NCBI GenBank assembly: GCA_947179485.1
Contig: OX359248.1
Coordinates: 31,629,378 to 31,693,377, forward strand
Length of the DNA stretch: 64,000 bases
Source of the DNA: Allacma fusca
Lineage: Eukaryota > Arthropoda > Collembola > Symphypleona > Sminthuridae
Direction of reading: 5' to 3'
The stretch's first letter is position 1. Each line of letters opens with the position of its first letter. The notes beneath the pieces were generated by a model that saw only the letters and a list, made by a program, of their open reading frames with translations, had not been told where the DNA came from and searched no databases. Positions 1 to 64,000 of this stretch are shown here, piece by piece. A program made the translations under genes and the position numbers.

Positions 1-850
1 GTCGTTATCCTGTCTCAATTTATAAACTAATACAAGTACATAATATTTATTTAACCAATTTAGACTGACATAGTTTACAAACCAAACATAAGTGGTAAGT
101 AAGTATACATTTGCTTACTGACTATGTGATTGTACCATTCCTTTGATACTTGCTAAGAGATTGACAACTCCTGACAAGCTCAGTAAGAACGGAAAATTTC
201 TTTCCCCTCAACTAAAAACCAAAAATGGATTAAATTCACCATTTTCAGTGGAATTTCAAGGGTTAATTCAACTTCGTGCAGTTAATATTAATATATATAT
301 AATTATTACTAATAGTTAAATTATTGCATAAAATATATGACTTTGACATATGTATACTTATATCACTGGAAGTAGCATTTATAGTTGGCTCGATTTTACT
401 AGAAACTCGCCAATACACAGGACAGACGGAGGAGACACTGCCATTTTCATAAACTCGTAAGAATATCAAAGCCCTTTTCCACAATAAATGAACAACTAAC
501 AGTAAAGCCACACCAAGTAACACTTATTTAACAATATTATTGCCACAATTAGCCAGTACAGTTAGTGATCACTCTACCATACCAACCCAAACCATTCAAA
601 AACCCAACAGCCCAAAGAGAATCCACCAAGTACATACTAAGTACATCACATTCCACAAATCTAACTTCAGTGTTACTCAACCATCAGCAATAGCATACAA
701 ACACTTTATGGATAACTGCCCCACACTCAAAAATATCCAGCTTTACATACGCAGGCACAGGAGAGCGATAGACAAGGAAATATTTTTTGACTTTGAAAGA
801 AAAACATAATTGAGCCGAGAAAGAAGAGATTTGTTGTGGACAAAAAATAC

Positions 851-1015
851 CTCCTCTGCCTCATCATCAGGGTAGTCAACAAACGGTTCATACGAGGAAG
901 AATCAGGGCTCCCACCACCATTCAACGCAGCATCCAAAGTGTCAGTGTCATCCTCATCTCCAATTATTTCAAACACCTCTGACTTTCCCAGGAATTCGAA
1001 CTCCCTCATCACATT
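851..1015 (-). CDS. Acidic 55-codon exon, phase 0 at both ends
   Basis: The acceptor is ttgtaaaaatgtag and the donor gtattt after DDEAEE. The exon encodes NVMREFEFLGKSEVFEII, then GDEDDTDTLD and SSYEPFVDYPDDEAEE. Phase 0 at the start fits both the 2902-3753 exon and the last certain Pkn exon (12764), so it may be shared by both transcripts. Stops lie just outside in the same frame. The next exon to the left was not identified. No domain is recognised. Confidence 0.5.
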
Positions 1016-2901
1016 CTACATTTTTACAATTTACTAGTCAGTCCAAAACCTCAACATCATCGAGTTTTTTTAAAAAAAAAGTAGTAGACTTCCCAACTTC
1101 CCATAACATTTTCTCAAACAAAATTCACATTTTCGACACAAAACAAAAAAATATATATCTATGTATGTAGTTATCTACATTTCATCTACTCTGCCAGCAT
1201 CTATCTATGTATCTAGTCAAAAAAAAATGTCTCATGAAAATTCTATAATCAAAATCATTTCAAAATCAAAGTCTTTGAGAAAAAAACGTGACCGCCCAAA
1301 CACACTTTTTTCCTGATTACAGGATGAACTATGAACACTACTATTGTTCAAGAAGAAATTTCTTGACCCAGCATATTAATTACTGAAAAAATATTTTGTT
1401 GTTATTCAGCTACATAATTAGTGCATTAAAATGCATTTATGCGATTACAAACTAAAAAAAACTAAAGATGATGGTAATCAACACCTGGGAAGGGCCACCA
1501 CCAACCACTACATTTCAGCTAGCAGTACACTATAATAATTACATGGTTTATGGAGAAAATACTTACTGAAGTTATTTTAATGAATAGTAATGACTTAACT
1601 TTGGTATAGATATGGATAATGCTGCATGTAATTAAATACATATTATATGCACAGAGATGCACAAAGGATCAACTCGTATCAATGATAGATAGAGGTAGAC
1701 GGTCTTGAAAAATTTCTACATCCCGTTCCCTCCCCACCTCCTTCCTAGCCTTTGTTTTGTAATCTCAGAGTAATCAAACAATCCACCCCACTTATTAAAT
1801 ATCAATCATCTTTGGTGGGACTATGCATTATTAAATATGTTAATTATTTCCCTTTCTAATTCTTTCCCGTTACCTTAAAATTATCCAAGTTCAAATTTGT
1901 ATGATTATTATATTGATAGCGCCAAAGATCCATACCCGTCCAACGTCACGTTATCCCTGTCTATATACAGTAATTATTATATATATCTATATTTATTTAT
2001 AAGATCCTCAGCAATGTTTTCCTTATTCACTCACCACAACGAATTAATTAGGAATGCAAAAGAGAACACCTTACATTGAATTCCTCTAACACCCTCGAAG
2101 TTCAACATGCAACGTCAATTAACAATATTCTAAAATGGGTGACGAGTAGTGTGAATAAATCAGAACTTGATTCTTGTAAAATCAGAAATTTTTTATAACT
2201 TTGATCGAAACATGATGCAAATATTATATTTCCTCAAAAATATTTTTTCGTATGAATGCACTCTACACACGTTTACGCTTCCAATACTGACGAGCTTGAA
2301 AGACTGAGAGACTGTAAATGATTACCTTGAAGATTGCACTTCGTTGGCTTTTTGTATTTGCCCATAACACTTGTTACTACCTACTCTCCAAATAGGATTA
2401 CCTAAATAATACTTCTTGCAGCCAAAGATCATTCTCACATGCGTACATACATACATTGTGTTCCACACATGGATACATACTGGTATATATATAAATATGC
2501 ATGTGGGTACACAAATAATAAGAATCCCAAATTAAGACTCATGTAACTTCTGCCCTGAAAATTATCTTGTGATTATAACTGCAAATATAGCTGTGTATCT
2601 TATTGCACCCTCCTGGTCATAATTATGGATACCTGACCATGTAGACACGTCAATATGTACATACGTACATGGCAGATGTATACTGACTATTTTCACAGTA
2701 ACACAAGTTTAACTCCCAAACGTGTTTTAAATGTTAAATCAAAATAATTTCATTGGAGATACTCAAATACTATACTTACGTACATGTACCGAAAAAAAAA
2801 TCAGCCTACTATTATAAACAGATTTGCTGATAATCAATATACTTATAGCATGATATATTATATCATAAAAAAAAGAACGCATTCATGAAGTCCTTCCGTA
2901 C
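1016..2901 (-). other. Probable intron between the 2902 and 851 exons
   Basis: AT-rich with no open frame worth supporting. It holds runs of TACATA-type words near 2450-2700. Nothing else is seen. Confidence 0.4.
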
Positions 2902-3753
2902 CCGCCTACACGAAACCTCCAGGTAATGTTTTTTCCTCTCAGCCCAGCCACAGTCATCTTGGTCTTCACAGCCTTTATCATTAAAGTCACTACTGCTCGA
3001 CCAAGAGCCATTTCGACTCAAACCACGAGTTAGACTATTGGTTCGCTCGATTAGGCAAGAGAGTCGATGAGACGGGCGGTGACGATGTGATTGAGATGAA
3101 GATGAAGTCAAACTTTTATTTAATGATGAGCAATATGAAGATTCACGTAAGAGTAAGCCGGGATCATCCAAAGACTCGTTTGACAAGGACTTTATGTACA
3201 GGCCTGATTCTTCTTCATGCTCCTGCAAATTCCTATCCAAAATTAAAATTTCCTCTTCCTTCTGTCCCTCTTCTTCATCATTCCCAACTTCTTCCTCGCC
3301 ATCCTCCTCTTCATCCTCCATGTCAGTCCTCTCTACCTCATTACTAATATAACTCTGATCCTCATCACACATCTCAACCTCACTGTATTTCTTTGGTCGA
3401 TTAAATTTCCGAAGATTGATGGATTTCCTTTTGAGATTGGGTAACTTCCACCATTTTTTCCTTGCAACTTCCTCCGCTTCTGAGGATGAGGAGGAAAGTC
3501 CACAACCACTATCTCCATTCTCATCCTCTTGCTCCACAATTACACACACGCAGTAATGATTGGGCTCATAGTAGGGTGAATTTCCATGACAATTGCAGGA
3601 AGAGGACTGAACAACAATAGTAGGGAGAGAGTCTGCCGGTGGCATTTCCGTGCCGAAATATTGCCTCCTCACTAGAACTGGAGAAGCCAGGATTTGTGGA
3701 GGAGGTGGTACTTGAGCTGGAGGAGAGCTTCGCCTCTGAACTATGTACAACAT
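2902..3753 (-). CDS. Acidic, Ser-rich first coding exon (possible alternative Pkn N-terminus or separate gene)
   Basis: The ATG at 3753 (context accATG) opens MLYIVQRRSSPPAQVPPPP, and the frame runs 284 codons to donor gtacgg after SCRR. There is a Cys-rich patch (CNCHG..YYEPNHYCVCV), a basic patch (ARKKWWKLPNLKRKSINLRK), a long Asp/Glu block (EDEEEDGEEEVGNDEEEGQ) and Ser runs. The exon ends in phase 0 and can splice in frame to the exon at 1015. Two GA/CT tracts lie just upstream. It is on the same strand as Pkn and downstream of the last certain Pkn exon. It is therefore either an internal alternative start for Pkn or an unrelated gene in the long intron. No family is recognised. Confidence 0.6.
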
Positions 3754-3792
3754 GGTGAGAGACTCACAGAGAGGAGACACACAAAAAGAGAC

Positions 3793-3809
3793 AGAGAGAG
3801 AGAGAGAGA
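3793..3809. promoter_or_regulatory. GA/CT tract just upstream of the 3753 start
   Basis: A run of AG dinucleotides (CT on the transcribed strand) about 40-55 bases 5' of the ATG at 3753. It sits where a 5' UTR or core promoter would be, and GAGA-type tracts are common at arthropod promoters. It could also be a plain microsatellite. Confidence 0.35.
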
Positions 3810-3932
3810 TAAAGAGTTACACCGAAAGTGACTACCAATAACTGTTTTACTGTACTGAGATTACATCAACTTGGCTCAAACTCAAGTTCTTCAAGAACTT
3901 TAATGTTATTAACCAAATAGTATTATGATAGT

Positions 3933-3955
3933 GAGAGAGAGAGAGAGAGAGAGAG
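3933..3955. promoter_or_regulatory. Second GA/CT tract upstream of the 3753 start
   Basis: A second AG run about 180-200 bases before the same ATG. Two separate GA tracts in 200 bases, both upstream of a long coding exon, suggest a promoter region rather than chance. Confidence 0.3.
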
Positions 3956-6900
3956 ATACACAGACCACAACTCACCACCACACTTCTGTATCCTAAACAA
4001 CTGGTCGAGTTGATGCTCAAACTGAACTGACGGACGACACAGCATGAAGACTACAAAAAGAAGTGGTATTGGTATAAGTGAAATCCTAGTGAAAACTAGG
4101 ATTAGTTTTCAGTTTCTCATGATTCTCAATGTTCTGGTCACACATTGTTGGTCGAAATGAACACTGGATGAGCACCGCACGAGTTAACCAACTGAGACCA
4201 ACTGGCTTTTGCTTTTACTCTTACTCCTGCATACTCTACTCCCATGTAGCACACAGAGTTAAATGGAAATGGAAAACTTATTATTGATCTCAAGAGGAAA
4301 TAATCCCACGACTGCCCCACAAGGTAATGAAAATCAACAAGCGCGTCAAAAGAATCAAGACTAGTTTCTTCTTCGACGACAACACATGCACGTATGCTTG
4401 ATGCATGTAGCTTGGGCTCGGCTCGGGTTACATGTGTAATTACAACAAGAGGTATGTACTATTAAATGTACCTATCACATTTATTTAAGACGAAACAAAA
4501 GACTCATCAGTCCGGAGCAAAAGTTATGCACAAGTTTCAATTTACGCTTAAAAGTCTCAAGTTTCCTCTCGTATGTTGTGTCTTTCTCTTTTACAATGAC
4601 TGTTCAACACGAATGAAGAGCAATTCAAATTAAACTTTTCTTCTTACAAAATTTTCTCTGGTCACTCCAACAATAATTGCACACGTTATGTATCTTTCTT
4701 GTGTTGACTTTGGGGCTGGCAAAAATTACCTTCCATTGTTACTAAGTGGGTACATACATATCTACATAGAACATACGGTTCAGTACAATTTTTTGCTTGG
4801 GTGATGGTCGGATCTATAAGGCAGCCCCATCATTGCCAAGAAATTGCCAAAGTTTGTCATCCAGCACATACATACATACATAGATAGACACACACACACA
4901 TGTACTCACTTCAAGTCCATATGTATGCCAACACTACACGAGTTCATAACCCCTTTTCTAAATGGCAAACCACTCAAGTTACCTAATTTGGCCGCTCGCG
5001 CCGTACACGAAATAATAGTAAAGTCCAAAAAGAAAAGAAAACACAGAAGATTCTTCCAACAACTAGTGCTCTCGTCCTACGTGCATACTACATACATGCT
5101 TGCATGCACTTATATACTGTTGTCCATTTTCGAGGATCTCTTTTAACTCATTTCAACCAGCCAAAGAAACTGCAACTCCGCGATCAGCAAGACATTCCAC
5201 AGTATGTAGATATGTATGTACATGTACAAATTGAAGTAATTCAAGGGAGCTCTATTTAGTTTCACATAAGATCCACAAGTCTATATTATTTCCCGTTGTT
5301 TCGTGGAAATCATTACATACTTCTACAAATAAGTATGACAGGAGGTTGGCTGGACGAATGGGAAAATGTCCGTATGTATGTATGTACATACATTTACATG
5401 CTACTAGGAGATGAGAGATGAGAAGATAAAAAACAATAGGGTTGCCGTAATTTCCCCGAAATGAGTTCTCACACGCGCTCACAGTTCCTGTTGTATCGTA
5501 CTAGCTCACATAAAATGCAAAGGAGCTCAATTAAATTCAAATGTACTGTGCTGCTTTTTCTACATTTTATTTGCCATACTTTAGGCACCCTCCTTATATT
5601 TTATGACTGGTTCTCGTTTCAGTAACCTTCACCAAAAAAAAATTGTCACAAATAATATTTTAACATTGTTCCAAGCCTACCTACAGCCTATCTGAGTTGT
5701 AAAATCACGACGGAACTGATTGCAAAAGAAAATCACATGGATGCTCTCTTTAGGCACTTTAGAAGTTGGCACAGGCTCGTGTCTTCGGAAACTGAGGCTG
5801 AAGTCATTCAGATAAACCCTAATAAATCCCAATGTAATATTGGAAATGTCAAGTAACTGAGAGCACCCAAAAGTTTGAACAACACTTCAACTTCCTTCCA
5901 TATACATACATATTAGGCTGATAAAATAAACACCCACAAAGACGCCACAACAGGAGCCGCCAATGCCATGTAGGATTTGCTTATAAGAAACTCTACTCCC
6001 CACTACTGCCCCAGTGAAGTGTTGTTGTGACCACAAATATTGTTGAAATAAGTTAGACAGTCAAATCACCATTCCCATTCACCTATTCCACTTGGATACC
6101 AAAAAAGGTAAAACGCACCGTAATAAATTACAGGTGATTCTTCTTTTGAGCCAATTCAGTAAGTCAGATAAATGACAACGAGCATTTTAACCATGGAAGT
6201 GCTCCATAATACAATCATGGAGGGAAGTAACTACCTACTTTATTATGAAGGATTAAGAGTGTACATATATGTACATATACAAAAACCCTCAAAATGACAG
6301 TGACAAAAGTTTTAAAAGCTTTGACTCATGAAAACTATGGTGAGTAGACATTACATACAACTTTCGGGTTTCAGTAAGTTTGATATATAAATGTGACAGG
6401 TCCAATCAGATCTCAATAAAAACCAGCAAAAGAATTTTAATTACACTACAACATATCAAAAGCCAATCTTCCATTTACAATCAAACGTTAGAAAGTAATT
6501 ACTTTCTATCCAACACTACCCCCAACTGCTCTATTGACCGGGTCAAGTCTTCTGTCACATTTCCAATTGTCCATTGACAAAAATTCTCGGAATGAACTTG
6601 TATCTGAGCAGAAAGGCTGAAATTAGTCTAATCTCAGGAGCGGTTACAAAACACTTGGCAAAGAAAACGTCAACAAACCCTTCGACACTTCAGAACCAAA
6701 ATCTTTCTTCCCTTGCTATTTCCTTTATTGGGAGCGGATCAAGGTAACTTTACAAAACAGTTGTTTCATATACATACTATTCTTGTGTCTCCTGGCCTGG
6801 CATCAGCCAACGTGGCTCTCTCATCAGTCATACGAGGAGTCAGAGTCAGAGACAGACAACAACAACAACCAGAATTGCATTTTTGTATTGTCGCCGTGCT

Positions 6901-9349
6901 CAACCACGCCTCATGAATTATTAACCTAACATTAGAGATTCACATGTGATGCAATTGCAGCAAATACACATAACCGTCAACAATATTATATAACTGACAG
7001 TCCTAACTACCAAAAAGTTACGACAAAAAGGAATAGGAATACCACTCCACAACAAAGAATGGCAACGATAAGAAACGTCGAAAAACAATTTTTGACTGTC
7101 AAGTATGAATGTCACCACCGGCTGTTCCCTGCACATGAAGTAGCCCACGAGAATTGGTCATACACACCTAATTTGTATAACAGAGAAGTCTTAAATCATA
7201 TTTTTTTTAAATCTTTCGAATCTTCAAACAGTATCTGTCTGTACACACATAATATTTTCAATGAGAGTAAGATAACAAATGATACATTGAACAGCATGGG
7301 ATACAATTTGCATACCGAAGTACTCGCAAAATATTACTACTTGATCCCTATTTACCTATCCTTGCTGATGTTAACCATACATAATACGTACATATATAAA
7401 CACGTACTACGTAATAACAATCCACTTATCCGTGTTGTATGTAGTACGGATCAGTATGTAACTCCGTAACACTTTCACGCATGTTTACCTACCATGAAAT
7501 GAAGACTGCAATTAGCAGAAAGTTACGAGATAAAATAACCATCAATACATTATAGAAAGTTAATATTTTGCCTGAGAATATCTATTTTATGCAAGCCTGT
7601 GTGTCAGAGCTTGCAGGTACATGGTACATGTCAAACCTTAACGATGTTTATAGTTAAGGTAAAACAGAAAACTTGGAGGGTATCGAGCCAAAAATAAGAA
7701 TCTATGCCATAAATCATTTAAACTTAACTATAGGTTCTGTTCTCTTAAAATGCATACGCGCATCTTGATAATGATGCTAACGATACGCCCAAAATAAATT
7801 CACTTTTTATCATTCTCCACGTACTCCATAGCGTAAGGTATGTCTGCGAGCGAATGTGTGTATTTTCACATTACATTAAGTAGTCATAAAAATAATCAAA
7901 ACATAACTTAGAAAAACTTCTTTACAAAATACAGCCTAATTTTTGTAGTCAATTACATACTATCTCGTACTCAGCCGTCATTTATGTACTCACAAATTGC
8001 TGTTCTAAACTTTCTGTAGGTGATCCCTGAAGACAATCGTTTACAGGAAAAAACCGTGATAATCCCTGCCGCATACTGAGTAGATAGAGGCTCCACAATA
8101 TTCCTTAATCTTCTTATCTCCTAAATGGCTTAATCGTAATGCTGTGAAGCTTTCTACATCATTTAATATGATGGCTACAAACTGAACATGTATAAACAAG
8201 CCTGCATATCAAAGCAATTTGCCGAAAGCTTAATGCAGAGCAGACCGTCTTTCTCTGTAGCCTTAAGACTAACAATAAAAACGTTAAGTTGCAATGTTGG
8301 TACAAATTATTATCATTTTTAAAAGATATGAACTATGTTAAATACAAGCCCCACATAGTGGCACGCTAAATACAAACTTTACTTGTACGTATGTGCATGT
8401 ATGTATGTATGCCGTATGCTGCACGATCACCTGAACAATATTAGAATCCTTCTGGCCAGGCCCTTATAATTTTGTCACCTTGCCTTGCCTTGTCGAAAAT
8501 AGGATGTAAATTAGGGGAAAAAGTGTCGATTTAAAAAACAACTCATCATTAACACCCTCAACAATTTGATGGCAAATTTAAGTTCATGCCCATGTTTAGT
8601 CAAGGTACATGAAGCTGCTCCATAGCCTGTCGCAACTTTCAACTAGAACTAGTTGCAATATGACATAATAAATCTGAAAAATTATCCGCCTTTCATAATG
8701 TGCTTAAGTACAAAACACAGTTTGATTAGTGTGGGTTGCAATTAACCACGTTCTATTTTTTAGTAGACTATTTAACATAATAATGTGACTTCAATTTGGT
8801 CCCACGCAAACCCGCTCTGCTCTACACTTTTACAAACTACGTTGTTATTAGCTTAGAAAAAAATGAACTGTTCAAAATTCACCAGTAAAATAGTCACACA
8901 ACTGAATATTATATAAATTATGCAGGGTAAATATACTCAAAAGAAATTAGGAGCTAATGCATCGTGACAACCTGACTACGAAACAACCTTCACAAGAGTA
9001 GTACAAAAATTTCCAATTTGTGCTTAGAGTAAAAGTTTAAATTACTCCGATCCAAATTTCGCTCTTCTTTTCCAAAACTGACAGGGTTAAATATGACAAC
9101 AAAGTCAGGACTCCTTCTTGTAACAATATACTCACAATTTCTTTTTAATTTCCCATTCCTTTCACGACTGCTCCTCTAACCAAACAACACACACAGGGTT
9201 GTATTTAGCAGTATAGTATCTTGATCTCATCGACATTTTTGGACTTATTATTATGAATCCTAACCATTTTCATAGATATTCATATGATTCAGGGAGGCAA
9301 GTGTGTACATACATACCTAAGCCGTCATAGATTTATCACTTCCACTTAC
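3956..9349. other. Non-coding stretch, probably Pkn intron
   Basis: No exon is supported. The longest open frame is a plus-strand AT-rich one at 7059-7469, with biased composition and no recognisable features. Tetranucleotide ATAC/GTAT runs occur near 4866, 5370 and 8395. Confidence 0.4.
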
Positions 9350-9640
9350 TTTGCAAGGATTCATATATCTTCTAAGACTATTACCGCTCTCGAACCGTAC
9401 GTTACTTCCATATCTTGAGTAATTAGACTCGGAACTTGGATATGTACCTCCAAAATGTCTAAATATGGGCAACCTGCCAGTCAAATCTATGGAATCAGTT
9501 TTGAAGCGAAAGTAGTTATAAATGTTTAAAACAGATACGCCAAGATGCATAACTATCCCGAAATGAATCAACTGGCCTGTCTGTCCTTGCAAGACTACGA
9601 TCAACACATTTGCAGTATCCAATACACATTGTAGGTCTAC
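9350..9640 (-). CDS. Possible cassette exon in the long Pkn intron
   Basis: A 97-codon open stretch bounded by a good acceptor (ttgtgttctcag) and a perfect donor (gtaagt), in phase 0 at both ends. It would therefore fit between the Pkn linker exon and the 1015 exon without breaking the frame. The second half (PSSESNYSRYGSNVRFESG) looks protein-like. The first half is hydrophobic and less convincing. It could be chance in AT-rich DNA. Confidence 0.25.
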
Positions 9641-10118
9641 CTGAGAACACAACACTACAAACGGGTAATATTTCATGAAACTGATAGCCTTTCTACTCGT
9701 TGGGAACAACATTTTAGAAATCAGATCTCTTACTGTCGGTCAGCAAGTACGATTTGCTAGTAAATTGTCCCCCTGCCATAGTAGAACAAAAAAATAAAAC
9801 ATCAGTTGGAAGTCCTGTGCACAGGTACATGTAATTATACATATCACCCTTAGATTCTTTCTGCATGTACACAACCTACATGCATAGAATTCGTAGCACT
9901 CCTCACTAAATACAAAAAACCACAATGATTGATCACCCGTCTAATTGTAAGTGATTAATACATGAGAAAACAGAAGCATTAGTCAAGTATTAACCTGATT
10001 TTTTTTCCGATTGCTCATTAAAGCTGGTAATTGAATTCAATACGGTATCTATAATAAATATAATAAATGAGAACTTCTGTAACATGACTAATGCCCTGCA
10101 TGAATCCTCCCTTACAGC

Positions 10119-10265
10119 TTAGACTACTGCATATTTCCCGAGAGACAGATCCGGATCCCCCCATCCGACGTCATCACAGTAAGTACAAGCGGCATTTTTG
10201 GCGTAGGCGAGTGTGGCATGGGACATTGCAGCACAAGACAAGACGAGCCAAAATAGATCCACCAT
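10119..10265 (-). CDS. Possible small secreted peptide, 48 aa
   Basis: The ATG at 10265 opens MVDLFWLVLSCAAMSHATLA, a good signal peptide with likely cleavage after AYA. A short mature part follows: KNAACTYCDDVGWGDPDLSL and GKYAVV, then TAA. The GC content is clearly above the surroundings, which supports coding. C-x2-C and an L-G-K (amidation-like) step are visible. A gtagtc inside the last codons or a gtaagg just after the stop could make it a first exon instead. No family is recognised. It lies on the minus strand in the long Pkn intron. Confidence 0.4.
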   Translation of the reverse strand: MVDLFWLVLSCAAMSHATLAYAKNAACTYCDDVGWGDPDLSLGKYAVV

Positions 10266-12763
10266 ACTAAAAAAGTATTTATGGACATAGCAGAGAATCA
10301 CAGCAGGTGCATAATTTAATTGAGCCAAGGTGAGGATGAGAATTGTTAACATGAAATAATAAATAGTGGCCTTACGAGCAGCACGACTGCACGACTACCA
10401 CGTTCGCACTTCCAATACCGAATTGGATAAACACACACATACGACACATATGCAACAAACCCTAAAAATCCCACAGGATTTCACTTACCAACCATGCTAA
10501 ACGATATGATCAAAAGATACAAAGCTATCAATCAAAGCCAAATGTCGAGCACACTCCCTAAATTGTAATTACAACTACGCGTATCAAGTCCCTAAGAAAA
10601 TATTATATTGATTGCTTTTTCATCTACCATTGCGTCATATCCAATAGAATGGTCAAATACATCAAAGTACACGTTTGACAATGTGCAACACTTCCCTACA
10701 ATCGAGAGCTAATTACTAGCAAAATCCCAAGTAACCCCAAATAACAACAAACCCAAGTTATTCCGATTCCACATTGACAATTTATTTGTCAGGCAAGGTA
10801 GGATGGAATTGCATGTCAGAAAAAAATATCGTCAAATCCATCAAAGCAGTAATAGCATAGAACTGCATCCGCGGCAATCAATACCAGCCCATTAACAAGA
10901 TAAATATGGTATTCTAACTCATTTGAAAAACACTAACTGCCCACCAAAAAACTGATAACGTTTCTAACTTGAAAGTTGAAGTCAGAAATGCCAGTAACCT
11001 GTCAGATATTAAACTTGACGACAGCATCCATGGTCATGTACCCAAACAACAGCAACAACCTCCTTTCTCTTAGACACGCAAGACAAGGTGCGAACTAAAC
11101 TTACATTTACCGCTGGTGTCCAAGAGCCGGCATGTATTTACGGTCTAGCTGAATATCGGGAGTTAATTTCTATTTTAGGTGGAAGCGTAACTACGTGGCA
11201 GTCTTGCTTGCATTTATTTCAAGTGTACTTATTGCATATACCTACAGGTTGCACACGCTGCACTTGTCAAAACACTACTGTTTTCAGTTATGTATTTTAT
11301 AATAGACACAAGAAATTCAAGCAGAAACCTACACAGTTTCGCTACATAGCCCCAACAGTGAGGGCAATCATCTACTTAATCTGATCCAAAAATGTCCTGT
11401 AGCAAAGCCAACTTGCAGAAAGTTGCAATTTGCAATTTTTATGCATTATAAATTAGTTTACCATTCGACTCCTGCCTTCACCTGAACCTTCACCAACTTT
11501 TAAATCATTTAAGAACAGTTGTATTCCATCTCTCACTCGTCTTTCAGTTCATATATGAATGGCTGAGCACATACAGAATATAAATTCTGTCCTTTCTTTC
11601 TGGTTTCTTTTCTTGGCTTGCATAAATACAAACTAAATCATAGCTGCAACTGTACCGTCAACCGTAATGTATAACGAGACCGTTGTATTTATAAAACAAA
11701 CCTAATCAGATCAGAATATTTGTCGTTTGTCATGACTTTTTGCAGTGGTGTGGCGTAACTTAAAAGTAACAGGACAGATTCAAATGAAGGTACAAAGGTA
11801 ATTTAAAACCTAATACATAAGCTGCCCTGACTTGCATTTTTTATCCTTCTATTTAAATTGCTCTAGCATAAACTTTTAATGGATTTCCTTAGAGTGCTTT
11901 GAATTTAATGCTTTGTCCTAGCAACGCATGACAGAGTTGAGAAGACGCTTATGGACAGATCTACTAGGACAGATACTGGTTTATGGCCATTTTACTGCGG
12001 ACTACGGAATTTGCGTCAAGATATGCAAAAATGAAAGCTTGTAAGTAGCTGCAAGATTGTCAACATTGACAGGTATGATTACAAGGAAAAAGCCTCAGGA
12101 GTCAACTAAAAGTAACACACGAGTAATGAGCTTTAAGGCTAACCAAGTAATAAAAGAAATATTAGAACCACTCTTGATACGCTTTCCTAAAAACGTTCCC
12201 AAATATTTTACAAGAACCAGATAAGGTTCATTTGATTATGCAAAAATGCATACAAAACTAAGGCGTGTAGTTGATGAATAAGAAAAATGGCAATTAAAAA
12301 ATTGTAGCTACCATGGCATGTTTGATGACAGCTTGTTATGCAATATGGTAAGTAAAATTCCCCCGCTTATGATAATTAGTAGTACTATCATTTGTCCAAA
12401 CACACTTACAATTAAAGAAGCCTGTGCATGACTGATTTTCGTACTTCTAAATAAAGTTATGACAATATGATAAATAAGCATAGTATAATTATAATTACTA
12501 ACTACCTAAACATTATCCGCAGGTGTTTGATTTCGTAAAGGGCGAATAATAGCAGGACAAGAAAAAAAATCAAACTGTAAATAACTACATTCCAAAATGC
12601 ATTTGTTTAAAAACAAGGAAAACAAAAAATTAAATAAAACAAAATTGACAGACGAGTAAGAAGTGAGAAAAAACTTTTACAAAAATGATCACATTAAGTG
12701 ATTCAAGCTAATAGTATGAAACTAATTTTGATGAAAAATTCCACTAGGAAAACATAAACTTAC
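10266..12763. other. Non-coding stretch left of the last certain Pkn exon
   Basis: No supported exon. This is where kinase-domain exons would be expected if introns were short. I saw no glycine-rich loop, HRD or DFG coding on the minus strand. Confidence 0.4.
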
Positions 12764-12960
12764 TGTAACTTCGATCTCCGATGGTGTTGTGACCAGCACA
12801 GGGAAGACGGGTTGCTTTTGAATAGATGCAGCTGAACTTGGGGTTGCAGATTTAATCCCACCGAATGTTACCATTGTTGGTTGGCTATTTGACTCCGCAA
12901 TTACATCTGCTTTGGACGGAATTTGCGATAAATCTAACTTCGGAGGTCTTGGAGGGGCTG
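12764..12960 (-). CDS. Pkn: Pkn exon: proline-rich linker
   Basis: Acceptor tattttaag, donor gtaagt, ending in phase 0. It encodes [16 protein letters not shown], a possible SH3 ligand, then a Ser/Thr/Pro stretch ending TTPSEIEVT. It is the leftmost exon that can be assigned to Pkn with confidence. The next exon must start in phase 0. Confidence 0.88.
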
Positions 12961-15900
12961 CTTAAAATATAAAATGGACAACACGATAAATTTGATAATT
13001 TCTGTCTCGACATTATTTGCTGTCTCATTACTGAACAGGGTATATTAGAGACTAAGGACAACGTACACAAGTAATTCTTTACAAACAACTTTTAGAATAA
13101 TTACATTGTGTGGTAGGAACAGGGTTATTGTTGAGTATATGTGTTGAAGGGTGCTGATAGTTAGCTGATGAAGGAAACTGTGGTGCGGCAGTGGGCGTCG
13201 TGGGAGTTGTCGGTGTTTGCGGCTGATTTGGCATCGTTGATCTCTTGATAAGGCGGGTCCATGTAGCTACATTGATATTCATCTGAGTAGGCCGAGGAAC
13301 ATTTTTCCCTTGTTGTTTGAATATTTTCTTTTGTCGCTGAAGTTTCGGTTTTCTTGAGATCATGGGATTAAGGAATTTTATCTGTTATCAAATCACCAAA
13401 GAGCAATAATTATGCACACATATTTGCATTTCATTCTATTTCACATAATGATACAAGCCAATAAGAACATTTGGCGCATAAATTATCACTATAACGTTAA
13501 AAGTCCGAGTGTATTCATATGAATCCATGACTCCTTCATACCTCTGCGAATAAAAGTCCTTGGGGTTCGAGTTGAAGAGCCATTCCATGGCGGACATCAT
13601 CAATGAATTCTTCTAACCTTAGGAATTTTACTGCACAAAGAGACCTATAGTCTCTCCAGTACACATCAATTTCTAGTTCTCTAGATTTATCTAAATCGAT
13701 ACTGAATCGTTGATCCCATGCTTGTTGTGAGCATGCTTTCCAATTTGTCTGAGCAACTGTTTGGTTGTCCAATTTCAATACAGCCATAATTTCATCTGAA
13801 AAGTGAATTACAACATACTGATTTAATAGTAATTCCAGTACAAAATCATGTCCAAACTAAATATCTTGCTACTTAGCGCAGCAAAAAATCATTGAAGGCA
13901 GCAGGCGGATGAGCCTTAATATATATAGAAGCATTTATATATAGCTATTTCTTTGTTTCATTTGCAATTTACAACCATCAATATCAATTAAATATATCCA
14001 TCTAATTATTATTATTTAAATCTTTAACTCTTTATTGAAAAACAACTTTATTCATCTGAAACTGTTGAATATGTTTCATCTACATTTTTATAATCACATT
14101 GATACTTTAACTCATAGCATAAATTCAACTACACTTGTTACTAAAAAGCATTCATTTCAAACCGCGATAAACTGTGAAAAGAGCAAATTTACTGCAAGTA
14201 TTACTTTCCGCAAGCAAAGTAAAGTGCACACTTACATATATTATATGCAGCGAGATAAAGAATCTGGGTTTGAACGACATAGAATGTTCAGGTAATGCTT
14301 GTACTTTATGTACAGATGCGCCAGGTTAAAAAATGCCAACTAAATTTAAGCTGAGCTAGAAGCTAAAAGACCAAAAGCGTTTTTCGTAATTTGATGTCAT
14401 ATGCCAATTTGAAGCCGGAACGGAGAAGATTTACTTACTCTTCTTTACTTCCTCCGTAGAATCAAAAGCAGCACCAAAGCATCCACTTCCAACTGTAGCG
14501 TTTACTGAGCCAATTTAGTCCAATACAAGAAAATTGTTACAAGATTACAGGTAAGTAATTAGAGAATGAAATTACTGGTTGGTCCCATTATAATGTTACT
14601 ACTGATTGCAACACTAACCCCTTTGAGTTTAGCTTACATCAAATGCCTTCTTTTCTCTTCGTTTTTTGAATCACAAACAACTAATTATTATTCAAAAATA
14701 CAAAAGTTTTCTATTGTGCCATCATGTGTACATGTCAAGTTTTTGTGAGAGCGAGAGTTAAACCCTCTATAATTATGAGTGGTGCATCTGCTTTCAACAA
14801 TAAAATAACTGCAGTGCAATCCCATCTCTAATTATGCAAATTCAGTGAAACCGCATTGTACATTAAAATCAAAAATATGGCGTCATAAAAGAAACGAACA
14901 GGCTAATCACAGGTAATTTTTTAAATTATAGAATTTCTGCAAGTCTTTTAGAATCACAGCATATTATAATGCAGTGTTCAACGTGGCAATTCGAACTGTA
15001 AATTGTGTTTACCAGTGAATTAAAAAGTGGTGTCGAAAGTCTGAAGAAGTGCTTTTAGTTCAACTAAAATGGTTACGTGAGTACTACGAAAGATAACGGC
15101 AATCGATGTGATAGCAAAAAAAGTCTTGTTTATCCTATGTCGAGCTGAGTATTACGCATAAGGGCAAAAAATTAATACCTACTTCAAATTACATAGCGTC
15201 ATGCAGTTTGTAAAATCGTAAACCATGCAAAAGTAATCCACACCGATCCAAACCAATATTTTCAAGGTGCAACATATTGATACATAGATTGAGATGACCA
15301 AAAAGTTAAATACTCACTACTTGTTTCATCTTTAATATTGTAAGATTTCGATGAGCTCCTCCCCGTTACCCCTTTTACGAAGGATTTGAGATCAGAATTG
15401 GTAGCCTCCCTCGATTTCGAACGACCAGGTACTTCATCCAATAAATCTTGGCATCCCATTAGCCTGACCTCAAGTTTCCCAGTAACAGCGGCACATTTAC
15501 TCAACGCAGAAGTCAGTCTATTACTCCCATGAGATGGAGTCAAAGGTCCTCTACCGGTATTATTAAAAGGTTGAAGTGATGTATACGATGTGGGACTTAA
15601 AGGATGTGGTGCTTTACCAACTGAATGTGCTGATTCTAACTCTAATTTTAATTCTTGAGACTTTCTGGTATCGCCACGGATTTCCAAGCACTTTTGTTCT
15701 AAAGCCAACTTGAGTAGATCAATCTTTTGACTGGATTCGTGAAGACTGCTTTGAGCCTGAAAATAACCATATAATATTCCGACGTCAAAAAAACATATCA
15801 CTGAATTTTTTTCAACATGATAATACTTAATCTACATGTATAAAAGTGTTTCTCGATATTAATAAATTTCATCAGCACCTGATTAGCAATACTAACTAGC

Positions 15901-18900
15901 AAAACTGCTACCTTATAGTTCCTGGAACACCCAAGTTTACCAAACCTTATCACTAAAACCGAAGAAACGTAGCTAAAATTCAGTAGTATTAAATGTTACA
16001 AATATTATAACTGTTAATGAAGCTGCGGGAAAAAGATAGGTGTAATCTTGGACACTGTCCAAGCGAACTATCACAGAGATCGTAGCCACGAAGAACAATG
16101 CAATACTTGTTAAAAGAAGTGAAAACTTTTAGTTGCACAGTCATTCCGTTGAACATTATTTCCAATGAGCCTTATCAATGCTGTCCCAAGACGGACTGGA
16201 AGGAATATTACTTTCTTGGTCGTCCCCAATACCTTTTCGGCAACCGCCCAAAGAGGAATTTGATAATGAGTCCACGTGGCTTAAGGAAAAAGCCCTGGCT
16301 CGATTCTGTCCGGGAGCACTCGTATCACCTTTCCAATTACATTCTTTGCTTTCAAAGTGAAATCGGCAATGTTGGCAAGGGCAATCAGGATTCTTTGCCG
16401 GGCCAACAATATGGTGCCCAGGTTTCTTAAATCCTTTAACGACGCTTCCAAATTTGGATGCCGTCAGTAGCAGTGTATCACCTTGATCAACATCATAAGA
16501 GTTCGAAGATGTAGACATGAATGGTGGCAACCTTTCATCAACACTGACTCCTTCAAGAAGATTTGCATTAGGAATTGAAAGTCTTTTCATTCGGATTAAA
16601 TTTGTAGATTCCTTTTCAGGTGTTTGAGACAAGTCCGATGGTGATGCCATGAGAACATTAACGTCTCGCTCTACAAGGTAAAAATAGTATCAATACACTT
16701 CCTTCGCATTTAAGATGACATGACGACGTAAATGATTAAAACATTCTATGCGTACCTTTGGAATTGAATTTCTTAAAGATATAATCAATCCACCATTGCT
16801 CATTCTGGGAGTCAGGCAGATGGCTAATATCTTCATTTCTCCTCACTGGTGACGCCTCCAATCCTTCTAAACTATCAGAATAGTCGTACGATGTCGACCT
16901 CCCAATCGAAATGGAGTCTCCACTTGTTGAGCTGAATAAAAAGTCTCCTGACTCATTCCAAGATCTTCTTAATATTTTATCGTTTTCCCTCCTATCATTT
17001 AAGTCAACCTGAGTCCAATCAGACGAAAATGAGGTCGCTGTAGTATTTCGAGAGATACCCCCGGATGATGGATAAGACGTACTCAGTGATTCAGTTGCAG
17101 TTGTGTCATCACAGTAATTTAAGTTTTTCCTCGTGTACTCTTTGACCTTGTTGGAATCATTGGTTAAGGGATTCTTTAATTTGCTACAGCCCACATTGGA
17201 TGTAGCAACACTTCCAGGCTGCAGCGACTGTATCTTTCCCGCAACTTTTCCAAACGAAGCAGATCTCCCTTTCTCTTTTCTATTGAGTTTGACTTGATTA
17301 GTGGCCAAATTCACCAAATCAGCCACATTCGAAGTAAAACATACTGGAATTTGTTTTTTCTTTACATGATGGGAAATTTTGTACTGTGGTGATTCAAAAA
17401 CGGTCTGTGGGGTAGCAGTGGAATCCTCAGAAGATGAATTGTCTTCTGTATTAGTCGAAACATCAGAACCCGTGCAATAGACATCGATATGAATTGTTCT
17501 CGGTTGGTTACTTCTGGAAAAACGTGCCAATAATAACAATCATCATTACAAACGTTGACATTATTCAACTCTTGACTATCTGTATCTGTACCAAGAAACT
17601 ATCATTATAAGAGGAGTCGTTACAGGAGCCCCAGACACATTGAAGACGAAAGATTTCATAAATGAGAAAGCAGAAAACACATATGCATAAAATTTCTTTA
17701 AGTGAAAGAATAATTTACTTGGGTTGCTGATGACGTACAGGTGGAGATGATTTGGCTCTAAACTTAGGCGAAAATGAACGAGTAGCTTTTCTACTCAAAC
17801 GCTCAGCTGGTGAACTATTCTTTGATTTGGGAATATCTCTGTTTTCAACCTCAGCAGGAACTACAATATCTTTTCGGATCCGACCTCCAACACCCACATT
17901 CCGTCTAGTTAAAAGTTTATCACCAAGTGCTTCGTTCGTACCCACTCCACTTCTCTTCCCAGTAGCGGTATTAGTGGAAACAAACATTTCCTGATCCATT
18001 TTTGGTTGTACTGGTTTATTGCTCCCAGTCGCACTATTACCACGATTTATTGTCTGCGTCTCAGCATCCTTGAGAATCGGCTTCTCCGGAGGTAAACTAG
18101 ATGCTCTTTCCGATCCTTCACTACTGCCACACTGATTTTCGAATGATACAACTGCCGATGTTGTATTACTGATATTATTATTAGCCAGTGTAATACTACA
18201 AGTACTTTTGCATCGCCTTCCATATGGCTGAATTACACGAGGTTTCAAAGACGTACTAAACGGTGGCGTACTTGATGGTTGCTGCGAATCGCTGTCTTTC
18301 TTTTTCCCCAGAATTATACGGGAACTACTGGATGTGACCGGAACCGATGGAGAATTACCAGCTCCTTTGGGAACAGCTGAAATTTTAACAGGCTGTGGCC
18401 AACTCTCAAATTTTTGGATACCGGATTCAATCGGTATGACTTCAGTAATCACTGACTCGCCACTTTTTTCCCAAGAACATTCAAAATGTACATTGCCCTC
18501 CCGACTACCGGGTATTGTTCCATCTTTGGACCTTGGAGTATCTGTTGTTGTCAACACTGCAGTGGTTGGTCTCATTATCACTCTACTACCACCGCCGGGA
18601 TGCCGGATGGTCAGTTGTGCATGAAGGCACCACTCTGAAGGGTTACTGGATCCACTTGCAGATGAACTCATGGTTTGCTGCTCACTTCCACTTCCAACTC
18701 CACTTGTTGTAGCCGACCAAATTGGACGCGACTCCATTGTATTTTATCACCCGGTACTAACCAGGGTCTGCTGCTTTTAAATAACCGTGAGCACGGGAGA
18801 CAATACTTATAAACACTCTGACACCTTTCAGAGAGTCATTATTCTTCGAATTTCTGTAGAAACATGCTAATAATGAAAATATATATTCAACAAGGTCGAT

Positions 18901-21751
18901 GACTGTGAGGATGAAGGACTCTTACACAACTGGAGGGCACTCAAAAGCTGCAAGATTCAAACTGATTCGGAGGATATGGGCGAGAAAGTAAAAAAAATCA
19001 TGGTTTCATGGTAGCTCTGCAGACCGTGGGACTAGAGCCAAAAATTGTCATCCTCCAACACAAGACTACACGAAGTTCACTCAAGTTATTTTTGGGTTCG
19101 CCTTTTCACGAACGAACAAAATGCTAATACGGTACTGCTTAACGTAATTCGTACATATCAGCAAGCATGTAACTTAGCCTCGTCGTGTATTTCAGCAGTA
19201 GCATTTGCGCACAAAAAAAAATACTTTTCGCAAATCGTCTTCCTTAATTTTAATCGAAATCAAATCTCGGCAAGATAACAAGTAAGCATTTATACTTCAC
19301 CTGCACCATCTCCAGATTTATGTCGTCGGAGATAAATTACAATTTTCCAACTCTGACTATTTGAATATATTAAGACTGATAAATGATTTGACACAATGTG
19401 TAATACTTGCAGGAACGTTTCACAGCTGAGTTCAAATCGTCAATAAAAAAGAGAAACCACTGAAGACCAGATGGATATTATTACTACAATAATAATACAA
19501 TCATAATCTTTGGAAAATTTCTACTTCCTACATCTCACAGGTAGTACGCATAACATCCTTTCTATCTTAAACGGATCAGCTCTGAATGCATGTATCATTT
19601 GATTTATTATTACTTTTTTAAAACCCTTTTGTACACAAATCCCATTATACTTGCTGATGAAATCCATTATCATGAGAAACGATCTGACATTTGTCTACGT
19701 CTGTATTGCTTACCTCTTGCAACGCTTTCTTATCAACAACTTTACCAGCCTGCAGACTACGGATTGCATTTCTTGCTCCATCAGCAACTGCTTTTTCAAT
19801 CCGAAGCCGGTGACGTAGCTCTTCAATTCGTACTTCCACAGGTGCAAGTCCATGCTGGTTATTTCGGTCTATAAAAAATGCAAGAAAATTTATCATTGAA
19901 GTATTCATAAACAGCCGTAAAATGAGCACAACATCAATTTTCTACTCCACAAAATAGAAATTGTTAAAAGGAAAAAGGATTAGGTAATAACTTATGAAGA
20001 CACATTTAACAAGGGGTTCTTTCTGCTCACTGTGCCTCAGCAAAAAATGTTTACGTCCTTACATTCAGAGACATATATCACATTTTAAAATATTAACGCT
20101 AACTCTGCAGATTTCTGGAGTTTCACGTCAAAAGCAGAAGAAATAAATGATTTTTTTCATACTGAACCTCATGTGGGCCATTAACATCCTCCCAATGGAA
20201 ATTAAATGGCACAAGTATCTCACACATTTTTTATCAACCAATCTAGGTGTGTAGGTTATCATTCATACAGATACGTCTACTGCATAAGTAAATGAACAGT
20301 TCATTTTCACATTTTGGGAACTATTTCAACTTGTTTAACTTGGGATAAAATGCCGAGTAAAAATTGCCCGGTTCTAAACCCTCAACTTTCATTACTCTAA
20401 TAGCGAACAGACAGTAGTAGAAGCGAACAAACACATTTTCAGAACGGGTAATATTCAGCATGTACGAGGAAAAAATATTGCCGTCCTTGTCCTAGCATAA
20501 AAACTCGATTCATTACCATGAAGTATGTGTATGCATGCCGTTTACACATAGATAAGATATACAAAATTGGTTAAGCATACCTTTATAGCGTCCGTCTCCA
20601 ACAATACCAGATCCAGCCACATTTTCTAATCTGCTGTGTTTCGCCTTGGCAATCCTCATTTTCAAATAGTCAATTTTAGCCTTGGAGTCTTGGAGCATTT
20701 GTTGAGCATCTGCGAGCAATTTTTTATCTCGACCGCTACTATAACTCTGTATCATATTCTCCGCCCCCTGTTTTACTTTTAATTCAATATTGAGCTGTTT
20801 TTCCAGCGATGAAATTCTCTCATCAAATGACGATAGATTTGAATTGTCTGCTGCATTAGATTTATTTACATCTTCTGGAACAAACAAACCCAAACATGTA
20901 AGGCACTTACAATGGATATATGTAAGCCTACACTACAACACTATATGACATATCACATTATTTTTGGTAACAGTATCTGCTCTCAGAAGTTCATCTCATC
21001 AAAAATAAATTAAGAACTCATTTAAGAAAATTCATATGCTGAATTCGTTTACGTTAAATCCTCTTGTACATTTCACTATCTCAAGTTCTCAAGATATCGT
21101 TAGGCAGGGAGTTGGGAGCAAAAGTAGAATTTATAATCTCCTTTTGAAACATTTGCATTGCGTTAGAAAATTCAAAGATACATAAATTTAAATTCCTACT
21201 AAAGTTAATTGCTACAGAAGTACTCTTACATGTCGTACACCATATATTTTTCTCTGTGAGAGCAATGGTACGACAGTTGAATTGTATTCACAATTAATCA
21301 GGTATTATTACATATTGTACCACCAAATGAGATTTTGTCATGTGAATAAAATAAGCATCACATTGAGGTGGAGAGAGAAATTGAGATTAAAATAAGGTAA
21401 TGAGTTCATCAACATACCATGACCATTATCTAACAAGGGGAGTCCACCCTGCGTGAGTATAATTTGTGAGTCTAGTTCTTGAAGTTCGGCTTGCATCTCT
21501 GAAAGTCGACTATTTGATTTTTTAACTAAAGCTGTTAGTTCCGCTAAACTTTTTCGGTCTGTAGTTACTTCCCGAAGTTTCTCCGCACCCTCTTTGATCT
21601 TCAACTCCTTCCTTATTAATCTTCTAATGTGCTCTTTCAGCTCTTCCAATTTGTGTGGGATGACTCCAGGGCCTCCACCATCCCCAATTTCAGCTGCGAT
21701 TCCATACTTATGGCTTAATTCATATAGGGCCGGATGAGCAATATATTCACC
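12764..21751 (-). CDS. Pkn: Protein kinase N, regulatory half (HR1 x3, C2-like, linker); kinase domain not in view
   Basis: Seven exons join in phase (21751-21418, 20874-20581, 19868-19714, 15756-15318, 13795-13542, 13381-13105, 12960-12764), giving 650 codons without a stop. Residues about 1-17 carry the arthropod Pkn lead-in [14 protein letters not shown]1a lies near 34-100 ([14 protein letters not shown]), HR1b near 122-190 ([29 protein letters not shown]) and HR1c near 215-290 ([16 protein letters not shown]). The C2-like domain starts near 360 ([13 protein letters not shown]) and continues through [14 protein letters not shown] and [18 protein letters not shown]. After it comes the family hallmark [15 protein letters not shown] and a Pro/Thr-rich linker. 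In the family, the HR1 repeats bind Rho/Rac-GTP and hold an AGC-type Ser/Thr kinase in check. No DFG or GRGHFGKV-type exon was seen to the left, so the catalytic part presumably lies beyond base 1 after long introns. The true first exon is uncertain (see 22351-22391). Confidence 0.95.
13105..13381 (-). CDS. Pkn: Pkn exon: end of C2-like domain and linker
   Basis: Acceptor tttgataacag, donor gtaatt. It opens with [20 protein letters not shown], the diagnostic Pkn segment, then [14 protein letters not shown], also conserved. After that comes a low-complexity [11 protein letters not shown] linker, which is expected to be disordered and phosphorylated. Confidence 0.92.
13542..13795 (-). CDS. Pkn: Pkn exon: core of the C2-like domain
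   Basis: Acceptor cacttttcag, donor gtatga, ending in phase 0. It encodes [34 protein letters not shown] and [13 protein letters not shown] followed by PQGLLFAE, each matching the PKN1 C2-like domain closely. The region is thought to bind lipid and regulate the kinase. It lacks the full acidic calcium-binding loops of classical C2 domains. Confidence 0.93.
15318..15756 (-). CDS. Pkn: Pkn exon: end of HR1c, spacer, start of C2-like domain
   Basis: Acceptor ttattttcag, donor gtgagt. A competing donor three bases upstream (gtagtg) would drop one residue and keep the frame. The exon encodes the tail helix of HR1c ([15 protein letters not shown]), a Ser/Pro spacer and the first C2 strand [20 protein letters not shown]. 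It ends in a [15 protein letters not shown] loop that aligns in kind with the GRSS loop of PKN1. Confidence 0.9.
16156..16670 (-). CDS. Nested unknown gene, exon 3 with Cys/His cluster
   Basis: Acceptor taccttgtag. The split codon G+AG gives [10 protein letters not shown]. It encodes the glycine/histidine segment followed by the CPCQHCRFH cluster and terminates with TAA after DKAHWK. No canonical poly(A) signal was noticed in the few hundred bases after the stop. Confidence 0.82.
16156..18737 (-). CDS. Unknown 763-aa protein nested in a Pkn intron
   Basis: Three exons (18737-17719, 17513-16756, 16670-16156) join in phase from an ATG to a TAA, giving 763 aa. The gene lies wholly within the Pkn intron between 19714 and 15756 and is on the same strand. 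The N-terminal third is Ser/Thr/Pro-rich with basic patches. It has a short ordered-looking start ([20 protein letters not shown]). The middle has [11 protein letters not shown] followed by an acidic serine run and [15 protein letters not shown]. Near the end of exon 2 is [12 protein letters not shown]. The third exon has [18 protein letters not shown] followed directly by PCQHCRFH, a compact Cys/His cluster (C-x-C-x2-C-x2-H) that could bind metal. No signal peptide or membrane segment is seen, so it is probably cytoplasmic or nuclear. I do not recognise the family. Dense, phase-consistent coding with good splice sites makes a real gene likely. Confidence 0.82.
16756..17513 (-). CDS. Nested unknown gene, exon 2
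   Basis: Acceptor cgtttttccag, donor gtacgc. The junction codon AA+A reads through as [19 protein letters not shown]. The exon contains the acidic Ser-rich segment, a possible helix [17 protein letters not shown], and [11 protein letters not shown] near its end. Confidence 0.82.
17719..18737 (-). CDS. Nested unknown gene, exon 1
   Basis: The ATG at 18737 begins [15 protein letters not shown]. The exon runs 1019 nt to donor gtaaat after HQQP plus two bases of Lys. It is mostly disordered, with many SP/TP sites and arginine clusters ([18 protein letters not shown]) near its end. Confidence 0.82.
19714..19868 (-). CDS. Pkn: Pkn exon: first part of HR1c
   Basis: Acceptor ttttttatag, donor gtaagc, phase 1 in and phase 0 out. 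It encodes [19 protein letters not shown] and [13 protein letters not shown], the start of the third HR1 repeat. The repeat finishes in the exon at 15756, on the far side of a 4-kb intron that holds another gene. Confidence 0.93.
20581..20874 (-). CDS. Pkn: Pkn exon: HR1b
   Basis: Acceptor tttgttccag and donor gtatgc, with phase 1 in and phase 1 out. The encoded [13 protein letters not shown] and [16 protein letters not shown] are near-identical to the second HR1 repeat of vertebrate PKN1, the most conserved of the three repeats. This makes the family assignment secure. Confidence 0.94.
21418..21751 (-). CDS. Pkn: Pkn exon: N-terminal lead-in and HR1a
   Basis: The acceptor is a T-rich tract ending in tag at 21752, and the donor is gtatgt. 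The exon starts in phase 0 with [17 protein letters not shown] and ends one base into a codon. It covers the whole first HR1 antiparallel coiled coil. The short DGGGPG stretch before the helix is a flexible spacer. Confidence 0.93.
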
Positions 21752-22350
21752 CTAAAAATAACATCAAGTAAGCATAATGATATTACATTTGATATCACAC
21801 ACAATTACATATACACCTTACTGTAAGTACTGTACGGGGAGCATATAATGCATCTAATATGCATCTAATATCTATATGTATGAATATACACAAACAAAAA
21901 GTATCCAAATATAGAGAGATCTCTGTACACATCCAACCAACCGACCAAAATTCACTTCCACACTTCGTCGCCACAATAAACAACAAAAAAAAAACCTTAT
22001 TTTGCCTTCGTGGTACAATTTCCGCCTGACGTATCTATTTCCTTCTCTCCAAATCTTTCCTTTCTCTCAACAACGAGCCTTTCTACAAATTAAATCCTGA
22101 AGTTTTGGGCACTGAATACTGAATATATATATATATGCGGCGGCTTTTGATTCTGCCTACAATACTAACTAGATAACATAACATGTCAACAGCACTGAAT
22201 ATCAACAATCAGGAAAGGTTAAGGTCGTTCTTATCAGACTATGTAATCTCAACAAATGCGGAAATACACAAATTTGGAAGAGTAATAAAATCAAAAAAAA
22301 AGTACCAATATGGATATTGAGCCCAATTTAGAGTATCTATCACGACCACA

Positions 22351-22391
22351 GTAGATGGTCATAAGGGAATTCAGGGGTAAACACGTGGGTG
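22351..22391 (-). other. Core of a candidate Pkn first exon
   Basis: This marks the best-looking part of a possible upstream exon. On the minus strand an ATG at about 22416 opens MAAVMESYSPTCLPLNSL. The frame stays open to a gtactt at about 22304, ending in phase 0, the phase needed by the exon at 21751. The donor is weak and the residues are not recognised. It may equally be chance. Confidence 0.2.
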
Positions 22392-23061
22392 AGTAACTCT
22401 CCATGACTGCTGCCATCCCATCCAAGACAACTCTTCTAAGCTTTTTATTATCACTTGTATGACTTGTTCTGAGTACACAATTATACTTTGACACCTTCCA
22501 CCTACTTCAATAAGAAATCTCTAGAGAGAGAGAGAGATATATATATCTACTTCAATTCTTAAAACCCCATCTTTTGAGTTCTAAAATCCTCAAACGTCAC
22601 CCACAACAATAAATTTACAACAATTCGTTTCCATTTTCAAGATTTTCTCAAAATCTCCAATGCGAAACTCGTCACCATCTCCAACAACAAACTGTCAGAA
22701 AATAAAACACAAAATTGCACTAAGGATAAATTTAGAACTAGAACCAGAGCAGTCCTTTGTCCGGTGCTCATACTGCATAACCGCTAGAATCGCAGTGTCC
22801 TACACACACACACAGTAAAACTACATACACAGGGAATCACAGCCATAGACCGTGACTGCAAAGGTAGTCAGAATTTAACTATACAACACACGAGAAGAAC
22901 TTGCCAAAGTTCAGAATGCCAACTTCAAGTCAAGTGACTTTTTGTATAATAAATATAGTTTTACATAAACTGTCAATAGCTTCCCTCTCATTCACTCCCG
23001 GACCGTTTTTTTTTATTATGTACTTGCTCCAAAAGAAGAGTTCCAGTTCACAAAATACAAT

Positions 23062-23134
23062 ATGGTCAACCAGGAGGAAAAATACGAAGGAGAGAGCAGC
23101 CCACAAGGAGACCCGAGCGCAACTACAATCGCCG
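23062..23134 (+). CDS. Probable first coding exon of an unidentified plus-strand gene
   Basis: The ATG at 23062 opens MVNQEEKYEGESSPQGDPSA, then TTIA plus one base, followed by donor gtaagg. The frame is also open upstream (PKEEFQFTKYN), so the true start may lie earlier or the exon may be internal. Base composition over these 70 bases is much richer in G and C than the flanks, as in coding sequence. A second donor (gtaaaa) lies 18 bases further on. No matching downstream exon was found in the window. It is head-to-head with the 5' end of Pkn, so the two may share a promoter region. Confidence 0.35.
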
Positions 23135-23242
23135 GTAAGGTGTACACAGGTAAAAAATATATATATAAAAGAAAAAGAAACTTAAAGATGTGGATGTGGA
23201 GGTAGGAGGTAAAGACGCCGATGCCGAATGCAGAAGTAGAAT

Positions 23243-23268
23243 GAGAAGAAGAAGAAGAAGAAGAAGAG
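23243..23268. repeat. GAA microsatellite
   Basis: About eight GAA units. Read on the minus strand it gives a poly-Ser frame, which explains a spurious Ser-rich ORF there. Confidence 0.85.
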
Positions 23269-23729
23269 AAAAAAGAAACAGCCAGTGCAATGTTTTGAAT
23301 GCAGGACAAATGGCAACTGGAGATGAGAGTTTCTATACCTACAGAGATTACTCCTGATTGTGTTTATACAGGAGTTGTAGTGAGTGAGTTGCGACTCTGA
23401 GTGAGTCAGAGAGTAGGAGAATTTTCAGTTCAATCATACGAAACCCTTGAATGTATTAAGTACCTTTTGCATTTTGCACTGAATTGCATTACCATTTGAT
23501 GCACATGAGATTGTGTGTCGAAGACAACGCAGTCATTCTATGTAGCCCTATAAGTAAAAACTTACAATAAAAAAAAGTAAGTTACAAAAGAATGAGAGAG
23601 GTGAGTGGTGTCCTTTTTATGTACTTGTTACTCGTATAGAGTAGCTCACGCTCACAGTACAGAGATTGTTAGTAGCTAAGCTTAGATATAACATTGTGGT
23701 TGTAGACACTCATCTTCGAGTAAAAGAAG

Positions 23730-23731
<2 letters not shown>

Positions 23732-23769
<38 letters not shown>
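23732..23769. repeat. GA microsatellite
   Basis: About 18 uninterrupted AG units, the longest dinucleotide run in the window. Confidence 0.9.
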
Positions 23770-23772
<3 letters not shown>

Positions 23773-24610
23773 AATGAATATGTGTCAGGCTAAGAGAATC
23801 GAAAACAAAATATTATGCTGATGGGTAAAGTAAAGGTAACGGTCTCATACACCCCGAGCGAGTCAGTAAGTAAGTACTTAACTTACACTGGTCAAAGGAA
23901 ACCAAATGCAAACTCTCAGACCCACTACACTCCCAACCAGGTACATACGTCCATACAGGCACATAACATACCAGCCAAAGCAGTTTACTCTCCACCACCA
24001 AAGCACGCCATGCAAATTGCACATGGTAAATTGATAAATACCTAAACACACATTAACACACACCACACTCTCAAACTTTCTTACCACCAAACATCCCAAA
24101 GGGTTAATCACACGATCTTTACATGCATTCATATGCACACTTCAGATACACTTGTAGTAGTACTAGTAGACACATATGTACATATATTATGTATGTACAC
24201 AGGACCGAGCACATTAAAAGGACTATTATACAGGACATTATTTTCCCTGGGAATACACTTGACTGCAGTGACCAAAAACTTTTATGTCCTGAGAGTATTT
24301 TCTTTTTCCTTTACAATACAATACTACAACTACATCATGCCTACATTAAACCTCTACTACCACCACCACTGTTCCTCAAACACACGCAAGATGTGAAAGA
24401 GAGATGAGATCTATTAACTTCTTCCTCCTGACTTTTTTTTTCATTAATCATTAAATCCAATCATTACACTTCATATTCACCAAACACAGACAGATAGAAG
24501 AGGATGATGTGCCAAACAGTCCAAACTCACAAAGTAATCATATCTTCTCAACTGACTTCCACCCTCTCTATCCGAACAAAGATACTTTTGAAACTTGGAT
24601 GGAAGGTGTG

Positions 24611-24632
24611 CTAGTGGTGGTGGTGGTGGTGG
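24611..24632. repeat. GGT trinucleotide repeat
   Basis: Seven near-perfect GGT units in non-coding sequence. Confidence 0.75.
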
Positions 24633-25079
24633 AAGTACTACACTTACTATGCTGTACTACTACTCAAAAAATTTATCCCTCCATCCTATTCAACTTCAAC
24701 CATCAATATCTCCATATGTACATATGTACGGGGATTGCAACTGTACAGGATGGGCAAAGTTTAATAATTCCTCTAATTTTTCATTACAAAACCAACTTGG
24801 AAACTCTACTTACTATTCATCGGAGCTAACTAACTAGTCAACCAAGTTCTCCGCTCAACTACCTCCAGAGACTACGGATGAAGCCAACCATGATGTGAAC
24901 ATGATCACGAACGAGTAGCGAGCAAAGAAGCAACCCCAGAAAAATAATTTTTCTTTGATCCTGCTATAATAATTATACTCAACTGTTCATTATTCCTTAG
25001 ATTTTCCCAGATTTTCCTTTCTTTTTTTCCCTTCAAGGAATTTGCCCATTGTATGTAGTACTATGATAAAAACATAGAT

Positions 25080-25102
25080 ACACACACACACACACACACA
25101 CA
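25080..25102. repeat. CA microsatellite
   Basis: About eleven CA units, followed by ATAA. Confidence 0.85.
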
Positions 25103-26213
25103 TAATCTCTTACACAGGGAAACATCTAACTTCAAAAAATGAACTGAACCACGTAAGCTAATCAGGATTACCCAAGGAAAAGGATTAGATTCATATTACA
25201 ATAATAATTCTGCTTCTGTATCGATTCAACCCAGCGAGCAAGGTTACATCTTTCAACAAGTCTACACACAATAATCTCAGGCATTAGCACACCTTACAAG
25301 AACAGAATATATTCGACTCCACATTTCTTTTCTTTTACTTGAAAGCCGCAAAATCTTCATGACCGATTACATATCTTTCTCCAATCTACTACAATTTATC
25401 CTTAAAAAAGAGCGGATAAAAAGTTCAGCATTATATAGTTCACGATTCATGGCACTTTAAAATCCAAAAACCAAGCTTACTCATCTATAAAAACTAAAAC
25501 AGTTGCACAAATATAAGTATAGATACTACAGAAGTGGTATTCCGTACGTCACGTCTGCTAAATGTTAATAAAAATGACATGACTAGTGGACTAGTCAACA
25601 GGATGCAGTTGTCAGCAGTAGAAAGGGCTATAGGTTCTGGTTCTGGGTAAATTCATCCGAACTAACGTGAACGACGTGTGTGTGTATTCTGTACAATTTA
25701 CAAACATATATAAATATACATATGTAGTTAATACATATGTAGATACGTGCATTATTGTGCATGCTTTTCTTCACAAGTTAATATAACAAAGCATTGAAGT
25801 ATGTATGTATCTATGTATATACTTATATGTATTATCGGGAAAGCGGAATACTATTCGTGCTTTATGAAACTTAAACTCCTCGACAAATAATGATACCGTT
25901 CTGAATCTAGAGCTACAAAAAGCGGATGAAATGTTGATTACCCCCCTCAAAAAAAAAACTAAAATATTATAACAAATTGCAAAATGGAAAAGTTGTGAGT
26001 AAATCGAGGTGAGCAGGATTGTCTTTATGACAATGTTACAAACTTTTTATGCCTACTCAAGTCGTTTTTGTTTATAGATGCACTAATAGTACTGTCATAG
26101 TTATCCTGTTGAACATCAGTAGAGCACACATAAAATATTATGAACTCTTTGCAATATATACTTTTCTCTATGCTCATATAAGTCCATGTTTTTCGTCACA
26201 TATATTACAATAC

Positions 26214-26233
26214 TGTGTGTGTGTGTGTGTGTG
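26214..26233. repeat. TG microsatellite
   Basis: About ten TG units. Confidence 0.85.
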
Positions 26234-27661
26234 CACTCAAATTCTGACACTGTCAGGCAGGGACTTCACAGTTGTGAGAAAAAATTCATTCTCATATAGT
26301 ATATACTCAAAAGAAATTCAGAATAAGTACGTCATTATGTCAAGTCATGGAGAGATGAGTGAGGCTAATAAAGTTTGATGTCAACGAAAATTTGAATTAT
26401 ACCTTTTAATCAAGTTACAGGTACAATAATTCATATTCCATGCACAAAAGCATAGATTTATAAGTATGCAAGGGTATAAAAAAAATTTTTTTTTATTGCC
26501 ATATGCATTCACATCCACTCGTAAAAAAAAATCCTAAAGGTGCTATGCTACAGTATTACCAGCAAGACCTCAAAGGTCTCACACTCCACTACTACATGAT
26601 TGAGAGGGGAGAGAATCTACCAACTGACTGACGGTGTGGATAACCTAGACCGGTACTATTATGGCCAAAATGCCTCTCGATTCGTATTCTGTTTTAGTAA
26701 CAATCATTTGATCATCATCATCATGATTGCATAGATAGGGCATAACACAACAACATGTTTGCAATTTACCCTGAAACTACTTACGACCCTTTAGCAGCAG
26801 CAGCACCCTAGAGATGCAGAAAAATGTACAAAGGGAGTGTGAGAAGGGGAGAGAGATTCAATTTATAATCAAGCATTTACAATGAAACAATAGTCAAAGA
26901 CATTAGAAAAATTCCACTTCACATTAAATCCTAAAGGTAAGTATCTCTCCTGAACTCTATATACATATTTTCCATATCTCCAACACCACACAAGTCCACA
27001 AATGTAAATGTGGGCATGGACGGTACAAAAGTACAGTCGCACACACAACACAAAACACGGCCCAAACGCACACACACAGAGACAAACTCTAATCTAAAAG
27101 TAACCATATGACTGCATATACTTATTTCGAGTACTTTTAATAAATGCACACAGGTGAAGCCTCTACATAATAAGTAAGCAGCAGTAGTGGTGGGCCTTGT
27201 GCTGTAAAATGGTTTCGATGCCAATAACTACTGCCTTCCTTACTTGACCATTATGTAATTACAATTACTTGTTCCTCAAGGTATTTCCTATCTCAGTGTG
27301 AATCGTCTATAGAGTGAGACAGTCTACTTGCTTCTTGAAGTGTGCACACGTAGTAGTGGAGATAGTGAAGAAAAAGAAGGAGCCATATGCACATTTCGTT
27401 CATATATAAAAAAAAATCCGTGCAAAATTTTAATGCTTTACAAAAAACAAAACATAAATATAGGGATTCACTCGGATCCAGGCGCCACTCTTGAGCCAAT
27501 TGAATTAATAATTTCAAAAATACCCGTAGGTTTGTAGTTGATAGTTCATTGCATATAAACACTAAACAGCAAATAGTATTCAGGATAGAGCCCTCACGCT
27601 CACAGTAGAATTATTTCGCCAAAAAATTGACTGCATAAGTAAGTAAAATGAAGTTTTGACC

Positions 27662-27692
<31 letters not shown>
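27662..27692. repeat. ATT microsatellite
   Basis: About ten ATT units, uninterrupted. Confidence 0.9.
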
Positions 27693-30600
27693 TTCTCTAG
27701 AGGTAAGATGTAACATTTATGATTGCACAACGTCTTATCACACAGTGCGTATACATATGCTGACAAGTTAGGAATTAGGAATTATCGTTAGGGAAATTTG
27801 GCATAGTTTTTCCATAGTTTCTTCGTGGCACATGCATATGTATCTACATATACTAATGCATGATGGCATGCCCATGGACAACGTGACGACTCCATGCTCA
27901 TAAGCTTTTGTACGGAAGCTAACCCTTATAATAATAATTATATTTACACCAATTTGGGTCTCGCATAATTAATGCCTTGAAACTATGTATACGTACTACT
28001 CTCCTCCATTGGATTCTCCTTTAACGAATAATTCTCTCTCTCTCCCCTCTGCCTGTCATGAATTAATTTGGTCTTTTAGGTAAAGTCGCATGTTCAAAAA
28101 ATGAGAGTTGAGTTTGGCAACCAGTTTACAAGGGTTCTAATGACTTGCTTCACACATATTTTGCAATCTGTAACACATGATAACAATGACGACATTTCAA
28201 ATAAATTACTTGATGAATTGAAGAAAATTATCGTAAAAACATTTAGTTCCACATCATGGCATGAGCAGAAATATCTGTTCTGTATAGGTAAAAAAAAAAT
28301 ATCTCTCTGCATACTAATACCTGGACTTCATTCAAGGAGCTTCACAATGAAATGAGTGGAGTAGATTCCAAAAAGCCATATAGACAGAAGAGTCGACTAC
28401 TCTTTTAATTATGACGCCAACTACAATTCACACTGTTACAAACGCTTGAGCTTCCCAAAACATCATCATAAAAATGTAGTGAGAATCGCCTTTTATATTC
28501 TTTTCCATCACACATGCCACACATAATACATACATATGTATGTAGACTCACTCGACTTTAAGTTTCACTACTATTAGAGACCCTACTACTACAGTAATAT
28601 AATTATATGTATATATGCAGATAGTAGTAGATATAATATGTACTCCGTAGAATATTATTTTCTAAATGAATTAATTTTTTTACGGTCATAAATCTATATA
28701 AATGTTTTAAATTACTGTCTACAGCTAAAGTATGCAAATACAATTACTACACAGACATACATAGGAAGTTCCAGTATAATCATGTGCATGTGAGTCAATA
28801 GTATAGAAAAAAAGAACTACACTTCAAAATTAATATATCTCTTTGTGAAAAAAAAACATTCTGGCAGCGGTTATTAGTTCATCATAATATGCAGCCTGAA
28901 AATGAAAACCATCCATGCTCTGGTAATTCAAAAACACTTGTCGTCGTATGTACGTAATTATGTATTTATACATATGTACATATGCGAGCCTCTCTATATA
29001 CGTACATGGATGGAAACGAGTATAACAATTTTTGAGGTTTCCACTCCAATACACAACCACATATATATATTTAGTATCATATGAGGACAAGACTACAAGC
29101 TTGGCATCTGTTACGGAATTGTACAACGCCTAACTAAGAATAGTATCAAGTTATATGAGGCAACTTGTGTAAACATGAGTGTACATAATAGAGTGTAAGG
29201 TTGAACGGTTAGCGCTTTGGATTGTTTCATTTTTTTTTATCTACACATGTACTTATCTTGATTCCTTTTTTTACCCACCCGAAAAATATTTTTCGCATCA
29301 AAACATCATCATCTCCTCTGGTAACTTTTACACAAGGGAATAGATAGATTCAGACTATCAGACTCTTCTTGTACACTACACATATGAATGGATGTGTGGA
29401 CCAAATAGATTGTACCGCAATTCATATTAATGGGCCACATTAAAACGTTCCGCATTATTCTCCCCTCGTATTGTACGAGTGGTTATTGTTATTGGATAAA
29501 AAGGGTCTTGTTAATAATATAGCACCTGTCAACTGTAGCATGTCTTTGATCTGAACCATATAACGTGAAATAACGGGAGTGTGGAGAATATTCCTTTTCA
29601 CGGTTAATACGTTATTATTGCTAAATCACTTTGAGAATCTCAGGATTGAGGAGGTAAGGCATCATTAAATATTACAGTGACTATACATAATAAATGAATT
29701 GTGAAAACCCTAATACTCGTGATACGTGACAAAGAAAAACTAGAGGATATATAGAGTCATTTGTGCTCAGATTGTAAACAGACCGTTTTTGGTCAAAATC
29801 TGGTTAACACGCAATTTCCTATTTTCACAACTCTCCTTACATATTATATTCTACCTATATGTAATTATGTATATACGTGCAATGTGCACTAGGACCTTTG
29901 AAGATTACTCACGAATTGTTCCCCACAAATGAATATAAGTATATTATAGGCATTCTGTATGGATCCTTTCCTTTATAATAATTATTACATTACTGTGAGA
30001 TCCCTACTAGTGCACCGAGGTTTTTGCATTGAACTCACCTGCTACGGCTGCTACACAAGCACTATGGTCATCTGTCGTCCTCACAATGAGCCAATTACAT
30101 CGCGTGCCTCTTCTATGAAGATACATAATGCAAATTAAGCTGGACTGCAAGGATGTAGGATGAAAGGGGCATGTGTAGGCAGATTTGGATAGTTTACAAG
30201 GATATACAAAACAAACACGGTGTAGTACATAGTAAAGTTCGGTATCTCTATCTCTCTCTCTCTAACTCTGTAGAGTGTAGTGCGTGTATGAGGATTATAG
30301 CAGTAGCAGGAGGAGCAGCACAACAACAGTATTTTAGACCCGTCAAAGAATTCCACGATACGCAAAGGCCAAAGGATTATCTCGCTTTTTGGCATCTAAC
30401 AGACATCAACGGCTCCACAGAACGTACAAGATTTTTTTTTTCAACCCTCATGTGATTTTCTATTAACCCGTCCGTCCCAACAACGGAAGAAACAGCTTTT
30501 TTCCTCTCCAAGCTTTCCCAACCATCATCACTCTGTAGTAAACCAATGCAATGGTAGTTAGTAGTTAAATGGTAGCAGCTTCAACAACTTATTAGGCACA

Positions 30601-33371
30601 GTGCACCGTCTCGCCTTCCGCTAATTCATACTTTTTTTTACGTCTCATTACACACTTTTAATGACACGCTTGAAAATTACTGGAATTTTTTTTCACTGGA
30701 TATGATTTTACACTTTCAGTACCATTAGTAAATAATACTCATCAAAATGAGCTTTTTTAACAATAAGTAAGCCTAGGAAGGTAAGATAGAACACTGTATA
30801 CTACAATACTGTACTACTGTAATACACTACTAAGGGAAACTTCAATAATAATTCTCAAACCACAATAATGATTTCTACAGCTTAATTATCTATGTAGTTT
30901 GAGCTGATCCTATAAACCATAAAAGGGTTTCTATAATGAAAACTAATAATTATAATTCGTTCTTATATAGTAAAAACTTTCCCGGCTTTTTTCCGTAGCT
31001 TTGTACACTAACTTACAAGAACGTGCTAAATGAGTTTTCTTGACGTATGTATGAACAAAAGCAAACAACTATACTTCAACTTCCAAGATATTTTCTTTTC
31101 TAAATGCTTCCTATATCTAAAGTTGACAGTTACATATTTGAAGTCTTCAAGTTCTTATGAAGTACATATAAACAAGACGGACAGAGTGGAGTGGATGGTC
31201 TGCAAATTCAAGTAGATGAAAAAAAAAATTATTTATGATTGAAGGATCGAAATTTAATAATGCTAAAATAATGACAGGTTTTCCCAAGTGACCACTTTCA
31301 ACAATTTATATTCAGTCTGTTTATGTGCACAGAAGAGCTATGACCGAAAATTGGAGGAAACTTTAGCGGCATTTAAACAGAGGTAACTCGTCAATCGCAA
31401 GTGATACAAGGACAATCTGACTTAAGGACAAACATCTTTTAAGTTCATTGATCAGAAAATCAGACGGTTGCTAATAAGTACAAGCCGGTCGGGTTTCATG
31501 GGCATGATGGGAAGAGCATTTGCAAAAAGGTTTCAAGCTTATGTATGGATGAAGATCGTATTTTTATATCAATATCCTCACACTTCTGGTTTCCAAGCAG
31601 TTGTTACAGTGAGACGGTGACAGTTTTAATACTTAGACGAGGCAATGAGGATTTCAAGTTAAGCTCCTTCCTTTTGTCGAAGACTGAGTTCTATTTTTAT
31701 AAAAGCCATTTTAAAAGAGTACTTTTCCTTTTTTTTTTACCAGCTGAAATTCGATGGCAATAATTCAAAAAGTATAAGGTCGGGGACATCTTGCTACCAC
31801 ACCGCTAGTGGTCACCAAGGTTAAGTAGTCAACAATCATATATAGGGTATTTGGCATATTATTACAAGACGACATGGAAGGAAACAAGAAATGTTTATGT
31901 GGCACAGAGACTCTGTATATAACGGAAATGTAAGTTACACGAGAATGCATATCCACGTATATTCCCCTAATTTTCATTTTCCTGTGCATGGTATAAAAAT
32001 ATATACAGGGCCAAGGGAGTCCCAAGAGTTTGTGTAGCCATGATAGTGATTTTGGCTAGGAAAACATTTTTGCAACCCACACAAACACACACAAGGAGAA
32101 AAAACATGCATTTAGATTTCACCTTTTAATTTTATACTTAAATATCACGCACATATGAGAATCGACTAAAGAGCAAGAAATCGATTCTACGACCTGGTAC
32201 GTTCAAGTACCTACGTCTCACCGTCCTCCTTTAAGCTAAAATTTGTTCTCCTCCGTAGTAATAACTTACTTATACTACGTCCGTAGAATTTTTATGGCCA
32301 TTTTAGTATTTAATGCAGTGCAAACACTCTTTAGTACTAATGCTTTAAAAGCAATCTTCTAGCTAAAATATTTTACGGTGAATATGTATTTTGATGAAAC
32401 TCCTTTCCGCGTCATGTTCAGACCGGATGTTGTACGCCTGTACAAGGTTGGATGTGTACACTATTACAGTATACATTCTATACGGAGCGATGAATTTAAC
32501 ATACATATTTTGTTCATCCGTTGCGCTGCAAGGCATTCAAGCCATAGGCCAAGTGATGACCCATGATTATTAAAATTGAATGAATCACAGTACATACAGA
32601 ACGACGCCTCAGTAGAATATTATTAATTAAGCTAAATTTAGCGAGAAAGTGAGTCAGCGAACGTATTGAATGCGCTAATTACCTGATAATAACTTGATGA
32701 CGCCGGGTAGGCCATGATTTAATCTTAACTGAGGTCCGTTATGGTGACAGGCCTTCTTCCTAATTCAATTCTTGATTATGTATGTATGTAGTGTAGTGTT
32801 GTGTTGCGGCAGGATTAGAATTCACGTTTTGATTTTTATTTTTTACCTTACTGATTTGGAAGAATTCAAAAATATCACTTGCTATTTCCTAAATTCGACG
32901 GATCTCTTGCGATTACATAAATACCCTGGTCTTCCCTCTCAAGAAGCCTTACAAAAAAAGCTTCCCCTTCGTCAATAACGTCTCTCCAACGAAAAGGACC
33001 CTCTCAACCCTACTACATGTACAAACCCGCTCCGGAACACTTAACAAGAAGTTTACAATTGATTCCTAATCTTTCAACTCTTTTTTTGGTACAGCTTTTG
33101 TGCAATTATTGGCTCATTCCATCAAGAATTCTTCCCATTGTTAAAGTTCCTACATAGACATAACATTAATTCATAAAATTAATATAACACTATTACAGGA
33201 TACGAACACCTTGAGCGGTTTGGTTTTGTAACAACTCCCTCTCTCCAATTTGTATCTTCTTTTTTTGGTATCGATAACCTTTTTTGCATCTACAATGAAT
33301 ACAAGTTCTGAACACCTAATTATACTTAAAACAGGAAAAATCACATGAGTAAAGTAACCTTAACTTTTAAA

Positions 33372-33373
<2 letters not shown>

Positions 33374-33403
<30 letters not shown>
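33374..33403. repeat. CT microsatellite
   Basis: About 14 CT units, about 1.5 kb before the strand-composition switch near 34.8 kb. Confidence 0.85.
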
Positions 33404-33405
<2 letters not shown>

Positions 33406-34860
33406 AATTGGACGGATACGGCTAATGTCAGAATCTCTCGTAGTATCCACAGCCACCGGCCACGGCCCCAGCCTTTACAGAAAATCTATTTCCTTTTTAA
33501 AAATTCATATACATGGGTTCCATTTGGGGGGGGGGAGGAGAATTATTTGAAGAAGTTGAGCACTTCTATTTAATAGTTTTAAAAAAAAAAACCCTTCACA
33601 CAAAAAACTTCCCGTCGTTAATCTTCCTCCTCAACGGCCAACATTCCACATTATCTTGCCAAACTCAAGGGCTCCTTCTTCAAAAGCATCATCAAAATTA
33701 TCCCAACTTGACGAGAGTAATGGGACAGTTAAATAAATACATGTTCCGTATTCCCGTATTTTTTTCCCGAAAAAGAAAAGAAATCCAAGATAAAAACTCC
33801 GATATGGTATATACGATATAAGGAATATATATATTAATACGGGAAGTCATAAAATATCGGATCAAAGTCTCCCGCTTCTTCGAAGGTTTCCAAATCCCAT
33901 TTGAATGTCTATATACTGAAGACCCAGAGGAAGACCGAAGTACCAAAAGGGGAGGCAGATTGTAATATTTTGAATATAATTTACTCACAACTTTTATTTA
34001 TTTATTTTGTGTAGTTTGTCTTTTTGTCTTTTTTGCTTTTTTTTTTCTTTTGATATCTTCGTAAGTTGGTCACACTTTGGATTGGAATTCAGGAAGGTTT
34101 GAAACCACTTATTAGACTTGGAAATAGGACTGTACAGTGTCAACGAATAATTATTACAGGACAAATAAATAACCGTTACGCCGAGTATAGTAAACTCAAC
34201 GGATCAACTGTACTCAAACTGATGATTTGAATTTTGAAACTGACACAAGAAATTAAAAGGGCTTTGACGTTCTTGTTTAAATGAAGAAATGAAATCATTT
34301 GTAGGCGATGTTATTCTTGAATATAAAAATTCTCTCCCTATTTCCCGTTCTCCCTTTATACATTGAAACTGAAACTCTCTCACACACCAAGTCAGTCTTG
34401 ACTTGAGCTGATGTGTTTGACTCCGTCCTAGAGCTTATAATAAATAAGTGGAAGGAAGACTTTACTAAACTTGTACTAATGCCAGGCATGCATCGTACAT
34501 ATGGCAGAGAGTGAGGAGGAAGGTCAGTCGCCCAGGTGTCCAAGTTCCACTCACAAGCGTTAGGTGCCGTTCTGAGCCAGAGACTCAGTCTTTGGAAAGC
34601 TTTAATTTTTTTAATACCAACTCATCATAGGCAGGCCAAGGGAATAAATATATTTCTGTATTCTGCTGTAATTATCCATTAAATTAAAAATGTGTATAAA
34701 CCTGTAACATTAATAACTTCACTACTACAAGTCTATACTGATCCAGCGGTCTGATAAAAATCAATTAATGAAGTACTTATTATCGATGCTACCATTAGGG
34801 AATTTTTTCATGGACTTTTTAAGACTTGGTACTTACAAAACGGTGTTGAATTCTTTGTAG

Positions 34861-36330
34861 GATCAAATTGATGAATGTGTGATGAGGATGTATGCATGCA
34901 GATGTTCGAGGTAGGATTTGGTGTGGTAATAGTTAGTGTTGGAGGATACTTAACTGTATTGGTAGTAATTATATTGACTTTGCTATTGGGGATGGATTTG
35001 TGTGTATCCAGCCTGTCCGGCCTGATTGCCTTGTATTTGTTACTTATTAACATTAGGACTACAAGTAATATTGCTAATGTTACATTAGTCAAGATTACAC
35101 TTATTTGCAGTCAGCGGACTTGACAAACTTGAATTTAGAACCTGAAATCCTAATGAGGGGTATAGAGTTACGAGGAGACTGCACTCCGGCATGTGGTAAA
35201 ATTAGTGGAGTTGGAAAAAGTTGGGTTGGGGGTATGTATTATAGTGTTATTTATGGGGATGTTTTAAGGGGGGGAATGGAGATGTTTTGTGGGGATGCTT
35301 GATGTAATTATGTGTGGATTGGTGTGTGTAGAATGTATTTAGGATTGGAGATAAATGTGAGAAAGTATGTCAGACTTCTAAAGGTCAGTCATGGCTATGA
35401 CTATGGCTATGGCTACTGATTGTGAGACTGTGACCTTTCTGATCTGATGTTGTAATATCTATGTAGTTTTGACGAAGTTTATTTTTGTTATGGCTGACAC
35501 TGAGTGAGTGCAGTGTTGGGGGGATGGATGCAATACTAAAGTGGAATATATTTGCGGATTTTTGAAGTATTTCAATAGTCTGGGGATTCGGAGATGAAGT
35601 GTGTCGTTGTGGATTGTATGTGGTTGAGGAGGAAACAAAACAGATGTTGGTATTTTTATGGGGCCCCATGACTTGATGACTGCATTCTTATTGCTGACTA
35701 TAGTTTGAGATTTGCGAGTGATACATGATTTCTAATGGGTATTTTTCGATTGCTGGTATGTCCATGTCCAAGCTCTTGCTGTGGTGTAGGATTTTACTAC
35801 TGGGATGAGGATCCGGGCCTTGAATTCCAACGGGGAGATGTGCATGCCATTGGATCATTTGGAGTGCTGAGCTCTGTTGTTTGGCATTGTTGAGCGTCAG
35901 TAACTTACTTTTTTAGCGTTGAGCATGAGGACTGAGACTACTGAGAGTGAGAGAGTGGTTATAAAATAATGAAGACGTGTTGTGCAACGGTTGTCATTGT
36001 TGGAGTGAGGAGTCATACAGGGCTTTGGCAATGAGACACGAGGGGCGGAAGTGATGATTTGTAATTGAGAAGAGATTTGAGGAATGGGGATGATACTCTA
36101 CTATGCAATGGAGATAATTTGACCGCTTCTGAATTATTACTGTGGAGACGTGGAGAGTAAGTAATCAAGAAATGGCTTGTCCGAGAGATTTAAATTTAAT
36201 CGGAGATCATTGTGAGATAAGTGGAGATGATGCTGTGCAATATGAAGATATTGAGGTAAAATGTTTTCAAGGTATATAGTTTTTATATAATGGGTGGAGG
36301 AATTTAGGAGCGTGATGGATACATATGAGG
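34861..36330. other. Strongly G+T-skewed stretch
   Basis: For about 1.5 kb the upper strand is very poor in C. The 60 bases from 35221 contain none, while G is abundant. The sequence just to the left (33.6-33.7 kb) is C-rich on the same strand. The long open frames here on either strand are products of this skew and start at non-ATG codons or have low-complexity composition, so no gene is called. Confidence 0.6.
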
Positions 36331-39300
36331 TTTGAGCATGTATAGGTATCTATCTGTAATAATTACATATATCTATACATACATACAGTTGAAGGGATGG
36401 TTAAAACCAGTCGTGTTTTGTGGATTGCTACCACTTATTAGACTCTGGAGTGTATCATGTACATACTTATGTGTAGATGGGAAGTACCGTCGGATTGAAT
36501 TAACGGGAAACGGATTAGGAATATTTTGTATTGTAGAGGCTTCACTCGTGAGATTTTTCTACATATATCCTAAATAGAGAAATCCGACCGGTTCAACCGC
36601 AGTGGCCGTCAAGTGAATTGGAAAACAAGTAAATTATTTTGGGGAGCCTGTCTGCACTTTGGTCGTTTGGTCAGGATCGAGCAATAATGGACACCTGTAG
36701 GTTATACCTTCAGATATTAACTGCTTGTAATTATGTAAGTCCTCCAAAGTTGGAGACTCCAACTACGCGTATACCTCCACATGTCCCCCCGTCAGTTTAA
36801 CTCAATCAAAGTAATTAGTATGTATTATACCCTTGTAAGGTATCTGCACATACCGTGCCTTTTCAGCCGGAGCTTATAATACGGGTCACGCAGGATAAAG
36901 CCCAATGCTATAGACCAAGTTCACTGGGAATGATAAAATATAAAAGCATTAGATCACTGCCACGTTTCCATTTTTCTCTTGTACAAAATCAGGTTTTCTC
37001 TTCATGACAAGCCTTCCTGAACATATTCAATTGAGAAACAAAATCAGCACTTTTTATATTGTAATAAATGTTCAGAGAACTATTCATAAATAGAAACTCC
37101 TAGAACATACATCAGGTTTATAGGCATGGGGTGATCCTGTAGGTATGCATATACATATATGCAACGTATCTTTAAAAGCATGGCACCACTCACAAATGCT
37201 TAGTTTTGAGTTTGTAAGTTACTTACACATACATATGTATATATATGATGAGTATAAAATTATATAAAGCTACATTGATATCGTAATCACACCTACTCAG
37301 ATTGTGTTTTTCACCAGGAGATATGCAGAGCATGTTATGTCACTTACGAACATGACAACCTCTGTGCTAGGTAAATACGCTGAAAATATCAGCAAGGCAT
37401 GGTGGTGATCGACAAGTTTAACCCGGACATTTGCGTCTTTTCATAAAGGTTTTTTTTCCCAAGTCATGGAAAAACCTATTCTTGTACTGCTCTCTGCATA
37501 CTACTAGGATGCATCCACTCAGTATAATATAATGTATTCGTAAAATCCATCCTGCATTTTGGTTTCATATGTGGGCAGGCACTTATTTTAATTTTGGATT
37601 AAAATAGAACCATACATTTCAGCAATAGTGGGCTGAGAACTGAAAATAAAACTCAATTTGTTATAAATATTGGGTTAACTTAAAAAATAAAACCTTTTAG
37701 TCCCATTCGAACACCATGATACATGATAAACAGATTGGAATTTAATACATCTACAATACTGAGAGCGTCATTTTGTACTTGAATTTGTATTTTGACTGTT
37801 TCGTTGTGTGTGGTATCGTTCCAGAAACTCCCCTCACTCCCACATTTTGAATTCTGAAGAAAATTGGCATTTCACGATCTTTTCAGAGTATCTTGAGAAA
37901 CCTTTCTTATCTTGTAGTGTAATCAATGTATAATAAAAGGATAAAGAGGAAAACACACGAGCTGATGAAAGGTGCCTCGTTCCCTGTGTACATATGAATT
38001 ATTTTATATTAAACACAAAAATGTTTACACAGCATCCTCCAACTTACGTGGGCCTTTATATGGGTGGCTCTGGCATGAGATATTCAATGTAATAACCACT
38101 CGTGCAAAACTCCATCTGAAATCCTATCATCGATTAATGCTTGTTTTCTCGTGTGATGCTGTTTGGAGCACCTTTCCGACAGACCCTGATCGGTGGTGTA
38201 GTAAATAATTGTAACAACCTCATTATTTGTGTCTGTATGACTTAGGGTAACCGCACACCCTCCAAATGGTCCTTGAAATTCTAAGCTTCTCGGTAATGTA
38301 TGTGAGGAACGTACCAAATTGGATGTCAATTTTCATTTCAACGAAGCATCAAAGCGGTTTCTAAAATTTCTTCCTTGGCACATGCCAGAGCACAAAAAAA
38401 ACATGTACACTTTAATATCTACTACTGGGTATACATATGAGATTACTAGTTCGTCCCTCTGGTACTGTTAGAGTACCATTTTGTCTCCTTATAAACGAAC
38501 GAATGGGAAAAAACTAAAGTAGAGTATAACCTTAAGTAAGCCTTTTCATGTTAACGTCACATTTTTTGCAACTTATTAAAAATACATCAGGGAAGGTGGA
38601 TCATGTGGGTGAGGATGCATTGACGGCAAAAAGATTTTTCTCACTGTTTCTATTTTGTGAGGAGCACAAAAATCCCATCAGCACTTAAGTTGCTTTGTTT
38701 TTTTCGGTAAGACCTGAGTAGCAAAAAATACTTCCTCAAAATCAGTAAAACGTCACCCACACACCCACAATGTCCAACTAAAACAACTGGTCAAGTCTGT
38801 CATAGAAAATCCTTGTACTTTTCCTCTCTGTTTGATTTGACTGATGATGAGCGTTCCAAGGATTCTGTAGGATACAGTTTTATGGAACATAATTCAAGAC
38901 AGGTGGTTTTTTATTTTTTCTGTCAAAAAACTCCTAACTGGCAGACAAATTCTACTTTATAGCAAGCAAAAACAATCAATTGAATGATTGTCCTCATGTG
39001 AGTTTTTGATACTTTGTACCCAAAATAAATTATGAGAAGCAGATGCTGCACGTTACAAATATTTTTCCTTCAAGCAAAATTAGCTCATCTTTTAAAATTT
39101 CCAAATCAAATAAATTAAGAATGCAGCTCCAAAATACGACATCTCACAAGTGATTGTATTAGTTAAACCTGATTATTAATTCTTATTTATGAAATTCTTT
39201 TGGAATTTTTCCCTGAAAATTTTCCGAGTCAGAGAGTGAGAAGAAGTAGGGAGTATCAGGAAGTAATATACTCAATGGCGTTATATCAATAATTCGCAAA

Positions 39301-42300
39301 TGGTTGACTCAAAATTTTGTCGTTGACATCCAGTCATCCATTATCTATTTTTGAACGACGGTTTAAACGGAAATGAATTCGTTTTATGAAGGTTTCATTA
39401 GAATGCATGAGGCATCCCACATCACACACATAACCAGGAAAGTGTTCTCATAATGTTCCGACGACTGCAGTCTTACATATGGACGCAAATAATGTGATAA
39501 TAAATTCGTAATTAGTAGAATATCCGGATGAGAGAACCGCAAAGATGGCCTCAATAAAAATTGCATCGAGCTGTCTATACAAAAGTTTATGTGGGGGTTA
39601 CAAGGCTGTGGATCTTAATGTGCTATGCATATATTGAGCGTAATGCGTGACTTTGATTGACATTACAAGTCGCATCTCTATCTCTCCCCCTCTCTCTCCC
39701 CGTCAGAAAATTTACAAGGAAATTGGTTCTTACTAAATAACGAGATATATTTACAGTATAGTATTAATTATTCCACATGTTATCATGTGTGACCAACTTG
39801 TGAATGAATTGCATAAACTTTGCTGTATGAAATAAGCAAAATGTAATTACTAATATGGAGGAGTCACTACTACTGTATTTATTATTTCTATCTAATAATA
39901 AATAGAGGAATGTACCCATCATGAAATAAGCAAACAGTTTCCGACCCTTTGATGTAATATTCGTATTGAATAAAATTATATTAGCCATGCGTAGATACAT
40001 CTAAGAAATTATTTTGATACTCCAGCTTTAAATTCTGGAAAGAAAACATCTCTAAAGATTACAAAAAAATATGATGGAAGTGTATAATATCGTTAGAAAT
40101 TTTCAGGAACATTTTATCCAGTGAAGAAAAAACTTCTCCTGGAGCGTATGTATCCATTTGTTATTAGATTAAACATTGGCAATAGCTCAAAATAATATAC
40201 TTCATTCCACACCTCACTGAACTTTAACGGAATGTAAACTACTGCATCTGCATTCTGGAATTACCATGACGTGGGTGTGGGGTAAAGTAAAGACAATATC
40301 CTTTGTGGGTAAAATTTCACGCTCAGCAAATTCCTAAAAGACGAATTTGTTTGTAATTAGCAAGATTATCCTAGCATAGCTAATTTTAGGAAGTGCACAA
40401 GAGTGCAAGTAAGTAAAAGTGACTTTATTACCCTAATTAATGTGCAGACAAGGTCAAAAAATGCAAGAATGCGTAAATATTTGTTTAAGCTGGATCTAAA
40501 AACTCAAGTATGTTTATGTGGAGCGGCATTAAATTCCAAGTTCCAGGGAAATGAAAGGAGTGCCGGCGTCCCCGCCACTTCCTATTCCATTCCAAAGTTC
40601 ATCACACTCTTTCAATATGTACTTCAATAATTATTGACATTTTTAAAAGCAAGCGGGTAATGAATGGAAATTAAATGGTAAATTCTATTTACAATCTTGC
40701 TAACTTACAGTTATTAGTAGCGTACCTACATACAAGCTTCAATGTAGTAGCAAATTATTACAATAATTACTACCAGTAGTAATACTTGTTTTTGACAGGG
40801 AATGAGTCAGAGTAAATCTTTTGCTCTTTCATCGTACACTACTGATTCTGGCTGACTTCATTCACCAGAAGCCCCTATTCAAATTAATATGAGCTGGGAA
40901 AAATAGTTCGAAATATGTGAGCAGTTTGGAACGACATACTTTAAATGGTCTGAAGTCTGAGTCTGAACTCCATCTTAATATACCATCAACGGCTGACAAT
41001 GTTTACTCTTGAGGTTTCTAATGACATCCACTTACACAATTAGTTTAGATACAAGCTGTTGCAGTTCCTCCTGCACTGTCTCCTTTAAATCTATTTTAAA
41101 TTCCAGCATATGTCCAGGAGGTAGTGTTTTCTCTGGGTGAAAACTATGCAGTTTTTTTTTATTTTCTTAGTGCAACCAATTTATTTTATGTGGTCTGCTC
41201 ATAAGTTATTGACTATAAGTATTTTTTAAACCAATTTCTCGAGCGTTGAGTCCAATAACATAGATTAGCTAGACTTAAGAATTCTATTGGAATTAAAGGG
41301 TAAGAAAATAAATTAAAACTTGACTCTGTTCAGACAAGCTTAATGTTTTTTTTTCAGAGGGGATAGTAGAAACTGTATACAAATCTGCTTCGACCTTTAG
41401 TAGAAACATCATGAAACGACAATTGACAGCATGTCACCGACAGGAAGCATTAAAATGTGCATTTTTACATTAAATAGCTCCGACGCTATCTATTGATTTT
41501 TATTATGTTTTTCAAAACGTGCTGGCTGTCACACACAACCCGTGATAATAATAGATCCTGTGGGGCATGACAAAAAAAATGAGAATAACGTGTAGTTACA
41601 TTAGTGTCGTGTAGGTGGGTAGTAAAAACAGATTTTTAAAGTCCTATTTTTGGAAGACAGTTAGCTCTGATAGGGAATGTCGGTTAAGTCAACATAGCCA
41701 GCCTATATGGGGCATGCTTTAAGGGAGGGGCGCTTTTGTTTAGTTTAGGTGTATTTATTCACCTGAGGTAATCGTTCAGTAAAAAGTCATCTTTGCTGTA
41801 AAAACATGGATGATTTGATAGCTTATTGTTAGCAGTCATCACCATCACAAATGTATCATGTACAACACATTTATGCAGAGTAAACTTAGGGCAAGGCATG
41901 CTATGTACTACTAGCACCTTAAAATGTTTTTGTGGGACTGATGGCAATGTTTACTGTTGTATTTATCAAAATGTTACTCAAAGAAAGGGATGAGAGATTT
42001 TTTTTTCTCACTGTACAGCATTGTTAATTGTGGTCCTCATATGCGTCCACTTCTACAGATAGCATATTGCCTGAGAGCGTCTTCCTGTTTGATTTGCGAG
42101 CCAAGAAGTGTTACATGCACCTGTCATGCAAATAATATTAAATTAATGTCTTGTATGCAAATTTAATCTCGAAAAGGAGATTCAGTTCCACTAACGTGAC
42201 TTTGTTGTATGGTTCACAGATATTTTACGGTTAGAGTAAGTACACCAATAGTAACTGAAGTTCTAAACCTTTATTCTTAAAAAATTCAAGAACGAAATCG

Positions 42301-45300
42301 AAAATGTAATGGGAGGTTTTCTTACAAATTAAATTACACTCCTAATTTTAGAGGCATTCCGCAAAAATAACTTATGTCGTACTTGTTTTGACTACACACG
42401 CCTTGACTTCTATGGGAAGAGAAAGACTCTAAATTTTAAGATTACATTTGAAAGTTATTCTCTGGCCAAACCGGAAGTTGTACACGTAATTATTTTTATT
42501 AAATTTGTAGATTTATCATGGCAAGCCGGGTTGAAAGGAAGGTAAAAGTGGTAAAAAAAAGGCAGGGCATTCTGCCATGGTGTCCATTAGCTCTGGGTCT
42601 ACACAACCGTTGAGGAGCTGTTTGTCTACTTCACATTGTGCATGTATGTATGTATGTATATGCGCAAACATTTGATCACAGGCTGGGCATTTGTTCTTCA
42701 GTGACACTTTTGCTGTCATCTGGTTTTGAGCTAACAGAAAGTACTAGTTGTGTGAAACAAAATGACAATGTAAATTATTGTTTACTTATTAGTGATGACA
42801 TATGAAGGTACTTTTAAATATTCCTGTTGGAGTGCTATAATTTCCTAACTGAACCGTTAGAATAATAGTGAGATTACGTATTCCATAAGCGTAATAATTA
42901 TAGGGGGATGTGGGTTACCAAATAATGATTTACTGTTTCTCTTGTAACTACGTTTGTATGTATTAATACTTGACATTTGCAATTCATGTTGGATTACCTG
43001 CCTTGCAAAAAAATTCTTGTAAGTCGCTAAAATAAACATTTGGAACGAAGCTTGCCAATTCCCTAACTTTCATTGCATACTGACAAGAACCCTTTGACTA
43101 TAAATTTTTGAAAATAACACTAATAATTACGAAAAACCATTGTCGAGTTAAGTTAAAATAGAAAAACCGGTTCCCTAACAGTGATGGTTAACAAAATAAA
43201 GCTTTGATTAACTTTTTTTAAGCACATGCGGCATTTGCTATTATTTAATTCTCGATTTTATTCTCATAGTAATTTATTACTGTGAGTATAAGCACTCTAA
43301 ATATGTATCAAAATATGATTTAATAAGAATTTTAGAGAATTCATCATGTAAAAAAATCTATGATTTTGATTCAGCAGGAAGAAATTTGCAGGCACAGGAT
43401 AACACAAGATAATAGCTTTCAGGCTTTGAGGTGCATGGATCCCTTGTATTTACACCAGCTGTTCAAACTGGTAATAATGATCTCGGGCAGTCTTGAGTCG
43501 GTGTAAACAAGAGAATACGGTAGTCGAGTGCATTAACTCACAGCGTTCCAGTATAATAAGAAAGTCATTCAGTGACCAAGCGCCTGTTGCTTGACAAGTT
43601 TGATCGCTGCAGGATTTCTCCCATCTCTTCCTGTCTTCTGGATTCAGTTGGAACACTGCTTGCACTTTCACCTCTCGTCAGCTCATACATTTGAGTTCCT
43701 CCTTGAAAATTTTCTAGTCTGTTACTTTCATCATTACTTTTCCCAAATTTGTCTTTTGCCTACTCGTGCCTTTAAATTCTGGGGTATTTAAACAGTGGAC
43801 TTGGTTCCTCAGAATTCCAACGGTGATTCCAGGGAAGACTGTTCCAATCGGGTATGTAAATTTTCAGTATTTACTCTCAGTTGATTTCCAGTGAAATTCA
43901 AAAATTCAGTAGCTTTCACTCTACAATTCATATATGAAGAATAACTTGGCGTCCCATGTTTGAACTCATACATGGAATGTTCTACTTTCTACTTTGTAAA
44001 TATCTATCGGCTATCATTAGTGCCTCCTACCCCCTGTCATATGTTTATCCCCAGCCCACAGCATACAGTCAAATAAAGGGATTTAAATTTAAACATTTAA
44101 TTAAAGATTGTGACATGCAAAATGGCACTTTTGTACTGTGGGCGGTCAATTTAGACTAAATTGAAGCAATACTGTACATACAATAATTAATACAGACATT
44201 TGTTTCTGAGAAACGTAAGTTAGAACAGGAGGGTATAGTCATTATTTTGCTCATTTTAAATTCATTTCAAACAGCTTTTTAAAAATCCACTATCTATTCT
44301 TCTTGTAATAGGTTTGTCTTATTGCAGGTCTTATGACCGAGCTTATTATCAGCCTACATTCAATGATAAAAGTAATACTTTAATACTTTTCTCCAGGGAA
44401 AAAATATTTCCCACGTAATATCCCTACTCTTAATAAGAGTTTCACATGTGTACTTTAGACTCTCAATGGGTTTCAGGAACTGTTGTACAATATATAAGAT
44501 ATAAATAATGTATGTAATCATTAATACATACTAGTTTTACATTACATATATACTGTTTTCATCAAAGATGATGTATCTCAAACAATACAAATCTGAGTCA
44601 CTGAAGCTTTCATAGAGGGTTATTATTAATATCCTGGCTTTCAGCTTTATTGCTTGATCAGCAGATTTATAGCAACTGTTTTAGGACGCTGTTGGACTGA
44701 ATCACTAATAAATTCACGCCTTTCACTAATACGTTCAACTGCTCCCATGCCATATCATTAGGAACTTATATGACCTGATCGAATATTAACACCATATTCT
44801 ATTACTTCCCCGAAATTCAGCCTACGCTTGGAATTTGAGTCATAAGGGAGAATAAGAATTCTCATTGAAGATGTCTGGAGTAAAATGTGTAGGCTACAAT
44901 TTGCATGGGAAGGGATCCGAATAATATAAGACGGATTCTCCGAAGTGGTAGTTTGGGCTAGGCGGACATAAATCCTTAGGAATTTTTCATACATTATTGT
45001 ATAAGATTCTGTATCTTCATCGAAATTCCCTCTTGTATTGGAAGGAGAGTAAGTATCACATCTTATCCCTTGATTATTACTCCAGCTTGAATGAGTCTGA
45101 CCAATCGGAAGACGTACTAAAACAAACTCAATATTTATAGGATGGGAATTTAGTTCCATCTAAGGCACAGGTATGCAGGAAAACATCCCTGCTGCATCCT
45201 GTTTTCATTCTTGGGGCATGTTGATGTTCACAAGGCGATCCCAGTAAAATTGGTTTTGCCATTGCCAGGATGTGGTATTGCTACGAGGGAAAGTTTGTTT

Positions 45301-48300
45301 TGCTCTGAAAGTTGGAAGACATTTAAGTCCGGAAATATTTCTTCCAGACTTGTGCTAAATGTACTGTAGCGAAGGCGGAATAAGGAAATAGACTAAGGAT
45401 GAATTCTTGTTGATATTTGTCCAGGTTTGAACGCTCCAGGGTGCAGGTATCAATTGTAGTAACTTCAGTTACTTACCATGGGGATATATTATATTCCAAA
45501 TGATCTCTGATCGGTTTGTGTACATTCTTAGAGTCCTTCCTTGTTCATGAACCTCACTCCGTGACTGATGCCCTCCGAACTTTAGAGACCAAAAGTAAAT
45601 CCATTTAATTATTTGAAGTTACACGAGTCAATACACGGCCCACACGTCTCAATCCGGTGTATAGTAGGACATGTCAAAGCAGAACTGTATCTATCCACTG
45701 CATTGAGATTGGAAAGAATTAATGTAATTATGCAGTGCTATGTAATGTCAGTTGAATCAAGAGGGTTTCGGAAAGAAATGAAATATAACTCAAATTATAT
45801 AGCTGAATAAATATCTGAAAAAGGTTTAAGCATGATGTTAAAATTTTGAAATCGCAAAAGTGTTGCTTGTTATACTCAATTCATTTTCAGTCAATGGATG
45901 AGTACATGATGGTATTTGTAATCCGAGAGATTGCATGAATGCTTCATTATCTGGAGCATCTCGGGATCCTCGTGTGTCCGATGTATGTATATATATATGT
46001 ATGTAGGTTGGATTGAGAAATTATGGTATTAAAGTAGGAAATGAAAGGCGACTAATAAAATATAAACGCATCCTCCACAAGGTACAAGAGTCTACAAAAT
46101 TACTGGTAGTTCAGTACAAGAATATAAACCCGCATTGGAGTAATGAGCTGAGTGTAAATCTATATGTGCAGTTGATTTAATAGGTAATTTCACTCGCACG
46201 TATCTGCCGATAAGAATTCTATTGTTTCATACAGATTCGCTATTCAATTTAAAAATAATGACCACGCTTGCTTTCAAGTTTGGAACTATTTTTCACGTCT
46301 GTTCACTGTAAGTTTTCTCTTTGACGTTGTTGGCGTGGGGATACTAGTTACTTCAAACACTTGGAACTGGAAAAGACGGATCAAATTCCAGGCACTGTAG
46401 TCGAATTTCATCTAATGATCAAAAGTTGGGATTACATTATTCTGGAAATCTTTAAAACAGGGGTCAAATTCTTCGAAGGGTGAATCTCAAGTTATTTAAG
46501 TATGTCTGTCATATTGGAGTAAAAGTACTGTACCCAGTAACAGCAGCGTACCGCACGTGTTTCAAAATATTCACAAAAATGATGTTCTTCCCTAATTAGA
46601 CATAAAATCTGACATGAGTATCCGAACCTTAAAGTAATTAAAAATAAATGAAGTTAAGTTGGAGAAAGTATCCCTTGAATGAATTCTGATGATTTTTTCC
46701 AGAAAAAGATTTTACTCTGAAGGATACATACATACACGTTAGGTATCTATGTATATCTATTCTGTGGAATCTTAATTTTCCAGCAATTAATACTTTCGGA
46801 GGCCAGGTCGGGTGTCAAAAGCGGAAGAGATGATAATGTTTGAAGTTAAAATAAACCATGTGTAATAACTTTTGCATCCTTTGAAGCCAAATAATTATTT
46901 TTAGGGATAATAGACGTTAATTTTGCAAAAATCTAATAAGAGGGATGCTCTCAAGTTTTTGTGGAAACAGTGGCATCTCAGAATGGAAAGATTCAGAGGA
47001 AGGTAGAGTGTTTCCTTGACAGGATGGAATTTATATGTGGGCCCGGAAATTAAAAAAACTGACGTACAAATTAATTCAATTAAAAAACTATTACACGCTG
47101 TCATTAAGAATCTTCACTTTGGCGAAACGTTATGGAAGCAAAGCTACTCCGGTTTGCTTATTCAAGGCAGTTTTGTTTCCTGAAGGAATTTTGTTAAATT
47201 ATAGAAGTAGATTTGATTTTAGTCCTGTGATGACTCTCACTATATAGTACTTAAAAAATAAAACTTAATCCGGGAAAAAAATTAATTGTGTTGCCCTTAG
47301 GGCTGAGGGGTAAACTGTCGAAAGTAGAAAGTGAGACAATCTTGGGATCATTAATTTTATAGCTAAATTAAAGCTCAAGCGAATTCCTTCCTCCTGCATC
47401 AGTTTTAATTCAAAATTAGAAAGCAGAAATATATAATTCCTCAAGTTCTTTGCATTAACCTTGCATTGCTTCTTTTAATTTGCGTTTGAGGTTTTAATCT
47501 TTCATTCAATGTACTTCCGCCTTGGATTCCAACAGGTTTAAGGTCTTTGAAAGGGTCATTCCACGGTATGACACATATACATAATATAATTACATACAAA
47601 TTTGCTGTAAAATTATATTTAAAGTTACAAAATCGTTACCTGAAACGTCATATTTCTGATTCTGGCATTCCAAAAACTTTAGTGAATCTGCGGTTTGTTA
47701 TTCGATTTTTCTGGGGAAGTCACAAAGTCATTTTGATTTGACCAGTTTTCGGTTTGTTCATCAGTTTTTGAACTTTGAATTTGAACATTGAGCTGGTAGG
47801 GATGGATGTACACGCTCGCATAAAGTTTCACGTGTCTTCTTTGTAATTACTTTCGAGTTGGGGATAGAAGTCTGCGGGTGACATGAGCACGTCGAGTATT
47901 ATTTCATAGTTCACGGTGTGCTTAATGAGAACCTTTGATTTAATAATGTCTTATTTAGTTTAGCTGCATTAACGTCATCATAGTGTATCAAAAAATGCGG
48001 TTTCCATATTAACTTGTCATTTTGACAGCTGCAATAATTGCATGGGGAAGTTCACATTGGAGTTTTAAATCTTGCAGGAATCCTCACATATGTGTGCATC
48101 TAAATATAATATAACCAATTAGTATCGGGAAACTATCCGGAAAAATAATATGACAACCTTTACTGCTACCGTGTCATGATAAGAACTCCGTAGAATTTTG
48201 TGGAGAGTTATCAAGATATCAAGATACCATGCTAATATTAGAATCCGAGGAAACTTTTAATACTTTGTGACCTGTGATTTATACAAAATCCTTAATTGCT

Positions 48301-50642
48301 TTGAAGAAATTGGGTGTAAGGGCTTCTAGCTAACTCGACAAGAACAAATAATTTTTGTAGAGATCCATTGATGGCACTAGTGGTTATTAAGTGAAAATAC
48401 AGTTAAATTTTCATGGAAGAAATTTACAAAATATTTTTGATTATTACGGAGTCAAAATCTAAGATTTAGGGAATAATAAACGTACATTTTAAATCACAGT
48501 TAATCTTCGTGCTCCATCTGCCATATACATACATGTTATTTTGAGGAAAGCATTAGTTGTAATATAATCAGTGATATGACGTTTCGTGGAAGAGCTTTAT
48601 AGCATTTTGTATAAATATGTATTTGCTAGCATATGTATAAAAGCCATAAATAGCATTAATGTGCTTTCCTGGAAATTCTATAAACATACTGACAGTGGGT
48701 ACAGATACAAACAGGGAACAAATTGTATACACTATTTGTTTGTACTCCCCCGAATCAAAATCAGGCCTATATAAAATCAATTTTCTCTTTAATTGACAGG
48801 AAAAATTTGAAAGACATACTGATTTTGCATTTCATTGAATCATCTTCCTCTAAAAATGATATAACTATGCCAATGGGTCAACTCACTCAGGACTGGTTAT
48901 TTGAATAATAGAAGCACAACATCTTGTTTTGATTCAATCCATCAATCCTTTTATGGTTTTGCGTTCCATGCGTCACGGAATGTCATCCTCGCATTTTCAA
49001 TCCTAGCATAAACAACATTTCAAGTCTTACACTCTCTGTTTCTGAAAGAATGTTCGATGAAAAACACCTTTATAACCATAACCTGTTTTCAGGGAAACGG
49101 AAACACCTGCTAGTTTTACTTCATACCGAGAACACGCAAATTTTCCTTTTGTATCAAAGGCATCAATACTTTCTTTTAAGTTACACAACAGAGCCAGATT
49201 GTGAGAAGTTAGCATGTGGGAGAGTGAGCACTTCCTTGTAGTATAGTAGTGAGATGAAGAATCGATGCATGTTACCTGTCATGTCACTGGACTCCACCCA
49301 CACATTTTGTCCCCGGTTAGATCATCATCACTGGCAAAATCAATTTTGGAAATGTTTGGAATTTTATCAATCAACAGGCGCTGTCCTACTGAATCGTAAT
49401 TTACGGTACACTTTGTACGCGCTTATTGTAAGTATGCACGCACTTGTATAGAAAGCATTTATTCCTCAAAATCATTTAAGGTAGGATTAATTGGGCCCAC
49501 TTAGAATACATACTTGGTCAAATATGTAAATTTGTCCCTTATTATTTAGCACATATAACATTTACATTAATAAACCCATCAGTTGCATTTTATTTAATGT
49601 GTATTTTGGAATTGACAATGCTTCATACTTCTACAAATAAAAAATCACTCGATAGTCTCGAACACGAATACTCGAAAACGTCTATGGTAAAAAATATGGA
49701 AGGTAATTATTCTCTATTGGTTTATTTATACAGTATTATTACTTTATTTTCCTACTTGTTATCACTCATCAGTTTTATTTATTTTTACCACGGGAGTTGA
49801 GAACTTTTCAACTGAAAGAATTTAATTGACCACTTGGGGAAAGACTGTTTCTACACGGACTCCTTGTATTAGCTGGAAGAATATATTTCTCGAGAATATA
49901 GACCCTGTTTAGAAAGAACTAAACAATTATGACATATCTACATATAATTATATAAATATGTACAAACATACTTTCTTCGTACTCAACAGTGAAGGTTGGT
50001 CTTGGCATGGGATATACATATTATTTCCTGTTCCGGGGCCTAAATAACTTTGTACTTGCGCTTTTTAAGTGCTTTAGTATGTATGTACATGGTGTTAAGA
50101 TCACAGCCCAACAATCAGATTACCCTTTCTTACAACACATACATTTCTGTATTAATACCTGAAGCTATTGTAAGTATGTACCTTCGTATATAGTGATAGC
50201 ACTAATGTTTTAATACTGTGTTCACGTTAATATAATTATGCATTAATCATGTACATTAAAGATGAGCACGACATTTTAATTGCTCAAGATGATGGAAGGT
50301 GAGCTTTCTAGAACAAATACCAATGATACAGTGACGTGTGTCCGTCTCTATATCCTGTTCTATTTTAAGTACGATATGTTTCCCTTGTAAAAGCACTACG
50401 ATGAGAGGATTCCACTATTTTCTTCTTATTAAAAGTTGAAAAGGTCCTGTTTCATGAGACACAATTAAGGTAGGCTGGGTGAAGGAAAGAAATTGAACTG
50501 TGAAGTTAGTGATGGTTGTAAATACTTATATTATGTTTATACTACATAGGTGTGGGCGTTCGGGCTGTCACCGTACTTCTCGGGGAAGTGTAATTAATAG
50601 CAAAACTCAGGAAAATTCAAGCATCAGACAAAGACAAGTCCA
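36331..50642. other. Gene-poor stretch
   Basis: No gene with matched splice sites or a recognisable domain was found, apart from the isolated ORF at 44758-45159. The upper strand tends toward T and G. Some of it may be 5' intron or regulatory sequence of the plus-strand peptide gene at 50643. Confidence 0.45.
44758..45159 (-). CDS. Isolated 133-aa ORF, unknown
   Basis: A real ATG opens MELNSHPINIEFVLVRLPIG, and the frame runs to a stop after RSGHISS. Residue use is balanced rather than low-complexity (YEKFLRIYVRLAQTTTSENP). An acceptor-like ctgtgccttag immediately precedes the ATG, so it may be an exon. No signal peptide, domain or neighbour gives a role. It could be a decayed mobile-element fragment. 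Confidence 0.22.
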   Translation of the reverse strand: MELNSHPINIEFVLVRLPIGQTHSSWSNNQGIRCDTYSPSNTRGNFDEDTESYTIMYEKFLRIYVRLAQTTTSENPSYIIRIPSHANCSLHILLQTSSMRILILPYDSNSKRRLNFGEVIEYGVNIRSGHISS

Positions 50643-51050
50643 ATGAAGGGGGACTCATCCATCCGGACCGCTGACGTTTGCATTCATCGGCAATGGCGTC
50701 CCTGTGGGCTTTTAAAATGTACCCATTCACTCGTCGTGGTCGTCCTTTCCCTGCATCTTCTGATTTTCATGTCTCGTGTAGTAGAAGCTGAGGAGGGTCT
50801 GGGATCAAACCCGAATCTTCGTCAAAGGTTCTTGCAACATGGGGAGTCCGACTACAGTGCGGTGAATGATGGAACGCGGTTTGAGACCGCAGGTGGATCG
50901 GGATACTTTAATGTTGAAAAGCCTGTCAAACCTTATCTCAACTACCTGGCTGCGAGATTCAAGGGAATCGGGGAAAAGCAAATTAATTTGCAATCTGCAA
51001 ATGACGAGCCACCTTCAGCTTTGCGCACTGGACCCGCTGTAATTAACACG
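50643..51050 (+). CDS. Peptide precursor exon 1: signal peptide and propeptide
   Basis: 136 codons ending AVINT. The propeptide includes GYFNVEKPVKPYLNYLAARF, with no dibasic-Gly motif. If the intron is retained the frame continues 19 codons (VRFYKLQPPRLRKRFRSDD) to a stop. That would give a protein lacking the amidated peptide. Confidence 0.75.
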
Positions 51051-51442
51051 GTAAGATTTTATAAATTACAACCACCGAGGCTTAGAAAAAGATTCAGGAG
51101 TGATGATTAAAGTTACACTGAATCTCTATCTACTAATATCTATTCCATTTGAAATGGATTAAAAAAAAAGCATGGCATGAAAAGACTTTTGTATTTCGGC
51201 TTGTTTCTGGTATCATGGAAAGGAACGTACATGTTGATTAAAATTTTGCTCCTTTGTAATTACAGGTAAGGTCCAAGAAGGGCTTCAATGCTATCAAATC
51301 CTTAATGGGATTGCAATCAAGATCCTTGTCCAGGTCCATATCCATGGCACGGTCAATGTCTACCGAAGACTTTGTTGAGCCCGCTATTCAGACAAGACGA
51401 ACTCTTACGAGACAGTTTCGACCAAGACTTCGTTGGGGTTAA
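50643..51442 (+). CDS. Secreted neuropeptide-type precursor with C-terminal RPRLRW-amide, two exons
   Basis: The exons are 50643-51050 and 51266-51442, joined in phase 0 (donor ACG|gtaaga, acceptor ttgtaattacag), giving 194 aa. The ATG follows an in-frame TAG about 45 bases upstream. Residues about 29-46 are a hydrophobic signal segment (SLVVVVLSLHLLIFMSRVVEA) after a long basic N-region. Cleavage is likely near VEA|EEG. The body is polar. At the very end is QTRR, then TLTRQFRPRLRW, then Gly and the stop. This is a dibasic cleavage site followed by a peptide with a Gly amide donor. The expected product is a 12-residue peptide ending RLRW-amide. That ending is shared with some insect short neuropeptide F peptides (for example KPQRLRW-amide). 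The rest of the precursor is not recognised and only one copy of the peptide is present. The secreted-precursor reading is strong. The sNPF link is inference from the C-terminus. Confidence 0.75.
51266..51442 (+). CDS. Peptide precursor exon 2: amidated peptide
   Basis: 58 codons and a TAA, in phase 0. It opens VRSKKGFNAIKSLMGL, then a run of arginine-serine steps (SRSLSRSISMARSMS), a short acidic spacer and the terminal RR-TLTRQFRPRLRWG. All recognisable bioactive sequence is in this exon. Confidence 0.75.
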   Translation, partial: VRSKKGFNAIKSLMGLQSRSLSRSISMARSMSTEDFVEPAIQTRRTLTRQFRPRLRWG

Positions 51443-51735
51443 ACTAATGTCCTTGTATTTCTCCTTATTTTTGGGACTCTTTTGGTTTTGGTTTTCAAAA
51501 TTCAGGGAAATTCAGAAATATTTATGTGGTAGAGAGTGTACCAGAAAGATCTAATATTTTCTGAAGGGTTTGCTCCAGGTGCAATTCATATTTGAATTGT
51601 AGGAACTACCAATTAGTAGTTTTTTTATGTTGACTTTTTTGTCATACATGGATGGAATATCATTTGGCAGGGGTGTGAAGTATTGCTGAGTTGGGGCTTG
51701 AGGAGTTGGAATTTAAAACAAATGCTATGAACTAC

Positions 51736-51940
51736 AATAAAAGTCGACAAATTTCTGTACACATGTACATTCAGATCCAAGGTGAATCTCATTGTCAGTA
51801 TTGTAAACAACAATTTCATCTTCACCTGTGTGGAAGTACATTTACGGCTAATATTTATTCAACTGAACACATAAAATGTAATGTTGTGAAAATATGTAAT
51901 TACGTGAAAAAAATAAATAGACATGCAAGTAGCAAATAAA
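51736..51940 (+). promoter_or_regulatory. Candidate poly(A) signals of the peptide gene
   Basis: AATAAA occurs at 51736-51741, 51912-51917 and 51935-51940, about 300-500 bases after the stop. Which one is used cannot be told. Confidence 0.4.
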
Positions 51941-54188
51941 GAAATGAAATGAAACAAAATTTTCCGATATTTAAAAAAAGGGGGAAAATTCATATGCAAA
52001 ATATGAGTGATATACTTACTGTAAATTCCGTTAGAAGTACGGTTGAAGGAATAAATGGAATTACGGTTGAGAGAGAAATAATTGAGGTAAACTCAATTTG
52101 CCTCGAAGCAATGTAATTACATTTTAGTATTACACGTTAAACATCCAGAGAATCGCATGTACATATGTAAAATAATAAATGGATATGTAAATCAAGGTAA
52201 ATGTTTCATATTAGATTATTGAATTTATTTAAGTAGATACTGTTATATATGTTTTATTATGTATTATAGGTATGCATATTATTTACACGGACAATTTTCA
52301 TAAATAGAATGAGTGCAGAGCTAAAAACGGTTTTGTCAGTCCTGTCGTCTCTTCAAGACATGTACAAACAAGTACATACATTCTGAAAGACCAACAGGAA
52401 CTGAGAAAGCCGGGAATTTAGCAACGCTACTACAGATATAATGTAGATATAGGACTCCTGATTTTTGAAAACTATGATTTTCCGTAATTTATGATTGTAA
52501 CTAATAATTAACACAGTAATAATATAGCACATTTGTCACACCAAATTTCTTGACCAGTAAGATATATAATTGCATATAATTTACATTTTTGCATCATTTT
52601 CTCGAAATATCAAGTACTCGTATTGAATAAGTATTTATTTATCATACACCAATAAGACTTGAAGCACTGATGTAAATCAGGAGTATCTATCTACCTCTCT
52701 ACGTATGACATAAATCATTTGGCACCATTATTACAGCTATCTAGTGTGATTATTGTTTATTCAACTGATGGTGAATCTATGTAATTATCTCGGGCATGCA
52801 CTGCTAGTATCTTTTATGTCTGTACATATACATATGTAAATTTGTGGATTCTGTTGATGTAATGTCCATGTTTGTAATAGTAGGTGTGTGTGTCTGTATT
52901 GTGAAGTAATTTTAGTGCAAGTATAATTATATTAAGATTATTTTGACTGTAATACTCTTAGACTCCAATCCTCATGTAAGACATTATTACCCTTTTAAAA
53001 TAAATGAGGTGTCGATGTGTCAAAACCATTGTATTTAAGGGTATGGACAACACAATAAAAATTTACCATAATATGTTGCACATTATACGAACGCATTAGG
53101 AAATCTCAACTATCACTTGTCAAGCTGGCCTTTTCGCATTAAAATACCTCTCCATGACAGCCTTTGATTTGAGTGGCTACTTCAATCTGACATTTTTGTA
53201 AGGATTTTAATTACAAATAGGGGTTTTTTTGTCCACTCTCCAAAAACATTCCTTTCAGAAATCTCGGATCTGGAAATATTCTCACTGCTCTTCCTTACTT
53301 TATTATTGTCATTCCTTTCCAATACGGCCGTCAATTATTAACTGATGTATTGCTATTTGAATTTATTTGCACAATTTTATAGAGGAAGTAAAAATAATTT
53401 GCAAATAAAAACGCCATGATTGCAACATCTCAAGATCTCATAGATCTGATAATCTGATGATACTTGATATATTTATGCGTATATTAGGCCAACACCGCAT
53501 TCCAAATGAATCTATTTAGTTTTAAATACGAGGGAAAGTAACTGAGCCGGTGCAATCGATCCTGGGAAAATAGTTGTATATGAATGTTGCTTCAAGTCAA
53601 GTTGGCTCACGTCAAGGAGACGTCGACGTACTGACGGAGAAACCAAGTCATTAATTTTTGTCTCTGCATAACTTGAGTTACAAAACTAGATTGTGGATTT
53701 GAAAGCTGACGGAAATTATATCTGTGCGGGTTGATTCGGAATTTAGTAGAATTGATGTACCGTACTTCTGGAATCTAGAGTTGCTCTGACGGGTTATACG
53801 AAAGTTGGCTGATCAAAGTGATATTGAAGATGTGTTTAGTAATGAATACCCCATAAGCTATCTTGTCATAGTTTTGATTCAATACTAGGTTTGACTGAAG
53901 CAGGTAAAGTATTATCAAAAATAGAAACGTTGTAACAGGTATTCTTTATCTAGTAAATGCATACTCGGTATGACTAAAAGTCAATAAATTTAGTTTCACT
54001 TATCTGTATAACTGTTGTAGGGACTGAGTTGTATAGGATGATGGAATTTTTGGAACAGAAAAGTAACAGCCTTAAGGTTCATAGAGTTTAAGTATACATG
54101 TACAAATAAGATAATTACATATTATTACTAGTACGTGGCAATCATAACTATACATGTAACTTTAACTTGGACTTGTCTTTTTTTATAA
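51941..54188. other. Convergent intergenic stretch
   Basis: Lies between the 3' ends of the plus-strand peptide gene and the minus-strand sushi gene. AT-rich, with no supported feature. Confidence 0.55.
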
Positions 54189-54194
54189 TTTATT
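54189..54194 (-). promoter_or_regulatory. Poly(A) signal of the sushi-domain gene
   Basis: AATAAA on the minus strand about 95 bases after the stop codon at 54287. Confidence 0.55.
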
Positions 54195-54286
54195 CTTAAT
54201 TTATAACAAAAGCATTTTTGTGATCTCTGATATATAAGCTTTTTTCTCCTGACCAAAAAAAAAAAACAAAAAACAAAACTACGACT

Positions 54287-54570
54287 CTAATTGACTGCTG
54301 AGTATTTTGACTTGTTATCCGATTTCTTGCCAGATTTTTGATTTGACTCTGAACCATCATTCTGTGCTTGGGATTTGTCCCCGAGAGCTTTGCAGACCGG
54401 GATTGAATTCGACCACTTGCCATTCTTGAGACAGTGCAGCATCCTTGCACCTTGAAGCTCATAGCCTTCGGTGCAGTCGAAAGTGACTGTCTCGAGGATT
54501 CCATAATAGAATTTTACCTGGGAAATCGTACCACCGATCGTAGTTCCAGGATACGTGCAGGCCTGCACAC
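54287..54570 (-). CDS. Sushi gene exon q: last sushi domain and C-terminal tail
   Basis: Acceptor atttggatag. Encodes ACTYPGTTIGGTISQVKFYY, VTFDCTEGYELQGARMLHCL and NGKWSNSIPVC. A hydrophilic Lys/Ser/Asn tail follows, ending KYSAVN and a stop. No membrane anchor or GPI signal is seen, which supports a secreted protein. Confidence 0.93.
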
Positions 54571-57500
54571 CTATCCAAATTTCAAGTAGATTTACAATCC
54601 ATTTCACTCACAATTCCAAATATATGAGACATGTTGAGAGTGTTCAAAAAGGAAACTATTTACATTTGACTGTAGATGCTCGTGACCATTTCCCATTATC
54701 CTGACACGCTACGATGGGCTGACCTTCCATCATATACCCTTGGTGGCAATCAAACTGAGCCAAATCCCCCGCTTTGTATGGAGGATTCCCCGACACAAAT
54801 CCATTCTCCGGGGACGCCGGCTCAGGACACTCTACTTCCCGACACAGTGGTATGGCACTATGGCAAGGTTAATCGAAATATAATTTACAACTTTACCAAC
54901 TTCCCTTACTCTAGGTCAGGGTACTCATGCTAATAGTAATTATAGCTTAGAAAAGGGACGTCAATGGGGTGGATGTGCCTTGAAGATAATATGCTGCTCC
55001 TAAGAATACATTTCCTCGCATGAATACAACAAGCAGCATATTTTCGGCAAATTTATATACACTTAACATTTTGAAGTTCCCTTTCTAAAAAAAAAATCCG
55101 TACGTTCGGGATGGGTTTATTGTAAAAAAAGAAATTGTAATGCTGTGAGGTAATATTAAAATTCCATACCTAGACCATTCACCGTTGGATTGACAAATGG
55201 CCTCATTACTACCCTGAAGAATGTATCCCGGTGCACAAGTGAAGATGGCTTTACCACCAACGTCCCGATTAATGACGGTAATTTTTGGTGGGGCAGTCTC
55301 GTTTTTCTTGACGGTACCGTTTTTGCTCACGCTTGTGAACTGCAAGGGGGCCATTGCAGGGAGTAGAGAAATATCCGCACATTCCACATTCTCACATCTA
55401 TTTAAAATAAAATCCTCCTAAATAAATACTTGTGTCTGTGATAAGCATATCTATAGGTATTTTGTATGCAGGCAGGAAAGTAACCAAATTTATCACCAGT
55501 GCGAAATCAATGTAAGGAACCTGGAAATGTGGAGGGACAAGGAAAGTCAATAAAAAAACTTGACTTACTTTGGAAGCAGAGCAGACCAATTTCCAGAGGC
55601 AAGACATACAATTTCTTGCGCTCCAACCAACGCATTTCCACTGCGACACTGGAAAGTTACTTTAGTCCCTAGCTGAGTGTTGGTTGTTGAGTAGTTTACA
55701 TCCGGATGCTCTGGTAATGGGCGACAGTCGACAGCTAAAAAAGAACAAAGTCACTGGTGAGAGTCAACTTGTCATAAAATATAAGAGATGTCATGTCCTG
55801 GGTTCCAACGTACTCCTGACGCTTCAAGATTACGTCTAGTTTTATCAACCCTACATGTATCTATATGTATTTATGGATACTGTGAATAAAAGTGAACTCA
55901 CTTTTCACCAAAATCTGAACCCGGTGCCTGTGCCGGGATGGGGTGACACATGTGTAGGAGCCAGAGTCCTCATCCTGAGCATTGTCAATTGTGAGTCGAA
56001 ACTCCAGAGAGTTATCTCTGCCTTCTTCTGCAGGGGCCCAGCCCTCCTTGTAGTTTCTCCTCAGGTAATCCGGGACCGATCCTGCTTCCTTGTCTTTATT
56101 GGCTTCCTCTATTTTCCCTTCCCGCTCCCTAAAGAAATAAATATCATCATGGAAACGGAAGAGACGCAACAGCATGCTCATTTTAAATCGTGAATTGCCT
56201 CCACGATCAGTGTCCCTATTGTTCCAGGGTAGTGTCAGGAGCTATTAAGGCTTCCAACGAAAAATGTCATCTAAGTTCACGGGTTGAGATCCCGGGGGGG
56301 CTTAGTTGGACGCAACCCGGAAAAATGGAATTTGACTTCAATGGGACTGGGGATTCCTTCCCACTGTATCTATTTTTCCCCTGACCACTCAGAAACATGA
56401 GAGCCGCTGTGGGGATTTAGGATGGCCCCGCAAAACCGGAGTTCTCGGAGATAGGGCCAATCATTAGACATTATATTATGAAATAATGAACTCTGGAAGG
56501 CCTAAGGGTATGTATAAGATATGAGCCCCCGCCCTTGACTGTCGCTTGTAAATCCTCAAGTGTTTATTGAGTCATAAACAACGTTATGCTATTAAACACA
56601 GGATGCTACACGCTAGGGCAATCCAAATAATACCCTCTACATAAAACCACTGGAGCAAAAGCACTGGCTTAAAATATTTTGAATGTAGAATAAGGCTATA
56701 AAATATCAGATAAAATCTTGAGACTTGAGTGGAAAATTTTAAGACAAACTAAAGGAGGTAGATTCAAATCTGATTACTTATGCGGGTTTGAGATCTCCCA
56801 TTTAGGAGTGCCGTATTTCCGAATCCAGAGACATTCCATGTGGAGGGTTGTCCCGGTGTAAATGACAAGTTTCCCGTCGTTGCTCTGAATCATGGAGCCA
56901 TTCACGTACCGGAACAGGATCGTAGGTGGCTTATCCACTGCAATAGGAAAACACATGTGGTTTTTATTCGTAAATCTTCCTCCTTCCATGGAACTACAAC
57001 TATTTACACCTGGGATGTTTTTTTTACAATAACTTTGCAATAAAATTAACCGGAGCGTTTCACCAGGGTTTGACTTCCCTCAAGATTTTCCTCTTCGAAT
57101 GCTTTTTTCCCAAGCATGGGTTTCATACCCATACATTTAATATTTTGACAGAGGGTTCTTCTAAACTAGGAATTATGGCTGGAAGAATTTGCTATTCTAT
57201 ATTTACATAATATACTTATACTCCATTATTTCGTACGCATAAATCTAAAGGCTAGTTCATATAATGGGTTCCCTTGATTCAGTTCATACACAGATATACT
57301 ACCAATTTAGTATTTATGGATATTTTGTTGCTCAGATTCTAATACCCAGATTACTTCTGTGCCGAGGGGTCCAACCAATATATTTACTTTACATTATGAG
57401 CAGTCAAGTTGAATCGTTACTTTCGAAACGGCACTCCCTTTAACTTATAGAATTATTAATATTAACTACACATACTTTCAAGACTTCATTCCGCAGATCA

Positions 57501-60500
57501 ACAAAGACTTTTTTTTCTCTCTTTTTTATTAATCATTATGGGAAATTTGTGAAAATAGTAAGGCACACGGAGATGTGTATATTTTGGTTTCGTTAGTCAA
57601 AACTATAAAGTTCTTGGATGTACATACTTGGTTTTAAAATGCTTATTGCCCTTTTGAAGTCCATTATTTTTGCTTTAACTTTTGTTGCAGTCTTAAATAT
57701 AATAATAATTATTATAGTAACTGTAAGTTTCCTATGCGTATACTTAAAATAAAAAATGTTATTAAGAGGGAGCTCGTATTTAAGAAACTAAAGCTTTAAA
57801 TTCATGAAATCCAGAGTGCGATTCTTCTCAACCTTCGTACTTGGTAGTCCCATTCAGTTCAAACTTAAATCGTTAGCATGGAATAGGAATGACGCGTATC
57901 TCATGCTAAGAAACCTTGACTGGCTCAATTCTGTACATGATACTCTGACCCGAATGTGAAGCTACCATAAAACTACTTAACAATTCAATTAGAAAAAGAA
58001 GTTGGAGAGAAACTACCCTCCCAGTGACACTCCACAGGGGAGCCGCATATTTGGCTTATGCATGAGAACCGACCCAGAACAGACTTCACACATTCACCGT
58101 TACAACAGTATGAATAAAATTTCAGCTACAAGAAACATTCTGGCGCGGTGCCTGGTTTTCCCGCATTTATTGGGATAGAAAGCAGTTGTAGATTAAATGA
58201 GAGCCTGGAAGTTCCTACAATATACTCCCACTACAATGGACCTCCTCATAATGCCCATTTATGTATAATGGCACTAATTTTGAAGCACATCCCCGATTAG
58301 AGAAACGTTACTTCCTCTCCATGCTTACAAGAGCGGTATATTAAAAGAATCATATTTTGATGCTTTTAGGACTGCTCTAACGGGGAGAGTTCACTGTACA
58401 ATGCATAAGAGGCAGGAGAGAGAAAAAAAGGTAAGCAGAAGGAAATATTCCTTACGAGCATAGTCGTTTTGCTGAGAATTTCCAACGCATTTTGGGCTTC
58501 TTCCGAGCCAAAGTCCAGAAACGCACTTACGGTTAACATTCCCAGACATTTGGTACTTGCCAATATCCGCACATCGAGAAATCTAGAGATCAACAAAAAC
58601 GAATTGTACAGAGAGCGTTCCAAGGAGTAAATGACTACTTGGAAGTGGAAGTGACTGTGCCAAAGCCTCTGAAGCTCAACCCGATCATTATAACTAAACC
58701 AAGGCGGACTTAAAATGAAGAGGATGGGAATAAAAGGAGCAGGGAATAATATGGGAATAACTGCATAATAGTTGTACTTGTTGTATACTATTGGGGGGAG
58801 GGGAAGGTATACTTGTTCGTCCCAGTCATAAAAAGAGGCTAACGAGCAGGGCAGACATAACATGTAAGTATGCATCCGTACAAATTGGCAATGAGTATTG
58901 GAACCAAGTCAATAGAATGTAATGGAATAAAATTAATGAGAAATTAATGAAGCGTGTTGTGAAATTGGTGGGGAAAGAGGCACACCAAATTAGTTCCCGA
59001 TGGGAAATCAATGGTATCCTTCACAAGTTGCTGGTCATTGTAGAAGGTAGCCACAATTTCCTCATCCTTCGTGTAAGTGCAAGATCCATTGATCATTTTC
59101 AAGACACTCGTCATATTTTCCACTGGGACGTCTCCATCTGTAAAGAGAAAGGACTTTTGAAGAAATCTACACCACACTCTCACCATTTCTCATATCCCTT
59201 TACCTACAAATAACCCCATCCTATATTTTTCTTCATATGTTTAAAAAGTCTCTTTTGAATAAAATACTTGAATCTATTCCCAAATCTTTCCTCACTCAAA
59301 TTTCCCATATATATATATATTTTCTCATGAAAAACGTGATTACCATATTTTAGAGCCTGATGGCGGCACTCCCCTACAGGTTTCCCGAATCAAAAAACTC
59401 TTCTACAAGTTACCCCAAATTTCCTTCCCATTCCCATTTTTCCCTTCCTAATGACTGTCATTTATTTGAGAGAGGTACAAACGACTTTTTGTTTCCAAAA
59501 GGAAAAATGTTGCTTACCGCAAATAATGGGGGTCCCCACCCAAGTCCCTTCTTCACACGTCATTTTCCATCGATTCTTTTTGGGCTTGATGAAACCACAT
59601 CTGTACACGATCTCCGTACCATCTGCAAAACTGGATCAGAAGTGACAGAGTTAACTAAGATTACTCAGGGGATCTTTCCTATTGTTATGCCTTGATGGGC
59701 TGGAGAGATCCACTTTATTGTAATCACTAGTACTTAATTATTACAATGGGATGAGACTGCTCCGACAGTCACAGAAATTAATAAGTTTCTAGGAAAAAAA
59801 AATTTCGCCTTTGAGGTTTCAATGGAGAAAGTAAAGGTGAAAGTAGGTGAAAGTACGGAAGATTAATGCTCCTCAGAAGAATAGGACAAAAGGAGGAAGT
59901 CAAACCTAATGTCAAAGTTTGCATCAATGGGTACTCCCTCCATGTAAATGAAAGCATTTTTCTCCTTCGGTGGAGCCGGGCAGGATTTTTTGGAGACAGC
60001 GAGGAGCGGAGATCGAGATGAGCCCTTCCTCTTCCCGTCTTTGTGATCTCCGTAATAATGATCCTGATCTCCGGTGGCCATGGTATAATTCAGTGTCACT
60101 GACGGGTGAAGACACATGGGCTTGTTGGGTTTAAAAATGCCCAAATGACAGCGACTGGGACCTTGAACCATTTTCTTAAAATCTCCCGTGCAAGCGTAAT
60201 CAACCTAGCCGTACAAAATCTTATGGTTAGATACAAAAAAGAGCATGTGTTTGTAAGTATCCCATTTATTGTTAGTGCAGTATGTTACAAAAACAACAAT
60301 AGACGTCGGCTGTACTTTTAAAGGCCGTCACTACAAAAAAGTTTTGCTTTTTTTTTATCCTCGAATGAGTCCACATGTATACACAATGTATGTATGTCAT
60401 ACCAATGGTAACTCCCTGGAAGAATTATTTTACTAACTCGCATGCATGTGTGTGGGAGTGTGTGGATGTGGATAAACAGAGGGAATGAGAGGAGTGCATT

Positions 60501-63500
60501 TCAGAATGGAAATGCCGCGTGTACAGTCGCTTTTTTCATTCTGTAATGAATACAGGATTAGAATATGTGTAAGGACACTAAATAGACTATAGTTGTAGTA
60601 ATCAATGCAAATTACCTCCGTTCCATGGTTTATGGTCATACCGACGCGGTATCCACCGACATAACTTCCGTAGTCGATCGTTGGCAGCATGCACGTCCCT
60701 GCTCGCAGGAGGGTAGACAAAAACAATAGTTAGCATTTTGGGGCAATATGTTAACTCCAACATCTGTGATGATAGGATATACAGTACTAGGATGGAGCTA
60801 CTCGCAAAAAAAAATCCTATGCAGAAAAGTATTTAACAAACTTCAGAAAACACGCATCCTGTAGACTAGAACCAAGCCTTCAGTAACAGCAAAACATAAT
60901 AGGAATAGTTGGCTTCTGGCTGGGCCTCTCTTATTTTAGAAACTAAATGTAACTTGAACGCTTCTATTTTCTAGGGATAAACTCATTGTACCCCACCGCA
61001 GCAAAGTGCTGCGGTTAGAATGAGTAGAGAAAGCCTGCGTGAATTAAGAGCTCCCAGCAAATGCCCAACATGACACCTTCAAGTGATGGCATACTTGCTT
61101 GTATTTTACTCAGCATAACCTCAAGCATGCCTGTCCCTAAGGGAAACTTATATGCGTTATAATTAAATCATTAATAATAAATACTACACTGGAAACTTGT
61201 TTGAACTAATTGTTTACATAAATTAAAATAGTATTGTTATGGACAATGTGGGAGGAGGTGATTTTAGAACCTCAGAATGGAAGGACACTTGAGTGCAGGT
61301 AAGAAATTCTATTAAATGGACATGACAAAAAAAAATTACCAGGCACACACTCCGGAATGTCATCAACGTCCCATTCACCATACCAACAAACCATACGCTT
61401 CGAACCCCGTAACACATATCCCCTGCTACATTTCACATAAACATTCTTCATATGCTTGGCAGATTCCATGAAAAACAAGGCTTTCGTCCCGTTCCCATCG
61501 AACAGAGTCCCATGAATGATGTAAGGTATCTTGCAAGGTAGAGCATTGCCTGTATGGAAATAAATAAAAACTTTATTAAATATTTAAAACAATTTTAAAA
61601 AATTCCTCCAGCTGAGGAACACAAGTTAATCAAATTTTGAGGGATTTGGGTGGATTTGATAACAGGTAATTATAATTTGATTGTAAATGGGAAATCTGTA
61701 TTTGTATTATTGAAATTGGTTAAGTAAATTTACTCACACTGTGGTACTTTTGGTTTCCATTTCCCCTGAACACACCGCACGGTCTCATTGGGTAAATTGA
61801 CCCCAAATCCATGAATACAACTAACTTTTAGGAGTGCTCCGGAAGAGAATTCAGTCGCATTTTCATCGTCTCCAGGAGTAATCACTTCTTTCTGAATGTA
61901 CTCATTCTCGAGGGGATCGCAGAAGGGCGGTGCTACACGGGATGCAAAAAAAAATCGAACTTTAGGTATTGGGTTTCATTCCAACAATAAAACTTGATAT
62001 TTTGAGCTCCAGTGATGGTTTACAACCAGGAGCAATTCGTAATAAAAAAAAAACAAAAACGCAGGAAATCACACGAACGTATGCTGACATTACTGAGACG
62101 GGACCTCAGTTATATCTACTCGTAGATAGATATACTTACATACATAGATAGGTACACATATGTATATGGAAATATCCACGCACCCATATCATAATCATCA
62201 TCATCTTTGTTAGGATTTTTCTTCTTTTGTCTCCTGGTTCCAGGGGCACCTCCACCTCCTCCTCCTTTATTACGCAACAAGCTCCCGCCACCCGACTTGA
62301 TAGCCCTCCGCTTCCTTCTCACCCAGCGAAAGCTCGGGTGCTGACTGGGAATACACCTATTTTCATCAATGTTTATGTTACGATTCGAACATTCCAACTT
62401 GTTCACGTTTGTAAGCTTCAGATCAAAATTTCACTTTCAAGGAATTGCCTTTGTATGCAAATTGTAAGTACTACACCTCTGAAGGTACTTTTCCGTCCGG
62501 AAGCCACTAGGAAGCTGGAATTGTTTGAGTCATAGAAACTTTACATATGTACAGTCTGCTCCCTGTATAATAGCAACCCTACATGGAGCAAAATTTAGCT
62601 CCCAGAAAGCCTGACTTTTATAAGGAGAAAATAGCATTGACCTAGATCAGAATGTGTGTACAACTTGGTGCTCCTGTGGAAAAAGTCCTTTTATCAGGAG
62701 ATCTTTCGTAGGGAGAGTATATTGTATTTGATATATTTATCTCGTGCACATAGCTACATAATGGTTATCCGTTTTAGTTGTGTGCTGTATACTGTACTAA
62801 AATTCCGTGGAAAATATTTGGATACAAAGGCTATGGTGGGTAAAGGTAACTTGCTGGATTATCCAGCACACTATGAATACCAAATGAAGTACCTTGGTGG
62901 GTCAGTTTTGGGTGCCCATTCACCTCGAATGCATGTTTTCCCTTGTGGACCATCCGCGAGCACGTAGCCCTTATCACACTCAAACATGATCTGACGGTTG
63001 TTCGCCACTTTGGTAACGTAATTACGATAGTCGTAGAGACCCATGTTCCCAACGAGGAGAACTCTTCCGTGCTCCGGCGGTGGTAAGTATTTGCAGTAGG
63101 TTATCTACAGTACCACAAATTAATTTCATAGATTAATCCACCCTTGGAAATTGTTTCCATTTATAGTCATTAGCAATCCATTAGCGGGGTTTTAGGGGAT
63201 TTTAATCATCGTAACAGTAAATTCTAATGGATTACCTGACACGTGGGAGGATCACCCCGCCAAACACCGTACTGACATTCGGTCACATTGTTACCAATGA
63301 GGATGTACCCATCCCTACAAGTGTACCTAGCCTTCATACTATGCTCCGTTTTTGGAGCAATCACCATCCCGTGCCGGGGAGGTTTCGGAGGTGATTTGCA
63401 TCGAGCTGTAGAAAATTCCAGTATAAAATTCAGATTGAGTTCTGACAGGGTATAAAGCATATGGGTTACATCACAAAAGTAACAAAACTGGAGGAGACCC

Positions 63501-64000
63501 CCGTTCATCCAAAAATAATGAGCTGTGCAATGGGATTATGAGATTTGAGCTGGAGGGAAGAACCTCTTAGAAATTCTGAATTCTAAATTCACTCCGAAGC
63601 CCTTCCGCTATATTTCATTGTCACATCCTCCCCGTAAGGAAAATGAAGAGAGAATTTTGTAGATAGATGTGCATTTATGGAGATGAGGGAAATAATATGT
63701 GAGGAGGTGAGGCAGATGGGAAGTTTATGTTTAAAGGGGGGAAAATATCTGGGAAGAAATTATACCTGGCTGGCATCGGGGAGCATGAGTCCAAGATCCG
63801 TTATTGCAAGTTGACGGTGTAATATTGTACGTTGGTTCGTAATGTTTCTCGCATTCCACTCCAATCATTCTTCCATGAGGGACTAACGTCCCAGGTTTCA
63901 ACACAATCGTTGACTGAGTTAAAGTGGCATTACCTGACTCCGGCTCTTTGGGCTTCTCCGAGAATCCATGATTAGGTTTCTCAGTCACATTTCCAAAGGA
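54287..64000 (-). CDS. Secreted multi-sushi plus Ig protein, hikaru genki / Hasp / LEV-9 type (5' end outside window)
   Basis: Seventeen exons join with consistent phase, giving 1052 aa to a TAA. The protein start is missing. In order come: a sushi (CCP) domain cut by the window edge, then sushi 2 (CKSPPKPPRHG, residues about 80-135). Sushi 3 (YCKYLPPPEHGRVLLVGNMG, to about 210) is followed by a basic/Gly-rich tail with WVRRKRRAIK (about 215-263). Three more sushi domains then precede SCPAPPKEKNAF...IIC and an atypical sushi ending KYQMSGNVNRKC (about 564-655). An Ig domain follows (LHMECLWIRKYGTPKWEIS to DEDSGSYTCVTPSRHRH, about 660-762). Four more sushi domains and a short Lys/Ser-rich tail complete it. 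The family is secreted into the synaptic cleft and clusters acetylcholine receptors or their partners. I recognise the family firmly, but which of the Drosophila relatives (hig or the Hasp gene) is closest needs a search. A WAP domain, if present, would lie in the missing 5' part. Confidence 0.92.
54664..54857 (-). CDS. Sushi gene exon p: sushi domain
   Basis: The acceptor is accttgccatag; a nearer gaagtag would break the frame. Donor gtaaat. Encodes AIPLCREVECPEPASPENG, AQFDCHQGYMMEGQPIVACQ and NGKWSRASTVK. Confidence 0.91.
55170..55397 (-). CDS. Sushi gene exon o: sushi domain
   Basis: Acceptor attttaaatag, donor gtatgg. Encodes KCENVECADISLLPAMAP, FTCAPGYILQGSNEAICQ and SNGEWS, with two NxT/S sequons in the longer first loop. 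Confidence 0.92.
55569..55734 (-). CDS. Sushi gene exon n: sushi domain after Ig
   Basis: Acceptor gttcttttttag, donor gtaagt. Encodes VDCRPLPEHPDVNYSTTNTQ, VTFQCRSGNALVGAQEIVC and ASGNWSALLP. The last Cys comes from the next exon. Confidence 0.93.
55902..56059 (-). CDS. Sushi gene exon m: second half of Ig domain
   Basis: The acceptor is tacctgag, with an alternative AG three bases further that drops one residue. Donor gtgagt. Encodes NYKEGWAPAEEGRDNSLEFR and DEDSGSYTCVTPSRHRH. The D-x-G-x-Y-x-C signature is clear. Confidence 0.92.
56059..56936 (-). other. Intron with a GC-rich patch at about 56280-56470 (span overlaps exon l)
   Basis: The intron itself is 56060-56777. Within it a short patch is much richer in G and C than neighbouring introns. 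It does not carry an open frame in phase with the flanking Ig exons, and a possible tRNA-like T-arm was not supported. Confidence 0.3.
56778..56937 (-). CDS. Sushi gene exon l: first half of Ig domain
   Basis: Acceptor tcctattgcag, donor gtaatc. Encodes DKPPTILFRYVNGSMIQSND, KLVIYTGTTLHMECLW and IRKYGTPKWEI. This includes the first Ig cysteine and the core Trp. Confidence 0.92.
56938..58455 (-). other. Intron of the sushi gene
   Basis: The largest intron of this gene in the window, 1.5 kb. It lies just before the Ig domain. No further exon was recognised. Confidence 0.7.
58456..58582 (-). CDS. Sushi gene exon k: atypical sushi, end
   Basis: Acceptor gttgatctctag, donor gtaagg. Encodes ISRCADIGKYQMSGNVNRKC, VSGLWLGRSPKCVGN and SQQNDYA. 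The NDYA end leads into the Ig domain, as in arthropod relatives. Confidence 0.87.
58986..59137 (-). CDS. Sushi gene exon j: atypical sushi, first part
   Basis: Acceptor ttctctttacag, donor gtgtgc. Encodes GDVPVENMTSVLKMINGSC and TFYNDQQLVKDTIDFPSGTN. It has two N-glycosylation sequons. Spacing differs from normal sushi domains. Confidence 0.85.
59518..59630 (-). CDS. Sushi gene exon i: second half of a sushi domain
   Basis: The acceptor is cacttctgatccag. The nearer ttttgcag would break the frame. Donor gtaagc. Encodes FADGTEIVYRCGFIKPKKN and WKMTCEEGTWVGTPIIC. Confidence 0.86.
59906..60204 (-). CDS. Sushi gene exon h: end of one sushi, start of the next
   Basis: Acceptor gtacggctag, donor gtttga (weak), phase 0 to 2. 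Encodes VDYACTGDFKKMVQGPSRCH, a charged linker (DGKRKGSSRSP), and SCPAPPKEKNAFIYMEG. Confidence 0.86.
60616..60698 (-). CDS. Sushi gene exon g: first half of a sushi domain
   Basis: A short 83-nt exon, acceptor tcctgcgagcag, donor gtaatt. Encodes TCMLPTIDYGSYVGGYRVGM followed by TINHGTE. The domain is completed by the next exon. Confidence 0.88.
60981..61025. other. Near-perfect stem-loop in an intron
   Basis: Inner arms CCGCAGCA (60996-61003) and TGCTGCGG (61007-61014) are exact reverse complements around a 3-base loop. Outer arms ACTCATT (60981-60987) and AATGAGT (61019-61025) are also exact reverse complements, with an asymmetric internal loop between. The GC-rich inner stem stands out from its AT-rich surroundings. 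It lies in the intron between sushi gene exons f and g. Confidence 0.7.
61340..61549 (-). CDS. Sushi gene exon f: sushi domain
   Basis: Acceptor tttccatacag, donor gtaatt. Encodes NALPCKIPYIIHGTLFDGNG, VYVKCSRGYVLRGSKRMVCW and YGEWDVDDIPECVPG. Confidence 0.92.
61738..61932 (-). CDS. Sushi gene exon e: sushi domain
   Basis: Acceptor catcccgtgtag, donor gtgagt. Encodes FCDPLENEYIQKEVITPGDD, LKVSCIHGFGVN, and VRCVQGKWKPKVPQ. The closing Cys is split across the intron (T|GC). Confidence 0.91.
62184..62356 (-). CDS. Sushi gene exon d: last Cys, basic furin-like site and poly-Gly linker
   Basis: Acceptor gatgaaaatag, donor gtgcgt. Starts RCIPSQHPSFRWVRRKRRAI, then a Gly/Lys-rich stretch and an acidic DDDDYDM. 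It is unlike any other exon of the gene. RRKRR fits a proprotein-convertase site. Confidence 0.88.
62893..63104 (-). CDS. Sushi gene exon c: sushi domain
   Basis: Acceptor tggtactgtag, donor gtactt, phase 0 to 2. Encodes YCKYLPPPEHGRVLLVGNMG, IMFECDKGYVLADGP and KTCIRGEWAP. The last Cys comes from the next exon. Confidence 0.93.
63236..63405 (-). CDS. Sushi gene exon b: complete sushi domain
   Basis: Acceptor ttttctacag, donor gtaatc. One whole domain: RCKSPPKPPRHGMVIAP, ARYTCRDGYILIGN, TECQYGVWRGDPPTCQ. It has the four cysteines and the Trp. Confidence 0.93.
63766..64000 (-). CDS. Sushi gene exon a (partial at window edge)
   Basis: Open to the edge. It carries N-glycosylation sites (NVT, NAT) and the sushi half GRMIGVECEKHYEPTYN...GSWTHAPRCQP. 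Donor gtataa, ending in phase 1. Confidence 0.88.

What the first reader, a model, noticed from the sequence alone, without database searches (positions are those of the whole stretch)
51266..51442. A probable new amidated neuropeptide ending RPRLRW-amide
Seen: a signal-peptide precursor whose last exon ends RR, TLTRQFRPRLRW, Gly, stop. This is exactly the layout of a peptide cut at a dibasic site and amidated. Known: some insect short neuropeptide F peptides end RLRW-amide. Inference: this is an sNPF-like or novel RLRW-amide peptide of this lineage, with a single copy at the precursor C-terminus, unlike the multi-copy insect sNPF precursor.
Basis: partly seen in the sequence, partly recalled or inferred. 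Interest (0 to 1): 0.75.

Follow-up and report, generated by a model that had tools for sequence, protein, structure and literature searches.

The report
Springtail gene for candidate RLRW-amide neuropeptide
A genome that matches a springtail carries a well-formed gene, found once, that looks like the precursor of a small amidated signalling peptide ending RPRLRW, apart from the animal's ordinary short neuropeptide F gene; whether the peptide is made is not yet shown.

Summary
In detail: exon 1 (ATG 50643 to 51050) and exon 2 (51266-51442) join through a 215-base GT-AG intron into a 194-aa precursor ending RR-TLTRQFRPRLRW-G-stop. Composition and codon usage support coding, well for exon 1, moderately for exon 2. 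The genome matches the springtail Allacma fusca in size. Each exon was found once. sNPF orthology fails: a canonical sNPF exon (SQRSNSLRLRFGKR) lies on the same chromosome and does not align with this precursor. Single copy is no oddity: sNPF is simple in hemimetabolans and most beetles. The nearest described layout is HanSolin (single C-terminal peptide, mostly GQPLRW-amide); shared are position, basic cleavage and LRW-amide, not the consensus core, the basic site after the Gly, or the length. Most likely this is an amidated-peptide precursor of unassigned family whose RLRW tail is convergent with fly sNPF; a diverged HanSolin is the leading rival. Expression, and conservation in other springtails, could not be tested.

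The parts
50643..51050 (+). coding exon 1: start, signal-like region and N-terminal propeptide (136 aa)
   Evidence: open frame and donor ACG|GTAAGA; coding score 0.22 in the proposed frame, best of six; GC 49.5%; only match in the genome is itself
50643..50789 (+). probable signal peptide; hydrophobic core LVVVVLSLHLLIF (50730-50768); inferred cleavage after VVEA
   Evidence: Kyte-Doolittle maximum 3.0 over 13 residues; cleavage by the -3/-1 rule (recalled); no signal-peptide predictor was available
51051..51265 (+). intron, 215 bases, phase 0
   Evidence: GTAAGA donor, TTTGTAATTACAG acceptor; GC 31.2%; not supported by any transcript
51266..51442 (+). coding exon 2 with the C-terminal peptide and stop
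   Evidence: coding score 0.156, best of six frames; only match in the genome is itself
51395..51400 (+). dibasic cleavage site RR
   Evidence: direct reading
51401..51436 (+). predicted mature peptide TLTRQFRPRLRW-amide ([M+H]+ 1628.961); a second cut after TLTR would give QFRPRLRW-amide (51413-51436; 1157.680, or 1140.654 with pyroglutamate)
   Evidence: direct reading; masses; processing inferred
51437..51439 (+). Gly, amide donor, directly before the TAA stop (51440-51442)
   Evidence: direct reading
51736..51741 (+). AATAAA, nearest possible polyadenylation signal
   Evidence: by consensus only

Best explanation
This is a gene, found once in a springtail genome (Allacma fusca by assembly match), that encodes a 194-aa secreted precursor. 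The signal peptide would send it into regulated secretory vesicles; a prohormone convertase would cut after RR, perhaps also after the Arg of TLTR; the C-terminal Gly would be turned into an amide, releasing TLTRQFRPRLRW-amide and/or pyroGlu-FRPRLRW-amide as a neuropeptide or hormone that acts on a G-protein-coupled receptor. Shown here: sequence, frame, splice signals, coding composition, no second copy found, a separate canonical sNPF exon. Inferred: secretion, cleavage, amidation, signalling, receptor. The family is unassigned; the RLRW tail is most simply convergent with the RLRW-amides of fly and mosquito sNPF precursors. The one strong sNPF-receptor candidate of the genome is a reasonable first receptor to test.
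For: Open, spliceable two-exon frame with RR...RW-G-stop; coding composition and codon usage; hydrophobic core near the N-terminus, spacer SMSTEDFVEPAIQT of net charge -3 before the +4 peptide; AATAAA about 300 bases after the stop; no other match of either exon in the genome; no Pfam family and only one insignificant PDB match, E 0.27, which fits a neuropeptide precursor but does not prove one; separate canonical sNPF exon.
Against: No transcript, no peptide mass, no relative in another species. 29 residues before the hydrophobic core and a weak start context. 31 of 1576 windows from presumed intergenic DNA score as high as exon 2. The tail motif arises in about 1% of shuffles, 3.2% in its loose form, and two other segments of this window show it (42142-42234 + and 6506-6622 -, not examined further). 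Gly directly before the stop, with no basic residue after it, is the less usual layout (recalled).
Confidence: 0.58

Rival explanations
1. It is the strongly diverged HanSolin gene of springtails: same layout (one peptide at the C-terminus, Arg cleavage before it, ...LRW-amide).
For: HanSolin is always C-terminal and single, flanked by R or (in some orders) RR, 8-16 aa long, with C-terminal consensus GQPLRW-amide in most polyneopteran taxa but significant variation within several orders, and precursors that diverge greatly (overall 0.83) (PMC7179676, passages); an 8-aa form is in aphids (PMC13302288, passages). The 8-residue product QFRPRLRW-amide would fit that size.
Against: The consensus core is absent (RPRLRW against GxPLR[W/F]); no RR, KR or R after the Gly; 194 aa against 88-139 aa in Polyneoptera and 121 and 117 aa in two beetles. 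Whether another, canonical HanSolin gene exists in this genome was not tested.
Confidence: 0.16
2. A small secreted protein that is not a peptide precursor; its C-terminal RPRLRWG is incidental.
For: The tail motif arises in about 1% of shuffles of this Arg-rich exon; long, doubtful signal peptide; no conservation data.
Against: The RR, the acidic spacer, the basic peptide and the terminal Gly occur together at the very end of the reading frame.
Confidence: 0.15
3. It is an old, strongly diverged duplicate of the sNPF gene.
For: Shared C-terminal RLR[F/W]-amide; Drosophila sNPF-3 and -4 and mosquito sNPF genes predict RLRW-amides (PMC2569041, passages); a few duplicated sNPF genes, of scattered occurrence, are reported for basal hexapods (PMC4770511, passages).
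Against: As ortholog it is excluded by the canonical sNPF exon at C12:21398860-21398976. No BLASTP alignment at E <= 100 with the 80-residue frame of that exon; the sNPF query matched nothing else in the genome at E <= 10; honeybee and Tribolium sNPF genes predict no RLRW-amide.
Confidence: 0.06
4. Chance open frames, no gene.
For: No transcript evidence was available; exon 2 is only moderately supported.
Against: Composition, frame scores and splice signals and a 169-codon open frame in 36.7% GC DNA.
Confidence: 0.05

Closest known systems
HanSolin (Carausius and other insects)
   Same: one peptide at the C-terminal end of the precursor, basic cleavage before it, LRW-amide
   Different: consensus core GxPL not there, no basic site after the Gly, longer precursor
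short neuropeptide F (sNPF), RLRW-amide type of flies and mosquitoes
   Same: RLRW-amide C-terminus
   Different: no alignable sNPF precursor sequence; a separate canonical sNPF exon exists in this genome
pyrokinins (FXPRL-amide)
   Same: contains the letters F-R-P-R-L
   Different: two residues (RW) follow before the amide, so the pyrokinin amide end is not there; resemblance recalled, probably incidental

Membership tests
amidated neuropeptide precursor (general) | signal peptide | tested here: inconclusive
   hydrophobic core present but 29 residues before it; no predictor available
amidated neuropeptide precursor (general) | basic cleavage site, then peptide, then Gly amide donor | tested here: met
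   RR-TLTRQFRPRLRW-G-stop
amidated neuropeptide precursor (general) | expression and processing in neurons or endocrine cells | not testable with these tools
   no transcript or peptidome data held
sNPF | C-terminal RLR[F/W]-amide | tested here: met
   motif as
sNPF | similarity to the sNPF precursor of the same genome and to the region upstream of the peptide | tested here: not met
HanSolin | C-terminal G-x-P-L-R-[W/F]-amide | tested here: not met
   R-P-R-L-R-W against the consensus, which also reports significant variation within several orders
HanSolin | one peptide at the C-terminus, R or RR before it | tested here: met
HanSolin | basic cleavage site after the Gly; precursor 88-139 aa (Polyneoptera) | tested here: not met
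   Gly then stop; 194 aa
HanSolin | no other HanSolin gene in the genome | not tested
   one search did not complete and was not repeated

The most novel reading that the evidence does not exclude
Springtails have a separate RLRW-amide peptide system, not derived from the sNPF gene, whose ligand converged on the sNPF core and may share, or compete at, the single strong sNPF-receptor candidate.
Probability: 0.2. Interest if true: 0.6.

Novelty: new member of a known kind. Interest (0 to 1): 0.38.

Why it matters
If the peptide is made, springtails have an RLRW-amide outside the sNPF gene. That bears on receptor sharing and convergence, and on method: an antiserum to PQRLRW-amide is used to mark sNPF cells in arthropods (PMC11350653 and PMC2569041, passages) and could label this peptide too. 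It may also turn out to be the springtail end of the HanSolin family.

Tried and rejected
sNPF orthology was rejected. Pfam gave 0 families at E <= 10 and the PDB one match at E 0.27. The scan of viral contigs with exon 1 gave 38 pattern hits, 0 confirmed; no arthropod collection besides the window's own genome is held, so conservation could not be tested. No paralog of either exon was found (at E <= 0.001, at E <= 10). Intron retention would end VRFYKLQPPRLRKRFRSDD at 51110, not amidated; its 19 intron codons score -0.024, too few to judge. The resemblance to pyrokinins (FRPRL) was set aside as incidental.

Literature: RPRLRW in 0 papers; RLRW in 59, of which 40 were listed, most of them unrelated by their titles; QPLRW in 3, two of them on HanSolin. 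HanSolin is in 9 papers; I saw passages of 8 and did not open PMC12194362. Of the 20 listed of 21 papers with springtail and neuropeptide, only PMC4770511 surveys springtail neuropeptides, judged by titles and abstract starts. Of no paper was more than passages, abstract and outline seen.

Receptor survey: 164 candidates, 150 scored, 85 matches at E <= 0.001; one at 68% identity, the other 84 at 45% or less; 20 loci were fetched and 7 looked at (L014-L019, L028). Naming L015 and L017 RYamide-receptor-like and L016 NPF-receptor-like rests on recalled motifs.

One search failed on a file name and was redone; one search printed nothing and was redone another way.

Full report
What is there. The + strand holds an open frame from 50601 to 51110 with its first in-frame ATG at 50643, a consensus donor after 51050 (ACG|GTAAGA), a consensus acceptor before 51266 (TTTGTAATTACAG) and an open frame to the stop at 51442. 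Spliced, it gives 194 aa ending ...STEDFVEPAIQT-RR-TLTRQFRPRLRW-G-stop.

Is it a gene. GC is 49.5% and 46.6% in the exons, 31.2% in the intron and 33.9% after the stop. A codon model was trained on 14 exon-like frames (2176 codons) of this window; 8 of the 14 were given to Pfam and 5 matched at E <= 0.01. Under it the proposed frame is the best of six in both exons: 0.22 for exon 1 and 0.156 for exon 2, within the 0.074-0.363 of the training frames, which were not held out. No stop-free 87-codon window of 255 from presumed intergenic stretches, which also served as the background, reaches the score of the exon 1 propeptide (0.289); 31 of 1576 overlapping 58-codon windows reach that of exon 2. 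Exon 1 is therefore well supported and exon 2 moderately. Each exon has one match in the genome, itself (at E <= 10, at E <= 0.001).

Weak points. The hydrophobic stretch LVVVVLSLHLLIF begins at residue 30, which makes a long signal peptide; no AG lies between 50647 and 50780, so splicing from an upstream exon could shorten the N-terminal region only slightly. The start context is poor (recalled rule). The tail motif alone does not decide: it arises in 0.96% of shuffles of exon 2, 3.2% in loose form, and in 3 of 7415 stop-ended segments of the window, this one included.

Organism. The genome has 392,743,791 bases in 91 contigs and a 14,936-base contig carrying COX1 with what I read as the usual arthropod order of mitochondrial protein genes (genes named by eye; ARAGORN found 1 tRNA). 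This matches Allacma fusca, 392.8 Mb with a 14.94-kb mitochondrial genome (PMC10427803, abstract and passages); the paper counts 95 scaffolds, not 91. The species is an inference from these sizes.

Not the sNPF ortholog. A query with the Drosophila sNPF region (from memory) finds one place at E <= 10, C12:21398860-21398976 (E 7.9e-6), whose frame reads ...GPIVPRAFPNHHMMRKSQRSNSLRLRFGKRSGDNS...: a canonical sNPF peptide, one copy in that exon; the rest of the gene was not traced. BLASTP between the 80-residue frame and the window precursor gives no alignment at E <= 100. The receptor query finds one place at 68% identity (C5:27406753-27407085, L014), the next three at 41-44%, which by recalled motifs look RYamide- and NPF-receptor-like. 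So one sNPF exon and one strong sNPF-receptor candidate stand beside this further RLRW-amide candidate. RLRW-amides are predicted from sNPF genes of Drosophila and mosquitoes, not of honeybee or Tribolium, and those of Drosophila (sNPF-3 and -4) were reported as not liberated from the precursor (PMC2569041, passages); convergence is therefore the simplest reading of the tail. Against it: occasional sNPF duplicates of scattered occurrence are reported in basal hexapods (PMC4770511, passages), so an old duplicate cannot be excluded.

HanSolin. The closest described layout is HanSolin: single, always C-terminal, after R or in some orders RR, mostly ...GQPLRW-amide but with significant variation within several orders, precursors of 88-139 aa that diverge strongly (PMC7179676, passages; PMC13302288, passages). 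Shared: position, basic cleavage, LRW-amide. Not met: the consensus core, the basic site after the Gly, the length. It is therefore not filed as HanSolin, though a diverged ortholog is the leading rival. I saw no statement on HanSolin in springtails in the passages of 8 of the 9 papers that name it; the one survey of springtail neuropeptides (PMC4770511, 2016; passages, abstract and outline) does not list it.

How it would work (inferred). Secretion, cleavage at RR, possibly a second cut after TLTR (an Arg at -6 fits the recalled rule for monobasic sites) and amidation would give TLTRQFRPRLRW-amide and pyroGlu-FRPRLRW-amide, acting on a G-protein-coupled receptor, the sNPF receptor being the first to test.

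The first set of odds added up to more than 1, and the report of sNPF duplicates had been left out; the best explanation went from 0.62 to 0.58, HanSolin from 0.17 to 0.16, non-peptide from 0.16 to 0.15, sNPF duplicate from 0.04 to 0.06.

Verdict. A credible amidated-peptide precursor of unassigned family, found once, in what is most probably a springtail; new member of a known kind.

Noticed in passing
window 13539-21751 (-): Exons with HR1 repeats (three matches, one above Pfam's cut-off and matching PKN in the PDB, 1cxz, E 4e-11) and a weak C2 match: probably a protein kinase N gene.
   Followed up: partly
window 54290-63535 (-): Sushi-repeat exons (two above Pfam's cut-off; those further on judged by eye) and a sub-threshold Ig match; the layout recalls hikaru genki (recalled, not tested).
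   Followed up: partly
G000 C12, C5 and C8 (L002, L003, L005-L009): Eight of nine COX1 match rows, at seven places, lie on chromosome-size contigs: mitochondrial DNA seems to have entered the nuclear genome several times.
   Followed up: no
L012 1501-1617 (C12:21398860-21398976): Canonical sNPF exon of this genome, SQRSNSLRLRF-amide, with Asn where Drosophila SPSLRLRF-amide has Pro.
   Followed up: yes
L015 and L017 (C8:14909538 and C8:48461793): Two very similar receptor exons 33.6 Mb apart, RYamide-receptor-like by recalled motifs: perhaps a duplicated receptor.
   Followed up: no
G000, many contigs (for example C8:30284309, C10:65802451, C5:49204225): 17 of the 85 rows of the receptor search lie in open frames of more than 1000 codons (up to 3651), mostly with nearly the same weak score; they look like copies of one large repeated family rather than ordinary receptors.
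   Followed up: no
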